Assembly: GCA_031265205.1 (NCBI GenBank)
Contig: JAISCZ010000091.1
Span: 1 to 64,000, forward strand
Origin: Deltaproteobacteria bacterium
GTDB lineage: Bacteria > Desulfobacterota > Desulfarculia > Adiutricales > Adiutricaceae
DNA length: 64,000 nt
Direction: 5' to 3'
The position numbers were made by a program, and so were the translations under genes. The notes below the pieces were generated by a model that did not search any database, was not told where the DNA came from, and worked only from the letters and a program-made list of their open reading frames with translations. This document shows positions 1 to 64,000 of the stretch, piece after piece; position 1 is the stretch's first letter; every line of letters begins with the position of its first letter.

Positions 1-327
1 AGCCCCTCAAGGAGGAGTGGCGCGCTTAAGGGCAGCCTATGGCGGCGAGCGCCCGCTTGGAGGATTCGTCTTGGGGCGCTTTTCGCCCAAGCTCGCGCCG
101 GAAAGGGCGTAGCCCGCGCTAAAAAGCGCGTTAACCCCAGCCGTTCGCGCGCGCGAGTCAAGAATTAAGGTGGGAAAGGAGGCGGAAAAGGGCCTCAAGC
201 CGCGCCCTTAAACCAGTTCGGGGCGGGCCCTTCCTGAGGGCGCGTAAGCGCGCGGGGGGAGAGCCGAAAGCTAACGCCGTCGCGACCCCGACGGAGCTGG
301 GTCGCGAGGGGGAGCCCACGGGGCGCC
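1..327. other. Spacer without a recognised gene
   Basis: This GC-rich stretch lies downstream of the minus-strand LysM gene. I looked for structured RNAs (RNase P, tmRNA, SRP RNA) and for tRNA T-loops and found no convincing signature. Short GC-rich inverted repeats such as gcgcgtaagcgcgc near 240 could be part of a terminator but have no T-tract. Confidence 0.5.
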
Positions 328-654
328 CTAATTCAAAGAGTGGCGAGGCGCCTCTACGACTTCTTTCTCGTCGTGGGCGCTTTGGCCCTCTTGGCGGGGG
401 GCCTCGCGCGCGGCGCTTTTTTTCTTGGAGGCCACGGAGGCCTTCTTCTTGGGGGAAACGGCGGCTTTTCGCTTGGGGCCGCGAATCTGGAGGGTCTGGC
501 CCGGCTTAATTTTGTTGGCGTTGGGGAGGCGGTTGAAGGTCACGATAGCGGAGGCGGAGACCCCGTAGCGGCGGGCCACGTCCACCAAGGCGTCCCCGGA
601 GGCCACCTTACGCGTTCCGGCGCTCTTCTTGAGAGGCGCGTCGCGGCGCCTCAT
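328..654 (-). CDS. Small LysM-domain protein
   Basis: This short basic protein of about 108 residues carries one LysM peptidoglycan-binding domain near its N-terminus (core GDALVDVARRYGVSASAIV, then FNRLPNANKIKPGQTLQI). The rest is a Lys/Ala-rich tail with KKKAS and KKKSA repeats. LysM domains bind N-acetylglucosamine in peptidoglycan, so an envelope role is likely, although I see no signal peptide. The frame stays open upstream to a TTG at 789, 22 nt after the stop of pyruvate carboxylase; I chose the ATG at 654 because the extra N-terminal part is featureless and neither start has a good ribosome site. It could be a remnant of the C-terminus of a larger LysM enzyme such as an MltD-type lytic transglycosylase. 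The gene follows pyc on the same strand and may be cotranscribed with it. Confidence 0.5.
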   Translation of the reverse strand: MRRRDAPLKKSAGTRKVASGDALVDVARRYGVSASAIVTFNRLPNANKIKPGQTLQIRGPKRKAAVSPKKKASVASKKKSAAREAPRQEGQSAHDEKEVVEAPRHSLN

Positions 655-811
655 AACGGCGCGGAGAGCGCGCTTCCCGCGCCACTGGGGGAGAGGCGCG
701 CGGCGGCTTAGTCGCGGGACGGGTCTCCGGAAGGCCCGCGCGGCGAGAGCGCGAAGGCCAAAGGCGCGCGGGCCGGTCGCCGCGGCCAAGGATTTGGCCG
801 CGGGTCTCCCG

Positions 812-3800
812 TTAATGCGGCGAAAGGGCGCCCGTTTCCCCGATCTCCTGGTTTTCGGCGATATCCCAGACCTGGGAGCTTTCGATATCCTCCCCGCAGA
901 AGGGGCAGTAGATAATCTTGGGCTGGGTGGGGAGGTACTGGTTGCAGCGCGGGCAGGCCGGGGGCACGGGGCCTAACTCGACGATGAGCTCTCCCGCCAT
1001 GACGGGCACCATCTGTTTGGTGTTCTGGAAGTCCGCCGTTTTGTGAATCTTCCGGACCAAGCCCTCCACCTTGGAGCGGACGGCCTTTTCCTGTTTCATG
1101 ATAGAAAGGTTAAAGAGTTCCTGGCCCTCGTGGACCACGTCCCCCTCCTTTACGTAGATGACCCACAAGTCGCCGTTCATGGGGGCGGGCACGTGGTAAG
1201 GATTGCCCTTTTGGGCGAGGGAGTCGTCGGACCCGCGGCCGCGGAGCCCGGGAGGCGGCGCGCCGCCGACCTGCGCCACGTGGCTCATGATCTCGCTGTC
1301 CAGGAAATAGCGGACCTGGACCTGGCCCATCTCGTCTTTCTTTTGGATGTTTAAGACGGTGATCTGATGGGGTTTCCCTTGGCTGTCGGCGAACTCAATG
1401 GGGGCGTTGGGTCTAAGGCCCTCAAACCACGCGTCCAAGGGGAGGGCGTTGGGGTTGCCGTAGCTTTGGCGGAAGCGGAAGGTCTTTAAGGCGTCCGCGG
1501 GCTGGTTGAGGTACATCACGAACTCTTCGTCCGTGGGTTCGCGGCGCAGGTATTCCCGCAAGTCCCGCCGCTCGATTTCCAGGTTAGGCTCTTCGAGGTA
1601 TTTGAGGGGGCTTTCCGCGACCCGGGAGGCGATGGCCTCCTTGTGTCTTTCGGGGCCAAAGGCGCTTTCGTAGACCCAATCCTCGGGAAAGCCCAAGGGC
1701 AGGGGCCCGAAGCGACCCAAGAGGAGATCGCGGAAGGCGTCGTTGGAGTCTCGGTAAATGAGCAGCCTTTCCTGGGCCAGGGACCTGTCCACGCCGGGGC
1801 CGTCGGGATTGACCACGGCCTCGAGCACGGAAAGGAGATGGGAGACCTCCGCGGGGCCGCCCCGCTGGAAGGCGGAGCTGACCGCCAGAAAGGCGGTGTT
1901 CCAGGTGATCTGGGAGCCGGGGGTCACGTCGTGGTAGCGGACGATTTTGCGCGCTCCCGCCAAGAAAGTGAGCATGTGCGGCAGAAACTGGATATAGCCC
2001 TGTTTCATGGCGCCCTCCTGGGAAGAGGAGGTGGCCCCGCCGGGCATGCCGTGCTCGACCGCGTCGTGGTCGACGCCGCGGAAAAAGGTGGGCGCGTAAC
2101 GGTCGTACCAGGGCATGATCTGTTTGAGGACGAAGTTGGCCGTCCGAATGGCGTCCCGGTTGAGGCGGACGGGGAGGCCCAGTTCCTCCTCGATATAGGC
2201 GGCGGTGGCGAGGATGTCGCCCTGGCCGTAGCTGCGGACCGAGGCCCCCAAGGCCGCGTCGACGATATGGCAGCCGGCCTGGGCCGCGGCCCCCACGCTG
2301 GGGACAAAGAGTCCATCGGTGTAGTGGCGGTGATAGTGGAGCGTTAAGTCCGGCCAGGCTTGGCGGAGGGCGGTGACCAAGGCCCGCATGAAGCGCGGCG
2401 GGCAGACCCCGGCCATGTCTTTGAGCCCGAGGCAGATTATTTTGGAAATTTTGGCGAGCGACACGCCCGCCGCCTTGGCGCAGGTCTCCAGGAGGGACGA
2501 GGCGACGCCCAGGTAATGCGCGACGTCGAAGCCGTGGCCGTAACTGAGGCTGATGGCCGGCTCAAAGAGGACGGAGCGGTCGCTTAAGACGACTTCGGCC
2601 AAAGGCGCCATGTTGGGGGCGTGGTTTAAAAAGTCAAAGCAGCGGACAACCGAGAAATAGCGGCAGATGGTCTCCCCGGTGAGGCGCATCAGGGAGGCGG
2701 GTTGGGGCTTGTAACCCAAAATGTTGGTGGAGCGCACCAAGATCTGCTTGTGGGTCTTGGGGGCGAAGTCGTTCCACTCCTTGGCCTCGGAAAAGGGGTA
2801 GGTCATGTTGGCCAGCATGGCCACGTGGAAGTGGGCCCCGCCCCCGGTCTCCAGGGAAAAGAGCCCCGCCTCGTCCAAATAGGGACCCACCAAAGCGTCC
2901 TCCGCCAGGCGGAAACGGTTCCCGCTGTTGGACTGGGTCATGTCCCGGCAGGTGGTGTCGGTAAAATGGATTTCCCCCGAGTCCCGGATAAAGTCCAAAA
3001 GGGCGGCCCGGTCTCCACGGGGATAGGGGTTTTCGCGCTTTTTGATTTCCGGGGAAAGGCGCGGGAGCACCGGCACGAACTTTTCCAGCCGCGGGCTGTC
3101 AAAGGAGCGGTAGCGCCCCAGCTGGGCGAAGGGATTGTAGCCGTGGGCGGTGATTTCGGCGGCGAGGCGGCCTAAGCGCTCGGCCTCGGGCGCGTCCTCG
3201 CCGTACTCCAGAAGGGAGGGATTCTGGTCGATGAAGCCCGTGTCAAAGTCCGCTTTGCGGAAGGCGGGGTTATTTAAAAGCTTGCGGAAAAAGGGGATGG
3301 TGGTCTTGAGGCCCCCGATGGTGTACTCCCTGAGGGCCCGGTCCATGACTCCCAGGATTTTGGGCCAGTCCTGGCCGTAGGCGATTAAAAGGGCCCCGGC
3401 GGAATCGTAGTTCGACGGAAAGTCGTAGCCCGCGGAGAGATTGGAGTCCAGGCGGATCCCCGGGCCGCCGGGGGAGACGTAGCGGGAGATGAGGCCGCTA
3501 TTGGGGGTAAAGTCTTCCTGGGGGTCTTCCAGGTTGATGCGCACCTGCATGGCCTGGAGGAGGATCTGCTCGGCCGGGTCGGGGAGGCGCAGCTTGCCGC
3601 CGAAGGCGATGGCGATTTGCTCTTCCACCAAGTCGATGCCGTGGCGCACCTCGGTGATGCCGTGCTCCACCTGGAGGCGGGTGTTGACCTCGATCATAAA
3701 GGGCTCGCCCTGGGGGGTCACCAGAAACTCCACGGTGCACAGGGAGCTGTAGCCCACTTTTTTGACCAAGGCCAGGCTGTACTCCTTCAGGAGCTTCCGC

Positions 3801-4585
3801 AGCCGCGGGGTAATCCCCGGCCAGGGGGAGGGGGTAATCTCGATGAGCTTTTGGTTGTTCCGCTGGATGGAACAGTCCCTTTCGTCGAAAGCGAAGACGT
3901 TCCCGAGCTTGTCGGCGACCACCTGGATCTCGATGTGCCGCACGTTCTCCAAAAGCTTTTCGACGTAGAGCCTGGGGTTGCGAAAGGAGGCCTGGGCCTG
4001 GGTCGAGGCCCGCAGAAAGGCCTTTTCCAGCTCCTGGAAATCGTGGATGGGGATAATGCCCCGCCCGCCCCCGCCGCCTTCGGCCTTGAGCATGACGGGG
4101 AGCCCTAGGGCGCGGATAGCCTCCCGGGCCAGCGGAATGTCCACGGCCCCCTCGGAGCCGGGGACCACGGGGATTCCCAGGCCGTGGGCGATTCTCCTGA
4201 CTTCAACCTTGTTGCCCAAAAGTTTCATGGACTCGGCGGTGGAGCCGATAAAGATGATCCCCGCCTCCTCGCACAAACGCGGGAAGCGCTCGTCTTCCGA
4301 GGCGAAGCCCCAGCCCGGGTGGATCGCCTTGATCCCCCGGCGCTTGGCCAGGTGGATGATTAAGTCCAGATCCAAATAAGCCTGGGGGTCTTCCCCGAGG
4401 AGCAAGAGCTCTTGGGCCGAGGCCGCGGCGGGCGCCGTTTTGTCGATTTCCGTGGCGGTCATGACGGCCACGGCCTCAAAACGGTCGCGGATGGCGCGGC
4501 AGATGCGCCGCGCGGGAATGCCGCGGTTGGCGACCAAAATAGGCTGCCCCTTCACCGCGGAAAGAATCTGGTTGAAATCGGTCAT
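812..4585 (-). CDS. pyc: Pyruvate carboxylase with C-terminal zinc ribbon
   Basis: This 1257-residue single-chain biotin enzyme carboxylates pyruvate to oxaloacetate using ATP and bicarbonate (anaplerosis). An N-terminal biotin carboxylase domain (about 12-480) shows the ATP-grasp glycine loop KAEGGGGGRGI and IEVNTRLQVEHGITE. A carboxyltransferase domain begins near 540 with FTDTTCRDMTQS, the counterpart of the TDTTxRDxxQS metal and pyruvate site. A biotinyl domain holds SIMKQEK, with the biotinylated lysine near residue 1164 (the usual AMKM is replaced by IMKQ). After it comes a tail with two CxxC pairs (about 1211/1214 and 1227/1230), a zinc ribbon that ordinary pyruvate carboxylases lack. 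The biotin ligase gene lies 7 nt upstream on the same strand, so enzyme and modifying ligase form an operon. Oxaloacetate decarboxylase-like function is unlikely because the biotin carboxylase half is complete. Confidence 0.92.
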   Translation of the reverse strand: MTDFNQILSAVKGQPILVANRGIPARRICRAIRDRFEAVAVMTATEIDKTAPAAASAQELLLLGEDPQAYLDLDLIIHLAKRRGIKAIHPGWGFASEDERFPRLCEEAGIIFIGSTAESMKLLGNKVEVRRIAHGLGIPVVPGSEGAVDIPLAREAIRALGLPVMLKAEGGGGGRGIIPIHDFQELEKAFLRASTQAQASFRNPRLYVEKLLENVRHIEIQVVADKLGNVFAFDERDCSIQRNNQKLIEITPSPWPGITPRLRKLLKEYSLALVKKVGYSSLCTVEFLVTPQGEPFMIEVNTRLQVEHGITEVRHGIDLVEEQIAIAFGGKLRLPDPAEQILLQAMQVRINLEDPQEDFTPNSGLISRYVSPGGPGIRLDSNLSAGYDFPSNYDSAGALLIAYGQDWPKILGVMDRALREYTIGGLKTTIPFFRKLLNNPAFRKADFDTGFIDQNPSLLEYGEDAPEAERLGRLAAEITAHGYNPFAQLGRYRSFDSPRLEKFVPVLPRLSPEIKKRENPYPRGDRAALLDFIRDSGEIHFTDTTCRDMTQSNSGNRFRLAEDALVGPYLDEAGLFSLETGGGAHFHVAMLANMTYPFSEAKEWNDFAPKTHKQILVRSTNILGYKPQPASLMRLTGETICRYFSVVRCFDFLNHAPNMAPLAEVVLSDRSVLFEPAISLSYGHGFDVAHYLGVASSLLETCAKAAGVSLAKISKIICLGLKDMAGVCPPRFMRALVTALRQAWPDLTLHYHRHYTDGLFVPSVGAAAQAGCHIVDAALGASVRSYGQGDILATAAYIEEELGLPVRLNRDAIRTANFVLKQIMPWYDRYAPTFFRGVDHDAVEHGMPGGATSSSQEGAMKQGYIQFLPHMLTFLAGARKIVRYHDVTPGSQITWNTAFLAVSSAFQRGGPAEVSHLLSVLEAVVNPDGPGVDRSLAQERLLIYRDSNDAFRDLLLGRFGPLPLGFPEDWVYESAFGPERHKEAIASRVAESPLKYLEEPNLEIERRDLREYLRREPTDEEFVMYLNQPADALKTFRFRQSYGNPNALPLDAWFEGLRPNAPIEFADSQGKPHQITVLNIQKKDEMGQVQVRYFLDSEIMSHVAQVGGAPPPGLRGRGSDDSLAQKGNPYHVPAPMNGDLWVIYVKEGDVVHEGQELFNLSIMKQEKAVRSKVEGLVRKIHKTADFQNTKQMVPVMAGELIVELGPVPPACPRCNQYLPTQPKIIYCPFCGEDIESSQVWDIAENQEIGETGALSPH

Positions 4586-4592
4586 GCTTGTC

Positions 4593-5492
4593 TTAGGGAT
4601 CCTGTGGAGGGGGAGCGAAAGGAAAAGTCAGCGCGCCCGACCAGACGGCCTTGACTCCTTGGGGGGTTTTGAGCCTTAAGGCGCCAGAGGGGTCCAGGCC
4701 TTCCAGGGTCCCCCGCAGGGGGGGACGCGTCGGGGAAAGAGACATCGGGGCGCTTTCGAGGATCTCGCAGGTGTCCCCTAAGCCGTGGAGCAGTCTTTCC
4801 GCTTCCGTCAAAATGAGGCCTTCCAGGGACGTTGGGTCCATCCCGGACCAGCTATTATAGCGAAGGGGGAGATCGATTAAAAGGCTTCGCCAAAGCCCTT
4901 CGGGGCCGCCCGCCGGGCCTTCCGGCGGCCAGGGGAGCGAGCCCGGGGGAGGCGCCCCCGGAAGCCGAGCGGGCGCCGGGGAGGGAATTTTAAGGTTGAG
5001 GCCCACCCCGGCTACTAAGGCGCTCCCGCGGTTTTCCAGAAGGAGGCCTCCGACTTTCCGCCGGAGGTAAATAAGGTCATTGGGCCATTTGATCTCAAGC
5101 GGGAGCCCCGTCATTTCCCGGAGGCTTAAGGCCATGAGCAGCGCGAAACTGATGGAGGCTAAGGTTCCGTTGAAGGGGGGGCTTAAGGGAAGGCGCAGGG
5201 AGGCGTAGACGTTCCCCGGGGGGGAGAGCCAGACTCTCCCCATCCGACCGCGGCCTTGGGTCTGGGATTTCGCGAGCAGGGAGGAAAACTCCGGAAAGAT
5301 CCCGCGCGCGATAAGCTTCCAGGACTCGTCCAAAACCGAGGTCGTCTCCCCCGCGAAATACAAAAGGCCCCGGCCGAGGGCTTGGCTCGGGTAAGGGGCG
5401 GCCTCGGGACATGGCTCCGGCGCGGGGGAGTCGCTCGCGTCCGCGCGCGTCCGGGGGGAAGAGGGGGGAATGGGGGGCGGTTGGTGAGCCAT
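4593..5492 (-). CDS. birA: Biotin-[acetyl-CoA-carboxylase] ligase
   Basis: This biotin protein ligase of 299 residues activates biotin to biotinyl-AMP and attaches it to the target lysine, most likely that of the adjacent pyruvate carboxylase. The hallmark loop QGRGRMGRVWLSPPGNVYAS (about 79-98) binds biotinyl-AMP. KWPNDLIYLRRKVGGLLLE and the following VAGVGLNL complete the catalytic core. There is no N-terminal helix-turn-helix, so it is a class I ligase that should not act as a repressor. The first 40 residues are Pro/Ser-rich and poorly conserved. I kept the ATG at 5492 because no other ATG precedes the core. It is the first gene of a birA-pyc unit with only 7 nt between the genes. Confidence 0.9.
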   Translation of the reverse strand: MAHQPPPIPPSSPRTRADASDSPAPEPCPEAAPYPSQALGRGLLYFAGETTSVLDESWKLIARGIFPEFSSLLAKSQTQGRGRMGRVWLSPPGNVYASLRLPLSPPFNGTLASISFALLMALSLREMTGLPLEIKWPNDLIYLRRKVGGLLLENRGSALVAGVGLNLKIPSPAPARLPGAPPPGSLPWPPEGPAGGPEGLWRSLLIDLPLRYNSWSGMDPTSLEGLILTEAERLLHGLGDTCEILESAPMSLSPTRPPLRGTLEGLDPSGALRLKTPQGVKAVWSGALTFPFAPPPQDP

Positions 5493-6878
5493 GCGTTAAA
5501 TTTTCACGCGGTTACGGCCCCGGTCGCCCCCAAGGCTTGGGGGAAGCCGCCGCGGCCGCGAAAGCCCTCGAGGAGCCAAAGAAAGCCAAGGAGGCCAAAG
5601 AGCCTTGGAAGGCGAGGAAGGCCCTGGAAGGACAAGAAGAGCGAGGAGGCTAGGGAGGGCCAGGAAGGCCCCGGAAGCCCAAGAAACCTAAGAAGGTCCC
5701 CAAAGCGCGATTCGGGACGGAAAACCCGACGCGTTCCCAGAAGGCCTCGGCGCCTCGCGGAAAAGACCCCGAGGGGGAGCGGGAATCGCCTCTCCGCGCG
5801 CCGCTCTTTCCCCAAAGCGGTGGGATTTTTTGGCGGAACGGCAAAATTTATTTGGCGAGACAAAAAATTTTCTTTGGGGGGGCGCCACGCGCCGCCCACG
5901 CGCCGCCCGCGCGGCGCCCCGCGCGCCCGCCGCGTCTTTCCGTTGGGGAGGAGGCGCGCGTGGGCCCTCCGGGAAGCTTCCGGGAAGCCGAACTCATGTT
6001 CAAGCCCCTTGGAGGGCGCGGCGGAGGGCTCCAAGGGGGCGAGACAGGCCCTCTTCGCGCGCGAGTCGGGGGAGGGGCGGAAAAGCCTTGGGGGGGAGGC
6101 TTTTCCGTTGGGAGAAAGCGCGTCCCTCTTTTCCGCGCCGTGGCCTCGCGCGCTTGGCCAGAGGAGGCTTTTGGGAAAAGGATCCTTAAGCGGAGACGGC
6201 GTTAAAGAGGCCCAAAGTCTCGGATCGCCGCGCGCGCTTCAGCCAGAATATAGAATTTTGGCGAAAAATGCCTTGTTTATTTTTTCTTGCCGCCCGGCGC
6301 TCCGGGAGGAGCCCGCGCGGCCCCCAAAGGGAGCGGCCCGCTTGGAGCTTGGCGCGGCGGGGGTTCGCGCGCGGCAAGGCCTCGCGGGTCCTTTTCGTTT
6401 GGCCGAAAGGCGGCGAAAGAGTTCCGCGGGGAAAGATGAAAAAAGAGGAGGCGGGGAAAAAGGGAGGAGGGGAAAAGGGGAGGAAATAAGGAAAAGGGGA
6501 GGAAATAAGAAAAAGGGGAAAGGAAGAGTCGCGCTCCCGGGCGTAATTTAGACGCTCCCATCTCGCGCGCGAGTTTTGGGAACGTGGGCGCGAGGCGACT
6601 GGCGCTTAAACCCCTAAACGCTTAAAAGAGAGCCAATCGCGGCGCCGTTGGGGGAAAGAAAGGCGGGGCGCCTTGGGGGAGGGGCTTCAAGAGAAAATGG
6701 CCAAGGCGTCGTCGCTCTGGCGCGGCGCGGTCTTTCCAATAACAAAGGGAGCTTCGTCTTTCCCCGTTGGGAGAAAAGAACGCGCGGCAAAATGAAAGGG
6801 GCGTTGGAGAAACGGCCTCGGGCGCCGGATAATCGCGCGCGCCGCGAGACGCGTTCCGCGCGAATAAGCGCTGAAAGC
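5493..6878. other. Long GC- and purine-rich spacer, no gene
   Basis: About 1.4 kb between birA and the thiamine pyrophosphokinase gene. Many frames are open because of base composition, but none gives a recognisable protein. Two purine-rich stretches stand out on the plus strand, at about 5575-5700 (gccaaggaggccaaag-type units) and about 6425-6530 (aaaaggggaggaaata units, nearly all A and G). Translations are Arg/Gly/Pro/Ala-rich, as expected from composition. It may be decayed DNA. Confidence 0.6.
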
Positions 6879-7568
6879 TTAATACGTGGCCTTGAGGGGC
6901 TCAATAAAAATGGAAAGAGAGCCGCGCTGAAAGGAGATGGAGCCGCCTCTTTCGTAAAGCTCGTTACTTAACCCCAAAGTGAGCCCAAAACGCAAGGTTC
7001 CGTCTTTGAGGGGGTATTTGAAATCGCCCGCGAGGGTCACGCCCTGGACGACGGACGTCAATGGCAGGAGGGAAACCTTGGAGTCGCTCCGGGTCAAGGG
7101 AATCGTCAAAGTGTCCGGGCCGCCGAGGATATAAATCAGGGTATGCCCTTCCCGAAAGATTATTTTGGGTTTCTTGAGCCCAAACGACGGAAGGGTAAAA
7201 GCCGCCGGCAGAAAGAAATTGGAAAAGGTCATGTCCCAGCGTCGGCCGAAAGCTCCCAGGATCTCTAAAGTGCCTTGCGGTTCCAGATACTCCAAGGCGT
7301 AGTCCAGGGCCAACTCAAAATCCGTTTTGTCTTTCTCGCGGGGAAAAGTCAAAAGGGTTATGGAATCGTCCTCGCGGAAGCGTTCCAAGAGGTCCTGAGG
7401 GATGGAGTCGAAGTCCCCCAAGAGGACATCGGTTTTCCAACCCAAGTCGATGGCGTGCGTCACGCCACCATCCGTGCATACGACCAGATCTTCCGGGCCT
7501 GGCGTCTTGGGCAGATCCGGGGATGGGGTAAATTCGCCATTAAGAAAGATGTAGACGCGCGGAAACAT
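6879..7568 (-). CDS. thiN: Thiamine pyrophosphokinase
   Basis: A 229-residue protein that should transfer pyrophosphate from ATP to thiamine, making the cofactor thiamine diphosphate. The N-terminal domain shows the family pattern CTDGGVTHA, then LLGDFDSIP and, after a gap, EKDKTDFELALDYA; the acidic residues of GDFDS and KTDFE bind Mg-ATP. EILGAFGRRWDMTFSN matches the usual G-x-x-G-x-R-x-D-H-x-x-x-N segment, but with Met instead of His. The C-terminal half is a beta-rich thiamine-binding domain with LLPLTSVVQGVTLAGDFKYPL, a typical ending for the family. The length is normal. It stands alone between two long spacers, and I see no TPP riboswitch upstream. Confidence 0.88.
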   Translation of the reverse strand: MFPRVYIFLNGEFTPSPDLPKTPGPEDLVVCTDGGVTHAIDLGWKTDVLLGDFDSIPQDLLERFREDDSITLLTFPREKDKTDFELALDYALEYLEPQGTLEILGAFGRRWDMTFSNFFLPAAFTLPSFGLKKPKIIFREGHTLIYILGGPDTLTIPLTRSDSKVSLLPLTSVVQGVTLAGDFKYPLKDGTLRFGLTLGLSNELYERGGSISFQRGSLSIFIEPLKATY

Positions 7569-8314
7569 AATTTTAAAACTCGTGGGGATTCCTCTCGGAA
7601 GGATGAGCGTATTATTTAAATTACCTTAAAAACGTTCAATTTTCAAGAATAGTAAAAATTATAGGTCGCGTCGAGGCGCGTGGGGGAGCGCGCGCGACCA
7701 CTTTTTAGGGAAAAGTGAAAAAGCGAAAATACGCGATAATAATCGGTAGTTAACGATATAGAGGCGGAGAGCGGCGCGGGGAATAATTCCATTCGCGCAT
7801 AAGTTATTTTAAATATTTACGAATTTTTGGTGAAAACGCGCGTTTTGCGGAAAATAATAAATATTTTCTCGCTTGACGCGCGCGCCTAAACGGGTCAGGC
7901 GCGGCGGGGGGAGACGGGCGCGCGCCGCTCTGGAAGCGGAAGTGGCGTGGCGGGATCTGGAGGGGAGAGCGCGTGCCGGACGCGAAAAAGCGGGAGAAGA
8001 AGAGGGCGCCCCAAAAGCGAAGGGCAAAAAGAGGGAAGGGCCAAAAGAGGGAAGGGCAAAAAGAGAAAGGGCCAAAAGAGGGAAGGGCTAAAAGAGGGAA
8101 GGGCAAAAAGAAGGAAAGGCTAAAAGAGGGAAGGGCAAAAAGAAGGAAAGGCTAAAAGAGGGAAAGGCTAAAAGAGGGAAAGGCTAAAAGAGGGAGGGGC
8201 AAAAAGAGAAAGGGCTAAAAGAAGGAAAGGCTAAAAGAGGGAAAGGCTAAAAGAGGGAAGGGCTAAAAGAGGGACTCGGCGCGCGGTCGCGAGAAGCCGC
8301 GTAATAGGCGCGAT
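7569..8314. other. Spacer containing a minisatellite, no gene
   Basis: The first part (7600-7870) is AT-rich and probably contains the promoter of the thiamine pyrophosphokinase gene, for example around 7610-7660. The rest is GC-rich and then passes into the 16-bp repeat array listed separately. No frame encodes a recognisable protein. Confidence 0.55.
8021..8274 (+). repeat. 16-bp purine-rich tandem repeat, about 16 copies
   Basis: Units of the type gggaaaggctaaaaga repeat head to tail with slight variation (aaaga/gaaga, ggct/ggcc/ggca). The plus strand is almost wholly A and G. Sixteen is not a multiple of three, so any reading frame cycles through all three phases and coding is unlikely. 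The array lies just downstream of the stop of the 907-residue membrane protein gene. Confidence 0.9.
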
Positions 8315-11038
8315 TTAACGCAGAAAGGGCCTTTCGCCCATAAAGAGGAGACCTTTGGCCCGGGCGCGAAAACTTTCGGGCGTTTCCGCGTTTGGGCTCG
8401 TCAAAAACACGGCCAGGGCTATTTCGCCCAGCGCGCGCGGCGAAAGGCCCAAAATCTCTTTTTCCAGCTCGGGGAGCGCGCGGCTTTTGACTAAGCCTAA
8501 GATTTTGGCGGAAAATTCTGGGTTGGAACTGTTTTCCACGATAAATTCCTCAATTTCCCCCGTGGGGAGAGAGGCCCGCAGATACAGTCCCAAGAGAGTC
8601 CAGGAGGAATTGAAATTTAAGACGCTTTCCAGATCGGCCGCCAAGACCTCTTGGAAAAGCGCGTCCGAGGCCCCGTCGGAGGCGGCGGCGAAGGGGAGCA
8701 GCGCGGGGCGGAACTTTTCCCCCGCGGCGGCGAGGGCCTCGTTGACGAGGCCCTCGTCCAGGTAACGGAAGGCCGTCTCGGCGGTGCCTTCCCTTTCGCT
8801 GGAGTCGGGAGGCCCAGACATGGTCAAAAGTTTGCGCACCGAAGGGGACCATGGGCCGATTTCGGTCACGAGCGAGCTTTTAAAGGCGCCCATGTAATGG
8901 GCGAGCCGCGCGAGCAGCTCCAAGTCCGTCAGCATGGAGCGGGGATCCAGGGTAAAGGCCTTCCACAGATGATGGTGGGCCTGGGCCAGTTCCCCCTGGG
9001 CGTAGAAGGCGAAGCCCACGGAGCGGTTGAGGAGTGGATGCTCGGGATAGGTCTCCAAAAGGCTCAGGTAACGCGCGCGGCGCGGGACTTCTTCCGCGAC
9101 GCAGCGGGCGGCGAGGTATTCCTGGTTGGCGGTGGGGGAGGCCTGGGCGGCTTTTTCCTCGATATAATTACAGAGGGCGTTGACCTTGGCCGGCGAGGAA
9201 AGCGATAAGAGTTCCCGGATGGCCCACGGGTCTTCCGGAAAATCCGCGAGCCTTTCCTCCAAGATGGTTTGGGCGCGCTCGGGGTTATAGTCCACCAAGG
9301 CCCGGAGCCATAAAGGGAGGTACAGATCGCTGGGAGCGTCCCAGCGGCCATGGGTCGCGGCCAGTTCCAGGCGATCGGAGGGGCTCAAGAGGCTCAGCGA
9401 CAGATCCGGGTGCGCCCCGAAAAGGGGATTGAGGCTGATTTTGACTTCCGCCTCCCCTTTGATTTTGAGGGTGGGGGGCGGCGAGGAGAGAATAAAATCG
9501 GCGGCGCTGGTAAAGAGCCTGGGGACGCCGATGACTTTTTCCCGCGACTCGGTGAGCGTCTCCCCGTAGCGCGCCTCCCATTCAAGGAAGACGGCGGCCC
9601 CGGCCACGCTGTAGACGATGGTCAGCTCGTTTTCCAAGGGCGGGGTGACGCTCATCTCCTCGATGAGGCGGCCTTTGGCGTTGAAGGCGCGGATATTGGC
9701 CTCGACGCCCCGGGGGAGCGCGCGCTCCACCCCCTGGCCGGATCCCAAGTCGACGGTCATCTCGTTGACCGTGACTTTGACCCTTGTCCCTAAGCCATTA
9801 AAAATGACGAGGCGCGCGTCGGCCGCCCCGGGAAAAAAGAAGACCTTGAGGTAGACGAGGAGCAGCGCCAGCGCCAGCCCCGCCGTAAAGAAGGCCAAGG
9901 TTCTTAAAGGGGATCTCCGGGGCGAAAAATAGCCCTCGTCCGCCTCGGAGGGCTCCCCGGGCGGCAGCGGGGCCACCGCCGGGCTGGGCGCCCAGTCCAG
10001 GGAAGGCGGCGGGAGTTCCTTGGATTGGCCCGGCGCGGCGAGGGGGTCTTCGCTGGAGTCGAGCGCGCTTGAGGGCGCCGCCGTCGCGCCGGTATCTTCC
10101 GGGGGCGCGCCGTCGGGGCTTTCGCGGGGCGCGGGGACTGGGAGAGACGTGGAATCGAAAACGGAAGGGGCGCCGCGGGCGTCGTCGGGGCGCGCGAGCG
10201 GGCGCGCGCTCGCCGCGGGAGGAAGGGAGAGCGCGGGGGGCGCGCTTTCTTTAAGGCGCCTTTCCGCGCGTAAGAGCTCGTCGAGGCACACGAGGCGAGC
10301 GCGTTTGAGCTCTTTGACGATAGCGTCCGCCTCGCTTAAAAGTTTTTTGACGGGAAAGGGGGGCGGGGCGGTCTCAAAGACGGGGACCGCGCTGAAGACG
10401 CGCGCGCCCAAAAGGTTTTCCGGGGGGGCGACGTCCAAGGAGAGGCGGACGGTCTCGGCGATTTCGCGCCTTAAGGAGGCCGCGAGATTTTTGAGGATGG
10501 CCCTTGAGCTGCGGCCGGGATCCCTTAAGACGGAGAGGAGTCCCCGGATTTGGTTCTGGCACTTTTCCAGGAAATAGAGGAGCGCGAAAAGGCTTTGGAG
10601 GTAGTTGACCCAGCCCGGTCCTTTAAGTTTGGCGAGTTCCATATGGGCCCCGCGCGCGCGCCGGTCGTGGACGGAAAGCCTTTTGTTGATAGTCTCCAGC
10701 TCCGCTTCCATGGAGGCCAGGCGGTTACGGTCCCGGGTTTTGGGTTTGCGCCTTTTCCGGCGGATTTCCCCAATTTCGTCGATGAGGGTGGCCCTTTGCC
10801 CGAGGACCCGCGCGAGCTCCTCGGGGTAGATGGTCTCTAAATCCGCCAAAGTCCCTTTGGGCGGATTGGCGGCGTTCCCGGGCCCCAGGGTCACGGGGCG
10901 GTCGGCCGCGTAGAGGCCCCGGTAGGCGGGGTTGAGGTATTCCCGGTCGTTGGCCGGATCGCCGAAAAAGGCCCCCGCCGCGTCTGGCGCGGGGTTGGGG
11001 CGGCTTAAGCCGAGGTCGGCGCGGGGAGGAGCGTTCAT
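8315..11038 (-). CDS. Unknown one-pass membrane protein with TPR-like C-terminal half
   Basis: I do not recognise this 907-residue protein. Residues 60-265 are rich in charged helices and probably form a coiled coil. Residues 265-375 are a Pro/Ala/Ser-rich linker. One hydrophobic segment at about 380-403 (LAFFTAGLALALLLVYLKVF) is a likely membrane span. A beta-rich segment follows (about 408-490, with VIFNGLGTRVKVTVNEM), then a long helical part with tetratricopeptide-like helices (for example PEHPLLNRSVGFAFYAQGEL). The topology suggests a cytoplasmic coiled-coil half and an external repeat domain for protein contacts. The gene begins 18 nt after the stop of the leucyl aminopeptidase gene, so the two are probably cotranscribed. 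There is no signal peptide. Confidence 0.75.
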   Translation of the reverse strand: MNAPPRADLGLSRPNPAPDAAGAFFGDPANDREYLNPAYRGLYAADRPVTLGPGNAANPPKGTLADLETIYPEELARVLGQRATLIDEIGEIRRKRRKPKTRDRNRLASMEAELETINKRLSVHDRRARGAHMELAKLKGPGWVNYLQSLFALLYFLEKCQNQIRGLLSVLRDPGRSSRAILKNLAASLRREIAETVRLSLDVAPPENLLGARVFSAVPVFETAPPPFPVKKLLSEADAIVKELKRARLVCLDELLRAERRLKESAPPALSLPPAASARPLARPDDARGAPSVFDSTSLPVPAPRESPDGAPPEDTGATAAPSSALDSSEDPLAAPGQSKELPPPSLDWAPSPAVAPLPPGEPSEADEGYFSPRRSPLRTLAFFTAGLALALLLVYLKVFFFPGAADARLVIFNGLGTRVKVTVNEMTVDLGSGQGVERALPRGVEANIRAFNAKGRLIEEMSVTPPLENELTIVYSVAGAAVFLEWEARYGETLTESREKVIGVPRLFTSAADFILSSPPPTLKIKGEAEVKISLNPLFGAHPDLSLSLLSPSDRLELAATHGRWDAPSDLYLPLWLRALVDYNPERAQTILEERLADFPEDPWAIRELLSLSSPAKVNALCNYIEEKAAQASPTANQEYLAARCVAEEVPRRARYLSLLETYPEHPLLNRSVGFAFYAQGELAQAHHHLWKAFTLDPRSMLTDLELLARLAHYMGAFKSSLVTEIGPWSPSVRKLLTMSGPPDSSEREGTAETAFRYLDEGLVNEALAAAGEKFRPALLPFAAASDGASDALFQEVLAADLESVLNFNSSWTLLGLYLRASLPTGEIEEFIVENSSNPEFSAKILGLVKSRALPELEKEILGLSPRALGEIALAVFLTSPNAETPESFRARAKGLLFMGERPFLR

Positions 11039-11056
11039 GGGGGAAGGGGCGCTTTC

Positions 11057-12562
11057 CTAAGAGTTGGCGCTGGCGTTAATGAGGTATTTGAGGATAGTGC
11101 GGGTCGCGAAGCCCGTGGCCCCCTCGGGGCAGCTGGGGGTCTTGTGGCTCGCGCGGGCGGTGCCGGCGATGTCCAGGTGAGCCCAAGCCACGGGGATTTT
11201 GACGAAGCGGCGCAGGAAAAGGGCCGCGTTGATGGCCCCGGCGGGGCGGCCGCCCGCCTGCTTGATATCGGCCAGATCGCTTTTGAGGTTCTGGTCGTAG
11301 GGGTCGTGGAGCGGGAGGGGCCAGTAGCGCTCCCCCACCTCGGCCCCGGCGTTCAAGAGGGCCTCGCGCAGGGGCTCGTCGTCGCAGAAGAGGCCCGCGA
11401 TCCGCTCGCCCAAGGCGACCACGCAGGCCCCGGTGAGGGTCGCGACGTCAATTATGACGTTGGGCTTGAACTTTTGGGCGAGGGTTAGGGCGTCGGCCAA
11501 AAGAAGGCGGCCTTCGGCGTCCGTGTTGACGATTTCCACGGTCTGCCCCGAGAGGGTCTTGATAATGTCCCCGGGGCGGTAGGCCTTGCTGCCCGTCATG
11601 TTTTCGGCCATGGGGAGGACCGCGACTATTTTCTGGGGAAGATGGATTTCCGCCGCGGCCTCCATGGCGAAGAGGACCGCGGCGGCCCCGGACATGTCGG
11701 TCTTCATGGCGGCCATGTTCTCGGCCGGCTTGAGGCAGATTCCCCCGCTGTCAAAGGTCACGCCTTTGCCGACCAGGGCCACGGTGTCGGTGGGCGCGCC
11801 CACGACGCGCCCCGGATACTCGATGACGGCGATGGCCGGGGGATGGGCGCTCCCCTGGCCCACGGCGGCGACGCCGCCGGCCCCTTCCATGACGAGCTTG
11901 TCCTCCTCCCAGACCGTTATTTTCAGTTTGTGCTTGAGGGCTACCCTTTTGGCCTCCTCGGCGAAGGACTCGGGGAAGAGGGCGTTGGGGGGCATGTCGG
12001 CGAAGAGGCGGGCCTCCAGCTGGGCCTGGGCTAGGATGTCGGCCCGGTTTAAGATCACCTGGGGCTTTTCGATGGGATCCTTGGAGCCCAGGTACTGAAA
12101 GGTGAGGGAGCGGGTCTTGAAGGGCTCGCGGGCGGAGGGGTCGGTCTTGTAGCTCTTGGGTTTTTCGCTGGCGAGGCGCGCGCCGATCACCATGAGCTCT
12201 AAGATTTTCGGCCAGGAATAGCCCGGGACCGGCGGGAGGGCGATAAAGGCTTCCCTGGCCCCGACGCGCCCCAGCTGGGTGACCGCCGCGGCGGAGGCGT
12301 CAATGAGCTTTATCTCGTCGATGGCGTCGGGATCCCCGAGGCCCATGGGGACGAGCCAGGTCTCTTCTTTGGCGATCAGAACGGAGAGGGTTTCCAGGTA
12401 ATCGCCCCCGAAGGAGCCGTTGCTGAGGAGCGGGCCCAAATAGCGCCGAAAAGAGGCCAGTTCCGGTCGGCTCTCCAAAGACCCGGAGTTTTGGTAGAGA
12501 AAAATTACCGTGGCCGGTTTGAGAGGGCCGTTCATGTGGTCGTTTCTGTACTTAAAAGACAT
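11057..12562 (-). CDS. pepA: Leucyl aminopeptidase (M17 family)
   Basis: A 501-residue cytosolic metallo-aminopeptidase that removes N-terminal residues, preferably leucine, from peptides; it normally forms a hexamer. The catalytic C-terminal domain carries the two-metal site in VGKGVTFDSGGICLKP (Lys and Asp ligands), MKTDMSGAAAV and the family signature NTDAEGRLLLADAL. The N-terminal domain (about 1-180) is divergent, as usual. The ATG at 12562 is preceded by GGAG 4 nt away; a second ATG ten codons further in is possible. Some M17 members double as DNA-binding proteins (XerA/PepA), which the sequence cannot decide. It heads a probable two-gene unit with the downstream membrane protein. Confidence 0.93.
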   Translation of the reverse strand: MSFKYRNDHMNGPLKPATVIFLYQNSGSLESRPELASFRRYLGPLLSNGSFGGDYLETLSVLIAKEETWLVPMGLGDPDAIDEIKLIDASAAAVTQLGRVGAREAFIALPPVPGYSWPKILELMVIGARLASEKPKSYKTDPSAREPFKTRSLTFQYLGSKDPIEKPQVILNRADILAQAQLEARLFADMPPNALFPESFAEEAKRVALKHKLKITVWEEDKLVMEGAGGVAAVGQGSAHPPAIAVIEYPGRVVGAPTDTVALVGKGVTFDSGGICLKPAENMAAMKTDMSGAAAVLFAMEAAAEIHLPQKIVAVLPMAENMTGSKAYRPGDIIKTLSGQTVEIVNTDAEGRLLLADALTLAQKFKPNVIIDVATLTGACVVALGERIAGLFCDDEPLREALLNAGAEVGERYWPLPLHDPYDQNLKSDLADIKQAGGRPAGAINAALFLRRFVKIPVAWAHLDIAGTARASHKTPSCPEGATGFATRTILKYLINASANS

Positions 12563-13331
12563 ATTTCTCCGCGCGAGGAAAAAAACGCGCTTTAAAAAAA
12601 GGCGCCTCCCCCAAGTGTCGCCGCCACCAAAGACAGCGTAAACTCAGTGGGAGAAAAGCCCAAGAAAAAAAGAAAAACCGTCCAAAGCCCGCCGGGAAAG
12701 CGGGAGAGGGAAAAGGGCGAGCCTAAGGCGTTTTCCCTTAAGAAGAAGGGGACGGGGACGGGGGCGATGGGCGCCCGTCCGCGACGCGTCTCGCGCCGGG
12801 CCAAATGGGTTCGTCCCCGATCATATAAAATAGCCTAAAGTCGCGATTTTCTAAAGAGGGGGCGCGGGGCGCGTTAGCGCGTCTCCGCGAGCCCCGTCCC
12901 CCAAGCGCCCTCTTTGGAGCGCGCCCCTTGCCGGGAGACGCGCCGCTATCCGGGAGACGCGCCGCCCAAGGGCGCTCCTCTCCCGCCCTTAGGGCGGAAA
13001 AGGGGCTCGGGCGGAAAAGGGGCTCGGGCGGGAAAGGGGCTCGGGCGGGAAAGGGGCTCGGGCGGGAAAGGGGGCGCGGGAGGGAAATGGGCGCGGGAGG
13101 GAAAGCGCGTGGGGCTCGCCTGGCGCTCAAAGCGCGCGGGTGGCGCGGGGATTGGCGGGGAGACGCGTTTTTACGCTCCCCCCAAAGGGGGCGCCGCCCG
13201 CGCTGGGGCGCTTCCCAAGGCCATGGGGAGCCCATGGGCGCGAAGGGTTAAGAGCTTTCGGCCTCAGGGGGGCGCGGCGCGCCATCCGCCGCCGGGGGCG
13301 GGGCTCCCGAGCTTGCGGCGTCCAAGCGTCC
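12563..13331. other. Spacer with short repeats, no gene
   Basis: About 770 bp between pfkB and pepA. The part next to pepA (12563-12840) is purine-rich, and the middle contains a 17-bp GC-rich repeat listed separately. Nothing protein-like is recognisable in any frame. Confidence 0.55.
12992..13077 (+). repeat. 17-bp GC-rich tandem repeat, 5 copies
   Basis: The unit gggcggaaaaggggctc repeats five times with an A-to-G change in the later copies (gggcgggaaaggggctc); the last copy is degenerate. It lies within the pfkB-pepA spacer and has no evident coding role. Confidence 0.85.
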
Positions 13332-14285
13332 TTAGAAGTGGAGGGTCTCGTTGAAGAGCGTAAAAAAGCGGCGATTTAGCTCTTCAAGGGAGAAGATGTG
13401 CTCTTGGGTGCCGGGGGCTTCCACGCAGTAAGCGGAAACCACCGCCCCCAGCCGACAGGCGGAGAGCGTGTCCATGCCCAGGCAGAGGCCTTTTAAAAGA
13501 CCCGCGCGGAAAGCGTCGCCCGCCCCCGTGGGGTTGACGACCTTCGCGACGGGAGCGGCGGGGATTTCGGCGAGGGTGTTGGCGGTCCGCAGCTCGCAGC
13601 CCCGGGCGCCCAAGGTGGTCACGATCGTCTGGGTATAGCTAAAAAGATCGTTTACGCCGAGTTTGGTTTTCTGGAGAAAAAGCTCGAGTTCGTACTCGTT
13701 GGTGATGAGCGCGCGGGCGCCTTGGAGCATGTCCAAAAGCTCCATCCCGGAAAAGAGAGGGGTCTGTTGGCCCGGATCGAAGATATAGCTCAGGTTCCGC
13801 TCGCGGTAGACCCTGGAGAGGGTTTTCATGTCCCCCACGCAGCCCGGGGAAACGATGGCCAGATAGTCGGAGGGGCTTCCGGAGAGCTTGGTGACGTCGT
13901 AGGTCGTCGGGGAAACCATGGCCCCGGGGTGGAAGAAGATGAGCTGGTTGTTGAGCTTGTCCGTGGCGATGTAGGCCCCCGCCGTGGGGTGGTCGTTGAC
14001 TTTGTGGATAGCCTCCAGGGAGAGGTTCCAGGAGCGCAGGCGCTTGAGGTAAGCCCGCCCGTCGTCGTCGTCCCCGATGGAGCTGATTAAAAGGGGCTTT
14101 TCGCCCAAAAGGATGAGGTTATAGGCGATATTTCCAGCGGTTCCCCCGTGGATTCTTTCCACCTTGTCAACCAAAAAGCAGACGTTGATGATATTCAGTT
14201 TTTCCGGAAGTATAGAATCGCTGAAAACGCCGGGATATTCAGCCAGGCGATCGAAGGCTAAGGAGCCAGAGACAATGAGACGCAT
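13332..14285 (-). CDS. PfkB-family carbohydrate or nucleoside kinase
   Basis: A 317-residue ribokinase/adenosine kinase-type enzyme that phosphorylates a sugar or nucleoside with ATP. The N-terminal PfkB signature is HGGTAGNIAYNLILLGEKP (about 47-65) and the C-terminal one is NPTGAGDAFRAGLLKG (about 250-265), where the Asp of GAGD is the catalytic base and GAG forms the anion hole. Length and motif spacing are normal. The substrate cannot be told from the motifs; adenosine and fructose or ribose are the usual candidates. The ATG is supported by AGGA 7 nt upstream. It is flanked on both sides by long non-coding spacers and appears to be a single-gene unit. Confidence 0.85.
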   Translation of the reverse strand: MRLIVSGSLAFDRLAEYPGVFSDSILPEKLNIINVCFLVDKVERIHGGTAGNIAYNLILLGEKPLLISSIGDDDDGRAYLKRLRSWNLSLEAIHKVNDHPTAGAYIATDKLNNQLIFFHPGAMVSPTTYDVTKLSGSPSDYLAIVSPGCVGDMKTLSRVYRERNLSYIFDPGQQTPLFSGMELLDMLQGARALITNEYELELFLQKTKLGVNDLFSYTQTIVTTLGARGCELRTANTLAEIPAAPVAKVVNPTGAGDAFRAGLLKGLCLGMDTLSACRLGAVVSAYCVEAPGTQEHIFSLEELNRRFFTLFNETLHF

Positions 14286-14544
14286 AGAAGAATCCTTATG
14301 AAACTGGGAGAATTAGGGGAAAGTGGCCCGCCCAAGAAGATGGGCTTGGGGTTTCCAATCCTAATTTTAACCGTCTTGGCCTTAGAAAGCGCGGTTGGGG
14401 GAGGCGGTGGCCAGGGGATCGGGCGCGAGGCCAGGGGATTTGGCCTTGGCGTGGCGCGTGGAAGGAAGCCTTCGCCCAAGCGCGAATAAGGTTAAAACGG
14501 GGAAAAACCTAAAATAAGGGAAATTAAGCCAAAAAAGCTAAAAT

Positions 14545-14684
14545 TGATGAAAGCGCGAAAATCTTTAAGAGCAGCAAACGGACGCAAAACAATACCGCAT
14601 ATAGCTATTTGTCTAATTAATTGTCCTCATTTAGCATTAGCGGCTGACCGAATTTAATTTCCGGGACTTTTTGCACTCTCATCA
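14545..14684 (-). mobile_element. 140-bp MITE-like element, copy A
   Basis: Both ends carry a 17-bp inverted repeat of the form TGATGARAGYGCRAAAA (left TGATGAAAGCGCGAAAA; right, read outside-in, TGATGAGAGTGCAAAAA). Immediately outside both ends stands AAAT, a 4-bp target duplication. The interior is non-coding and AT-rich and aligns over its full length with copy B at 19225, in opposite orientation. No transposase is nearby, so movement would depend on an enzyme encoded elsewhere. Confidence 0.8.
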
Positions 14685-14994
14685 AAATTACCTTAAAGGG
14701 AAAAGCAAAATGGGATTTTGAGGCCGGAAGGCGAAGCTGTAAAGGCGGAGGCGGAAAATAAAGGAGGGATTAAAGAAAAAAGACCGCGGGAATTGAGGGC
14801 GGGGGGAAACGGCTGGTTGGCGTGAAACGGAAACGGAAACGGAAGACTAAGAAGAAAAAAGAAAAAAAGAAAAAAAAGAAAGAAAATGAGAAAAAGAAAG
14901 GAAAGAAGGAAACGCGGAGAAGAAAGAAAAGAAGGAATCGCGGAAAATGAGGAAGCGTATGGCGGAAAACGACGGGAGCGGAAAAAAGGGAATA

Positions 14995-15150
14995 AGGATT
15001 GGGAAAATGGGTTAAGAAAAGGGATTAAGAAAATGGATTGGGAAAAGGGATTAAGAAAAGGGATTGGGAAAATGAATTAGGAAAACGCGTTAAGAAAGGG
15101 GATTAAGAAAAGGGATTGGGAAAAAGGATTAGGAAGAGGGATTGGGAAAA
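14995..15150 (+). repeat. 13-bp purine-rich tandem repeat, 12 copies
   Basis: Exactly twelve 13-bp units alternate between gggattaagaaaa and gggattgggaaaa, with occasional changes (tgaattaggaaaa, cgcgttaagaaag). The strand is almost free of C. Thirteen is not a multiple of three, so it is not an amino-acid repeat. Confidence 0.9.
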
Positions 15151-16351
15151 AGGGTTAGGGATTAGGGAATTTTGGGGAAAGGGTAAGGAAAAAAAGGGAA
15201 ATAAGGATGAAAAAATGGGGACCCGCCATCCTCAAGTTTTGTGGAGCCAGCGGAAAAAGGAGCGAAAAGGGCGTTTTTGTTAAAACTTTAAGGGAAAAGG
15301 AGAAATACAAAAAAGGAATCTGGCTCAAGAAAGGGGAGCGCGGAATAATTATTCGCGCTTTTCGGAATGGTAAAAGGCGGCGCTCAAGCGGGGCAAGCCC
15401 CTTGGGGCGAAATATCCGCTAAAAGCGCGATATAAAAAATTAAAAGAGCGTTAAAAAACGTTCCTAAGGGTTTTTCCGGCAGAAAAGAAAAACGTAAAAT
15501 TAAGGCGCGCGGGCGACGGCGCTGAGGCTCGCGTGGGATCGTGGCGCGGGAAAAGGGAAAAAGAAAAAAAAAGAAGAAAATTAAAAAAAATAGCTAGGAG
15601 AAATTGGGAAAAAAGGCGAAGCCGCGCCCAACGGCGTGGGAGAGCTAAAAGATCGCGAGATATTTATTGAAAACGGAGTGAATATAACAAAAAAAGTCAG
15701 GAAAAAAAAAGTCCTCGTCCGCGGAAAAAAGCCCCCGCCGACCGGTCGCGCCGGCGCGAAAAACTCAAAAGCGGCGTAAAAGTTAAGTTTTGGGGAATGA
15801 AAGAAAAATCGCGGACAGTTAAAAAAATATGAAGGAACCTTAAAAAAAGTGGCGGTCCGTCGTTTGGCGTTTTAGCGCGAGGGAGCGCCTTAGGGCTTCA
15901 GGGCGGGGCGCGAAGGCGGGCGCGAGAGCCTCCAAGGCGCGGGGATTAAGGCTTGTCGCGCCCGCGGCGGGTCTCCGGGCCTCTCCTTGCGCTTTATCAC
16001 TGGGGAGCGTTGGGGAGCGATGGCGGAGCCAGGGGGAGTTCGCGCGGCGCCCCGCGAGAGTCGTGGGGAGGCTTGGGAGAGTCTTAGGGGTGGCTTCGAG
16101 GGGACTGGGGAGGGCTTGAAGAAGGCGTCGAGGTGGCTTGAAGGGGGTTGGGGAGGGCTTGAAGGGTCTTCGAGGAGGCTCGCGGGAGGCTTGAGGGAGC
16201 CATGGCGTTTGAGGACGGCCGCGAGTCGCTGGGGGGCGCCTCGTTCGCCTGGCGGAGGGGAACGGGCGCGCGCTTTTCCGCGTCGCGAAGAGAGGGGGAA
16301 AAGGCCCTTGGGATAGCCCGGAGGCTTCGCTCGCGGGGGAGGAGGGGCGCT

Positions 16352-18409
16352 TTAGAGATCGATCAAGGCGCGGGATTCGCCGCGGTTGGCGTTGGGGGAT
16401 TTGTAGAGGGAGGCGGCGAAGGCGGATTTGAGGTTTAGAAAGGCCCGGCGCAGGTGGTTGGAGGGGTTGGGATCGCCCAGGCGGAGCTTCTGGGGGTCGA
16501 AAACGCCGCAGGATTCCAAGAGGAAAGAACTTAAAAGGAGGTATTTGTCGGCCTCCACCCGCAAGTCGCTCGCGTCGGTCCAGACGTGGCGCATCTCGCC
16601 CCAGCCGGTCCGAAAGACGGCGTCCAGGGTGAGGATCTTGGAGGTCTCCCGCGGGATCTCGAAATTGAAGGCCAAGAGCACGGTTCCTTGGGCGGCCGCC
16701 TGCCAGAGGGTGTCCGGGTTGAGCTCGCTGAAGGAAAGCGGAGGCAGAGCGCTGTTGAGGACGTAAAGAAAGCAGTTAAAGTAGTCGTCCGTCACTAAGC
16801 TGTCGGAGTTTTCCGGGACGGAGACGTTAAAACCGTGGCCGAGGAGCTGGTTGCGGGCGAGCCAGGCGGCGGCTTTGACGGCTCTTTTGGCCTCGTAGAC
16901 GCGGTTTTTTTCGGTTTTCCAGGCTTCTTGGGGGAGAGTGGCGCTCGGGAGGTCGGCCGGGGGTTCCCAGGCGTAATTGTAGACGGACCAGAGTTGGCTC
17001 TGGCGGTCGTAGTCCAAAGCCAGCCCCTTGGAGAGGCTCGCCCGGTGAAACTGCGAGGGCAAGAGGTCCACCGTGGCCTCAAGGCCCTTTTGTCTCCCCA
17101 GGATGCGGGCCGCGAAGGGGGCGAGCTCCGCGTCTTGGGCGTTTACTTGGTCCGGGAAGAGGGTGATGAGGCGGTTGGAGATGGCGATGTAGACGCTAAA
17201 AAGGAGAACCAAGAGGGCGTTGCCTTGGTCGAGGCGCTCGCGGTCGGACCAGTTGTCGTAGTCGAGAAGGCGGTCCAGCTTCTCCCGGGGCCAGTTCCAT
17301 TCCGAGATCCAGCGGTCGATGACCCTTTTTTTGGCGGGATCGTCCGCGGGGGCGGCGGCGGGGCTCTTGCCCGTGAGTCCCAGGACCTTCAGAATGGACG
17401 ATTCCCGCAGCAAATTGAGGTTGTCGGGGGTAAATTTTTTCTCCGCGAACTTAATGACGCTTTCCACGGTGATAATGTAAGGGTCCACCGCGGAGTTGGG
17501 GTCGGGATTGCGGATTATTTCGCGTTTGACGATGTCGCAGAGCAAGGGCGCCGCGAAATTTTCCTCCAGGGCCTCGAGGATCGGGACAATCTTGAGGATT
17601 CCCTTAAAAGGGGCGGACTCGGACTTATAGGCGAGCCACATGGAGGCGGCCAAAAATTCCTGGGGATTGGGCTTTTCCGGAAAACCCATGTTGACGAAGC
17701 GGGGAGGCGCGTCCCGCCACTCGAGGGGGGCGATTTGTCGCGCCAGCTTCAGGTAATCTTCCTGGGAACCCTCCAGGGGCCAGATGGTCCACAGGGGAAC
17801 GCGACCGGCCACGAAGACGCAGGTGCGGTAGAGTTCCTCCAGGAGGAACTGGGGGGCCACCTCGCCCTCCGTCTTGTCCGCGCCCCAATTGCGGCTGACC
17901 TGTCCCTTTTCCAGCTCGGAGAGGTTGACGAGGTAAAAATTGGCCTCCGCGCCGTGCTCCTGGAGGGCCCACTGGGTAATCGCGGCGAGTTTTTGGCTGA
18001 AAAGCTCCATTTCCCGGGGGGGCAGGCTACTGGGGCGGTAGCAGACCCAGTAATCCAAGTCCGAGCCGGCGGTGTGCCCCACCGAGCCCGAGGAGCCTAT
18101 CAGCGCCAGGGACTCCACCACGGGGCGCGGGGGATCCGGGGGGGAGGAGACGAAGGGCGGGCGCTCGCTCTCGTGGACGTTTTTGAGCCAGGTGTCGTAG
18201 AAGAGCACCCCGCGGGGGGCGAAGGGGACATCAAGGTAGCCGGGAAGGTCGGGGTGGTTGAGGTGGAGGAGGGTGGGGACAAAATCGAAGACTTTGCGGA
18301 AACCGGGGGTGGCCCGGGCCCGCAGATCCCGGATCCGCGCCTGGTTATTCAGTTTTTGAGCCATCAGAAGAGAGAGCATCCGATCGTCAAGATATGCCCG
18401 TTCACTCAT
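16352..18409 (-). CDS. cyaA: Class I adenylate cyclase
   Basis: A 685-residue protein of the enterobacterial-type (class I) adenylate cyclase family, which converts ATP to cyclic AMP. The nucleotidyltransferase-like active site is ALIGSSGSVGHTAGSDLDYW (about 103-122), with the GS and SDxD pattern that binds metal and ATP. Further family segments include YLVNLSELEKG and FLLEELYRTCVFVAGRVPLW. The Escherichia coli enzyme is about 848 residues; this one is shorter and appears to lack much of the C-terminal regulatory part that responds to the glucose phosphotransferase system. The ATG at 18409 agrees with the start of the conserved helical N-terminus. It stands alone between two long spacers. Confidence 0.85.
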   Translation of the reverse strand: MSERAYLDDRMLSLLMAQKLNNQARIRDLRARATPGFRKVFDFVPTLLHLNHPDLPGYLDVPFAPRGVLFYDTWLKNVHESERPPFVSSPPDPPRPVVESLALIGSSGSVGHTAGSDLDYWVCYRPSSLPPREMELFSQKLAAITQWALQEHGAEANFYLVNLSELEKGQVSRNWGADKTEGEVAPQFLLEELYRTCVFVAGRVPLWTIWPLEGSQEDYLKLARQIAPLEWRDAPPRFVNMGFPEKPNPQEFLAASMWLAYKSESAPFKGILKIVPILEALEENFAAPLLCDIVKREIIRNPDPNSAVDPYIITVESVIKFAEKKFTPDNLNLLRESSILKVLGLTGKSPAAAPADDPAKKRVIDRWISEWNWPREKLDRLLDYDNWSDRERLDQGNALLVLLFSVYIAISNRLITLFPDQVNAQDAELAPFAARILGRQKGLEATVDLLPSQFHRASLSKGLALDYDRQSQLWSVYNYAWEPPADLPSATLPQEAWKTEKNRVYEAKRAVKAAAWLARNQLLGHGFNVSVPENSDSLVTDDYFNCFLYVLNSALPPLSFSELNPDTLWQAAAQGTVLLAFNFEIPRETSKILTLDAVFRTGWGEMRHVWTDASDLRVEADKYLLLSSFLLESCGVFDPQKLRLGDPNPSNHLRRAFLNLKSAFAASLYKSPNANRGESRALIDL

Positions 18410-19924
18410 CGCGCGCGTTTCCGTAAGAGAGGCTTAAAATCCGTCGCCTATAACTTGGCTTAAGTGGGGGAGAGGGGAGGGTAACCTGGAAGGGGTAGGT
18501 TGGCTCTCGCCAAAGCCGAAGGTCGGGAGGGGAGGAGGGGTCAGCTGGGGAAAAGAAGGAAGAAGCGGCTCAAGGGGCGACCGCCTTCCGGCGGCGCCTT
18601 TAGAGAGCGCGATACTATTATAGATCAGTCGCGCCGGAAAAAACACGAAAGAGAAGGCCGGGGTAGGCCGGGGAAAAGGCGTGGGGGACCCGCCAAGGCC
18701 CTCTGGGGAGGGCGCGGGGAGAGACGCGCGTTAAGGAGGATTGGTAGCCGCCCGGGTAGGCCATTTTGGAAAAAGGAAGAAAAGCGCGCGCTCGCCTCGG
18801 GGGCGGCGCGCCTCAAAGGCGGCGGCGGTGGGACAGGGGGGGAGAGAAAAGCGCGGGCGAAAGGGGGAAGCGCTTTGAGAGAAAAAGCGAGAAAAAAGAC
18901 GGTCAACAGGAGACTCGCTATTTACGGGAAAAAGGGCGTCGCCGCGAAAAGAGAGAAGAAGCGAGAATAAAGAAAGTGGCGCTCCGCGCCGTCCAAGCGT
19001 GGCCGCCGCGCTTAAAAAAAGAAGAGTGAAGTGAAGGCTTTAAAGCTTGAGCTTAGGCTCAAGAGCGGAAATATTGGGTTTTCGCGAAAGGTCGCGAATG
19101 GAGGCGAAAAGAAGCGGAAGGGAGCGGATAGAGCTGGACTTTGGTCCGGCCGCCCTTTACGTTTCGCGGCGCGCGCGAAAGGCGCGCGCTCTGAGCGATG
19201 AATAATAGTTTTCAGGCTTAAAGCTGATGAGAGTGCAAAAAGTCTCGGAATTGCGAATCGGTCATCTCTTAATGCCAAATAAAGACTACTAATTAGGTAA
19301 ATATGCCATATAAGGTATCGTTGTCCGTCTGGCAACTTCGGCGAAGGGTTTTTGCGCTTTCATCAAAGCTGCGTTTCGCGTCAATTTGGGCCAATAATTC
19401 GCGTCAATCGGGGCGAATAAAAAAGAGCGAAGGGGCGAAGGGGCAAAAGAATAATCCGTTCGCGGGAAGGAGCGCCCAAGGCCCCAAAAGTCCGCCAAAA
19501 CGTCTTGGCGACCTCTAAGGGCCACCATTGGCCGGCGCCAATTCAGCGCGCGGACGCGCCGCGCGCTGACGGCGCTCCGCCGCGGCGCGCCCACGCGGAA
19601 AGCGTGGGCGCTCGCCTCTGGCGAAGAGCGCGGAAAAAGCTCGGGGGCGTAGGGCGTGGTCGTGGCGGCGTAGGGCTCAAGCGTAGTGATGTAGTGTTAA
19701 AATGTAGTGGTATATTTTTGATAGTGAAGAGGTATAGCGTTGCTGTCGCGCCTCGATCCGTGAATGTATGGCTCGGAAAGAACCTCTTGCGCGCGCGTCA
19801 AAAAATATGCTATAGCCGCGACGTTCAAACGTTAATAGGATGAACTCTACGCTATTAGCTCCAGTCCAGAAACCGGGCTCGGGCGAAGGTCCTTAATCCG
19901 CGAGGCGGGGTATTAGAGAAGACG
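18410..19924. other. 1.5-kb spacer with a MITE-like element, no gene
   Basis: The first 600 bp is GC- and purine-rich and the second half becomes AT-richer. The only clear structure is MITE-like copy B at 19225-19365. I found no protein-like frame. Confidence 0.55.
19225..19365 (+). mobile_element. 141-bp MITE-like element, copy B
   Basis: The ends are TGATGAGAGTGCAAAAA and, read inward from the right, TGATGAAAGCGCAAAAA. AAGC directly flanks both ends as a 4-bp target duplication. Inner segments such as CTAATTAGGTAAATA and GGTATCGTT align with copy A. This orientation is taken as plus. Confidence 0.8.
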
Positions 19925-19959
19925 ATGATCGAGAATATAATGATTTTGACGCCTTTGGC

Positions 19960-20225
19960 GCTGTGGATGGCGCTCTCTTCGAGTCGGGCGTGTCTGGCGG
20001 ACGAAGGGGAAACGCCTGGGCCCGAAGGGGAGGCCCCAGGGACCGGCGGGGGATCTACTGGTTCCGGCGAGGAAGCCCCAGGGACCGGCGGGAAAATCCT
20101 TGAGTCCGAGTTGGAAACGTCTGGGCCCGAAGTGGAAGCCCCAGGGACCGGCGGGGGATCTACTGGTTCTGGCGAGGAAGCCTCTGGGCCCGGCGGGAAA
20201 GCCTCTGGGCCCGGCGGTGAGGCCT
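19960..20225 (+). repeat. Gly/Pro-coding minisatellite before the rpn-like gene
   Basis: Degenerate repeats containing gccccagggaccggcggg and tctactggttc encode GTGGGSTGSGEE and PGPEGEA-type sequence in the frame that leads into the Rpn-like gene. A hydrophobic stretch at 19925-20010 precedes it and would read as a signal peptide (ILTPLALWMALSSSRACLA). An exported leader makes no sense for an Rpn nuclease, so this may be a separate decayed gene fused by chance, or an unused open frame. Confidence 0.55.
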
Positions 20226-20260
20226 CTGGAGTTGAGGGCCGTCCTAGAGAAATCAATGAC

Positions 20261-21247
20261 ATGGCGTTTAAAAGCATGTTTGAAAAAGATTTCCGCGCCG
20301 CTTTGAGGATGTTAGGAGTCGAGCCCGCCCAAATAGAGAAAGCCACGCGGATTCCCACGGAATTTACGAATTTTCCCGTTCTGGCGATAACGCGGCGAGA
20401 CTGCGTGATCAGGTTGACCGATGGCTCTTATCTCATTATTGAGTTTCAGACCACCGCGGAAAAAGCCGATCTCTTTAGGATATATTCCTACGCCGCTTTA
20501 CTGTCGTTGCAGCATACCGAAAAAATCCTTGCGATCGGGTCAGGATCATGGTCGTCTTCTCTCGTGACGTCACGAAGCGTCTGCCTAGCCACTATCCTAA
20601 CGAAAGCGCCAAGGACAGAGATTGCGTGGGGTGCGATATCAAGTATGTCTACTTGGCCGCTGAGAATGGCTTGGACGAGCACCCCAAGAAGATCTGTCCC
20701 AAGATTAAGGACTGGAAGCCGGGAATGCCCGCCCCCGTCTTGCCGTCGTTCGGTATCGCCGACGTGTTTTTCGCTATGATGGGGGGGACCAAGAACAAAG
20801 ACCCTGATAGTCAAATCAAAATATTTGTCGCCATGGCGCATGGCGCGTAAACTGTCGCAAATAACTGGAAACGGGGATATAATAGCCATGGCTTTGCTTT
20901 GCGCGATGGCGCGGAGAGTTATCTTCACCGAAGACGAGAAAAAACAATATTGGGAGGATTTACAAAACATGAAATTAGATAACGTCTATTTTGCCGATAT
21001 GGTGACGGGCGGGCAATTTTCCTTCCTTCAGAAGGAGTTCGAGACCCTGTCCGCGGAGAACAAATCCAAGGACGGGACGATTGAGGACATGAGGAGAACC
21101 ATTGATGTCCTTGCCCAACGCGCCGTCTTGGCCCTGCGCGCCGATAACAAGAGCGTGGGGGAGATAAGCGAGATCTTGGAGATTTCTTCCTCCGAAGTCA
21201 CCAAAATCCTGGAACGCGTCGAAAGTGATAAAAAACGGTTTAGCTAG
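20261..21247 (+). pseudogene. Rpn/PD-(D/E)XK family gene with two frameshifts
   Basis: Three consecutive frames together spell one Rpn-family (PDDEXK_2, recombination-promoting nuclease/putative transposase) protein. Frame one (20261-20550) has ITRRDCVIRLTDGSYLIIEF and QTTAEKADLFRIYSYAALLS; the E-x-Q of the IIEFQT segment is the usual nuclease motif position. Frame two (20549-20847) has VVFSRDVTKRLPSHYPNES. Frame three (about 20843-21247) carries a coiled coil (LQKEFETLSAENKSKD) and the typical C-terminus NKSVGEISEILEISSSEV. Frame changes occur near 20550 and 20845. Such proteins are linked to RecA-independent recombination. The gene is either dead or carries sequencing errors. A second, more decayed copy follows at 21916. 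Confidence 0.75.
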
Positions 21248-23291
21248 GCCCGGGCGCGTCCATCGGATCGCCGGAGAGGCCCAAAAAGCCTTCGACGGGG
21301 CCTTACTTCTGACCTTGGGGGAGGGGCGGGCGCGACAAGACTCATGAGCGCCCCCTGGACTCGCCCGCGGCTCCTCGGGCGACGGCGCGACCCGTTCCGC
21401 GCCAAAGCCTCCTTACGGGCTCTCCGCGCGCGCCGCCTCCAGAAACTCGCGCTTTCCCGGCCCCCCTTATTAAGGCCCCAGCGGCGTTCTCTCCTCGTCG
21501 GCGCGCGCCGTGGAGTCTGGCCGAGAGCTGGCCCCAGGGCCCGTCGGGGTTCCTCTGGCCCACGCGGCCAGTCTTTCCTTCCCGGGTTACCGCAAAAGCG
21601 TTCGGACCAGGGGAACCTTGGACCGGGCGGCCCTACGGTCCTCAAGTTCTCGCGCGAGGGGCCCCCAGGTCAATTCAGTCCCCGTCCAAAGGAAAGCGAC
21701 CCCGAGGCCATTCTCCACGCCTTCGGAGCCGATCCCCAAGGTTTACGCGCGCTCTATTTTCCGCTCCCAAAGCGAGATTATCCGGAACAATTCCCCGCTC
21801 CCCCCGAGGGCGCGCGGCTGGCGCTTTTTCCCCTCTTTGGGCTCTTAACCCCGGCCCTTTCCTTGTCCTCCGGCAACGCCGGCGTGAACTCCCAAGCCGG
21901 CCCGGTTGGATTCCTTCAGGCTTGTCTTCTCGCGTGATGTCACGGAGAGCCCGCCCGGACGCTATCCTAACGGAAGCGACCAGGACAAAGAGCGCGTGGG
22001 GAGCGATATCAAGAATGTTTTCTTTGGCGTTCCGCGTGGCATGGACGGGTTCCCCCAAGAAGTTCCGCCCCCATGATCGAGGACTGGGAGACGGGAAGGC
22101 GCGCCACCGTCTCGCCCGCTTGATTTCTCCGACGCGTTTTCGCCATGATGGGGGGGAACCAAGAACAAAGACCCTGATAGGCGAATCAAAAAATTTGTCG
22201 CTAAGGCGCGCGAACTATCGCGAATGACCGGAAACGCGCCAATAAGAGCGCGCGGCATCGCTCCGCGCGCTGGCGCGGAGCCTCCCCCTCGCCAAAGAAG
22301 AGGAAAAATCAATATAGGAAGGGTTTCTGAAACATGATGTTAGACGAGGCTTATTTCGCGGACATGGTCACGGGCGGGAAATTTTCCCGCCTTCTGGCGG
22401 AGAACGAGGCCCTGTCCGCGGAGATCGAGGCCCTGTCCGCGGAGGGCGAGGCCCTGTCCGCGGAGATCGAGGACAAGAGGAGAACTATCAATGTCCTGGC
22501 CCTGCTCGTCGAAAACAAGAGCGTGGGGGAGATAAGCGAGATCTTGGAGATTTCTTCCTCCGAAGTCACCCAAATCCTGAAAGGCGTCGCCAGGCGCGAA
22601 AAACGGCCTTGCGAGGCCTTGGCGAGTCAATCTGACTAGCGGAGAGGCCGCGAAGCCTTCGCCTGGGCTTTTCTTCCGGCCCCGGGGGAGGGGCGGGCGC
22701 GCCAAAACGGACGAGCGCCCCCTGAGGCTCGCTCGCGGCTCCGGGGGCGACGGGGAGACGCGCCCAAGCCGAGCCTCCTCGCGGGCGTCCCCGCGCGCCG
22801 CTTCCAGAAGCTCGCGCTTTCCCGGCCTCCCCGTAAGACCCAGCGGCGCGCTCTCCCCCGCGGGGCGCGTGGCGGCCAGCCTGCCGAGAGCCGGCTCCAG
22901 TGGCTCGTCGGCGTTCCCTTGGCCCACGCCGCCAGTCTCGCCTTCCCGGGTAACTTCACAAACGTCCGGACCCGGGCGCCAATGGGCGGACCTTGGGCTG
23001 GGGCGGTTCCACCTTCTTCAACCTCTCGCGGGAGGGGCTCCCCGCGTCAATCCAGCGCCCACCTTTGCAAAAGCGACTCCGCGGCCATTTTCCGCGCCGT
23101 CGAGGCCACCTGCCTCCCCAAGGCTTTGGTCACGCTATGTTTCGCTCCAAGGTTGAGGCCATCCGGGACAATTTCCCGTTCCCCCCGGGAGCGAGCGACT
23201 GGCGCCCAATCCCCTCTTTGGGCTCTCGCTCCGGCCCTCTCCATGACTTCCGCCGTCGCCAACATGAACTCCCATAAGCCGGCGCGCTTGG
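20549..23291 (+). repeat. Tandem duplication of about 1.37 kb
   Basis: Unit one (about 20549-21915) and unit two (about 21916-23291) align over the 3' part of the Rpn gene and about 670 bp of following DNA. Landmarks in both units are gcgccccctg (21348 and 22715), cagaaactcgcgctttcccgg against cagaagctcgcgctttcccgg, and aactcccaagccgg against aactcccataagccgg. Divergence is high, so the event is not recent. The shared downstream segment encodes nothing I recognise in either copy. Confidence 0.7.
21916..22639 (+). pseudogene. Second, more decayed Rpn-family copy
   Basis: DNA from 21916 aligns with the preceding copy from about 20549 (for example gatatcaagaatgtttt against gatatcaagtatgtct), but the N-terminal third is missing and frames are broken. 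The 3' end (22334-22639) is still open and encodes LDEAYFADMVTGGKFSRLLA, then three to four heptad-like repeats of EALSAEI, and the conserved ending VGEISEILEISSSEVTQIL. The repeat expansion is absent from the first copy. It is a remnant of a tandem duplication and probably has no function. Confidence 0.7.
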
Positions 23292-24700
23292 ACCCCTTTA
23301 AGCTCCTCTCCTTTCTCGTGGCCAACAAGGGCGCCTCCCTTTTCGCCTTCCCGGCGCTTTCGCGCCGGCTCGCGCTTTAGCGCCGCGAAAAGAAGATTGC
23401 CCTCGCGGGCCTTCGAGGCGCCGTTTTCGCCGTGGCTCCCGCTCCCCAGCCTGGCGCTGGAATTCGCGGCGACGCTCGCGCCCGCGCGCTCCTTCCCGCC
23501 ACCCTACGGGAGGGCCTCAGACGCGCCCCGCGCCAAGATTTTCGTCGCGGAAACTATCGTCTTCCTGGGCGCGCCCGACGGGGCTTCAGACTCAGCCTCG
23601 GACGCGCCTCGCGCGCGACCTTAAAACCATCCCCGGCGGCGACGGCCGGCGATGGTCTCTTAAAAGCTTTCGCCGCTAAGGACCTTTTGGCCCAGGGGGA
23701 AGTGGCGCCCCGGTGGCGCATGGCCTGGGAGAGCCATTTTGAGTTCCCCCAGGCCGCGTTCCTTTCCGCGCTCCTGACCCCAGAAGGGCGGTTCTGGCGG
23801 CGGGTGGGGGACGTGGGCTGGCGGGACGCCCAAGGCCATGAACGCTTCCACGGGCGCGAAAGCCAGCGGCGCTTCCGCGGGCGCGAAAGGCGGTGGGCGC
23901 CGACCGGTTCCACCGCCTTTCGCGCCACCCTCGGGAGTCCATCTTGAACAAGCGTCCTTTGGCGGGCCGCCACCCCAGGTGAGAATTGAGGCCTCTGGGT
24001 CCAAAGGACCGTCGCGCTAGCGGAGCCTCTCTCCAAGCCGCGCCGCGGAGCCATCGGAAAACCAAAGGGAAGGCCTTCCGGACTCTGTCCAGGGCCAATC
24101 CCCGCGCCCGAGAGATTCGCGTTTTTCTTCCCAAGATGGGCTTTCCAGCGTTCATCCGCCGCAAACCAAAATCAGCCGGAAAAGACTGGCCGTCTGGCCG
24201 AAAAACGCTCTCAAGGCCTGGGCCTCTTTAAAGGCGCCGCCCTTTTTCCGCGCCGACCCCCGCGCCCCGCGTCCCCGCGCTCTTGGCGAGCCGCGCGCCC
24301 GCGAGCGTCCGCGCGCGCCCGAGCGACCGCGAGCGCTGGCGGGATGCTTGATCCAATCCTTAGGCGGGAGAAATTAAAAATAATCCTTCCTCGGGAAGGA
24401 ACGGCTAAAAAACGGAGCCTGAGCAGCTCACTCCAGTGGCCTGAACAAGCCCCCGCGAGCGAGGGCAAGCCTCGTTCGCGCGCGAATTTATGAAGCTATA
24501 AATTATTATTAAATTTATTATATTAATAATATTAAAATATCATATGTTTAATAGTTAAGAAAGCATTTTAACGGTTATATTCGCTAAACGTGGGTCGGGG
24601 CGCGGGCGAAGGGTCGCGAAAGAAGAAGAGTTTCGCGAGACGGCTCTATGATGAAGGTTAAGCCGAACTTCAGAGGGCTCTGGAGGCGTTTCTCGGGAGA
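23292..24700. other. Decayed-looking GC-rich DNA
   Basis: Several frames are open (for example 23640-23945) but none gives a recognisable protein, and frames change repeatedly. This may be more debris of the Rpn region. From 24485 the composition switches abruptly to AT-rich. Confidence 0.5.
24485..24560. other. Very AT-rich patch upstream of the flagellin cluster
   Basis: About 75 bp are almost pure A and T (for example attattaaatttattatatt) with overlapping short palindromes, in otherwise GC-rich DNA. It lies about 180 bp upstream of the first flagellin promoter and could bind a nucleoid protein or give curvature; nothing here proves a function. Confidence 0.5.
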
Positions 24701-24736
24701 CTTACGAAAAAAAAGAGACTTAGGTTGAGATTTTCG

Positions 24737-24764
24737 TAAAGTATCCGGGAAAAATTCCCGATAA
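24737..24764 (+). promoter_or_regulatory. Sigma-28 (FliA) promoter of flagellin 1
   Basis: TAAA at 24737 and CCCGATAA at 24757-24764, spaced 16 nt, match the FliA consensus TAAA-N15-GCCGATAA. The same pair occurs before the other two flagellin genes. Confidence 0.88.
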
Positions 24765-24767
24765 GAG

Positions 24768-24788
24768 AGCTGAAGGAAGAGTTCAGCT
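24768..24788 (+). promoter_or_regulatory. Conserved dyad after flagellin 1 promoter
   Basis: AGCTGAA, 7-nt loop, TTCAGCT forms a perfect 7-bp stem three bases after the -10 element. The same 21-nt geometry recurs before all three flagellin genes, with paired changes in the second. Confidence 0.65.
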
Positions 24789-24879
24789 TTGGCTGACGCG
24801 GTTCTTTACGGATATCTTCAGTCAGATCCCTTGAGTTTAACCCGGGCAAGGACGCCCAATCGCTATCATGGAGGACAAG

Positions 24880-26649
24880 ATGGCTCTCATTATCAATCAT
24901 AATATGCCGGCTATGAAGGCGGCGAGATTCTTAGGGAATTCCTACGATAAACTTTCGAAAAGCATTGATAGGCTCTCGTCGGGTCTGCGGATCAACAGCG
25001 CCGCCGACGACGCGGCGGGCTTGGCTATCAGGGAGATGATGCGGGCGGATATCGCGACCACCGCCCAGGGTATCCGCAACGCCTCCGACGCCATTAGCCT
25101 CATCCAAACGGCCGACGGCGCTTTGGCCGTCATCGACGAAAAGCTCTCGCGGATGAAGGAGTTGGCCGAACAGGCGGCCACCGGCACCTATACCACGGTG
25201 CAGCGCCAAATTATCAATTCCGAGTACCAGGCCATGGCCGCGGAAATCGATCGCATCGCCGCCGCGACCAATTTCAACGGCATAAGGCTGCTGGACGGAT
25301 CCACCAACGCTTTAAATAACGGTCAGGGAATCAGGATTCATTTCGGAGTCGGCAATAGCGCCGCCGAGGATTATTATTATATCCATCTGGATAATACCAT
25401 GGCCACGAATCCGAATGGCTTAAGAATCGGGGGAGACGGCCAAAACGATATCTGGAGCGCGGGCCCGTACGGAGATCAGCCTGGGGGTTGCTGCGGCGGA
25501 ACTATCTCCAGCCTTAGCTCGGCCGCGGTAGATAATTCCACCGGCGGATTCATGTATGGGTATAATTACGACGACAATAGCCTTACTGACGAACAGCTTT
25601 TCAACAGCCGGTATTTGGCCGGCAAGTACGGCGCCGCTAGAAGCGCCACTTCGGCGACTTATCAGGCGATAATTAATAACGTGAATCAGGGAACTCAAAG
25701 CAGGGTCATCGTGGATATCTCGGCGAATATGGACGCCGCGCCGACCAATAGCTCGTTGGTGGCGATCTGTTTGGACAACGACGAGGTGTTCTATTTCGGC
25801 TCCGCCGAAGTGGTGGCGTTGCTACCAGGATTAACTAATAAAAGAGTTAATGTTGGAGTCGACGCCACTGGCACGGCTCAGATGTTGGCTTCGGCGATTA
25901 ACAACACCAATTCTTCCAACTATTGGGCCTTTTCCTCGGGGACCGGTCGGGTGGTTATTTTTAGGAAAGATGGGGGAGACAACAATAATTTAATTATTGA
26001 GGAGTACTCCAATAGCGCGGCTGAGGCCGCGAAGATTACTTACACCAATGTCACCACGGGAATTAGCAGCCAATCGGCGAACATGTTTTCTCTCGGAGGG
26101 GAGCATTGGGGGGTTTTACAAGCCAATTCGCTCGCTGGAGGTGGCTACGGATTAGCGCTCATTGGGAGGGATATTGGCGCCAGTCGCGATTTAGCCATAG
26201 CGGGCGGAACAGATGGTTACGACACCGATTGGTCCGCAAAATTATCCGCCGCTGGCATAACGGCAGGCGAAAGATTTATTGGCAATTTGAAGCGATCGTC
26301 ATTTACCGAAGTTCAAAACGCGAATAATGGGGATTGGGATGGCGCGGAGATAAGAACCCAAGAAGCGGCGCAGCGTTCCCTGGTCGCCCTAAACGCCGCC
26401 ATAGAGCGCAAGGACATTATCCGGGCGAACTTGGGGGCTACTCAAAACAGGCTTGAGGGGACAATTACGAATCTGACTATTCAGGTGGAAAATCTCCAGG
26501 CCGCGGAAAGCCGAATTTCCGACGTTGACGTGGCGTCAGAAATGACCGAGTTTACCAAGAACAATATCTTGGCTCAGGCGGCCACCTCTATGCTCGCGCA
26601 AGCGAACAGCTTAGGTGGCTTGGCACTAACTCTCATCAGGGGGGCGTAG
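24880..26649 (+). CDS. fliC: Flagellin, copy 1
   Basis: Filament protein of about 589 residues, exported by the flagellar type III apparatus. The N-terminal D0/D1 domain begins MALIINHNMPAMKAARFLG and contains KLSKSIDRLSSGLRINSAAD and LSRMKELAEQAATGTYTT. The C-terminal half-domain contains RLEGTITNLTIQVENLQAAE and the final LAQANSLGGLALTLIRGA. A 350-residue central region unlike classic flagellins would form the exposed D2/D3 part. It holds a vicinal cysteine pair (GGCCGG, about 204-205) and a third cysteine in VAICLDNDEVF, both unusual for a flagellin. I chose the ATG at 24880 because GGAGG stands 5 nt before it; an in-frame ATG at 24868 lacks a site. It is first of three tandem paralogues, each with its own promoter and hairpin. 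Confidence 0.95.
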   Translation: MALIINHNMPAMKAARFLGNSYDKLSKSIDRLSSGLRINSAADDAAGLAIREMMRADIATTAQGIRNASDAISLIQTADGALAVIDEKLSRMKELAEQAATGTYTTVQRQIINSEYQAMAAEIDRIAAATNFNGIRLLDGSTNALNNGQGIRIHFGVGNSAAEDYYYIHLDNTMATNPNGLRIGGDGQNDIWSAGPYGDQPGGCCGGTISSLSSAAVDNSTGGFMYGYNYDDNSLTDEQLFNSRYLAGKYGAARSATSATYQAIINNVNQGTQSRVIVDISANMDAAPTNSSLVAICLDNDEVFYFGSAEVVALLPGLTNKRVNVGVDATGTAQMLASAINNTNSSNYWAFSSGTGRVVIFRKDGGDNNNLIIEEYSNSAAEAAKITYTNVTTGISSQSANMFSLGGEHWGVLQANSLAGGGYGLALIGRDIGASRDLAIAGGTDGYDTDWSAKLSAAGITAGERFIGNLKRSSFTEVQNANNGDWDGAEIRTQEAAQRSLVALNAAIERKDIIRANLGATQNRLEGTITNLTIQVENLQAAESRISDVDVASEMTEFTKNNILAQAATSMLAQANSLGGLALTLIRGA

Positions 26650-26676
26650 GATTTAAACTCCGAAAGGGTATTGTTA

Positions 26677-26712
26677 AAATGAAAATAGCGCCGCGAGGCG
26701 CTATTTTCATTT
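26677..26712 (+). terminator. Hairpin terminator after flagellin 1
   Basis: A 16-bp perfect stem (AAATGAAAATAGCGCC, loop GCGA, complement ending in ATTTTCATTT) lies 28 nt after the stop codon. It is almost identical to the hairpin after flagellin 2. The A/T outer stem makes it usable from either strand. Confidence 0.85.
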
Positions 26713-27350
26713 GAGGGCGCTCCCGGCGCGAACGATGGATTAGGCCGAGATTCGCCCGCGGGGTTGACGGCTTGAAGCGCCGTGGTCAGTAAGGGGAAAG
26801 CCAGGATGCCCATTGGAAATTTATTAGAAGAGCGCCCTCGGGCCGGCGAGGGGAAATCGCGTAAGAAGTTTCCGCGCGGACGGTCTCGTTTTTCCAGCCG
26901 AAGCGCGCGCTATCCGCGCGGGGGCGTGGGTCAGATGGAGGCTGGTTTATGGGAGAAGGCTCGTCAGTGGATGGACACTGTTTTAGAGCGTAACGTCCCT
27001 CAGGTCTCCGAACTCAGGCCATGGGATGGCTTGAGCCAACGCGTATTAGGAAAGCCTCTTCGTCTATTTAAAAATTGTTTCTGAAAAGAGAGCGTATCCG
27101 CTCCCGGGCGGGGCGTTTCCAGGGGGCGGTGGCGGGACTCGCTCAAACGCTCTGGGCGGGTGGGCCAGTCCCTGGGCTTCTCTATTTTTTCACGCGCGCG
27201 GACGCTTCGCGTCCTCGCCCCAATTGAGGCAAAAGCTAGCGTTTAAGGGGGAATTCGCGCGTGGACATGGAGTAGGAGAGGAGGTTAAAACGCGCGCGAA
27301 CTTCACGCTTTTCTCCCGTTATTTTGGCGAAAAGCGCGATTTAATGTGAG
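26713..27350. other. Spacer between flagellin 1 and 2
   Basis: About 640 bp with no convincing gene. A 100-codon frame at 26782 is open but has no recognisable domain or ribosome site. Confidence 0.5.
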
Positions 27351-27357
27351 GTTTTAT

Positions 27358-27384
27358 TAAAGTTTTAAAACGCGAGCCCGATAA
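27358..27384 (+). promoter_or_regulatory. Sigma-28 (FliA) promoter of flagellin 2
   Basis: TAAAGTTTT at 27358 and CCCGATAA at 27377-27384 with a 15-nt spacer, the closest of the three to the FliA consensus. Confidence 0.9.
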
Positions 27385-27387
27385 GAA

Positions 27388-27408
27388 AGTTAATAGAGCG
27401 GTTTAGCT
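27388..27408 (+). promoter_or_regulatory. Conserved dyad after flagellin 2 promoter
   Basis: AGTTAA and TTAGCT pair over 6 bp. Relative to copy 1 a G-C pair has become A-T and a C-G pair has become T-G, so pairing is kept while the sequence changed. Confidence 0.6.
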
Positions 27409-27499
27409 TAGGCTGACGCGCCGCGTCACGGAAATCCGCGGCAAGATATAATTGTTAAGAAATGGGCAAGGACGCCCAAGCGCGCTCATGGAGGACAAT

Positions 27500-29260
27500 A
27501 TGGCTCTTATCATCAATCACAACATGCCGGCGATGAAAGCCGCGCGGTTTTTGGGAACCTCTTACGATAAGCTCTCCAAAAGCATCGATAGGCTTTCCTC
27601 TGGCCTGCGGATCAACAGCGCCGCCGACGACGCGGCGGGTCTGGCCATCAGGGAGATGATGCGGGCGGATATCGCGACCACCGCCCAAGGCATCCGCAAC
27701 GCCTCCGACGCCATTAGCCTCATCCAGACGGCCGACGGAGCTTTGGCCGTTATCGATGAAAAGCTCTCGCGGATGAAGGAGTTGGCCGAACAGGCGGCCA
27801 CCGGCACTTATACCACGGTGCAGCGCCAAATTATCAATTCCGAGTACCAGGCCATGGCCGCGGAAATCGATCGCATCGCCGCCGCGACCAACTTTAACGG
27901 CATAAGGCTTTTGGACGGATCCACCAACGCTTTAAATAACGGTCAGGGAATCAGGATTCATTTCGGGGTCGGCAATAACGCCGCCGAGGATTATTATTAT
28001 ATCCATCTTGATAATACCATGGCCACGAATCCAAATGGCTTAAGAGTTGGCGGAGACGGCCAAAACGATATCTGGAGCGCGGGACCGTACGGAGACGAGC
28101 CTGGCGGTTGCTGCGGCGGCTCCATTACCAGCCTTAGCTCCGCCGCTCTTGCCACCGGCTCCCCCGAAGCTGGGTTCATGTATGGCTATAATTATGACGA
28201 CAACAGCTTAACTGACGGGGATTTGTTCAACAGCAGATATCTCGCCGGTAAATATGGAGCGGCGAGAGGGGCGGTCACCGCGACGTATCAGCAGATAATT
28301 GATAACGTCAACCAGGGTACTCAGAGCAGAGTAGTCGTGGATGTTGCCGGCGCCGTGACCGCTGGGGCATTGGTCGCGGTTTGTTTGGGCGAAGACGAGG
28401 TTTACCGTTTTGGGGCGGCCGCGGCTGGCGTATACCCTAACCTGGCCAGTAAAAGAGTTAACACGCAAGTTGACGCCGCCAATAACGCCACGGCCTTGGC
28501 GTGCGCTATTAATTCAGTGACTTCTTCCAATTATTGGGCGTTTGTTTCAGGGGGAACCCGAGTCGTTATTTTTCGAAAGGACGGAGGGGACAACAATACC
28601 GTAATGGTCGAGGAATTTTCCAATAGCGCCACGGAAGCCGCGAAAGTTACCTACGTTAACGCCAGCACTGGAATTATGAGCCAATCGGCGAATACGTTCA
28701 GTCTGGGAGGAGAGAATTGGGGAATTATGGAAGCCAACTCGCTCAGGGGCGGCGGATATGGATTGGCGCTTATTGGAAGGGATATTGGCGCGAGTCGCGA
28801 TTTGGCGATAGCGGGCGGCTCTGAAGCTTATGATGCCGCTTGGTCAGCCAAATTAAACGCGGCGGGTATCACCACTGGAACAATGTTCGCCACGGGAATG
28901 CGGCGAACCGCCTTCGTGGAGGTCCAGAACGCTAATAACGGCGATTGGGATGGCGCGGAGATAAGAACCCAGGAAGCGGCGCAGCGTTCCCTGGTCGCCC
29001 TGAACGCCGCCATCGAGAGGAAAGACGTTATCAGGGCTAACTTGGGCGCCACGCAGAACCGCTTGGAGGGGACAATAACTAACTTGACCATCCAGGTGGA
29101 GAACCTTCAGGCAGCGGAAAGTCGAATATCTGACGTTGACGTGGCGTCCGAGATGACCGAGTTTACCAAGAACAATATCTTGGCCCAAGCCGCTACCTCG
29201 ATGCTCGCTCAGGCGAATAGCCTTGGCGGGCTGGCCTTAACCCTTATCAGGGGGGTCTGA
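27500..29260 (+). CDS. fliC: Flagellin, copy 2
   Basis: A flagellin of about 586 residues, nearly identical to copy 1 over the first 200 and last 120 residues but clearly diverged in the middle (for example VDVAGAVTAGALVAVCLGED). It keeps the GGCCGG pair and the cysteine of VAVCLGEDEVYRF, and adds one in ALACAINSVT. The start is the ATG at 27500, with GGAGG 5 nt upstream; the frame is open to a TTG at 27452, but that part is unrelated to flagellin. Identical ends with a diverged middle suggest gene conversion between copies or selection for surface variation. The promoter and terminator are its own. Confidence 0.95.
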   Translation: MALIINHNMPAMKAARFLGTSYDKLSKSIDRLSSGLRINSAADDAAGLAIREMMRADIATTAQGIRNASDAISLIQTADGALAVIDEKLSRMKELAEQAATGTYTTVQRQIINSEYQAMAAEIDRIAAATNFNGIRLLDGSTNALNNGQGIRIHFGVGNNAAEDYYYIHLDNTMATNPNGLRVGGDGQNDIWSAGPYGDEPGGCCGGSITSLSSAALATGSPEAGFMYGYNYDDNSLTDGDLFNSRYLAGKYGAARGAVTATYQQIIDNVNQGTQSRVVVDVAGAVTAGALVAVCLGEDEVYRFGAAAAGVYPNLASKRVNTQVDAANNATALACAINSVTSSNYWAFVSGGTRVVIFRKDGGDNNTVMVEEFSNSATEAAKVTYVNASTGIMSQSANTFSLGGENWGIMEANSLRGGGYGLALIGRDIGASRDLAIAGGSEAYDAAWSAKLNAAGITTGTMFATGMRRTAFVEVQNANNGDWDGAEIRTQEAAQRSLVALNAAIERKDVIRANLGATQNRLEGTITNLTIQVENLQAAESRISDVDVASEMTEFTKNNILAQAATSMLAQANSLGGLALTLIRGV

Positions 29261-29281
29261 TTTTTAGAATTCCTTTTTGGG

Positions 29282-29317
29282 AAATGAAAATAGCGCCGCG
29301 AGGCGCTATTTTCATTT
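29282..29317 (+). terminator. Hairpin terminator after flagellin 2
   Basis: The same 16-bp stem and GCGA loop as after flagellin 1 (AAATGAAAATAGCGCC and its complement), 21 nt after the stop. Confidence 0.85.
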
Positions 29318-29835
29318 GAGGCCAGGGGGAGCGCGCCAGAGCGGCGGATCGTTTTGACGCCGCTGGAGACCGCCGATTTCGCGCTTCGCGATGAATCCAT
29401 TCGCGGAGGAGGATGGGGACTGGCGGGGACTGGCGGGGCTTGCCGGGGATGGCAAGGGAGGCGGCGCGTCCGTTCGGCAAAGGGCTGGACGGGGCTAACG
29501 GTAAGGGCGGTGGCGCGTTAGCGTTCACGGCGTGGTATGGCCAAGGCCATAGCGTCTGGGAAGGCCGCTCCCCTTTTTGGTCTTGCCGCGCCTCTTTTAG
29601 AGCGAGTCTCGCCTCTTTGTGAGCAGGCCGAGCCCTTTTGAGAGCGGAAATATCCCTTCCCGCCAACTGATAGGCTGGTAGAGGGGAAGAGATTTTGAGG
29701 GAACGCGCGCTATCCCCCCCCCCTCGCGAGGGTGGTCCCGCGCTTTTTTTTGCTAGAGCCAGGCTGGGAATCTTGGCTTTTAAGGGAGGTTTTCGCGAAG
29801 GAATTTAAGAAGATAAAAATAATTTACTTGAGATT
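29318..29835. other. Spacer between flagellin 2 and 3
   Basis: About 520 bp with no recognisable gene in any frame. Its last part leads into the third sigma-28 promoter. Confidence 0.5.
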
Positions 29836-29839
29836 TACG

Positions 29840-29867
29840 TAAAGTAATGGAGCCAAGTCGCCGATAA
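29840..29867 (+). promoter_or_regulatory. Sigma-28 (FliA) promoter of flagellin 3
   Basis: TAAA at 29840 and an exact GCCGATAA at 29860-29867 with a 16-nt spacer. Confidence 0.88.
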
Positions 29868-29870
29868 GAA

Positions 29871-29891
29871 AGTTGAAGGAATGGTTCAGCT
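29871..29891 (+). promoter_or_regulatory. Conserved dyad after flagellin 3 promoter
   Basis: AGTTGAA and TTCAGCT pair over 7 bp with one G-T pair; same position and loop length as in the other two copies. Confidence 0.6.
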
Positions 29892-29978
29892 TCGCCTGAC
29901 AAACCCCTTCGCCTATATCTTCAGTCGGTTCTCAGTTTAGGGCTGGCGCGGAAAAGCCACGCGAGCGGGGAGGACGTT

Positions 29979-31757
29979 ATGGCTCTCATGATAAATCACA
30001 ATTTACCGGCTATGAAGGCGGCGCGATTTTTGGCCGGTTCCTACGATAAGCTTTCCAAAAGCATTGAAAGGCTCTCCTCGGGCCTTAGGATCAATACCGC
30101 CGGCGACGACGCGGCGGGGCTCGCCGTCAGGGAAATGGCGCGGGCGGATATCGCGACCGCCGCGCAGGGCGTTCGCAACGCCGCGGACGCCATCAGTCTC
30201 ATTCAGACGGCTGATGGCGCCCTCGCGGTTATCGACGCGAAACTCATCCGCATGAAAGAATTGGCCGAGCAGGCCGCCACCGGAACCTACACCGCCACGC
30301 AGCGCGAAATTATCAATTCCGAGTACCAGGCCATGGCTTCGGAAATCGACAGAATCGCGGCCTCGGCCACTTTTAACGGCGTAAAACTCTTGGATGGCTC
30401 AATCAATACCCTGAATTCCGGGCAAGGAATCAGAATCCATTTCGGGAACGGCGACAGCGCCGCCGAGGATTATTATTACATTAAAACGGATAATACCATG
30501 GCGACGAACCCAAACGGGCTAAGGGTGGGAGGCGACGGGAAAAACGACATCTGGAGCGCGGGACCGTATCTGGACGCGCTCGGAGGTTGCTGCGGGGGCG
30601 CTATCGAAAGCCTCGGCGCCACCGCGGCGCCTAACGCCACTGCCGGGTTTATGTACGGATACAATTACGACGACGACAGTTTAAATGACTCTCAGTTGTT
30701 TAACAGCAAATATTTGGCCGGTAAATATGGAGCGGCCGCGGGGGAAGGCGCGGCGACTTATCAGCAGATAATCGATAACGTCAATTTGGGGACTCAGAGC
30801 AGGGTAATAGTGGATTTTGAGGATAACGTTAACTTAAGCGGAACATCGGGTTTTGTGGCTATCTGTTTGGATAGCGACGAAGTCTTCTATTTTGGCTCCT
30901 CGGCCAACGCGACTCCTACAATGCCAAGCTTTAGCTCTAAAAGGGTCAGGGTTAAGGTGGCCGACGCCGGATCCGCTGGAGCTTTGGCCACCGCGATTAA
31001 CGGCGCTCTTTCCTCAAATTATTGGGCGTACGCCTCCGGTGGCGATCGCGTCGTTATTTTTAGGAAAGACGGGGGAAATAACAACGGTTTAGTGATTGAG
31101 GAAATTTACAAGGGCATGAGCCTCACGCAGGCCAACTATCTGACCTATGTCAACGCAGTCACTGGGAAAAGCGGCCAATCGGCTAACTCTTTCAGTTTAG
31201 GCGGGGAAAAGTGGGGAAAATTGGCGGCCGCCCAACAGCGTGGCGGCGGCTACTCGGTGGCGCTTTTGGGGCGGGACATTGGCGACAAGCGCGATTTAGC
31301 CATCGCGGGGGGAACGGAGAGCTACGACGACGATTGGAGCGACAAGCTCTCCGCCGCTGGGCTGGCCACCGTGGCCGCGAGGCTCGCGCCAAATTTGCGG
31401 CGCTCCTCTTTTACGGAGGTCCAGAACGCCAAGGACGGGGATTGGGACGGCGCGGAAATCAGGACCCAAGATTCGGCTCGTCGCGCCTTGCTCGCTCTCA
31501 GTAGGGCCATTGAAAGCAAAGACGTTATAAGGGCCGGTTTGGGGGCGACCCAGAATAGGTTGGAGGGGACGATGAGGAGCCTAACCGTCCAAATCGAAAA
31601 CCTCCAGGCCGCGGAAAGCCGCATATCCGACGTTGACGTGGCCTGGGAGATGACCGAGTTCACCAAGAATAATATCTTGGCCCAAGCGGCCACCTCCATG
31701 CTCGCCCAAGCGAACAGCCTCGGCGGTTTAGCCTTAACCCTGATTAAAGGGACGTAG
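29979..31757 (+). CDS. fliC: Flagellin, copy 3
   Basis: A 592-residue flagellin, the most diverged of the three (MALMINHNLPAMKAARFLAG, KLIRMKELAEQAATGTYTAT), with the same architecture and the C-terminus LAQANSLGGLALTLIKGT. The central vicinal cysteines (LGGCCGG) and the cysteine of VAICLDSDEVFYFG are conserved. GGGGAGG lies just before the ATG. Divergence across its whole length suggests an older duplicate, and conserved termini show it can still assemble. Its own FliA promoter and a related hairpin frame it, so the ratio of the three flagellins can be set gene by gene. Confidence 0.95.
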   Translation: MALMINHNLPAMKAARFLAGSYDKLSKSIERLSSGLRINTAGDDAAGLAVREMARADIATAAQGVRNAADAISLIQTADGALAVIDAKLIRMKELAEQAATGTYTATQREIINSEYQAMASEIDRIAASATFNGVKLLDGSINTLNSGQGIRIHFGNGDSAAEDYYYIKTDNTMATNPNGLRVGGDGKNDIWSAGPYLDALGGCCGGAIESLGATAAPNATAGFMYGYNYDDDSLNDSQLFNSKYLAGKYGAAAGEGAATYQQIIDNVNLGTQSRVIVDFEDNVNLSGTSGFVAICLDSDEVFYFGSSANATPTMPSFSSKRVRVKVADAGSAGALATAINGALSSNYWAYASGGDRVVIFRKDGGNNNGLVIEEIYKGMSLTQANYLTYVNAVTGKSGQSANSFSLGGEKWGKLAAAQQRGGGYSVALLGRDIGDKRDLAIAGGTESYDDDWSDKLSAAGLATVAARLAPNLRRSSFTEVQNAKDGDWDGAEIRTQDSARRALLALSRAIESKDVIRAGLGATQNRLEGTMRSLTVQIENLQAAESRISDVDVAWEMTEFTKNNILAQAATSMLAQANSLGGLALTLIKGT

Positions 31758-31787
31758 GCTTTCCGGGGAGAGGCGCGCGCGAAGATA

Positions 31788-31817
31788 CGAAAATGGCGCC
31801 GCGCGGCGCCATTTTCG
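31788..31817 (+). terminator. Hairpin terminator after flagellin 3
   Basis: A 13-bp perfect stem (CGAAAATGGCGCC, loop GCGC, complement) 30 nt after the stop. The stem differs from the other two flagellin hairpins by compensated changes. It may also stop transcription of the convergent dotL gene, which ends at 31899. Confidence 0.8.
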
Positions 31818-31898
31818 CTTGATGGGGCGTTTGGAGGCGAATTTCGCCTCCTTGAGGCTTGACGGCTTTACGGCGCGGCACGGGGGGAGGCGGCCCTC

Positions 31899-33725
31899 TC
31901 ACAAGGTCACGGTCGCGCGTCCTTGGGCGCCGCGCTCCCGGAGTTTCTTTTGGAAGTCGCGCGTGGGTTCCATGGAAAGGAGCCGGGGAACCCGCATGAC
32001 CGCGCCTTTGACGCTGGGCCCCGCGTGAAAAAGGCGCGCCCGCGCCAGACGGCCTCCCAAGAGGCAGTGGGCCTCGCCCTCGGTCTGCTCCATCAGATCG
32101 CGCAGGTCCACGATGGGGCGATTTATGGGGCGCGCCGCGAAATTGTCCGTCCATTTGCCTTCCAGCCCCAGTCCGTCGCCTTTTAAGGCGAAGCCCGTGG
32201 TCTCCAGCGCCGTCTCTTCCCCGGAAAGGCCCTTTAAAAGCCGCCAGGTCTTTTCCGACTCGGCGAGCTTCATAAAGATTTTAAGGTTGGTGTTGGCGAC
32301 AATCTGCTGGGCCCCCTTGGGATCGGCCTCGACGAGGCCGGCGTAATCCTGGCTGGCCACCACGGTGGCCATGCCCAGGCCTCTACCTTGGGTGAGGAGG
32401 ATCTCAAAGCCCGGGGTCACGATGGCCGCGTACTCGTCGACGACGCTTAAAAATGGTCCCGTCCCCTGAAAATGGATGGGAAGGGATCCTAAAACGTCCT
32501 TTTCCTCGCCCTCGATGTTGAGGCCCAAGCCCACCGCGGCGGCGGCCCGGATGGAGGAAAGGGTGATTTTCCCTAAGCTCGCGAGTTCCATGGGGCTTTT
32601 TTCCATGGAGGGGAGGAGGGTTAAGAGGATCCTCCGGTTGAGAACCACGTCCTGGAAATCCACCTCCCCGCCCTCGACCCCATAGATATGCTCATAGACG
32701 TCAGTGAGGCTGGATAGGGCTTTCCCGAAATAGCTCTGGGCGTAGCCGTATTGCTCGTAGAAAGAGGGCATCTGCTTGCCTTCCGGAGGGTTTTTGACGT
32801 AATTGCAGTTGAGTAGGGCCGCTTCCAGGGAATCGCGGGCCATCTCGGAAATATGGGGGTGGCTTAAGAGCTTGACGCATTTGTCGGCGTTGAGACACTC
32901 CCGGATCTTTTTGGCCGAAAGGGTCAGGATCCCCTGGTCCCGCAGCTCCGTGAGGACGTACATGAGCCCCGAAATGAGGGCCATGGCCTTGTCGGCGAAA
33001 ATGGAATTGCTCCCCTGTTTGCCGGGAGGCGTCAGGGAGCTTAAAAGCTGGGCCAAGCTGTCCGCCCCGCCCAAAGAGAAGGGATTGTTGGTGTTGGTGA
33101 GGCGTTTGGTGGGGTCGGTGGGCGGGTTGCTGGCGTAGTTTAAGACGCGGAAATCGTCCTCGCGCCCCAGGGAGCGGGCCATCTGCCAAATTTCCATATT
33201 GAGCTGGGCCTCGGCCTTGGGGTCGATATAGAAAAGCCCCGAGCCCGTGGCCAGGCTGTTGAAGGCCAAAGAAGCCAAGGCGGCGGTCTTGCCTGAGCCC
33301 GTGGTGCCCAAAAGGAGGGCGTGGGTGAGGATATCCCTCTTGTCCAACCATAGCTCTTGGCCGCTGGAGGCCTCGTTGCCCAAAAAGAAAACGCCCCCCG
33401 CGGGGCGGAAATGGAGATGCCCTGGTCCCGGGGAATTGGGGTCAAGTTTGCCCGCGGATTGGGGAAGGCGAAAGGGGAGCCCCGTGTTGGCCGTTAAAAG
33501 GGCGAAGGCCAAAACAACGGCCGCCGACAGCGCGAAGGCCACAAAGGCCAAGGACGGAGCCAAGAAGCCCGCGAGAGCGAAAAAGGCCAGCAAAAAAAGA
33601 ACGTTGCCCTTGACGGCCAAAAAGCGGAGGAGCTTTTCGGGTCCCGCGCTGGCGTCCCTTAAAAGCTTGCGGCGCTCGTAACTTTCTCCGGGCTGAAGGC
33701 CCTTAAGCTTGGGAAAAGGGGACAT
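31899..33725 (-). CDS. dotL: Type IVB coupling ATPase DotL/TrbC-like
   Basis: This 608-residue type IV coupling protein is the inner-membrane ATPase that brings substrate to a Dot/Icm or IncI-type conjugation machine. Two hydrophobic segments near 38-85 anchor it. Walker A is ALLLGTTGSGKTAALA (about 134-149), followed by FYIDPKAEAQLNMEIWQMAR; Walker B is FLSVVDEYAAIV (about 397-408); a later ASQD is the conserved glutamine-type motif. Legionella DotL is about 780 residues with a long C-terminal tail that binds IcmS-IcmW and LvgA. That tail is absent here, so the protein resembles conjugative TrbC more. It is the last gene of the secretion locus in transcription order and ends about 80 bp from the flagellin 3 hairpin. 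Confidence 0.88.
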   Translation of the reverse strand: MSPFPKLKGLQPGESYERRKLLRDASAGPEKLLRFLAVKGNVLFLLAFFALAGFLAPSLAFVAFALSAAVVLAFALLTANTGLPFRLPQSAGKLDPNSPGPGHLHFRPAGGVFFLGNEASSGQELWLDKRDILTHALLLGTTGSGKTAALASLAFNSLATGSGLFYIDPKAEAQLNMEIWQMARSLGREDDFRVLNYASNPPTDPTKRLTNTNNPFSLGGADSLAQLLSSLTPPGKQGSNSIFADKAMALISGLMYVLTELRDQGILTLSAKKIRECLNADKCVKLLSHPHISEMARDSLEAALLNCNYVKNPPEGKQMPSFYEQYGYAQSYFGKALSSLTDVYEHIYGVEGGEVDFQDVVLNRRILLTLLPSMEKSPMELASLGKITLSSIRAAAAVGLGLNIEGEEKDVLGSLPIHFQGTGPFLSVVDEYAAIVTPGFEILLTQGRGLGMATVVASQDYAGLVEADPKGAQQIVANTNLKIFMKLAESEKTWRLLKGLSGEETALETTGFALKGDGLGLEGKWTDNFAARPINRPIVDLRDLMEQTEGEAHCLLGGRLARARLFHAGPSVKGAVMRVPRLLSMEPTRDFQKKLRERGAQGRATVTL

Positions 33726-34221
33726 TTATCGCGCTCGCGCGAGCCGGCGTTGGCCCGCGGGAAAAGGGCCCAAGAAAAGGCCCGGAGGTGATGAGGCGGA
33801 GGCGGAGGAGCCGGAGGAGGCGGAGGCGGAGGAGGAAGCGGAAGACGAAAAGGAGGAAGAGGAAGAGTCGGAAGAGTAAAAGGAAGGCGAAAAGGAAGAT
33901 GAGGAAAAGGAAGACGAGGAAGAGGAAAAGGAAGACGAAAAGGAAGATGAGGAAAAGGAAGATGAGGAAAAAGAAGACGAAAAAGAGGAAGAGGCGGGGA
34001 AAGCGGATATTTTGTTCAAAAAAGCCGCTGGAAAGAGAGGGAGGCCCGGGGGCGTCCGACTCTCTCCGGCGGCGAATTTCTGGAAAAGCGCGCGAATCCA
34101 AGGCGGGGCGCGGCGAGTTTTCCCGGCCCAGGGCTCGTCCTTAGAGTTCGGCTAAAGGCTCACCCCAAGAGCGCGGCTAAGTGCCCAACCTAAGAGTTCG
34201 GCCTATGGCTAACCCCTCGCC
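33726..34221. other. Spacer upstream of dotL, no gene
   Basis: About 500 bp between the adhesin stop and the dotL start. Apart from the purine tract listed separately, only short direct repeats (tagagttcggctaaaggct-like, near 34141-34210) are seen. Confidence 0.55.
33788..33999 (+). repeat. Purine-rich microsatellite upstream of dotL
   Basis: About 210 bp of almost pure A and G, with units such as gaggaaaaggaaga and gacgag. Frames on either strand give only Lys/Arg/Glu- or Ser/Phe/Leu-type low complexity. It lies 60 bp upstream of dotL and could form triplex DNA or slip. Confidence 0.85.
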
Positions 34222-37200
34222 TTACTGGCACTCTTTAAAGCTCTGGGGATAAGGCCCTAAAAGGGGGATATCCGCGTCCCCCAAGAGGGCGTGGTAATAG
34301 GGATCGCTCAAATACCCCGTTTGGTCAGTTCTGTCGAAGAAAATGTTCCCGGCTATGGAACCCCACCCGTCGGAGCCGGAGATTTCCCCTGGGACCGAGA
34401 GCCCAAGGCCGCTTATCTGCAAGGGAGCGTCGCGGAGGAGTTCCCCGAGGTACTTAAAGGTCATCGTGGCCGCGTAATTGACGCAGGGCTTGATGACGAG
34501 GCCGTTGCCGAGCCCTGGGTCGTCCAGGACGGGGGCGGGAATCAGCTCCATCTCCATGGACAGGGCGAAGCCGTGGACCCTCACTTCCAGGTCGAGGGGG
34601 TTGGAGACTAAGGAGCCCACTGAGGCCGTAAGGGTAATGGGTCCCTTGGGAGTTAAGGCTTTGAGGGAATCGGCCGTCACCGCGCCGCCGGAGGCGACGG
34701 TCAAGGCGCCCACTAGCCCCTGAAGGCGCGCGGGGTCATGGGCGAAGGTCGCGGCGAGTCCTTCGGGAAGCGGGTAGCCGTTGTAGCGGAGGGTAAAAAC
34801 CCGCCTCGCGCCGCTTAGAAAATCTAAGTATGGCTCCGTTGTCGCCAAAGAAAGAGAGCCGACGGCGCTTACGGCCAGGGAAACGTCGTTGGCGTCCCGG
34901 CCTCCGACTTGCCCGCCTATGGAAAGAGGCCCCGTGGGCTTTAAGGCGACAAGGCCCGCGACGGCGACTTTTCCGCCCGCGCCCGTGACGGCGTTCGCGG
35001 GAAGGCCCGTAAAGTCGCCTTCCGCCGCCTTAAAAGTGACGCTCACGCCGGCGGGGAGCGCGACCCCTTTATAGGAAAAGGAGAAAACTATCTCCGTGGG
35101 AGTTAAGAACTCCAAGCTGTCCCTGTTCGCTTCAAGGGTAAAGTTCCCGAGAGCCGACGCGGTGAAAGTCACGCCATTGGAATACTCGCCGCCCACCTTG
35201 GCCCGGACGGGAGAAAGACTCCCTCCCTTTAAGGCGGTAAGGCCAGAGGCTTTGATCTTCCCGCCTGGCGCGGATACGGCGCTTTCAGGCAGTCCCGCGA
35301 AATCCCCGTTCGCGGCGTGAAAACTGGTCACGAGGCCCGCCGCCAAGGGCTCGCCGTTGAGTTCCAAGCTGAAGTCCACCTCCTGGGCCGCCAAGTATTC
35401 CAAAGAGAGGGGCGAGGCTTTAAGGCTTAAGGCGTAGAGGAGGGGCACGGTAAATTCTCCCTCTTCCCCCACGGGAGGCGTGGCGACTATCGTGACCTCG
35501 CTCTCGCTGAGATCGCCCGGGAGGAGCTTAATTCGGATATAGCCCTCGCCGTCGGAGACGAAAATCTCGCGGGGCGCGTCTCCCTCCGGGTCCGCCACCG
35601 GGATTCCGGGGCTTTGGGTATTGAAGGCGACGCTGACGTTGGCGGCGGGCAGATCGTTTAAGTCAACGACCCGAAAGACGTGGACGTTTTGGCCCTCAGG
35701 CCCGATATAGATAACCCGGTAGCCCTCTTCCTGGGTGGGTGGGGGAGACGCCGGCTCGGCGGTAAAGGTTAAAGGGAAGCTCTTCTGGGCGTCTCCCGCG
35801 CTTACGGACACGGTTCCCGCCGTCACGCCCGGCGCGGGAACGAAGAGGACGGAGATAAGGCCGTCGCCGTCGGTCGCGAAGACGCTCTGGAGGTGGTTTA
35901 GCTCCGGATGGCGGATCGCGAAGCCGGACGTTTCCGCCCTTAAAAGGACCTTTTCGTCTTTCCAGGGGACGTTAAGGCTGTTCGTCACCCGGAAATAATA
36001 GACATTGCCCTCGCGCCGGGCCAAAGATATCACGTAGAGCTTTTCCGCCCGGTAATCCAAGGGCATGTCATAGCGCCGCTCCACGAAATCAAAGCGGCTC
36101 TCGACTGGCAGCGGCCCCTTGTTTTGGCTTTCCGTCCCCAGGCGGAGCGGATTGAAAAAGACGGCGACCTCCCTTCCTTTCTCAATCTTCCCGATCCTTT
36201 CGGTATACTCGAAAGAGACGGTGGGAGTCGGGGTAAATCTCGCCCCCAGGGCCCAAACGCCGTTGGAGCGCGCGGCGCCCGCTTCGGGCTGGTCGAAAAG
36301 CCCGGCGCCGCCCACGTGGGCGCCCCGGAAGTTTTCGTAGGCCAAGGAAAAAGAGAGTTTGTCGCTCCAGGGCCAATAGCCCCGGGCCCGAAGATCAAAG
36401 CCCCGCGCGGGCCTTTCCAGGGCCCCAGGGTAGTCCCGGGATTCTTTCCAGTGGCTGATGGGGTAATAGAGGTTGGAGGAGAGCCTTAAGAGCTTATAGA
36501 AGAGTTCCAGGCCTCCCCCGAGGCGGGCGTGGCGGCGGATAAGGTCCCAGTCCCCAAAAATATTGAGCCCAAATCCCATTTCCGGCGCGGAGAAGAAGCG
36601 CGTCCCCAAGCCCAGGTGGGCGATAAAGGCGGAGTTCCCGCGATAGCGCGCCCCGGTTTGGACAAAAGCGGTGACCTTTTCGCCGTCGTGGAAGGGATAG
36701 AGAAAATCAGCGGCGGCCGTCAGCGCGAAGTTGGGGCCGACGGCGAGACTGACCCGGGAGTTGCCTTGGGGGGCGAGTTTCGCCGCGATTTGGGCGGATA
36801 TTTTTTGAAGCCCAAGGTTCGCCCCGCGCTGGATAAGGCTCTCCCCGCCGGCGCTGGAAGCGGCGCTTAAAAGCGCGCCAAGCCGCTCCAACTGGTCAGA
36901 GGAAGGATTGGCGGGGGGCGCCATTTCAGGCTCAGGAGAAGGCGCGCGCGGAAAGAGCCTTCCCGCGACCGGCTCTCCCTCGCCTATCTGGGCCTCCAGA
37001 AGCGCCCCTTCGTCCAAGACCGTAAGACCCCGGATTAAAACGGAGCCGGAGGAGTCCGCCGTCCGCCAGTCTTCTCGTAGATTGGGAAGGGAGGGGGACT
37101 TGCGAAAGCGCGCCCGGGTTCCAGCGGGGACGGGCGCTCCGTTCGCGGTGAAAAAGACGCGGGCGTCAAAGGAGCGCTTTTGGGGGTCAAAGTCCCGGGG

Positions 37201-37833
37201 AACGGCCTGGGCCCGAAGGCCGTATTGGGCCGCGCGGACTTCCACGAGCGCGCTCGCCTCCTTTCCGGCGACAATCGCCGCGAGGGGCCAATGGCCGGGA
37301 GAGTCGGGGGGAATAAGGTCGCGAAGGACAATTTTCCCGCCCTCGCCCGTCTCGCGGGGGATATCCCGTAAATTAGGCCACCGCGGCGAGGGGACAAACC
37401 TCAATATGGTCCCCGCCGGAGCGAAACCCTGGCCCTCGCGGAGGACCAGGGCCAGATCTCCCGGCGTTCCCGCCACGAGGGACTCTCCCGCGGCGCTGAG
37501 GGCGTAGAGGCCGTCGCCGCGCGCGCCATTGGCGAAAACGCCTGGGGACGGCGAAGAACCCAAGGAGGTCGAGGAACCCAAGGAGGGCGAGGAACCCAAA
37601 GAACCCAGAGAGTCATGGCCCCCGTTGGCGGCCGAAACCTTAGGCGCGTCCGAGTTTTGGAGACGGTTTTTGGCGATCGCGCGCGAAAGAAGGATGGGAC
37701 GACTATCAAGATCCGCGAGCGCGCTCTCGTCGCGGGAAACCTGGGGGCTATTGCCGCCGCAGCCGCTTAATCCCAAGATAAAACTAAAAGCCAGAAGAAA
37801 AACGCAAAGTTCGCTCAAAGCGACGCGCCGCAT
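34222..37833 (-). CDS. Inverse autotransporter adhesin (intimin/invasin type) with lipoprotein signal
   Basis: An outer-membrane adhesin of about 1203 residues. I start at the ATG at 37833 (GAGGG upstream) because it gives a compact lipoprotein signal ending in GLSGCGG; an earlier start at 37881 would put 16 residues before it. After a linker with two Ig-like repeats, a 12-strand barrel of the intimin/invasin (IAT_beta) family spans roughly 370-640. It is recognisable by FGLNIFGDWDLIRRHARLGG and by ERPARGFDLRARGYWPW, the family hallmark. Several Ig-like (Big) domains follow, with repeated blocks such as LTALKGGSLSP and LVALKPTGPLS. Classical members carry LysM and no lipid anchor, so this arrangement is unusual. 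It lies inside the type IVB gene array, which suggests contact with a recipient or host cell. Confidence 0.85.
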   Translation of the reverse strand: MRRVALSELCVFLLAFSFILGLSGCGGNSPQVSRDESALADLDSRPILLSRAIAKNRLQNSDAPKVSAANGGHDSLGSLGSSPSLGSSTSLGSSPSPGVFANGARGDGLYALSAAGESLVAGTPGDLALVLREGQGFAPAGTILRFVPSPRWPNLRDIPRETGEGGKIVLRDLIPPDSPGHWPLAAIVAGKEASALVEVRAAQYGLRAQAVPRDFDPQKRSFDARVFFTANGAPVPAGTRARFRKSPSLPNLREDWRTADSSGSVLIRGLTVLDEGALLEAQIGEGEPVAGRLFPRAPSPEPEMAPPANPSSDQLERLGALLSAASSAGGESLIQRGANLGLQKISAQIAAKLAPQGNSRVSLAVGPNFALTAAADFLYPFHDGEKVTAFVQTGARYRGNSAFIAHLGLGTRFFSAPEMGFGLNIFGDWDLIRRHARLGGGLELFYKLLRLSSNLYYPISHWKESRDYPGALERPARGFDLRARGYWPWSDKLSFSLAYENFRGAHVGGAGLFDQPEAGAARSNGVWALGARFTPTPTVSFEYTERIGKIEKGREVAVFFNPLRLGTESQNKGPLPVESRFDFVERRYDMPLDYRAEKLYVISLARREGNVYYFRVTNSLNVPWKDEKVLLRAETSGFAIRHPELNHLQSVFATDGDGLISVLFVPAPGVTAGTVSVSAGDAQKSFPLTFTAEPASPPPTQEEGYRVIYIGPEGQNVHVFRVVDLNDLPAANVSVAFNTQSPGIPVADPEGDAPREIFVSDGEGYIRIKLLPGDLSESEVTIVATPPVGEEGEFTVPLLYALSLKASPLSLEYLAAQEVDFSLELNGEPLAAGLVTSFHAANGDFAGLPESAVSAPGGKIKASGLTALKGGSLSPVRAKVGGEYSNGVTFTASALGNFTLEANRDSLEFLTPTEIVFSFSYKGVALPAGVSVTFKAAEGDFTGLPANAVTGAGGKVAVAGLVALKPTGPLSIGGQVGGRDANDVSLAVSAVGSLSLATTEPYLDFLSGARRVFTLRYNGYPLPEGLAATFAHDPARLQGLVGALTVASGGAVTADSLKALTPKGPITLTASVGSLVSNPLDLEVRVHGFALSMEMELIPAPVLDDPGLGNGLVIKPCVNYAATMTFKYLGELLRDAPLQISGLGLSVPGEISGSDGWGSIAGNIFFDRTDQTGYLSDPYYHALLGDADIPLLGPYPQSFKECQ

Positions 37834-38263
37834 AAAAACCCTCGCGAAACAAGGCAGCGTCTTGGAAAAAGACGCGCTCAAAGGGAAATAGCCCTGAAGC
37901 GGATATAGCCGTTGAAAAAATATGGGTTTAAGGAAATGACTCGCGCCAAAACGGCGGAGGCGATCTTGGGTGGGACGGTATGGCTCAAGATGGCGCTCCT
38001 CTCTATAAAAGACGAAAAAGGCGATTGCCCGCCCAGGCGAGGCTTGGCGCGGGCGGAATGGAAAAAGGCGGAAAGCCCGTCATGGAAGGCCGGAAAAGGC
38101 CGGAATCGGCGGCCCAGGGTTTCATCGCGAACGCGCCGGGAAGATTGACGCGCGGGTCCGCGACTAAAGGCGCGGCGCTCCGCGTCCAAGGGCGCGGCGC
38201 TCCGCGCGTCCAATGGCGCGGCGCTCCGCGCGTCCAAGGGCGCGGCGCCGAGCCGTCGCGCGG
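37834..38263. other. Spacer with 22-24-bp repeats
   Basis: About 430 bp with no gene. At 38167-38250 a GC-rich unit, gcgcggcgctccgcg(cg)tccaa, is repeated three and a half times. Confidence 0.6.
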
Positions 38264-39232
38264 CTAAACAAGCGGGTCAAGGGCGACGGCGGAGATTTCG
38301 AGGATATAGTCTTTGATCCTCTCGGCCGCGGAAACGGCGAGGGGAAACGCGTAGGGTCGCTTCAGAAAGATGGCTATCCACTGGCTCGCGCTCGCGGAGT
38401 CCCGCGCGGGAACGAACGCCAAGCCAAGATCGATGGACAGCGCCCAGGAGGCTATTTGCGCGCGCAATTCTTCCAGCGCGCGCTCTTCCGTGCCCCGCGC
38501 GCCCATCTCCCGCGCCAAGCGCGTTTTGTGGCCGGTCCAGCGCGCCAGCTCGCGGAAAAAGGCTGAGAAAAAGGCCGCGGTAGAGGCGAAACGGTCCCAG
38601 GGAGGAAGGCGAATCCGGTCCGCCCGCGCGGAATAGAAAGGCCCTTCCGCGCGGTCAAAGGAGAGAGCGGCCCCGGACTTGCGCGCGATCTCTTCCGCCA
38701 GGCGCGTGGGATCCCTTTTAGGCTTGGCGCGCGTTCGGGGCGGCGGGGGAGCGCCGCGCCAGTCAGTTAAATCGGCGTAATTGTAGACGCTAAAATACCT
38801 GACCCGCGGTTGGGCGTATTCCACCATGGCGGTTACCGGTTCCGCGGGAGATTTATCCAGAAGGTTATCGAGGCTCCGAATGGTCACCCTTTCGCTCCAC
38901 CGCCAGAACTCGACAGAAAGGGCTCTCGCCTTTTCGCGGAGGATAAGATTCGCCGCGCGGGCTTGCTTGAAGCTCACCCAGCGGGGATCCGGAAGTCCCA
39001 TGGCGATTAAGGCGAGCCTGTTGAGACCCCGATAAGCGAGACCGGAAACCGGGTTGAAGGGCGCGAAATCCGCGTCGGGGTTCCAGGGTTTCTGCCAGGG
39101 GGCTTGGTTCTCGCGCAGAAGGTTGAGCGTCTTCTCCGTGAGGAAAAGACGGTGATCCTGGGGCCAATCGAGCGAATAAAGAACGATGGGCGCTCGGTCC
39201 GCCGCGAGAGCGGGAGATTTATCGTTTTTCAC
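38264..39232 (-). CDS. ArdC-like anti-restriction protein lacking the zinc motif
   Basis: A 322-residue protein with the architecture of ArdC, a plasmid protein that protects incoming single-stranded DNA. The N-terminal ssDNA-binding-type domain has APWQKPWNPDADFAPFNPVS, YRGLNRLALIAMG and PRWVSFKQA. The C-terminal zincin-like domain has FYSARADRIRLPPWDRFAST and TGHKTRLAREMG, followed by EELRAQIASW. In active members the segment reads HELxHxTGH; here it is RELARWTGH, with both metal-binding histidines replaced by arginine, so peptidase activity should be lost. The start codon is GTG at 39232. ArdC genes usually travel on conjugative elements, which supports a conjugative origin for the surrounding locus. 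Confidence 0.8.
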   Translation of the reverse strand: MKNDKSPALAADRAPIVLYSLDWPQDHRLFLTEKTLNLLRENQAPWQKPWNPDADFAPFNPVSGLAYRGLNRLALIAMGLPDPRWVSFKQARAANLILREKARALSVEFWRWSERVTIRSLDNLLDKSPAEPVTAMVEYAQPRVRYFSVYNYADLTDWRGAPPPPRTRAKPKRDPTRLAEEIARKSGAALSFDRAEGPFYSARADRIRLPPWDRFASTAAFFSAFFRELARWTGHKTRLAREMGARGTEERALEELRAQIASWALSIDLGLAFVPARDSASASQWIAIFLKRPYAFPLAVSAAERIKDYILEISAVALDPLV

Positions 39233-39491
39233 GGTTTGTCCTTAAGGAGGGACGGCAAGCGTGAACGTCGCCGGAGACGCGCCCGCGTCAGAAGCTTTCC
39301 TTCCTTTTTCTTCGGAAGGCGACCGGAGTTCCCCCTGGGTCCGGCGAAGCCGCGGCGCGGCTTTAGCGGACCCAGGGGGCGACAGGTTCCGGCGAGGGGG
39401 CGTTCGGCGCGCGCGTTGAGGGGCGCCTTCACTCTGAAATTGGCGAAAAAGAAGCCGCGCGCGCTTTCAGACGCTCTCCCCCATCTTCCCT

Positions 39492-40241
39492 TTAGTTAAT
39501 CAGGTCGTCGCGGTCCCGCGGGCGCGTCCTCCGGCGCAAATAGAGAGGGAGACTCGCGCCCACGCGAGAAATCTGGACGGCGACTCCGCCGAACTCGTTT
39601 TCTAACGGATCCGGAGGCCCTTCAAGATAGATATCGCTGGCCAAGACTAAGAGTTCCGCGCCGCGCCTCAGGCGCGAATCGGGCGCCTCCGCGGAAAGTT
39701 CCCCCAAGACGTTTAAGAAAAGGTGATTTTTTACGGCCCCTTTCCGTTCGGTTAAGTGAAGCGAAAACTCTCCGTGGCGGCGATGGGACGCGCCCGCGAA
39801 AGTTCCGTAGATATAGTGAAGCGAAGAGGGCGTGGGGACGCGGCGGCGCTCCAAAATCCCTCCCCAGGGCAGGGAGCCGCGAAAAAAGGTTTTTTCCGCG
39901 CCGCTTGAGTTCCCCGTTTCGCGGTCCGTGGTGACCCAAAGACTTGAAAACTCGGCGAGAAGCCCTTCTCCCGCTTTAACGTTCAGATCCTCAAAAGCGC
40001 GGATCCTTTGCTCGTCGTTAATCTCCAAGTGGTAGGAGGTAAAGAGTTTGGGGGGGCGGACCGTTTCCGGGGCGCGAGGGCTCGCGCGCAATTTCCGGAA
40101 ATTATTTTGGGCCAGAATTCGCCGCGCTTTGGGCCAAGCCGGGCCTTCCAAGACTAAGGTCATGGACGGTTCCGAGGCGGCTTGGGGAGTTTTTATCTCC
40201 AGCAAGCGGCCATAGACGTAATGAATGGGTGATAAGGGCAA
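39492..40241 (-). CDS. Unknown protein with two related halves
   Basis: I do not recognise this 249-residue protein. It has an internal duplication: SPIHYVYGRLLEIKTP near residue 4 and SSLHYIYGTFAGASH near 140 start similar halves, each continuing into a beta-strand pattern (SMTLVLEG, FSLHLTER). A later segment AELLVLASDIYLEGPPDP leads to an Arg-rich C-terminus. No signal peptide or membrane span is visible. A TTG serves as start, with AGGA about 8 nt upstream. It lies between dotM and the ArdC-like gene on the same strand, so a role in the transfer system or in DNA handling is possible. The C-terminal basic tail would suit nucleic acid or membrane contact. Confidence 0.65.
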   Translation of the reverse strand: MPLSPIHYVYGRLLEIKTPQAASEPSMTLVLEGPAWPKARRILAQNNFRKLRASPRAPETVRPPKLFTSYHLEINDEQRIRAFEDLNVKAGEGLLAEFSSLWVTTDRETGNSSGAEKTFFRGSLPWGGILERRRVPTPSSLHYIYGTFAGASHRRHGEFSLHLTERKGAVKNHLFLNVLGELSAEAPDSRLRRGAELLVLASDIYLEGPPDPLENEFGGVAVQISRVGASLPLYLRRRTRPRDRDDLIN

Positions 40242-40305
40242 AATGGCGATCCTTTCGTCAGTATAAAAACGGATAAGAAGGCGGAAGCCACGAACGCTTA
40301 GGGCT

Positions 40306-42816
40306 TTAGGTTTTCTTGCTTTTTCGCCACGGCTTCGACCTTTGGGGAGCCTTTTTCTTGAGAATCCCCTTCTTGGGAGTCGCCTTTTTGATAGCTCCTT
40401 TATGGAGAGCCGTTTTAATGGGCTTACCCGCTTCCCCCGGCTCCTTTTTGGGAGTAGGGGTTTTGCTCGGCTTCTTTTGGGAAGCAGGCGTTTTGCTCGG
40501 CTCCTTTTTGGGAGTCAGGGTTTTGCCCGTCTCCTTTTTGGGAGTCGGCGTTTTGCTCGGTTCCTTATGGGAAATGGCCACTTTGCTTGGCTCATTGTTG
40601 GGAGTCGGGGTTTTGCTCGGCTTCTTTTGGGAAGCCGCCGTTTTGCTAGGCTCCTTTTTGGGAGTCGAGGTTTTGCTCGGATCCTTTTGGGAGGCCGGCG
40701 TTTTGCTCGTCTCCTTTTGAGGAGTCAGGGTTTTGCTCGTTTCCTTTTTGGGAGTCGGGGTTTTGCTCGGATCCTTTTGGGAAGCCGGCGCTTTCTCCGG
40801 CAGCTTTTGGGAAGCTTTAGCTTTGCTCGGTTTCTTATGGGAAGTTGCCGCTTCGTCCGGCCCCTTTTTGGGAGTCGGCGCTTTGTCCGGCTCCTTTTTT
40901 GGAGTAGCCGTTTTGCTTGACTCCTTCGGGGAAGTTGTCGCTTCGAGCGGCTTCTTAAGGATAGTTTCCGATTTAAAAGACGCCGAAAGGCTCTTCGGAG
41001 GAGTGGCTTGAGGAGAAAGCTCGCGCTGTGGAAGCTCCCCAATGGGCGAGGAGGTTATGGCGTTAGCTGGAAGCGGCGATTTTTGGGGAGCCTTAAGGCT
41101 CGCTTCGGAGGCGAGGGGTTTGGAGTTCAGGGGCGTTATCGCGGCCTTGGGCGAGTCCGCGACGCTTGGGCTGTTTCCAGACGCGGCGGCGAGGCTCAGA
41201 GGCGAAATGGCGGCACTTTGGGCGGGAAGAGTCTCGACGGGGATGGGCGCGATTGCGGAAGGTTTCCTCGAGGGGAAAGAAAGAGGCGGGCCGCTGAGGC
41301 TTTTTAAGGCGCGATTCGGGGATTTTTCCCTTTCCAGGACGGTTTGGGGCTTCGCGCCCGCGCCTTTCGCGGGAGAGGCGGCCGGAGCGCTGGCGCGGTT
41401 GGAGTCAGCGGCGCCAGCCGCGTCGCCGGACCTGGAGGAGTCGCTGGAGTTAAGGGGATTGAGGGGCGGCGGGGGGCTTTGCGGGGGGAAGGAAAGCCCC
41501 GTCATGGGTTTAACGCCCTGCAGAAAACCTTGGACGCCCAGCGGCGTATTTCTTTTCCTTTCCGGGGAGACGGGGGCGTTGGGCGCCTTGGTCGGAGTGA
41601 AGGGGAGCGCAGCGTTGGAGGGGATAAAGCGGGCCTCCGGGGGCAGGGGAGGCGACTCAAGCTCGACCGCGATCGCGAAGGGTCCCTGTAAGGTCCCAGG
41701 GAGCCAGTTTTCGGCTTTTAGGGCCTCCGTAAAGCTGGCCAAGGCCCCGCTGACGCTGGGCTCCGTTAATGAAGAGCCCTCCCTTTCCTCGGAGAGGTAG
41801 TGGGCGTACGCGCCGGCGGCCTCGCTCCAGACCGCTTTTTCCTCGTTCCGCCTGAGGGCGTAGTAAAGGGCGCGGGAGTGGGGCTTGAGCCAGAGGAGCG
41901 CCGCGGAGGGAAGAGGGCCATTGGCGAGGGCGAGTTTTCCGAGAGCGATAAAGAAGACGTTGACGAAGCTCTGGTGACGCGCCAGTTCTTCGGGCTGAAA
42001 GTATCGCCACCAAGCCAGGGCGTCGTTTAAGTTTGTCTCCTGGGCGGCGAGAGCGGGGCTATTCGGGCCGCTTTCCAGAAGAGAGAAAAGCTCTAAGGCC
42101 CTTTCTTTTTCGTCGTTGGCGAAAGCGAACAGAGCGGTTGCCAAGGCTTTTTCGGGAAGGGAAAGGGACAGGAGATCCCCGTCAAAACGGCGCCCCAATT
42201 GCTCGCCGAAGACGCGCTCCATTTCCCGCGTTTGGGTCTGGTTGGCTTTTCCCAGGGCGACGGAATCGGGCCGGGGCAGGCCCGTTTTGAAGTCCACGAT
42301 ATCCTCGCTCCGGTAGGCCTCTCCCAGCGGGTCCAAAAGAAGCTTACGCGGAGCCGCGAAGAGAATGGGGCTCAGTCCCGGGCCCCAAGCGCCTTGGGCG
42401 CTGGGCCGCGAGAGGTTTTCCCGCGCCGGGGGACAAATAATCGGAAAGAGCGGGGCGCTGGCGGGAAGGCTTTGCCGGTTAGCGTCGCGGTTTTTTTCGC
42501 GCGAGACGAGGAGGAGAAAAAGAAGCGCCGCGAGGGGCGGGAAGAGTTCCCAAGGTAAAGAGGCGAGGGAATTGAGCGTTTCTTGGAGCCAGGCGCGGAG
42601 GTTTTCCACCAGGGTCCCCAAGCTTGGGAAAAGGGAAAAAAGGCCCGCGCCGTCAGCGCTCAGGGAAGCGGGATGGGGAAGAGTTCCGGAGAGGGCGCCG
42701 AAACGGCGGCTCAAAAAGGGGATAACGATGGGAGAGAGCGCGACGATAATAACAAGGCGCGTCAGTATTTTGCGGAGAAGGCCCGTGGGGGCGCCGGTGG
42801 ATGGATGGGAGCGCAT
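40306..42816 (-). CDS. dotM: Type IVB coupling-complex protein DotM/TrbA-like with repeat tail
   Basis: An 836-residue relative of DotM/IcmP (IncI TrbA), which forms the coupling subcomplex with DotL at the inner membrane. Two hydrophobic segments lie near 12-32 and 92-112. The family core is clear in RHQSFVNVFFIALGKLALAN, then ALLWLKPHSRALYYALRR and AVWSEAAGAYAHYLSEE (about 280-355). Legionella DotM is about 380 residues. The extra half is a Pro/Ser-rich linker followed by sixteen 10-residue repeats (SKTPTPKKEP type, about 634-793) and a very basic end. GGAGG stands 5 nt before the ATG. The cationic tail could bind DNA, acidic substrates or membrane. Recognition rests on the core motifs only. 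Confidence 0.85.
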   Translation of the reverse strand: MRSHPSTGAPTGLLRKILTRLVIIVALSPIVIPFLSRRFGALSGTLPHPASLSADGAGLFSLFPSLGTLVENLRAWLQETLNSLASLPWELFPPLAALLFLLLVSREKNRDANRQSLPASAPLFPIICPPARENLSRPSAQGAWGPGLSPILFAAPRKLLLDPLGEAYRSEDIVDFKTGLPRPDSVALGKANQTQTREMERVFGEQLGRRFDGDLLSLSLPEKALATALFAFANDEKERALELFSLLESGPNSPALAAQETNLNDALAWWRYFQPEELARHQSFVNVFFIALGKLALANGPLPSAALLWLKPHSRALYYALRRNEEKAVWSEAAGAYAHYLSEEREGSSLTEPSVSGALASFTEALKAENWLPGTLQGPFAIAVELESPPLPPEARFIPSNAALPFTPTKAPNAPVSPERKRNTPLGVQGFLQGVKPMTGLSFPPQSPPPPLNPLNSSDSSRSGDAAGAADSNRASAPAASPAKGAGAKPQTVLEREKSPNRALKSLSGPPLSFPSRKPSAIAPIPVETLPAQSAAISPLSLAAASGNSPSVADSPKAAITPLNSKPLASEASLKAPQKSPLPANAITSSPIGELPQRELSPQATPPKSLSASFKSETILKKPLEATTSPKESSKTATPKKEPDKAPTPKKGPDEAATSHKKPSKAKASQKLPEKAPASQKDPSKTPTPKKETSKTLTPQKETSKTPASQKDPSKTSTPKKEPSKTAASQKKPSKTPTPNNEPSKVAISHKEPSKTPTPKKETGKTLTPKKEPSKTPASQKKPSKTPTPKKEPGEAGKPIKTALHKGAIKKATPKKGILKKKAPQRSKPWRKSKKT
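40430..40925 (-). repeat. 30-bp tandem repeat in dotM (16 units)
   Basis: Sixteen in-frame 30-bp units encode decapeptides such as SKTPTPKKEP, SKTPASQKDP and SKTAASQKKP. Units vary mostly by whole-codon changes, so the array is kept in frame. Confidence 0.9.
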
Positions 42817-42830
42817 ATATCCTCCGTGGG

Positions 42831-43376
42831 TTATTTCTGGCCGTTGGCGCGGGCGAGGGTAGCGTTAACGTTAAGGTTGGCGGATAAGCGAAGGGCTCTG
42901 GCGAGATAGATCCCGCGCCTTTCGGGGTCGCGGCTGTGGTAGAGGGAGACGGCGCGGAAGGGATTGGCTTCTTCTTTTAAGTGATGGCGGAGAAGCCAGG
43001 CGCCCACGGCCACGTTGACGCAGCCGTTATCCCGCAAAAGTTCCCTCGTGATTCCCAAAGCGTTCAGCTTGGGGAGCCAAAGGGTGTTGATTTGCATGGG
43101 CCCAAGGTCGTGGCTGCCGTTGGAGTTGGGGCTTTCCAGGCCGATGGCGCCTCCCTCGACGTTGAGGACGATGAGGATTAGGGCCAAGGGCACCGCGAAT
43201 TTTTCCCCGCTTTCCGCCAGGCACTGGTAAGTTAAGGGTGAAAGTTCCGCCATGGCCGGCCTCGGGCCCGCGAGGACGGGCCCGATGCTCAAGATAAGAC
43301 CGAGAGCGAGCCACGTTTTCCCAAAGAGGCGCGCCGCCAAAGATTTCCGGGAGCGCGGATGGCTTGGGCGTTCCAT
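42831..43376 (-). CDS. VirB1-like lytic transglycosylase
   Basis: A secreted peptidoglycan-cleaving enzyme of about 181 residues. I start at the ATG at 43376, which has AGGAG 7 nt upstream; an ATG at 43412 is also open. A signal peptide runs to about residue 43 (LALGLILSIGPVLAG). The lysozyme-like SLT fold follows: the catalytic Glu in LIVLNVEGGAIG, then SNGSHDLGPMQINTLWLPKL, and NVAVGAWLLRHHLKE. Type IV secretion loci encode such enzymes to open the cell wall for the envelope-spanning channel. It lies 14 nt upstream of dotM, so it is cotranscribed with the coupling-complex gene. Confidence 0.88.
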   Translation of the reverse strand: MERPSHPRSRKSLAARLFGKTWLALGLILSIGPVLAGPRPAMAELSPLTYQCLAESGEKFAVPLALILIVLNVEGGAIGLESPNSNGSHDLGPMQINTLWLPKLNALGITRELLRDNGCVNVAVGAWLLRHHLKEEANPFRAVSLYHSRDPERRGIYLARALRLSANLNVNATLARANGQK

Positions 43377-43436
43377 CGGGGCGCTCCTGAGCGCTAAACT
43401 GAATAAAGGCATAAAAAATCCGTTAAAGTTCCCGTT

Positions 43437-43510
43437 AAGGGAGGCTCGCGCTAAAGGGAGACTCGCGCTAAAGGAAGGCTCGCGCTAAAAGGAAGGCTCG
43501 CGTTAAAAGG
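43437..43510 (-). repeat. 17-18-bp repeats before the transglycosylase gene
   Basis: About four copies of ggaaggctcgcgctaaaa with small changes fill the 155-bp gap between the 183-residue DsbC-like gene and the transglycosylase gene. They add spacing in an otherwise tightly packed array. Confidence 0.75.
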
Positions 43511-43531
43511 AAGGATTTCGTAAAAAGAAGG

Positions 43532-44083
43532 TTACGGGAAGAAAAAGCTCATTCGCTTTAAAGCCTCGGCCTCCGAGACCCATTTGGTCCACGCGAAAAG
43601 TTCCTTCCGTCCCCAAAGCAGCGCCGGGCGCGCGCCGAAATAGCGGCTCTGGGAAAGTTTCCAAAAGAGGGTGGTGTTAACGAGGACCCAGGAAGCCGAA
43701 AGGCAGAAGGAGGACTCTTGGCCTTCCCCAGCTCTTTTCAGGAGGCTGAAGTACTCGTCTTGGGACAGGCCCCATAAAAAGGAATTGAGTTCAAAAGGTT
43801 GCCGTCCCTGAAACAAGCGCCCCGTGGCCAAAAAAAGGTCGCCCCAGGGAAGGGAGCCGGGAAGGAGATGGACGGGGATCCAGCGGATTAAGATCCCCCT
43901 GGCGCTCGCCTCGCGGGGAAAAATTCCTTCCCGAAGCGTCTTGAATTCCACTGACAGAGGGTCAAAGAAGACATAAAGATCGCCGACCCAGGGCGTGAGC
44001 CCTTTGGGAGCCTCCTGGCTAAAACCTTTGAGGAGGGGAAGGAGCGTCGCCCCTTCCCCTTTAAAGCTGATTTCGCTTTCCAC
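43532..44083 (-). CDS. Short TrbB/DsbC-like protein without cysteines at the active site
   Basis: A 183-residue protein that is a clear paralogue of the C-terminal domain of its upstream neighbour: FFDPL is shared, and IPVHLLPGSLPWGDLFLATG matches VPIATLEGSLVYGERYLATG. This is the pattern of DsbC/DsbG-type thioredoxin folds, where FxDPxCxYC carries the redox site. Here the sequence is FFDPLSVEF, with no cysteine, so it cannot act as a disulfide isomerase. It has no signal peptide. The GTG at 44083 follows GGAGAGG and lies 12 nt after the neighbour's stop. IncI plasmids encode one DsbC-like TrbB near trbA; here there are two, both changed. Confidence 0.75.
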   Translation of the reverse strand: MESEISFKGEGATLLPLLKGFSQEAPKGLTPWVGDLYVFFDPLSVEFKTLREGIFPREASARGILIRWIPVHLLPGSLPWGDLFLATGRLFQGRQPFELNSFLWGLSQDEYFSLLKRAGEGQESSFCLSASWVLVNTTLFWKLSQSRYFGARPALLWGRKELFAWTKWVSEAEALKRMSFFFP

Positions 44084-44095
44084 GCGCCTCTCCGT

Positions 44096-45547
44096 TTATT
44101 GAAGGTAATTTTCGTCAAGCGAAGGGAGAGCGTTTCCGCTCGCGTGGCTTGAGCCGAAAAGCGCGTAAAGTTCGTCCGCGTCGCGCGATCCCACGAGGGT
44201 TCGGAGGTTTCCCTCTTCAAGCCAAGCCCAAACGGGGCTCGCCAGAGGAGCGCCGTCGCCCAATAAAGCGCGCAGGCGCCAGGTGTTCTCCAAAACCCGG
44301 GACGGGCCGCTCCAATCCTCGGGCTGGGGCAGAGGCCCGTGGGCGCGGCCCCAGATTTCCCGCGCGCCGGCGGAGTCGGGGCTGTTTAAGAAAAAGAGCT
44401 TTTCCGGGAGAAGCTCGTCCACGCTGGGATTGAGATCCCCGGTCGCCAAATAACGCTCGCCGTAAACCAAGCTTCCTTCCAGCGTGGCGATGGGGACTAA
44501 GACCGGAGTTTTCCCCAAGGCGCGCAGCGCGCGCGTATTTTCCTCGGCGATGGCCTTTTGACCGTGCGGGCATAAGGGATCGAAGAAGATAAAGACCCGC
44601 TCTTCCAGAATTCGCGGCAATTTCGGGGCGCCCGGCGGGTTTTGGCCGTAAAACTCAAAGAGGCCCGTGGGCGCGAAGTTTTCGCCGTCAAAGAGGCGAC
44701 CGTTTAAAGACATGAGGTTAAAGGCCAGTGGAACGTTATGGTATTTTCGCGACATGTTTTCGCCTCTGGCGTCGAAGAAGGCGCCTATGGAAAGGCTTCC
44801 GTCCCGCTGGAAAAAGCCCACAATCTCTTTGTCCGTAGGCTCGCCCGTCACGGGATTTTTTCCGCGGATAATGGCGCCCGTTAAGCCTTCCTCCGTTAAA
44901 AAGGAAAACTCTAAAAAGGCTTTTCCCCGCGAAAAGCTTAAAACTCGCGCCGAGAGTTCCGCCGCGGTCCAAGGCGCGGGAGGGGCGGCGGCGTTCTTTT
45001 CCGCGCCATCGTTTTTTTCCGCGCGAGCGTTCTTCCCCGGGCCAACGTTCGCGGCGTCGCGCGTCTTTGGGGCGACGATTTTTAAGGGATCCAAGAGTTC
45101 CGAGGGTTCCAAGGTGTCTTTTACGACGATCTCTAAGGGCTCCAAGATATCCGAGGGTTCCAAGGCGTTCTTGGCGACGATTTTTAATGGATCCAAGGTC
45201 TCCGAGGGTTCCAGGGCGTCTTTGACGACGATCTCTAAGGGCTCCAAGATATCCGAGGGTTCCAGGGCGTCTTTGACGACGATCTCTAAGGGCTCCAAGA
45301 TATCCGAGGGTTCCAAGGCCTTCGTGGCTTCCAGGGGCGCCGGTGAAATGAGGGGCGCCGGGGGACAGAGGGGTGAGAGAGATTGCCCCGCCGCGCTCGG
45401 CGCGGGGACCAAAGCGCGGGTATTTTCTCTCTCATCCTGGACGCCGTCTTGGCTTAAAGACCATGCGGCGAGGCCGCAAAAGAGTAGAACGGCGACGCTT
45501 AAGGCGCCGTTCCCTAAAGTTAGCGCGGCGAATACCGCTTTTTTCAT
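44096..45547 (-). CDS. trbB: TrbB/DsbC-like protein with repeat stalk
   Basis: A membrane-anchored protein of about 483 residues. I chose the ATG at 45547: it has AGGAG 6 nt upstream, overlaps the icmT stop by 4 nt (ATGA), and begins a good signal anchor (MKKAVFAALTLGNGALSVAV). Next come five 17-residue repeats (DALEPSDILEPLEIVVK type), an Ala-rich linker, and a C-terminal DsbC/DsbG-like domain with REGDG-type N-part and RVFIFFDPLCPHGQKA. The second cysteine of the CxxC is replaced by Gly, so redox activity is doubtful. The repeats could act as a periplasmic stalk. TrbB of IncI plasmids is the closest functional precedent. Confidence 0.75.
   Translation of the reverse strand: MKKAVFAALTLGNGALSVAVLLFCGLAAWSLSQDGVQDERENTRALVPAPSAAGQSLSPLCPPAPLISPAPLEATKALEPSDILEPLEIVVKDALEPSDILEPLEIVVKDALEPSETLDPLKIVAKNALEPSDILEPLEIVVKDTLEPSELLDPLKIVAPKTRDAANVGPGKNARAEKNDGAEKNAAAPPAPWTAAELSARVLSFSRGKAFLEFSFLTEEGLTGAIIRGKNPVTGEPTDKEIVGFFQRDGSLSIGAFFDARGENMSRKYHNVPLAFNLMSLNGRLFDGENFAPTGLFEFYGQNPPGAPKLPRILEERVFIFFDPLCPHGQKAIAEENTRALRALGKTPVLVPIATLEGSLVYGERYLATGDLNPSVDELLPEKLFFLNSPDSAGAREIWGRAHGPLPQPEDWSGPSRVLENTWRLRALLGDGAPLASPVWAWLEEGNLRTLVGSRDADELYALFGSSHASGNALPSLDENYLQ
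45066..45330 (-). repeat. 51-bp in-frame repeats in the TrbB-like gene
   Basis: Five 51-bp units encode alternating EPSDILEPLEIVVKD and EPSETLDPLKIVAKN blocks. They are acidic and proline-punctuated, the opposite charge of the DotM tail repeats. Confidence 0.85.
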
Positions 45548-45816
45548 AAGGAACTCCTCGCGCGCAAAACGCTCGTCTCCACGGCGGGACGGTAATCGCC
45601 GCACAGTTTAAGGCGCAGATACAACCCGGCCACGTTGAAGGGGAGCCTGCGCCGCTCTAAAAGATAAAAGACAAGGCTTGAGACAAGCGCGAGCGCGAGG
45701 GTAAACTTGGAAAAGCGCAGGAGAAAAAGCCCCAGGGGAAAGACCGCCCGCGCGTCCAAAAAGAAAAAGCGCGGGGTCAGCGCCGAAAAGGCCCAGTTCG
45801 CGTTTTGGTCTCTCAT
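45544..45816 (-). CDS. icmT: Type IVB protein IcmT
   Basis: A 90-residue inner-membrane protein of the IcmT (IncI TraK) family. It shows the family layout: a short N-terminus with NWAFSALTPRFFFLDARAVF, then PLGLFLLRFSKFTLALALVS as the membrane span, an ERRRLPF segment and a basic C-terminal helix (GLYLRLKLCGDY). Length agrees with Legionella IcmT (about 86). Its ATG overlaps the dotB stop (ATGA), and its stop overlaps the next ATG in the same way, so the three genes are translationally coupled. dotB and icmT are also neighbours in IncI plasmids (traJ-traK), which supports the call. Confidence 0.87.
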   Translation of the reverse strand: MRDQNANWAFSALTPRFFFLDARAVFPLGLFLLRFSKFTLALALVSSLVFYLLERRRLPFNVAGLYLRLKLCGDYRPAVETSVLRARSSL

Positions 45817-47054
45817 AGGCGCCCCTTTTCGCGGATAACGCTCTTCAGGTAGAGGGGGTGAATTTCCCCGTTTTTAACTTCTTTTTCCAGGGCGGCGAGG
45901 AGCGGGACGCCGTACTCACGGACCATGTTTTCCAGTTTCAGGGGAATTTCGCGGAGTTCCGTCTCGCAGAGTTTTTCCCTTAAGTCCGGGTCCAAGACGA
46001 GGTACTCCCGGACGGCCTTACGACCCCCGGAAAGGCGGGGAAAGAGCCGCTGCTGGACAATGAGCCTTAAGGAAGAAAAGAGGGTGGCCGCGACCATCCG
46101 CCGCTCCTTGGGCCCAAAGACGTTTAAGATCCGGGTGGGGGTGTCGGCGACGGAGCGGGTGTGGACCGTCGTGTAAGCGGCCAGGCCCATCTCCGCGGCC
46201 TCCAGAACGCCCTGGAGGGTTTCCGGGTCCCGGGATTCACCCACCAAGACCACGTCGGCCGCCCGGCGGGTGAGGTTGCGCGTGGCCTTTAAAAAGGATT
46301 CCACGTGCCTGGGGATCTCGGACTGCTCCAGGGGCGGGTTAACGCCCGGGACGCTCGCGAGGTCAAACTCCACGGGGGACTCGTAGGTGCAGATGTGTTT
46401 GCCGCCCCTTTGGGCGAGATCCCGGAGGGCCGCGGCGAGGAAGGTGCTTTTGCCCGAGCCCATGGTCCCGGTGACGAGCACCAATCCGTTGGAGGGAAAG
46501 AGGGCTTCCAGCAGATCTTCCGGGACTTCCAGGTCCTCCAGGGAGGGAGGTATGGTGGGAATCAGCCTTAAGGTCAGGGCGAGGCCCGTTCCCCAAAGGC
46601 AGTTTTTGGCGATGGCGTTGCCGCGAAAACGCAGCCGGGTTTCGCGGCGTTTGGCGATCTCGAAGCTGAAATCCTGTTCGATCCCCGAAAGGGCGATGGA
46701 GGAAGCGGCCTCGTTCGCGCTGGCCTGGTTGAGGATTTCCGCGACCTCGCTGTTGGAAAAGAGGTGCTCCGTGACCCGGTACCAAACTCCGTCCAAGCGC
46801 GCCGCCGCCGGGGACATGGAGCTGATGACCGCGTCCGACATGCCCTTTTCCTTAAGAAAAATTAAAAGCCTCTCGAAGTCCTCAAAACCCCACCCGTTTT
46901 CGGGGTAGATAGGGGCTAAGATGGAGGGCGATTGGAGGCCTTCCGACCCGCGCCCCGCGGCGAGGGAGAGGGACGGAGGGGCCTTTTCCCCCTCGTCGCT
47001 TAAAACCGTCTGGAAGGCTTCCCAGATGGAGTCTTTGCGTTCCAAATCAGACAT
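45813..47054 (-). CDS. dotB: Type IVB secretion ATPase DotB
   Basis: A 413-residue cytoplasmic hexameric ATPase of the PilT/VirB11-like DotB (TraJ) family, which powers assembly or substrate transfer. It has an N-terminal PAS-like domain and then the RecA core: GLVLVTGTMGSGKSTFLA (Walker A, about 182-199), the Asp box ICTYESPVEFDL, ADVVLVGESRDPETLQ (Walker B) and the His box AAYTTVHTRSV. AAGGA precedes the ATG at 47054. The gene overlaps icmT by 4 nt. The presence of DotB together with DotO and DotL gives the locus all three ATPases of a type IVB machine. Confidence 0.92.
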   Translation of the reverse strand: MSDLERKDSIWEAFQTVLSDEGEKAPPSLSLAAGRGSEGLQSPSILAPIYPENGWGFEDFERLLIFLKEKGMSDAVISSMSPAAARLDGVWYRVTEHLFSNSEVAEILNQASANEAASSIALSGIEQDFSFEIAKRRETRLRFRGNAIAKNCLWGTGLALTLRLIPTIPPSLEDLEVPEDLLEALFPSNGLVLVTGTMGSGKSTFLAAALRDLAQRGGKHICTYESPVEFDLASVPGVNPPLEQSEIPRHVESFLKATRNLTRRAADVVLVGESRDPETLQGVLEAAEMGLAAYTTVHTRSVADTPTRILNVFGPKERRMVAATLFSSLRLIVQQRLFPRLSGGRKAVREYLVLDPDLREKLCETELREIPLKLENMVREYGVPLLAALEKEVKNGEIHPLYLKSVIREKGRL

Positions 47055-47130
47055 AAGTATCCTTTCTCGCGGGCTGGGGCCCGCGCTCCTTGGGCCCGCC
47101 GCTCCTTGGGGCGGCTGGCCGCGCGGAGCT

Positions 47131-47517
47131 TTAAAGGGTTTTTTCCCGAGCGAAAAGCTTTTTGAGGAAGGACCCGAAGGGGATAAAGGCGCCCTCGCGG
47201 ATAACGCGCGCGCGCCAAAGGGAAGTTATGATTCCCGCCAACGCGGGCGCCGCGACGATCAGCGCGAGACCGCCGTAACCCGAGGCGAAGAGCGCGGCCC
47301 CAAAGACCAAGGCGACAATGAGAAAAAGGTAGGCGCGGATTTTGAGTTTTAGCGCCAAGGTCTCCGCCTCCTCTGGGGAAAGAGCCCTGAGCCAAAGCGC
47401 GTCCGCGCGCTCCGATGGCGGCTCGCGCCGCCTCAACTTTAAATTCCGGAGCCTCGACGCTAAAAGGCGAAAGGCGAGCGGCAAAAAACGCCCGCTACGC
47501 TCGGTTGATTCGTTCAT
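47131..47517 (-). CDS. Small two-span membrane protein, possibly IcmV/TraX-like
   Basis: A 128-residue protein with a basic N-terminus (LASRLRNLKLRRREPP), an amphipathic helix, and two closely spaced hydrophobic segments (about 73-90 and 92-110; AYLFLIVALVFGAALFASGY and LALIVAAPALAGIITSLWRA). It ends in FGSFLKKLFAREKTL. The layout, two spans then a basic FxxW/LKKLF end, resembles IcmV of Legionella or TraX of IncI plasmids, but no diagnostic motif settles it. It lies 76 nt before dotB within the type IVB array. Confidence 0.6.
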   Translation of the reverse strand: MNESTERSGRFLPLAFRLLASRLRNLKLRRREPPSERADALWLRALSPEEAETLALKLKIRAYLFLIVALVFGAALFASGYGGLALIVAAPALAGIITSLWRARVIREGAFIPFGSFLKKLFAREKTL

Positions 47518-47628
47518 AAGAGCCTCTTTAAAAAGACGTATTAAATAGGTGGGACGGGCGCGAAAGAGCTTTTTAATCCGCGCGCCCCTTCGCGTCCGCG
47601 CCGGCGCGGGAGCGGCAAGGGCGGCGCG

Positions 47629-48186
47629 CTAAAAGAGAGTCGGTCGCCAGCGCAGCCAGCTCCAGATCCTTAATAAGCGGCGCCGGGAAAGCCTCCTGTT
47701 TTGACTAAACAACGAACGGCGCCGCGCGATTTGTTCCCGTTCCGCTTGCTCCCTTTCGTTAAATTTGGCGACGAAGAGCGCCAATTGAGCGTAGCGCGCC
47801 ACTTCCTCTTCCGTTAAAGGCTCTCGCTTGGGGGGGCGTTTCGCGGTTTCCGCCAACGCTTTTTCCCACGCGATCGCCGCGGCGGAAGGTTCCGCGACAG
47901 GCGTTGGCGCGGGAGCGGTCCCCTCCGGCGTTGCCCCAAGCGCGTTTTCGCCCGCGCTTGGCTTAAGAGCGCCCCCGTCCGGCGTTGGCGCGCGGGCGTC
48001 CCGCGCGGGTTGGCGAGACGTTTCGCGGCTCGGCGGGGGAGCGCTCTTGTCCTGGGGGCGATCTTCCGAAGCGCCCTCCAAAGCCTTCCCCAAAGCGTCC
48101 CAGAAGGCGTCATCCAAGATCGGCGCTCCTTTTTTCGCGCGGGAAGCGCCGCGGTCGCGCTCGCTTTTATCGTTTCCATATTTCAC
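47629..48186 (-). CDS. Unknown hydrophilic protein of the type IVB locus
   Basis: A 185-residue protein with no membrane span. The N-terminus is charged (GNDKSERDRGASRAKKGAPI, then DDAFWDALGKALEGA), the middle is Pro/Ala-rich, and the C-terminus is a helical, strongly basic region (KRPPKREPLTEEEVARYAQL, then RRRSLFSQNRRLSRRRLL). It starts with GTG. Position between dotO and dotB is that of small accessory tra genes (traV/traW) in IncI plasmids, but I see no homology. The basic C-terminus could bind membrane or nucleic acid. Confidence 0.55.
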   Translation of the reverse strand: MKYGNDKSERDRGASRAKKGAPILDDAFWDALGKALEGASEDRPQDKSAPPPSRETSRQPARDARAPTPDGGALKPSAGENALGATPEGTAPAPTPVAEPSAAAIAWEKALAETAKRPPKREPLTEEEVARYAQLALFVAKFNEREQAEREQIARRRSLFSQNRRLSRRRLLRIWSWLRWRPTLF

Positions 48187-48343
48187 GCTTTCGTTCCTTC
48201 CCGTTTTCCCCTCGCGGCGTCTTACCGCGACGCGCGAAAGGCGATAAAACTGGCGTTGCCGCCCGTTTTAATCCGTCAGTCCGCGCGCGCCGCGCGCGTT
48301 TCTTCTCGCCCGCGCGCTTTTTGAGGTGGATCTAGTGGCGGCC

Positions 48344-51298
48344 TTAGCCGTCCAGGCGCGCGTAAATTTCGCGCAGCAAACTCGCGACGGCCCCGCCGGA
48401 GGAGTCGGGTGCCCCCGCTTCGTCAGGGTTGGCGTTTTTGCGCCGCTCAATCTCGGCCTTGATCCCGCGCGGCCATTGACGCGCCAAATAGCTCAAAGTT
48501 TTACTAACCCCGTAGCGGGCGTAGAGCGCGCCGCGGACGGCCGCGTCTTCCGCGGTGGAGCTGAAGGCCCAGATGAGTTCGGAGCTTAAAGTGTTGACGA
48601 GGACTTCCCGGCTCGCGCCGCCTTGGGTTTTTAAAATGGCCACCAGCGACGCGCCGGCGGGGCCGGGCTTGCCGATTTTCCCCAATGCGTCCGCGAGATC
48701 CGGGTTGAGCCCAAAGAGGGCGGCGAGGCGTTCTTTGCCGTCTTGGGTGCCCGCGCCCAGGAGGAAGACGTTGGTGGCGAGCTCTAAAATGACCTTGGGA
48801 AAATCGTCCACGCTCTGGGAATAGAGACCAATCGAAAGATTCCATTTGCGCGACTCGCGCGCGCAGGTTTCCAAATCCCCCAAGAGCTGGGCGCGGATTA
48901 AAGGCTCCTGGGTAACCCTGTGGAGCTCGTCGTAACAGAGCCTTTTGGGCTCCAGGCGGATTTCGCCGATGAGTTCTTGATGGTGCTCGCGGTAGCCGGC
49001 GGGGAGTTCGGCCGCGTCCGCGAGCGTCCAAAAGAAACGCGAGCCCACTAAAAAACGCGCCAGCATATACATCACGGCGGTCTGGCGGTCGCCGCCCCGC
49101 CCGCCGCCCCTGGGGGCGACCTCGTCGAGGTCCAGGGCCATCACCCGGGCGTCGCCCATGGAAAAGCGGGTGGGCTTGGCGAGAATGGGATAATTCTTGA
49201 CGGTCTCGGCGAGGCATCGCCAGGCGTAATCCCGCGCGTCTTCCCCGGTGCCTGGGATCTTGTAGGCGTAGGTGACTTTGATGGAAGGGTTTTGCCTGAT
49301 TTCCGCGGCCACGTCCGCTAAGGTCGGGACCGCGTGGCGCTGCGCCAACACGGCCTCGTGAAAAAGACCTTTCTGGAAGAAAAAATCCACGGCCTCCCAG
49401 GCGCAGCTCTCGCCATCGACCGTAAGGCCCATTTCCGCCGCCAAATCGTAGAGTTCCGGGTTAAGGTCGCGCGTCCACAGCTTGGGATGGGTTACGGCTT
49501 CGCGGTAGGCTCCCTCCAGCGCCAGGCGATAGAGGCCGCCCACGCCCGTGGGCGGCCCCTCCGCGTCCAGGGGAGTGGCGCACAGGGAGAGCAGGTTGAC
49601 GAGGAAATTGGCGTGGGCGATATAGGGAAACCTGGCGCCCAAGGGGGTGTCCAGGGGGTTGACGGCGCATTGGGGCGTCAGGCGCAGCCTTTTGAAGGCC
49701 GCCAAATGTTTTTCCCCCGGGGGTAGCGCTTCCCGCAGGAGATCGATTAAGCCCTTGGAACTGGGACCCACGTCGATAATGGAAAGCCAGGGGAGCTTTT
49801 GGGCTCCGCCCTGGAGGCAAAAGGCGAGATTGATGGCGTTTAGAAGGACGGATTTGCCGGCCCCCATGGGCGCGATCCCTAAGTCTATCCAAGCGGGCTG
49901 GAGGCTTGAGTTGGCTTGAAGGGGCATGGGCTTGCCGTCGGAACTCCGCAGGACGAGGCTCCCCTCCCGCCAGGGCGCGGCGGGCCGGAGGGGCGTAAAG
50001 CTCCAGGCCTCCTTCAGGGGGAAGGCCGCCCGGGGCGCGGGGCCTCCCCGGGGCAGGAGGGCGGGGAGGGCGGCGGCGACTCCCAGGAGCGGGTCCCCGG
50101 TCGCCTCCTGGACGGCGGCGGAACCCCAGCCGCAGACGATCTTGACCAGTTCGCTTCGGCCCCTTATGAGGGCGCGCAAGGCTTCCTCCCGGCTCGGGTA
50201 GTCTTCCAAATCCACGTGCGCGTCAAAATTAAAGGAGAGGCCCACGACGGTTTCCCCTTCTTCCCGCAGCCGGCTTAAAGCCTCGTAGGCGCCTATCAGC
50301 CGGCGGTTGTCCACGGCGGTGAGCGCGAGGATCCGCGCGAGGACGCTTTTGGCCTTCATGCCCCCCAAGCCGTCGGGGATCAGGGAAAAGGACATGTTGA
50401 GGGGCAGTTTGGGGGATAAGTTACCCAGGGCGCGGAAGAGCTCCTGGAAAGGCAAGGGGTTTTGGGGCGGGAGGGAGAGAAAGAAAGGCGCGTGAATCCT
50501 GTCGCCGGCGCGGACGAACTCCCTTTGGAGGATTTCGCAGTCCTTGGCGAAGATCTGCTTTTTGACGCTGGGATAGGCGGAGGCGTCCTCTAAGGAGTCC
50601 GGGTACACGAAGGCGAAAGGGTCCCCGGGGAGGAGCGGTCGCCAATCCAAGGGAACTTCGCGGCCATAAAGAAAGGCTTTGACGTCCCTTACGAGGGCGT
50701 GGGCGCTTAGAAGATCCGCCTTGAGCCCAGCGGTCGCGAAGGCCTCCGCCAACGCGGCGAGGGCGCCGCGGTGCCCCGCCCTTAACGCGGGGATCCCGGA
50801 AAGGCCGCGGGCCGGGTCGAATGTTTCGCGGGCCTTTTTACCCTGGGCGGGGGCGAGGAGCTTGGGCGTGGTCCACAAGGCGACGTAGGTCTTTTCCTCC
50901 GCCGTCACCTTGGCGATGGCCTCTTCCCAGCCGCCTAAGAGAGAGGAAAAGTTAAGCCCCATGGCCCGCGCGCTGGCGCGCGCGGGCCTAAATTTGGCCT
51001 TTAGGCTCTCTTGGGCGGCCTGGGGGGAATAAGCGAAGGCGACTTTGATGAAGTGGCCCGGCGTTTCCAAAAGGACGCGGGTTTTATCCGTTAAAACGGA
51101 GAAGATCCGCTCGCGGCTCTCCCGCCAGACCCTCTCGTAGGCGCCTTCCAGGATAAAAGCGCTCACGAGGGAGCCGTCGTCGGCGACCAGGGTCAAGTCG
51201 TCGTCCGCGGTCGCGAGGGGGCAGAGGCTATGCGCTGGGCCCTTGAGGGTCTCGTATAAAGACCAGGAGATTCTGTTGAAGGTTTCAAAGAGCGACAC
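48344..51298 (-). CDS. dotO: Type IVB ATPase DotO/IcmB
   Basis: A 984-residue VirB4-like ATPase (TraU in IncI), which docks at the inner-membrane base of the channel. The N-terminal half (about 1-470) is the divergent VirB4-type domain. The ATPase half starts with IDLGIAPMGAGKSVLLNAIN (Walker A, about 479-498). The second acidic motif appears around VMALDLDEVAPRGGG, and later KRLCYDELHRVTQEP and LSIGLYSQSVDDFPKVILEL match the family's Walker B and motif regions. Length agrees with DotO of Legionella (about 1009). It starts with GTG 28 nt after the dotI stop. It is the most reliable marker of a type IVB system here, with DotB. Confidence 0.92.
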   Translation of the reverse strand: MSLFETFNRISWSLYETLKGPAHSLCPLATADDDLTLVADDGSLVSAFILEGAYERVWRESRERIFSVLTDKTRVLLETPGHFIKVAFAYSPQAAQESLKAKFRPARASARAMGLNFSSLLGGWEEAIAKVTAEEKTYVALWTTPKLLAPAQGKKARETFDPARGLSGIPALRAGHRGALAALAEAFATAGLKADLLSAHALVRDVKAFLYGREVPLDWRPLLPGDPFAFVYPDSLEDASAYPSVKKQIFAKDCEILQREFVRAGDRIHAPFFLSLPPQNPLPFQELFRALGNLSPKLPLNMSFSLIPDGLGGMKAKSVLARILALTAVDNRRLIGAYEALSRLREEGETVVGLSFNFDAHVDLEDYPSREEALRALIRGRSELVKIVCGWGSAAVQEATGDPLLGVAAALPALLPRGGPAPRAAFPLKEAWSFTPLRPAAPWREGSLVLRSSDGKPMPLQANSSLQPAWIDLGIAPMGAGKSVLLNAINLAFCLQGGAQKLPWLSIIDVGPSSKGLIDLLREALPPGEKHLAAFKRLRLTPQCAVNPLDTPLGARFPYIAHANFLVNLLSLCATPLDAEGPPTGVGGLYRLALEGAYREAVTHPKLWTRDLNPELYDLAAEMGLTVDGESCAWEAVDFFFQKGLFHEAVLAQRHAVPTLADVAAEIRQNPSIKVTYAYKIPGTGEDARDYAWRCLAETVKNYPILAKPTRFSMGDARVMALDLDEVAPRGGGRGGDRQTAVMYMLARFLVGSRFFWTLADAAELPAGYREHHQELIGEIRLEPKRLCYDELHRVTQEPLIRAQLLGDLETCARESRKWNLSIGLYSQSVDDFPKVILELATNVFLLGAGTQDGKERLAALFGLNPDLADALGKIGKPGPAGASLVAILKTQGGASREVLVNTLSSELIWAFSSTAEDAAVRGALYARYGVSKTLSYLARQWPRGIKAEIERRKNANPDEAGAPDSSGGAVASLLREIYARLDG

Positions 51299-51326
51299 GG
51301 GTATTTTTCCCCTAATCTTTCGCGCG

Positions 51327-53063
51327 TTATTTGTTTTCGGAAGTTTGGGCGAGCGACAGCGCTCGGATAATGACGCCCTTGGGGGCGCGGTGGCGGTCGA
51401 CTCTTTGGGCTACGGCCAAGGCCGTGATCCTTTCGGAGCCCACGGTCCCCTTGGAGGATTGGTAGCTAAGAGCGAGTGGCGTTTGGATAATCCAGCTCAG
51501 AGCGCCCCGCTCCCTGTTTTGGCCGACCAAGACCGGCGGGCCGGCGAGGGTCGCGGATATAGTCAGTTTTTCGTCCTTAAGCCTTTGGAGGCGCGCGGCG
51601 CTTCGCGCGTCTTGGGCGAAGGAGGCGAAAGCCTCGGCGCTAAAGTCGCCGTAATGGGCCATCAGGTCATAGCGCCAGCGCGCGTGGTTGAGGCCAAGGA
51701 CGGAGAGGAGCGTTTCGGCCGTCCAATTTAAAAGGGCTTGGGAGTTAAGGGAGGGTTCCGACAGATCGTCCGCCGGCCAAAGGCGGCCATCCGCGGCGAC
51801 CGCGAAATAGCGGGAGGTAGGCTCTTCGCGGAGCGCGAAGAACCAAAAGGAAAGAAAGAGCGCTTGCGGCGCGAGGACGAGACTTAAGGCCGTAAGTATT
51901 CGCCAAAGGGTCGCGTTTCGTCGGGCGAGGCGTTTTAGGGATTGCTCTGGCGGCTCTTCGGCGCGGGCCAGTCCCTCTCGCGCCGCCGCCGGCTTGGCCT
52001 TCGGGGCGCGCGAGTTGGGCGCGCTCGCGCTTGTTCGGGGCGCGTCGCTTGGCGACAAGGAAGCCTCCGATTTGAAGGCGACAGGCTTCAAGGCGGCTGG
52101 CTCGGAGACGAAGGACTTGGAAACGGCCCGCTCGGAAACGGACTGCTCAGAGACGACCGATTGGGAGACATCCAGCTCGCAGTCATCCCGCTCGGAGACA
52201 GCCCGCCCGGAAACAGCCCGCTCGGAAACTGACTGTTCGGAGACGACCGATTTGGAGGCGACTTGTTCGGAGGCGGCGCTATCGGGGGGATGGTTCTGGG
52301 GAGCGGCGCTCGCCGCGAGGGAAAGAGCGAAAGCGTCGCCGCCGGAGCGTTTCCCGGCGGCAAAGCTCTCGGGGCGGCTCTCCGGAGGCCTTATCGCGCC
52401 AGTCGCGGGTTTTTTCCCGCGCGCGGGACGGTGTCGCGCCTCCGCTCTGGGGCGTGACGCCATTGGCGCGGGAAGAGTTGGGAGACTCGAGGGTTCTAAA
52501 GGGGTCGCCTCCTCCCGAGCTTGGCTCAAAGCGCTCGCGTCGTTCCGCGCGGGGCTCGCGGGTAGGGCGGGGCTCATTTTCGCCTCATCGTCCCCGAGAG
52601 CGGGGGAGTTCTCGGGGAAGCTATCCAGTGGCGACTTTACCCCAGTCGCCGCGTGTTCAGGGATCGCGCGCGGGGGGAGCGCCGGGGTATGGAGGGGCGG
52701 TCGTGGGTCTCGCGGTGGAGTTAATTTGGCGGTAAGCCGGGCGTTTTCGCGGGAAAAGGCGCCCACGGATTGAAGGTTTCGGGAGCTTACTTGATCCCTG
52801 GGGCGGGCCTGGGACATCGTTTCTTCCCCCGTCGCCTGGAGAATCGCGTCCGCTGGCGTGGGCTGGGGGAGGGTCTGAGCCCTTGGGGAAACCTGACATC
52901 GGGGTTTTGGCGTGGGTTTCAGCGCGGGTTTCACCATGGGTTTCACCATGGGTTTTGGCGTGGGATTCGGCGTGGGCGGGGAAAGTTCTTGGCGCGGGGG
53001 TTGGGGCTCGGCGCCGGGTTTGGAGAGGGCCTCGCGGGGAGCCGCTGGCGTCTGTTGGGGCAT
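51327..53063 (-). CDS. dotI: Type IVB protein DotI/IcmL with long repeat-bearing N-terminus
   Basis: A 578-residue protein whose last 190 residues are DotI/IcmL (IncI TraM). One membrane span lies at about 391-411 (LVLAPQALFLSFWFFAL), followed by RYFAVAADGRLWPADDLSEP, ALLNWTAETLLSVLGLNHAR, RYDLMAHYGDFSAEAFASF and SWIIQTPLALSYQS, all typical. DotI forms periplasmic rings near the channel. DotI is usually about 210 residues. The extra 370 residues are cytoplasmic, Pro/Ser-rich and contain pentapeptide repeats (SEQSVSERAVS type, about 265-325). Early segments have KPMVKPMVKPALKP repeats. The extension may be a lineage-specific docking or substrate-contact arm. It lies 28 nt upstream of dotO. Confidence 0.87.
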   Translation of the reverse strand: MPQQTPAAPREALSKPGAEPQPPRQELSPPTPNPTPKPMVKPMVKPALKPTPKPRCQVSPRAQTLPQPTPADAILQATGEETMSQARPRDQVSSRNLQSVGAFSRENARLTAKLTPPRDPRPPLHTPALPPRAIPEHAATGVKSPLDSFPENSPALGDDEAKMSPALPASPARNDASALSQAREEATPLEPSSLPTLPAPMASRPRAEARHRPARGKKPATGAIRPPESRPESFAAGKRSGGDAFALSLAASAAPQNHPPDSAASEQVASKSVVSEQSVSERAVSGRAVSERDDCELDVSQSVVSEQSVSERAVSKSFVSEPAALKPVAFKSEASLSPSDAPRTSASAPNSRAPKAKPAAAREGLARAEEPPEQSLKRLARRNATLWRILTALSLVLAPQALFLSFWFFALREEPTSRYFAVAADGRLWPADDLSEPSLNSQALLNWTAETLLSVLGLNHARWRYDLMAHYGDFSAEAFASFAQDARSAARLQRLKDEKLTISATLAGPPVLVGQNRERGALSWIIQTPLALSYQSSKGTVGSERITALAVAQRVDRHRAPKGVIIRALSLAQTSENK

Positions 53064-53247
53064 AAATGTTTTCTCGCTTTTTCGCGGGAGCGTTCCTGGG
53101 TCTTTGGTCGCTAAAGGGCTACGGGCTTGTTCTTGAGGCTCCTCGAGGGGCGCCTTGGAGAGAGGGAAGCGGCGCGGTCGATTTCGCTTTTAAGGGCTAT
53201 CCCTCGCGGGAAAGGCGCGAGAGCGCTCCCGCGGGGACGCTCTTTTT

Positions 53248-53829
53248 TTAAAACCCTAAGGCTCCGAGACCGGTTCCGGACTCGTTGCCGCCGAAAATGG
53301 TGGTCGAAAAAGAGGCGATGAGCGCTTCCACCGCCAAGAGGCAGGCGCCGATGACGCAGCGGGTGGCTCCGCCCCCGAAACTGCAATTGGGTTTGCGGTT
53401 GGCGTTGTAAAACTCCATGAGGCCCGAGATAACCAAGTAGAGGCCCAAGGCGAAGCCTCCCACCAAAATGGCCTTGGCCACCCCGTTGATATTGGAGGTC
53501 ACGTTAGCCCCCAGCTCGCCCAGTCCCTGGGCCATGGCGGCCTCGCCATGGCCCAGGGCCAAGCGAAAGGCGGCGAGAGCCAGGGCTATTTTTCCCAGGG
53601 GCGTTTTCCGCGGAGGCGCCTTGAAGAGTCCGAGGTTACGTCCGAGGTTACGGTCGATGTCTCGTTCGAGATCGCGGTCGCGCTCGCGTTCGAGGTCTCT
53701 GTGGCGCTCGTGGTCGAGGTCACTGTCGCGCTCGCGGTCGAGACCGCTGTGGCGCTCCCGGTCGAGGCTGAGGTCGCGGTTGAGGCTGAAGCGGCGGTTG
53801 AAGAGAGGTCGCAAAATTCTTAAAAACAT
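53248..53829 (-). CDS. dotP: Type IVB protein DotP/IcmD-like with Arg/Asp repeats
   Basis: A 193-residue protein. Its last 95 residues fit DotP/IcmD (TraR in IncI): LGELGANVTSNINGVAKAIL, a first span (VGGFALGLYLVISGLMEFYN), a short Gly/Cys loop (PNCSFGGGATRCVIG) and a second span (GACLLAVEALIASFSTTIFGG). A signal-like segment (KIALALAAFRLALGHGEA, about 79-96) precedes the core. Before that, residues 18-62 are a run of RDLDRERDSD and ERDRDLERD repeats, unusual for the family. No later ATG exists before the core, so the repeat part is probably translated. The gene lies 55 nt after dotE, as expected for the neighbouring small-membrane-protein pair. Confidence 0.78.
   Translation of the reverse strand: MFLRILRPLFNRRFSLNRDLSLDRERHSGLDRERDSDLDHERHRDLERERDRDLERDIDRNLGRNLGLFKAPPRKTPLGKIALALAAFRLALGHGEAAMAQGLGELGANVTSNINGVAKAILVGGFALGLYLVISGLMEFYNANRKPNCSFGGGATRCVIGACLLAVEALIASFSTTIFGGNESGTGLGALGF
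53640..53790 (-). repeat. Short in-frame repeats coding Arg-Asp-Leu-Glu
   Basis: Overlapping 6-bp and 18-bp units (cgctcg, gaggtcgcg on the plus strand) encode alternating RD/RE dipeptides at the N-terminus of the DotP-like protein. Confidence 0.8.
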
Positions 53830-53884
53830 AGATTTTTCCCGTCGGAGGCTTTGGAGCCCTTCGCTATAAGGGGGTTATTCGGTC

Positions 53885-54397
53885 TTAGCCAAAGATGGAA
53901 AGGACGATATCCATGGCGTCGCCGCCGAGGCTTTGAGCCATGAATTTGAGGGTTGTCACGAGGTTTACGCATAGAATTCCGCCAAAAATGTGGACCAGGG
54001 CCCTTCCCATCAAACCGGGCCGTTCGGGGGAGTTCTTTAAAAGGATGAGGCCCCTGCCGATTCCCACCAGGCCCACCAGAGCCACCAGGTAGACCGCGAA
54101 TTGGATATAGAAGCGCGCGGGATGGTCCGGGGCTTTGTAAGAGAGGCTCTGGACGGAGCCTTCGCCGAAAAGGCTCAAGGCCAAGCTGTCCAAAAAGGCG
54201 GGAAGGTTAATGAGCAAAATTCCCGCGAGGAGGGTGAGGAAAATTGACCCGAAACTTATCCCCCTCCCTTGGTTGGCTAGTTTGAGGAGTCCGGAGAGAA
54301 AGAGCGCGAATCCCGCGAGAGTCAGAATGGCCACGATGGCGGTCCACCAATTGGCGAGGCTTGGCAGGATATTGGCGAGGATGTTGTCTTGCGGCAT
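53885..54397 (-). CDS. dotE: Type IVB protein DotE/IcmC
   Basis: A 170-residue inner-membrane protein of the DotE/IcmC (TraQ) family with four hydrophobic segments: ANWWTAIVAILTLAGFALFL, FLTLLAGILLINLPAFL, FAVYLVALVGLVGIGRGLIL and ALVHIFGGILCVNLV. The segment IGRGLILLKNSPERPG followed by GRALVHIFGGILCVN is the family signature. The length is close to IcmC (about 190). The ATG at 54397 lies in the downstream unit of a 64-bp tandem duplication; the upstream unit repeats the start but has a stop at codon 3. The gene follows dotG by 115 nt and precedes the DotP-like gene. Confidence 0.87.
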   Translation of the reverse strand: MPQDNILANILPSLANWWTAIVAILTLAGFALFLSGLLKLANQGRGISFGSIFLTLLAGILLINLPAFLDSLALSLFGEGSVQSLSYKAPDHPARFYIQFAVYLVALVGLVGIGRGLILLKNSPERPGLMGRALVHIFGGILCVNLVTTLKFMAQSLGGDAMDIVLSIFG

Positions 54398-54483
54398 GGG
54401 TCTTTCGCTTAAGGTTTGTGAGGCTCGGCATGATATTGGCGAGGATGTTGTCTTACGGCATGGGTCTTTCGCTTAAGGTTTGT
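54356..54483 (-). repeat. 64-bp tandem duplication over the dotE start
   Basis: Units 54356-54419 and 54420-54483 differ at three positions. Each holds the leader cttaagcgaaagacccATG and the first 14 codons of dotE. In the upstream (dotG-proximal) unit codon 3 is TAA instead of CAA, so only the downstream unit yields DotE. Confidence 0.92.
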
Positions 54484-54512
54484 TGCGTTGGCCTTCTCAG
54501 GAGCGGGGACGG

Positions 54513-55628
54513 TTAGTTTCCGACGCTTAAAATGAGGATCCCGATGGATTCCCCGAGGCGGACGGTTATGGTGGGGGGACGGTCGAACCCCTTTTCCACC
54601 TGGTTCGCGGACCTCTGGCCCACTTTCCCCAAAGCCTCCGCGCTCACGTCGCGGTACGTTTTGCCGAAACTGTCCTCGATAACTCGGCTGTCCGTGGAAT
54701 AAACCCGGGTGTGTCGGGTCCGCGCCGCTTCGCCGAAGCCCTCGATAAAGCTCGCGGCGATGAGGCTGCCCCACCGCTGCCAAAAATGGCTGTCCACCCG
54801 AGAGCGGACGGATGCCTGGGAAGTCGCGGGATCGATGGCCACGGCGTCAATGGCGATTTCCGTCCCCGCGGGGGTAATGAGCTTGTTGAAGGAAAGGACC
54901 ACGCCGTTCTCAAAGGTCTTGAAGTCGCCGATGGCTTTCGCGCCTTTGAGTTCCCCTTGGGCGACGGTCGCGAGAACGGGGGAGGGGATATCGCTGTTGA
55001 GGGCGATGGCGGTGACGGCGAAGAGGATGGTTCCGGGGTTAAGGGAGAAGCCCTGGAGCGCCGCGCCTTTGGGGTCGGCGGAAGCGCTTTCCTTGGCCGG
55101 GGCGAAACTGACCCCGGTGTAAGAAATGACGGGCCCGCTTCCCTGGCTCAGAGAAGCGCTGGCCAGTTTCAGTTCCGCGAGGATGCCCCGGTTGTCGAAG
55201 GGGGCTTTCGCGCTTTGGGGCTTTTCCCGAACCCGCGCCGTGGGCGGAGGGTTAATCAAAGGCGGAGGCGTGACGCTTCTTTCCGGCGCGCTCGCCTGGC
55301 CTTTGACCAAGGGACTCGCGGGAGGCTCGGAAAGCCTCGCTTTGGCCCCCGTCGGCGTGGCCACGAAAGAGTCGCCGAGGAGGCGGGCTTCCTGGGACTT
55401 TTGGTAGTTCTGGGAGTCGACGAGGCGGTTATACTCTGGGGTGCCCTCGCCTCCCACGCTGGTTTCTATTTTTTGGCGCGCGAGTCCTTTGATGTCGGAC
55501 GCTCCGGTCGCGTTCCGCTTGGCCACGAGAAAAACGCCGAAGGCGACGATGAGAGCCAAAAGCGCGGCTAAAATAGCCATGACGGCGTATTTGCGCGGAA
55601 CGGGCCGCGCGTTAGAAAAAAGATTCAT
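54513..55628 (-). CDS. dotG: Type IVB channel protein DotG/IcmE (short form)
   Basis: A 371-residue VirB10-like protein that spans the envelope and forms the channel core. One membrane anchor at about 17-35 (MAILAALLALIVAFGVFLVA) is followed by a periplasmic linker. The C-terminal VirB10-type domain (about 195-371) has NPGTILFAVTAIALNSDIPS, VLATVAQGELKGAKAIG, then AGTEIAIDAVAIDP and the ending RLGESIGILILSVGN. Legionella DotG is about 1048 residues because of a long repeat region. That region is absent here, so the length is like IncI TraO. It is the first gene of the array; its partner dotH, normally just upstream, is not present. Upstream lies a 2-kb non-coding spacer. Confidence 0.9.
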   Translation of the reverse strand: MNLFSNARPVPRKYAVMAILAALLALIVAFGVFLVAKRNATGASDIKGLARQKIETSVGGEGTPEYNRLVDSQNYQKSQEARLLGDSFVATPTGAKARLSEPPASPLVKGQASAPERSVTPPPLINPPPTARVREKPQSAKAPFDNRGILAELKLASASLSQGSGPVISYTGVSFAPAKESASADPKGAALQGFSLNPGTILFAVTAIALNSDIPSPVLATVAQGELKGAKAIGDFKTFENGVVLSFNKLITPAGTEIAIDAVAIDPATSQASVRSRVDSHFWQRWGSLIAASFIEGFGEAARTRHTRVYSTDSRVIEDSFGKTYRDVSAEALGKVGQRSANQVEKGFDRPPTITVRLGESIGILILSVGN

Positions 55629-55867
55629 GAAATTGGCGCCTCTGTCGGCGGCGGATAAGGGAGTATCCGCTGAAATATTTCCCTTCCCGCCGCGAAGGGC
55701 GGAGGGGGGAGCCGAGATTGAAAAAACGTCGTGAAGCCAGTGGATGAGGGGACATGGGGCGGCAAGACCGCCCGCGCGAGCCCCCAGGGCTCGCGCGGGG
55801 TTAAAAGGGGTCCATTAGACGGGCAAAAAAAGTCGCCTCTTTGTTGGAGAGATCTTTCCCCTATATT

Positions 55868-55935
55868 CCTTAAGTGGTGTTTTTAAGAAAATTAAACTGA
55901 CCATCTTCTTGCCCTCCGCGATGGAGCCTTCCCAG
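55868..55935 (+). repeat. Duplicated segment, copy 1 (ATG lost)
   Basis: The stretch ttaagtggtgtttttaagaa and the following attaaactgaccatc align with copy 2 at 56348. Where copy 2 has ATG this copy has AAG, so the possible start codon is gone. Confidence 0.75.
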
Positions 55936-55949
55936 AGGGAAAGTCGCTG

Positions 55950-56180
55950 GGGAAAGTCCGGGGGAAAGTCCCTCGAGGAAGCCCCGGGGGGAAAGTCCCT
56001 GCGGGAAGTCTCAGGGGGAAGTCCTTGCGGGAAGTCTCAGGGGGAAGTCCTTGCGGGAAGTCTCAGGGGGAAGTCCCTTGAGGAAGCCTCGGGGGAAAGT
56101 CCCTGCGGGAAGTCTCAGGGGGGAAATCCCAGGAGGTAGTCTCGGGAGAGAGTCCCGGGGGGAAGTCTCGCGGAGAAACT
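55950..56180 (+). repeat. 26-bp tandem repeat upstream of dotG
   Basis: Units of the type gggggaagtccttgcgggaa plus gtctca repeat about nine times with growing divergence at both ends. They begin inside the DNA that follows duplicated segment 1. Confidence 0.85.
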
Positions 56181-56347
56181 CAGGGGAATGAGGTCAGGTG
56201 AAAAGGTCAGCTTTAAAAAGCCGAGTTGAAGCGGGAAGGCGCGGCCCCTGGAAAAGCCGCCTAAAGGCTACTGGGCGCCGCGGGAAGGGAAGCCGTCCAA
56301 GAGAGCGGCGGGGAGAGCGTTCCTTAAAAAACTTCCCCCTACAACTC

Positions 56348-56415
56348 TCTTAAGGGGTGTTTTTATGAAAATTAAACTGGCCATCCGTTTTCCCCTTCAT
56401 GAGGGAGTCCGCCCA
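56348..56415 (+). repeat. Duplicated segment, copy 2 (ATG kept)
   Basis: ttaaggggtgtttttatgaa and attaaactggccatcc match copy 1, 480 bp upstream. The frame from the ATG at 56365 stays open for 80 codons but shows no domain. Confidence 0.7.
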
Positions 56416-57627
56416 GGGGGAAAAGTTGGGGTCAGACTCCCCTGGAAATGGCGAAACTTAAGAAGGAACCCCAAACGGAAGCCCGCGCCTGCGATAAAGA
56501 GGAGGTCGCGTAGGTTCGCGCTAACCCACCGACGAAAGCGAGAGTCAGCGGGTTGTCGCGTAAATTTGGCGGGGACGGATAGCCGCGCTGGCTTTGCTGA
56601 AATTTGAAGGCTGGAGAAGAGGAAGGTCAGGATTTTCGTTATTACTATTAATATGGGCGTCATAGGTTTGCGCGCGTCTTCGCCATCAAAATGTGAGTCT
56701 GATTGATAAGCCTTGATAGGGTTGGGAAGGGGGGTATTGAATGGTTAGGGCTTGGGAAGCGAGCCGCGCCGTCTCGTTGGCTCGCGAAGGCTTCCCCTAA
56801 AAGCGCGCGAACGGTAAGGCGCCGCTTAAGAATTGTAAACAAACCCTGACTTTTAGAGGTCATAAGCGCCACAGGCAATTTGTCTCATTTTTACATTTAT
56901 AGATATAATTTTGAGTATATATCTCGCGTAATTTTGGAATAATCGTGAGCTATTATCGTGGTTAGCGTGTGAAAATTGTATTTAATTTAAATTTTTAGTG
57001 GCAAAAATTATTATTATTTTAGCGCCAGTTGGGTTAGGGATATAATGGCGAAATAAATCGCCTCTAGGCGCGGGGGATAAAATAGATAGAGGCGCGTAAT
57101 TTGATAAAATTAGGCGCAATGATACGCGAGGCGAAGGGATTTGCCGAAATAGAGACGCCAGCGTAGCGACGCGAGCGTTTTCTAAAAAAATTTCCGTTAA
57201 GAACAGGATATGAAAGTTGGGCGTATAAAACGCGCGAAGTGGTGGGGGAGCGCGCCATTTTAGGTGAAATGGCTTTGGTAAGCCATTTGGAGATTTATAT
57301 TTTTTTAAACCGCCGCTCTTGACATTCGCCAATGGAGTGATTACTGATATCTACGCGCCCCGAGTTTCACGGAAATTAATTCGTACTCGATGGAGGCTAT
57401 GGCCTTTTTTTCGGTTTTTTGATTTTTGGTTGAAAATGCTTTCGTAACCACCGTTTCAATTTTGCGTTATCGCCTTTAAGAACGAATTTGGGCGCGGCCG
57501 CGAGCTATTTTCGTGGAAAGCTCCAGTTTGGTTTTCACTGAAATTATATTTTCAGCTATGGCGTTTAACTTTTGGGGCCGTAAGGCCCTCCGTTTAGTGG
57601 CTATTTTCGGCCAGACAGGCTATCTTT

Positions 57628-59214
57628 ATGCGAAACACGCCCAGAATCCATCAAATTTTCAGTAACGCGCGGGCAGAGAAGCTCGCGCCTCTCGGCGATA
57701 TTTCCCACTTAACGGCGAGAGCCGATTTGGAAAAGTGGGATCCCTTTTTCCCGAACGCCGTGGAATCGCGAGAGGTTTGCCTCCACCATATCGGTTTAAT
57801 TCCCAGCGCTTTTCCCAAATTTTCTCTCCTATCCACGCGGCGCGAAGACTTGGCTCAAAGCGATCCGAGCGAGCCATTAAATTTGCCCTCGGTTCCTCCC
57901 GTCAGGGAAAACGAACTCGCGCGCATAATTCGGGAGCGCGAGACAATGAAAATTAACTTTATTCTTTCCCATCCCAGAGGCCGGGAAGAGTTCGAAGCGT
58001 TCCAACGCGAATTGGAGAACGGAACGCTCAAAATTCAGGATTTTCGCGCCGAAATCGGGAAATATCCGAACAAAATCAATTACAAGCGCCGGACGGAACA
58101 ATTGATTTTGGGTTTAACCGAGGTAACCAATGGGCTGAGGCAAGGTCAATCAGCGCGGGATATCTGGGAGTTTTCTTCGTTCGACGAATGGATTTTTTGC
58201 GATAACTATAATCTCAAAAGAGGAGAAAGGGAATTTTTAAGCGATTGGGAGGAAGATCAATCGCTTTGGAACTATCGTTTGGAAAAAGGAGCTGACATAG
58301 TTTTTGCCTTGTGGTTGCGAACCCCTATTTTGGACGGTATCCTCGCGAAACTCAAAAAGGAAATTCAAAGAGAAAGCGAGGAAAGCGAAAAGCGCGCCGC
58401 GTCGCCGTTAGCGTTGAAACGCTTGGATTTTTGGGAAAAAGAGTTGAGGCGAGTTGAACTTGGCGAAGGGAAAAATCAAGAGGATATTATTGAATTTTTG
58501 GGTTTGATGGACAGTATAATCAATTCCTTTACCCAAAAATTGTTATATGACCTCAATTCGCACGATTATGAAGATTTTTTTCAGGAAGCGCGAATAAGTT
58601 CTTTGAAAGCTATTCGTCATTACGATCCGCCCTTCGACGCGAACTTTGTGACCATAGCTTTCTTTTGGATTCTCGCCACCGCGAAGCGGTTCCGCGACAA
58701 TCAAAATCGCGCGATCAAGCTTTCTCAAAACGGGCAAAAGTTATTCAGGGAGTTCGAGAAAAATGCCGCAAGCCATAAATCGCCGCTTGGCGAGACTCCT
58801 TTCTCCTGGGAGATAGCCCAAGAATTGATGATTTCTCTTGGAGACATCGCCGAGAACGAGAACGGGAACATGTCTGAGGAGGCCTCATTCAGCGGTTTAG
58901 AAAACGAAAGGGACGATTTTATCTCTTCCCTCGCCGCTCCAACCATTGATATTGAGCGCGAGTTAGACGCGGAAAAGATGCGAGCGCAATTTGGGGAAAA
59001 TTTTTGGCGCGCGCTAAGCAAGCTTCCCGACGAAAGGATGATTCAGATAATTATTCTTCGGTTTGGTTTCTTGGGCGAGAAAATCCCCACCCTGAAAATG
59101 GTGGGTGATTTGTTTGGCCGCACCGCGCAGTGGGCAAAAAAGGTTGAACGGCAGGCCTTAAATTTGTTGCGCGATAACGCGGATATGGATTGTTTAAAAA
59201 TTTTCTTGGATTAA
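57628..59214 (+). CDS. Divergent RpoD-like sigma-70 factor
   Basis: A 528-residue protein with the layout of a primary-type sigma factor but very low similarity. Region 2 is at about 295-365: SHDYEDFFQEARISSLKAIR, then FVTIAFFWILATAKRFRDNQ in place of the usual FSTYATWWIRQAI, then NRAIKLSQNGQKLFREFEKN for the R-T-I-R-I-P-V-H segment. Region 4 is at about 458-515: ALSKLPDERMIQIIILRFGF and TLKMVGDLFGRTAQWAKKVE. In the -35 recognition helix the usual T-R-E-R-x-R reads T-A-Q-W-A-K, so promoter preference should differ. Residues 110-290 are charged helices, perhaps a non-conserved region. AT-richer codon use than the upstream array suggests acquisition. It stands alone and ends in a strong hairpin. 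Confidence 0.75.
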   Translation: MRNTPRIHQIFSNARAEKLAPLGDISHLTARADLEKWDPFFPNAVESREVCLHHIGLIPSAFPKFSLLSTRREDLAQSDPSEPLNLPSVPPVRENELARIIRERETMKINFILSHPRGREEFEAFQRELENGTLKIQDFRAEIGKYPNKINYKRRTEQLILGLTEVTNGLRQGQSARDIWEFSSFDEWIFCDNYNLKRGEREFLSDWEEDQSLWNYRLEKGADIVFALWLRTPILDGILAKLKKEIQRESEESEKRAASPLALKRLDFWEKELRRVELGEGKNQEDIIEFLGLMDSIINSFTQKLLYDLNSHDYEDFFQEARISSLKAIRHYDPPFDANFVTIAFFWILATAKRFRDNQNRAIKLSQNGQKLFREFEKNAASHKSPLGETPFSWEIAQELMISLGDIAENENGNMSEEASFSGLENERDDFISSLAAPTIDIERELDAEKMRAQFGENFWRALSKLPDERMIQIIILRFGFLGEKIPTLKMVGDLFGRTAQWAKKVERQALNLLRDNADMDCLKIFLD

Positions 59215-59267
59215 GGAAAATTTGGTTTATGGCATATGGCCGCCGAAAATAATTAACCGACTTCCTT

Positions 59268-59307
59268 TTTCTCTCATTTTCCGCCAAAAAGCGGAAAATG
59301 AGAGAAA
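59268..59307 (+). terminator. Strong hairpin after the sigma factor gene
   Basis: A 17-bp perfect stem (TTTCTCTCATTTTCCGC, loop CAAAAA, complement) 54 nt after the stop. It has no T-tract on the plus strand but the stem is long. Confidence 0.75.
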
Positions 59308-59913
59308 GGGATGGAGAGGCAAGCGCGAATTGCGGGGCATGGTCAAAATAGCTTTAGGGGGCAGAGCGCGATATCTCCACAGCTTTATCCCAGAAAGAAA
59401 CCTATATTCAGACGACGCGGCAACATTTTGAACTCTGTTCATAGTGGCGATAGTGTGGTTAAATCTCGATTAGTTGGGCTTTTGTTCGCGTCAAACAGCC
59501 TAATCGTCATGGTTGGCGCGCTAGTGGTTTTGCGGTAATGAATTCTGTTTATATTCGCTCAATTGTGACCATGAATCGGTCTCTAGACGCCTCTCATAAT
59601 TGCTGAAGAAGAAAGCCACGCCTTTCTATTTGTTGCGTCAACCATCGGTCAAAGTCGGCCTCCGCGATGGAATCTCGCTGCTCGCGTGACATGCGTTTTC
59701 CAGTTCATCCACGCCTCCGCCCCGCTCACGCTATGTCTTAAGCGTCTTTTAGAATAATTCCAACTTTGGGAACAAGTAGACATTCTCTAAAGTCTTTACA
59801 AAATTCGCCATCATTGAACGCTAGAATCGTCTCCCTATTATGGACAGAGAAATAAGCAAAAGAGGGACAGTTAAAAAGAGTAATTGTCAGATATAATTTG
59901 GCGCCAAGAAAAC
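59308..59913. other. Spacer between sigma factor and glycan genes
   Basis: About 600 bp that separates the convergent sigma factor and epimerase genes. No gene is recognisable. A 32-codon minus-strand frame at 59594-59692 is open but unsupported. Confidence 0.55.
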
Positions 59914-60873
59914 TCACAATCCCTTATAATAATTGGCTGTTCTCTCAATACCTTCCTGAAGATCAACTTTTGCCGTGAATCCAAGGATTTCAGTTGCTTT
60001 ATCAACGCATGGAATCCGTAATTCTATGTCAGCGCTTAGTGGCGGACGAAATTCGATTGTGGACTTTGAGCCAAGGATACGAATTACGCTATTGGCGAGT
60101 CCCCAAATAGTTTCAATGCTTCGAGGATTTCCAATATTAAATGTTTCTCCAATGGCTTTTGGCTCGCTAATAACCTTTAATACCGCTTCCACCATATCGT
60201 CTACATAACACCACGCGCGAATTTGAGTGCCATGGCCGTAAACTATAAGAGGTTCATTTTTCAGAGCTCTTTCAATAAAAATTTTGATGGCGCCTTCCCC
60301 AACTTGACCAGGTCCATAAACGTTAAACGGTCTGACAACAGTGATTGGCAGATTATATTCTTTATTGAAAGCTAAAGCTAAATGCTCTTCGGCTAACTTT
60401 GAAACAGCGTATGTCCAGCGTGATTGGCCAGCGGCTCCAATTACAGTCTGATCTGTTTCACGCGATGAAAAGGCGTGAGTTCCAAAAACTTCGCTAGTCG
60501 AAAAACAAACAACTAACGGCGTTTTCGGAGAAGACGCGGCAGCTTCAAGTACATTATAACTCCCAATAATATTAACTTGCATTGTTTGAACAGGCTTTAA
60601 AATTACAGTGTCTATTCCAGCTATTCCAGCGCAATGTATGACGTAGTCAGCTCCATCAACAGCCTTTTTAACGTCAAGAGGGTTTAAAACATCGCCTTGG
60701 ATGACAGTAAGATTTGGGTGGTTTGCGCATGCAAGTCCAGCAAGTCTATTGCGTCCAAAATTATCAAGCACGGTTATCGAATTTTCTTTAACTAATTCCT
60801 CAACAAGCGTTGAGCCAATAAAACCTGTGCCACCGGTGATGCAAACATTACTATTGGATAAGGATAGAGTCAT
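59914..60873 (-). CDS. NAD-dependent nucleotide-sugar epimerase/dehydratase
   Basis: A 319-residue short-chain dehydrogenase of the extended type. The NAD-binding loop is ITGGTGFIGSTLVEELV (about 13-29). The catalytic Tyr-Lys pair is in WTYAVSKLAEEHLALAF, after the Ser/Thr region FSTSEVFGT. VVRPFNVYGPGQ and the final FNIGNPRSIETIWGLAN are typical of UDP-glucose 4-epimerase and related sugar-nucleotide enzymes. The exact sugar is not decided by motifs. AAGGAG stands before the ATG at 60873. It is the last gene of a three-gene unit with the acetyltransferase (9 nt gap). A role in surface polysaccharide or flagellin glycan synthesis is likely. Confidence 0.88.
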   Translation of the reverse strand: MTLSLSNSNVCITGGTGFIGSTLVEELVKENSITVLDNFGRNRLAGLACANHPNLTVIQGDVLNPLDVKKAVDGADYVIHCAGIAGIDTVILKPVQTMQVNIIGSYNVLEAAASSPKTPLVVCFSTSEVFGTHAFSSRETDQTVIGAAGQSRWTYAVSKLAEEHLALAFNKEYNLPITVVRPFNVYGPGQVGEGAIKIFIERALKNEPLIVYGHGTQIRAWCYVDDMVEAVLKVISEPKAIGETFNIGNPRSIETIWGLANSVIRILGSKSTIEFRPPLSADIELRIPCVDKATEILGFTAKVDLQEGIERTANYYKGL

Positions 60874-60882
60874 GAAAGCTCC

Positions 60883-61536
60883 TTAACTATTATATTCGTT
60901 CCATTGTCTATGAACTTTTGCGGGGACACCATAACAAATGGAGTGTGGGGGAATATTAGAAACTACGACGGAACCAGCTCCAATAAGACAGTCAGAACCT
61001 ATAACAATATCTTGCCGAATTATGGAGCCAGCGCCAATATAAGTGCCGAATCCAATTTTCACTCTGCCAGAAATTTTAACGCCAGCGGATAGAGTCACAA
61101 AAGCGTCTAAAATAGAATCGTGACCTACGACACATTGTTGAAGCATTCCAACATGATTGCCTATCTCGACAGAAGCGCCAATATCGCAATGACCCAAAAT
61201 CCAACTCCCCGCTCCAATTGAGGCTGTTTTTGAGATTAGTGACGAAGGATGGATAACGGAAATAAATTTATTATTTTCAATTTGAAGACCCGTTGTTAAA
61301 GCCGGTTTATGCCTAAACGTGGTTGGACCTCCAATCACGTTTATAAAATTAACATTATCAAATTTATTAATATCTTTTAAATTTCCCAAAATTTGTAGTC
61401 CGATAGGAGTAAGCGTTCCGACAGAAAAGGCATCGTCGAGAAATCCTAACAATTCATATTTGCCTGTCGCCAACGCCGCTTCAGCGACATCAATACACGT
61501 GCCGACGGCTCCTAATATTATAAGTTTAATTGTCAT
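60883..61536 (-). CDS. NeuD/PglD-like sugar O- or N-acetyltransferase
   Basis: A 217-residue acyltransferase. The N-terminal Rossmann-like domain (LIILGAVGTCIDVAEAALAT, then LLGFLDDA) binds the sugar nucleotide, and the C-terminal half is a left-handed beta-helix of hexapeptide repeats: SIGAGSWILGHCDIGASVEI, GVKISGRVKIGFGTYIGAG and CLIGAGSVVVSNIPPH, ending in GVPAKVHRQW. This is the architecture of the sialic acid O-acetyltransferase NeuD and the bacillosamine enzyme PglD. In this family the first glycine motif normally reads GxGGxG; here it is GAVGTC. The ATG overlaps the upstream stop by 4 nt. Confidence 0.87.
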   Translation of the reverse strand: MTIKLIILGAVGTCIDVAEAALATGKYELLGFLDDAFSVGTLTPIGLQILGNLKDINKFDNVNFINVIGGPTTFRHKPALTTGLQIENNKFISVIHPSSLISKTASIGAGSWILGHCDIGASVEIGNHVGMLQQCVVGHDSILDAFVTLSAGVKISGRVKIGFGTYIGAGSIIRQDIVIGSDCLIGAGSVVVSNIPPHSICYGVPAKVHRQWNEYNS

Positions 61537-63734
61537 ATTATATTACCAGAATCTCTGGATAGATTATTATGTTCTAAGTTTAATTCTTCTTTAAGTATTT
61601 CATATTCCTTTTTAGCCTTAGCTACTTCGTTAAATAACTTTTGGCTAGAACTTAAAATTTCAATATAATCATTAATTTGCGAAAGAATTTTTTCATTATT
61701 TTGTTCATAAAGAATTTTTTTAGATTTATTGTAGTCATTTGGGGAATAATATTTTTGGATAGCCGTTGTCCATAATCTAAATTTTTCAATTCTATAATTA
61801 TTCGTAATTGCTTCACCGCAATCAGCTATCGCGTATTCGTATTCTTTCAATGCGCAGAAAAGAGGCACGCTTATATCATAATATTTAAATTCTAGGACTG
61901 ATTCTGGATTATTATCCCATATCTGCGAAATATTGTCATATGTTGATGACGCTATTTGTGAGATATTTTCTCCCTCCATCGTTTGAGATATTAAGTTTGC
62001 TAATATGCGACCTTGCGTCTCATTAGTGTGATAGGTCATCGCGTATTCTCGACCAAGCTTTCCAATTTTCGCGAGATTTTCAGGATTCGTAACGCATTCT
62101 TCTAATCTTGAGTAAAGTTCCCTGATGTTAGTAAATGAAATTAAAGGCGCGTATTCTCTAATTCCGCCGATTCCTTTAAAGGTAAAATTGGCAATAAGCG
62201 GAAGGCCTATGGCCATCATCTCAACAGCAAGAAGCCCAAAAGATTGGGTGGCTTGTTCTAGCCCAAGGTCCGCTTGAGCGTATAAAAGTGGAACTTCATG
62301 ATGGGGTTTTCCTTGCACTGAAAATTCGGATACTTCCGGATAACGTCTTGTGAGGGATTTGAGCGCTGAATCTAATATATCATAATTTTTTTTTCTTTTG
62401 CTTGTTGGAGCCGTAAGAATAGTCGATATTTTTGTGTTGTATGTTTCCTTAGCTCTCCATTCTTTTGGGTCTAAACAAACATCCCAATTTTTTATAGTTT
62501 GTGGGAGATTATTGGTAAAATATTCCGGTGCTACGATAACATCCGCGTATTTTTTGATTACTTTAATATTTTCATGCTGAATTCTGTTTTGTTGTGGAGG
62601 CGTTGGAATCCAGTCTAGACCTAAAAATTTTAAATAATTATGATGAATAAAAGATTGGCTAAAACAGTCTGACCCCCAAAAAATAAAAATAATTTTTTTA
62701 TTTAAGTTTTTTAAAAATTCAACGTCGTGATATGGAGCTACAGGTTTGCCATCTTGGAGAAATGTTACGCCATAATATGGTAAATAGGAAAAAGATGACG
62801 CGAAATCAAAACATATAACGTCAAATTTTGACGCTATTTTAACTATATTTTGGGAAAATTGGATAAGATCATTTTGGTTGGAAGAATTATTTTGATAATC
62901 AACCCTATATTTTAAAAAATTTGGAAAAAATTCAACTGTCTGAGCGTCAGCGCCTTGACTTTTCATCCAATTGGCGATTATTGGCGAAACGCCAGCGATG
63001 ACGACTGGGCCAAACAATACTTTTAATCCTCTAATATCGCTTGATGGAGCTGAGGGGGCTGGAAACCTTTGGGTAGGAGCGGTATTATTATTCGCGATAG
63101 GAAGTTCAGCGTCAGTTAAAGAGCCTGGGTCATGGAGATAGCCAAGCGCTTTGGCGGCGGAAGCCATTGGCGCCTCGCTTTTGATTGCTCCCCAATTCTT
63201 CGCGTATTTTGCGGATAAAGATTTAAAATTATCAATTTCGGGGTCTATTAGCGGCCAAGGATCGGTCCATCCGGTTGCGCTCTGTCCCGCCAAGGCTTTC
63301 GCGAGGTCGTCGCGGTGGGGGGCCAACGACAAAGCCTTTTCCAACATTGTTTTCGCTTCGTCATGATTTCCCAGTTGTCTGTTAGCAAAAGCCGCAGCTT
63401 CATATCCGACAATACTGCCATCTAGCGCGAGACTGTCGGCTATTTTTATCGCTTCGTCCCATTTTTGGTTGTTTAAAAAGCAATTAAGAAGCTTTTCTCT
63501 TATAAGAGGAAGGGAACTATCAATATTTATGGCGATTTCAAAGTGACCTATGGCGGAGTCCCATTCGTTCTCTTGGGCGGCTATAATTCCCATAAAATAG
63601 TGGGCTGGGGCTTGGGCTTGCTGGTCGTTCAAGAGTTGCGCGAAACTTATATTCGCTTCGGTAAAACGTCCTGATTTAAAAAGAGTTAGAGCTGGCTTTA
63701 TGCTGTCTGGAAGGTTAAGTTGAAAAGCATCCAT
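61533..63734 (-). CDS. TPR-glycosyltransferase fusion
   Basis: A 733-residue protein. Residues 1-160 are tetratricopeptide repeats (ALTLFKSGRFTEANISFAQL, HYFMGIIAAQENEWDSAIGH). The middle and C-terminal parts resemble GT-B glycosyltransferases: a first domain with KVLFGPVVIAGVSPIIANW and a nucleotide-sugar-binding half with LYAQADLGLEQATQSFGLLA, VEMMAIGLPLIANFTFKG and REYAPLISF. The conserved ExxxxG of such enzymes may be EQATQSFG. TPR fusion is common in transferases that modify large proteins. Codon use is strongly AT-rich, unlike the first 55 kb. First gene of the glycan unit, coupled to the next by ATGA. Flagellin, adhesin or lipopolysaccharide are possible acceptors. Confidence 0.82.
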   Translation of the reverse strand: MDAFQLNLPDSIKPALTLFKSGRFTEANISFAQLLNDQQAQAPAHYFMGIIAAQENEWDSAIGHFEIAINIDSSLPLIREKLLNCFLNNQKWDEAIKIADSLALDGSIVGYEAAAFANRQLGNHDEAKTMLEKALSLAPHRDDLAKALAGQSATGWTDPWPLIDPEIDNFKSLSAKYAKNWGAIKSEAPMASAAKALGYLHDPGSLTDAELPIANNNTAPTQRFPAPSAPSSDIRGLKVLFGPVVIAGVSPIIANWMKSQGADAQTVEFFPNFLKYRVDYQNNSSNQNDLIQFSQNIVKIASKFDVICFDFASSFSYLPYYGVTFLQDGKPVAPYHDVEFLKNLNKKIIFIFWGSDCFSQSFIHHNYLKFLGLDWIPTPPQQNRIQHENIKVIKKYADVIVAPEYFTNNLPQTIKNWDVCLDPKEWRAKETYNTKISTILTAPTSKRKKNYDILDSALKSLTRRYPEVSEFSVQGKPHHEVPLLYAQADLGLEQATQSFGLLAVEMMAIGLPLIANFTFKGIGGIREYAPLISFTNIRELYSRLEECVTNPENLAKIGKLGREYAMTYHTNETQGRILANLISQTMEGENISQIASSTYDNISQIWDNNPESVLEFKYYDISVPLFCALKEYEYAIADCGEAITNNYRIEKFRLWTTAIQKYYSPNDYNKSKKILYEQNNEKILSQINDYIEILSSSQKLFNEVAKAKKEYEILKEELNLEHNNLSRDSGNII

Positions 63735-63945
63735 ATATTTACTTTCAGGTTTTCGCTATACTGGGGCGAGGTTGGGGATAGATGATGAGCGTTGCTGATT
63801 TCTTTTCATGGACTGAAGCCGAATCTTTCGCAAAATAATTGCGTATTTTTTGCTAGTAAAATGTAATTTTTCAGATTTTAAACCAAAGCTCAAACAAAAA
63901 AATTTATACCAGAATTCCTGGCGTTATTCAAATATTTTATATTCT
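63735..63945. other. Upstream region of the glycan operon
   Basis: AT-rich DNA that must hold the promoter of the glycan unit (minus strand). TATAGC near 63757-63762, read on the minus strand, is a possible -10 element, but no -35 is convincing. Confidence 0.35.
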
Positions 63946-64000
63946 TGATGAAAGTGCAAAAACCCTTCATTATTGTTGTATGATGGAACATTATGCTGTA
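63946..64000 (-). mobile_element. MITE-like element, copy C (cut by window end)
   Basis: TGATGAAAGTGCAAAAACCC matches the right end of copy B, read inward, and the next bases (ttcattattgttgtatg) align loosely with copy B's interior. The preceding bases TTCT would be the left target duplication; the other end lies beyond the window. Confidence 0.7.

Follow-up and report, generated by a model that had tools for sequence, protein, structure and literature searches.

Flagellin leaders with a putative start site inside a dyad, a predicted 5′ stem-loop and CsrA-type sites in a deltaproteobacterium

We analyzed the leaders of three flagellin genes (copy 1, 24880..26649; copy 2, 27500..29260; copy 3, 29979..31757; all on the + strand) within a 64,000-nucleotide stretch of a deltaproteobacterial genome, hereafter the window. 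The best-supported element in these leaders is a CsrA-type hairpin, which lies about 70-80 nt downstream of a 21-bp dyad in copies 1 and 2 and is absent from the preliminary description of this DNA. We consider it likely (probability of roughly 0.68) that transcription begins within the dyad's left arm, that the mRNA begins with a stem-loop, and that the leaders of copies 1 and 2 can be repressed by CsrA.

In the mechanism that we propose, sigma-28 RNA polymerase would initiate transcription of each flagellin gene within the left dyad arm, which would for the most part be the start-site motif YRA. The right arm, UCAGC in the RNA, would pair with the next GCUGA to form the core of the 5′ stem-loop, whose most likely role would be to protect the 5′ end of the mRNA. 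Since the left arm would be the start-site motif and the right arm would pair onward, the dyad as drawn may largely result from the recurrence of one word, CTGA/TCAG. In the leaders of copies 1 and 2, a strong hairpin would present an ANGGAN six-base loop, followed 20 nt later by a weak site whose GGA overlaps the Shine-Dalgarno sequence; a CsrA dimer would bridge both sites, thereby blocking ribosomes, until flagellin export frees FliW, which would in turn remove CsrA. The promoters, the start-site motif, the excess of 5′ folding, the covarying CsrA-type hairpin, the site spacing and the csrA-fliW pair were computed here; the start site itself, CsrA binding, release by FliW and protection of the mRNA are what we infer.

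Flagellin genes and sequence samples

The genome encodes six flagellins, which together with 93 from relatives (G001-G040) make up 99 flagellin regions. This set comprises listed matches with an N terminus and upstream room; regions with no N terminus or too near a contig end were left out, as were unlisted matches and the Smac51 match 538488, which looked like a duplicate. We sorted the flagellins into classes manually, according to their N termini. The start-motif, folding, dyad and arm tests were run on the 84 regions with a promoter score of 11.5 or more (15 were dropped), or on classes thereof. Some of 15 unclassed regions were later classed for the arm and site-spacing tests, and class sizes there differ from those in the hexaloop-hairpin count.

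CsrA-type sites and the csrA-fliW pair

The CsrA-type hairpin reads GGGC-AAGGAC-GCCC in copy 1 (24844..24857, +) and UGGGC-AAGGAC-GCCCA in copy 2 (27463..27478, +). A second CsrA-type site lies on the Shine-Dalgarno sequence of both copies, 20 nt from the first (UC-AUGGAG-GA at 24866..24875 in copy 1; 27486..27495 in copy 2; both +). Both sites were looked for in the leader of copy 3, and neither is present.

Hairpins with a CsrA-type hexaloop occur in 32 of the 99 flagellin upstream regions, compared with 1.35 expected. Covariation in this hairpin is 0.299 versus 0.110, and none of 500 shuffles reaches it; this result refers to 41 of 51 rows, nine class-B/C rows and a second L181 match having been removed after being seen. 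ANGGA is found at the place of the hairpin in 17 of the 21 class-A leaders, and the second site follows 19-26 nt on from the first in the 21 class-A and class-D leaders that have both. The hairpin core by itself is not rare genome-wide (13 occurrences versus 10 in the reversed control).

In some relatives, such as Smac51 and Adiutrix, the two CsrA-type sites are instead 30-45 nt apart. An intervening hairpin is predicted in 13 of 16 such wide-spaced leaders, compared with 6.1 expected, and it would cut the effective distance between the sites to 16-20 nt in 10 of the 16. By eye, the four further loci inspected (L108, L109, L110 and L118) all show a GGA between inverted arms just 5′ of the Shine-Dalgarno sequence.

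The genome holds one csrA and one fliW, which adjoin each other on contig C132 and both score above the family cut-offs. Among relatives, the same 48 of 60 have both csrA and fliW and the same 12 lack both. CsrA-type leaders are present in G030, a genome that is 77% complete, in which csrA and fliW were not found. Like the absence of both sites from copy 3 and the commonness of the hairpin core, this counts against the proposed mechanism.

This layout resembles that of two known systems. In the Campylobacter jejuni flaA leader (Dugar et al. 2016, PMC4894983), ANGGA is displayed in two hexaloops, of which the second covers the ribosome-binding site, with FliW as the antagonist; the two-site arrangement is shared, with a distance of 21 nt in flaA and 20 nt in our leaders, as are stems with compensatory changes. 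The flaA leader is 45 nt long and consists of two adjacent stem-loops, whereas the leaders here extend 104-107 nt from the inferred start, have a separate 5′ structure, and have a second-site stem of merely 2 bp; CsrA binding is shown there and predicted from sequence here. In the Bacillus subtilis hag leader (reviewed in PMC7652899), two CsrA sites, one of them on the Shine-Dalgarno sequence, mediate a repression that FliW relieves, and the two-site layout is again like ours; that system belongs to another phylum and has a single hag gene, unlike the several flagellin paralogues with differing leader types here. Judged by these features, copies 1 and 2 are a further predicted case of the known hag/flaA-type flagellin leader under CsrA-FliW control. 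None of the listed papers that mention CsrA, flagellin and Desulfovibrio appears to deal with such leaders.

Promoters and the putative transcription start

A sigma-28 promoter (TAAAGT, spacer, CCGATAA) precedes each gene, at 24737..24764, 27358..27384 and 29840..29867 (all +). The match is exact in all three copies, and there are five exact matches genome-wide. When two mismatches are allowed, the genome-wide search returns 140 matches versus 121 in the control; being so near the control level, it is useless for locating other flagellar promoters. As the preliminary description reported, each copy has a 21-bp dyad three bases 3′ of the -10 element GATAA: AGCTGAAGGAAGAGTTCAGCT at 24768-24788, AGTTAATAGAGCGGTTTAGCT at 27388-27408 and AGTTGAAGGAATGGTTCAGCT at 29871-29891 (all +).

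A pyrimidine-purine step occupies bases 7 and 8 after GATAA in 82 of the 84 flagellin leaders (the next best count is 25), and the YRA start-site motif at bases 7-9 is common to all flagellin classes. The earlier remark that the likely transcription start falls within the dyad is thereby supported. Specifically, transcription most likely starts within the left arm of the dyad, at 24772, 27392 and 29875 (+), and the dyad of copy 1 would then span -4 to +17. The sigma-28 start of Escherichia coli aer lies 6 bp past the octamer (PMC2859248), a position that counts against a start at base 8. No literature was found uniting sigma28, GCCGATAA and transcription start site.

Predicted structure at the mRNA 5′ end

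It had also been suggested that the dyad forms a 5′ hairpin in the mRNA. A 5′ structure has computational support, but its predicted arms would begin at the putative start site, unlike those of the drawn dyad. Since transcription would start inside the left arm, the full dyad hairpin could not form in the RNA: with a start at base 8, three of the seven dyad pairs (GAA/UUC) remain, so formation of the complete drawn structure is improbable. Folding from the putative starts predicts stem-loops at 24773..24807 in copy 1 (core UCAGC-UUUG-GCUGA), 27398..27424 in copy 2 and 29875..29910 in copy 3 (all +), alongside an excess of folding at the class level. In each of classes A-D, the ~45 nt that follow the putative start fold more stably than their shuffles (mean z of -1.09, -1.59, -1.24 and -1.80, respectively); for bases 36-80 z is about 0, and leaders taken as a whole show no unusual folding.

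When bases 8-20 were paired with bases 24-60 and compared with swapped arms, the native arms paired better in class B (p<0.0005), class C (p 0.0095) and class A (p 0.005 when scored by duplex energy and 0.05 when scored by stem). Covariation of the 5′ fold is strong in class B only, and the evidence is modest for class A, the class of the window. RNAalifold returned no consensus 5′ structure from the class-A and class-B alignments, and Rfam gave nothing at the gathering cut-off within the window. Bases 1-7 of the class-A leaders also pair with bases 24-60 above swapped arms (p 0.008-0.009 at n=19; 0.03-0.08 at n=10), which is unexpected if bases 1-7 are untranscribed and counts against the putative start.

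Stem-loops of the ompA type at the 5′ end stabilize mRNA. The predicted structures are similar in that they lie at, or a few nucleotides from, the 5′ terminus of an abundant transcript and that the class-B fold is kept despite sequence change; an effect on mRNA life here is putative.

Form of the dyads and alternative readings

The description of the dyads themselves needs some correction. Loop length had been given as identical, yet only the total length and the centre are the same in the three copies: the loops as written are 7, 9 and 7 nt, with arms of 7, 6 and 7 nt in copies 1, 2 and 3. Substitutions had been described as preserving pairing. Across seven pair positions in three copies, this holds for one compensated change (G-C to A-T in copy 2); there is also a one-sided change to G-T/G-U in copies 2 and 3, and one pair is lost in copy 2. 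The G-T of copies 2 and 3 is a mismatch at the DNA level, and only copy 1 has a perfect 7/7 dyad.

In dinucleotide shuffles, a perfect 7/7 dyad arises by chance in 6% of whole leaders and 4% of the first 30 nt, while a 6/7 dyad that allows G-U turns up within the first 30 nt of 81-96% of shuffles; therefore, no single dyad copy is remarkable. Moreover, the three leaders (pairwise identities of 80/116, 74/115 and 68/115) are by their sequence similarity paralogues, so the dyad copies are not independent. These results, together with weak covariation among relatives, speak for a dyad with no function of its own that reflects chance and the common descent of three paralogous leaders. We regard this reading as unlikely, though it deserves weight. 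Against it stands the register: 65.3% of dyad cells are paired in the 21 class-A leaders versus 19-48% in slid registers, and the consensus is thus not random. It overlaps with our preferred explanation, in which the words of the dyad serve other roles.

The class-A consensus is palindromic, and its covariation is weak (0.186 versus 0.146, reached by 35 of 500 shuffles; the register slid by -1 also gives 0.186). With arms shuffled between species, 61.2% of cells are paired, and 16 of 500 shuffles reach the observed value. As a covarying RNA hairpin, the class-A dyad was rejected: with p values uncorrected for the number of tests, the fixed register gave 0.02 for all 21 leaders, 0.09 without the three of this genome and 0.13 with one per genome; a free register with wider arms gave 0.26 and 0.20; and tight arms gave 0.01-0.03 (n=19) and 0.06-0.16 (n=10).

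The palindromic consensus, its register and the small cost of exchanging arms between species, as for half-sites, speak for the earlier suggestion of a DNA operator; in that case, a dimeric regulator bound to AGCTGA-N8-TCAGCT across the start site would block or modulate the flagellin promoter. However, the left half is largely accounted for by the start-site motif of all classes, the C to T change in copies 2 and 3 breaks the DNA symmetry, and three of the six flagellins in the same genome are without the dyad, which is absent from flagellin classes other than A. The pattern AGYTRAN{7,9}TYAGCT has nine strand matches in 4.57 Mb (one palindrome counted twice) versus four in the reversed control; three of these places are the three dyads, the remainder are at control level, and this genome-wide search found none at other promoters. 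An operator is therefore improbable.

We give similarly little credence to an extra CsrA site at the mRNA 5′ end, formed by the AAGGA that the dyad loops carry in copies 1 and 3. The CsrA core is ANGGA, and most class-C and many class-B leaders have GAAGGAAG after the start, but the GGA varies at this place (e.g., GAAGAAAG in class B and TAGAG in copy 2), unlike that of the downstream hairpin, and the dyad-loop GGA of copy 1 is predicted to be paired.

Least probable is a start at or before base 4 with the whole 7-bp stem capping and protecting the mRNA: this stem would fold given so early a start, the tight-arm swap at n=19 favors it, all 21 class-A leaders have A at base 4 and aer provides a start nearer than base 8 (PMC2859248), but base 4 is very near the -10 element, the pyrimidine-purine step lies at bases 7/8, and the dyad hairpin, taken by itself, shows a small folding excess over shuffles in class A (z -0.65) and none in classes B, C and D.

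Implications

The preferred reading, with a start inside the left arm, a 5′ stem-loop and CsrA-type sites in copies 1 and 2, invites a broader and more tentative idea, which we think somewhat less probable than its opposite: flagellin leaders in this family of gut bacteria may combine two separable RNA modules, a +1 stem-loop whose fold is kept while its sequence drifts and a CsrA-bridging site pair whose distance is under selection, with paralogues sorted by leader type into CsrA-controlled and CsrA-free. The start-site evidence corrects a plausible sequence-only reading of a hairpin across the start, and flagellin genes of uncultured termite-gut bacteria are placed under a known, here predicted, translational switch. 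If the leader types hold, the flagellin paralogues tied to the FliW-CsrA assembly checkpoint would become predictable, and the spacer hairpins would offer a natural way to test for bridging of two sites by a CsrA dimer at a set distance.

Flagellin genes, promoters and the comparison set

The window carries three consecutive flagellin genes (copies 1, 2, and 3, at 24880-26649, 27500-29260, and 29979-31757), each preceded by a sigma-28 promoter (24737-24764, 27358-27384, and 29840-29867, respectively). Their contig, C103, belongs to a 4.57-Mb draft genome in which exact sigma-28 sites of the flagellin-promoter type number only five. The nearest relatives with names are Deltaproteobacteria MAGs, Candidatus Adiutrix, and strain Smac51, all from termite guts; Ca. 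Adiutrix is placed in the class Desulfarculia, family Ca. Adiutricaceae. For comparison, we used 99 flagellin upstream regions (6 from the source genome and 93 among the matches listed in relatives G001-G040), 84 of which contain a good sigma-28 promoter. The regions were grouped by flagellin N terminus into classes A through D, the window's class being A (mostly MALIINHN, n = 21).

A nearly identical terminator-like hairpin lies 3' of each flagellin (26681-26708, 29286-29313, and 31788-31817). It reads GAAAATAGCGCC-GCGA-GGCGCTATTTTC in two instances and GAAAATGGCGCC-GCGC-GGCGCCATTTTC for copy 3, with one true compensated pair (A-T to G-C). Just downstream of the flagellins, on the reverse strand, are a relative of TraG/TraD-like coupling proteins (31899-33725) and an inverse-autotransporter-type protein of 1219 aa (34222-37881). 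Upstream are two broken, mutually similar ORF groups (19925-21247 and 21922-22639), which by eye look similar to PD-(D/E)XK transposase-type proteins; the two ORFs scanned from these groups gave no Pfam match. Long imperfect tandem repeats, several of them purine-rich, are frequent in the window (8019-8274, 33782-33994, 40438-40926, 45073-45319, and 55937-56178).

The leaders of copies 1 and 2 carry two CsrA-type sites

Of the functions considered for the interval, the best supported is control of the first two flagellin copies by CsrA and FliW, in which CsrA would bridge two GGA sites of the mRNA leader and FliW would act as antagonist. The hairpin GGGC-ANGGAC-GCCC is present in both leaders and in that of the flagellin at C103:70311. 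Across the 99 regions, an ANGGAN hexaloop closed by four or more base pairs occurs in 32, against 1.35 expected (class A, 10 of 21; class D, 5 of 6; class B, 0 of 23; class C, 0 of 19; the rest, 17 of 30), and the bare ANGGA motif, counted in the interval 33-75 nt before the flagellin match, is present in 17 of 21 class-A and all six class-D regions. The four inner flanking positions are 73-78% paired, compared with 28-34% around ANGGA motifs at other places in these regions. Two-sided changes are seen at all six pairs of the hairpin, and its covariation exceeds all 500 shuffles and all slides. Counting against this, the 12-mer hairpin core is not rare genome-wide (13 versus 10 in a reversed control). 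The second GGA site lies on the Shine-Dalgarno sequence. Copies 1 and 2 have it 20 nt beyond the first, and the 21 leaders of classes A and D that carry both sites show distances of 19-26 nt.

A spacing of 30-45 nt, often with a hairpin between the sites, occurs in Smac51- and Adiutrix-type flagellin loci (L179-L182, L188-L191, and L199-L202). Among the 16 leaders with sites this far apart, 13 have an intervening hairpin, versus 6.1 expected in shuffles. The effective distance is then 16-20 nt in ten leaders but stays at 26-32 in three whose genomes belong to different families within the order; another three have no hairpin. That such hairpins may shorten the distance between CsrA-type sites is a lead and no more, because G+C-rich spacers form hairpins easily.

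The promoter-proximal dyad and the transcription start

The preliminary description had drawn a 21-bp inverted repeat after each promoter, maintained by paired changes and possibly serving as an operator or a 5' hairpin. The dyads (24768-24788, 27388-27408, and 29871-29891) do begin three bases past GATAA in all three copies. Of the paired changes, one is a compensated pair, one is a wobble change, and one is a lost pair; the copies are paralogues. Shuffles of the copy-1 leader yield a perfect 7/7 dyad in 4-6% of cases, and a dyad with 6/7 pairs including G-U is usual in shuffled leaders (81-96%); the dyad of any single copy is hardly above chance. Across the class-A leaders, 65% of cells are paired in the dyad register, versus 19-48% in slid registers, so the class consensus is palindromic. 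Covariation is weak, since shuffling the arms between species costs little: 61% still pair, and 65.3% was reached by 16 of 500 shuffles. A tighter free-register test gave p values of 0.01-0.03 at n = 19 and 0.06-0.16 at n = 10 in class A, with no such signal in classes B and C (p = 0.4-0.99). The observation was real but over-read.

A pyrimidine-purine step occupies bases 7/8 after GATAA in 82 of 84 leaders (two exceptions), the runner-up step scoring 25. Both members vary, T or C followed by G or A, which agrees with the expectation for a start site. With +1 at base 8, GATAA has its first A at -11, where the flipped adenine that is nearly universal in -10 elements is said to lie (PMC12781870). 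The starts are most likely at 24772, 27392, and 29875, within the left arm of the dyad, as predicted from this step. As the mapped sigma-28 start of Escherichia coli aer is given as 6 bp past the octamer (PMC2859248), these positions could shift by one or two bases. A start at base 4, early enough for the entire left arm, seems unlikely, and +1 at base 8 leaves only GAA/UUC of the dyad in the RNA. In class A, bases 1-7 pair with bases 24-60 somewhat beyond swapped arms (p about 0.01, n = 19), which counts against reading bases 1-7 as untranscribed. The hairpin as drawn and the DNA operator are both weakly supported.

Folding of the mRNA 5' end

From the predicted start onward, the segment of bases 8-52 is more stably folded than its dinucleotide shuffles (mean z of -1.09, -1.59, -1.24, and -1.80 in classes A, B, C, and D), with no such excess at bases 36-80. 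The originally drawn hairpin alone (bases 4-25) gives z = -0.65 for class A, the other three classes lying between 0.06 and 0.33. The right dyad arm is predicted to pair with a following GCUGA in copies 1 and 2 (UCAGC-UUUG-GCUGA in copy 1) and with CUGA in copy 3; the predicted outer stems are not alike among the copies. Counting against a 5' structure, whole leaders showed no unusual folding, and RNAalifold on sequence alignments returned no consensus structure.

In class B (MGLV/MGIV N terminus; e.g., loci L150, L186, and L142), a long, strongly covarying stem-loop is predicted from +1 onward. On our reading, 12 of 23 folds have the predicted stem beginning right at +1; its arms covary (p < 0.0005), a signal that persists in thinned sets. 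ANGGA at the Shine-Dalgarno sequence is seldom seen in this class (3 of 24).

Relation to known CsrA-FliW systems

The two-site leaders of the first two flagellin copies can be set beside two known ones. In Campylobacter jejuni flaA, which has the same layout, a pair of CANGGANG-like hexaloops is separated by 21 nt, with an optimum of 18 nt (PMC4894983), and Bacillus subtilis hag likewise has one of its two sites on the Shine-Dalgarno sequence (PMC7652899). In the source genome, csrA adjoins fliW on another contig, C132. Among 60 relatives, both genes were found in the same 48 and both were missing in the same 12, and all seven genomes of genus g17 without flagellin are also without csrA and fliW. 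Counting against CsrA-FliW control, copy 3 has neither site, and relative G030 (77% complete) has such leaders, yet no csrA or fliW was seen in it.

The openly licensed literature, in the parts accessible, yielded no description of these leaders. They would be a new member of a class whose CsrA-FliW mechanism is itself known. Neither CsrA-type site was found in the copy 3 leader (29868-29978), so that copy 3 may escape CsrA control.
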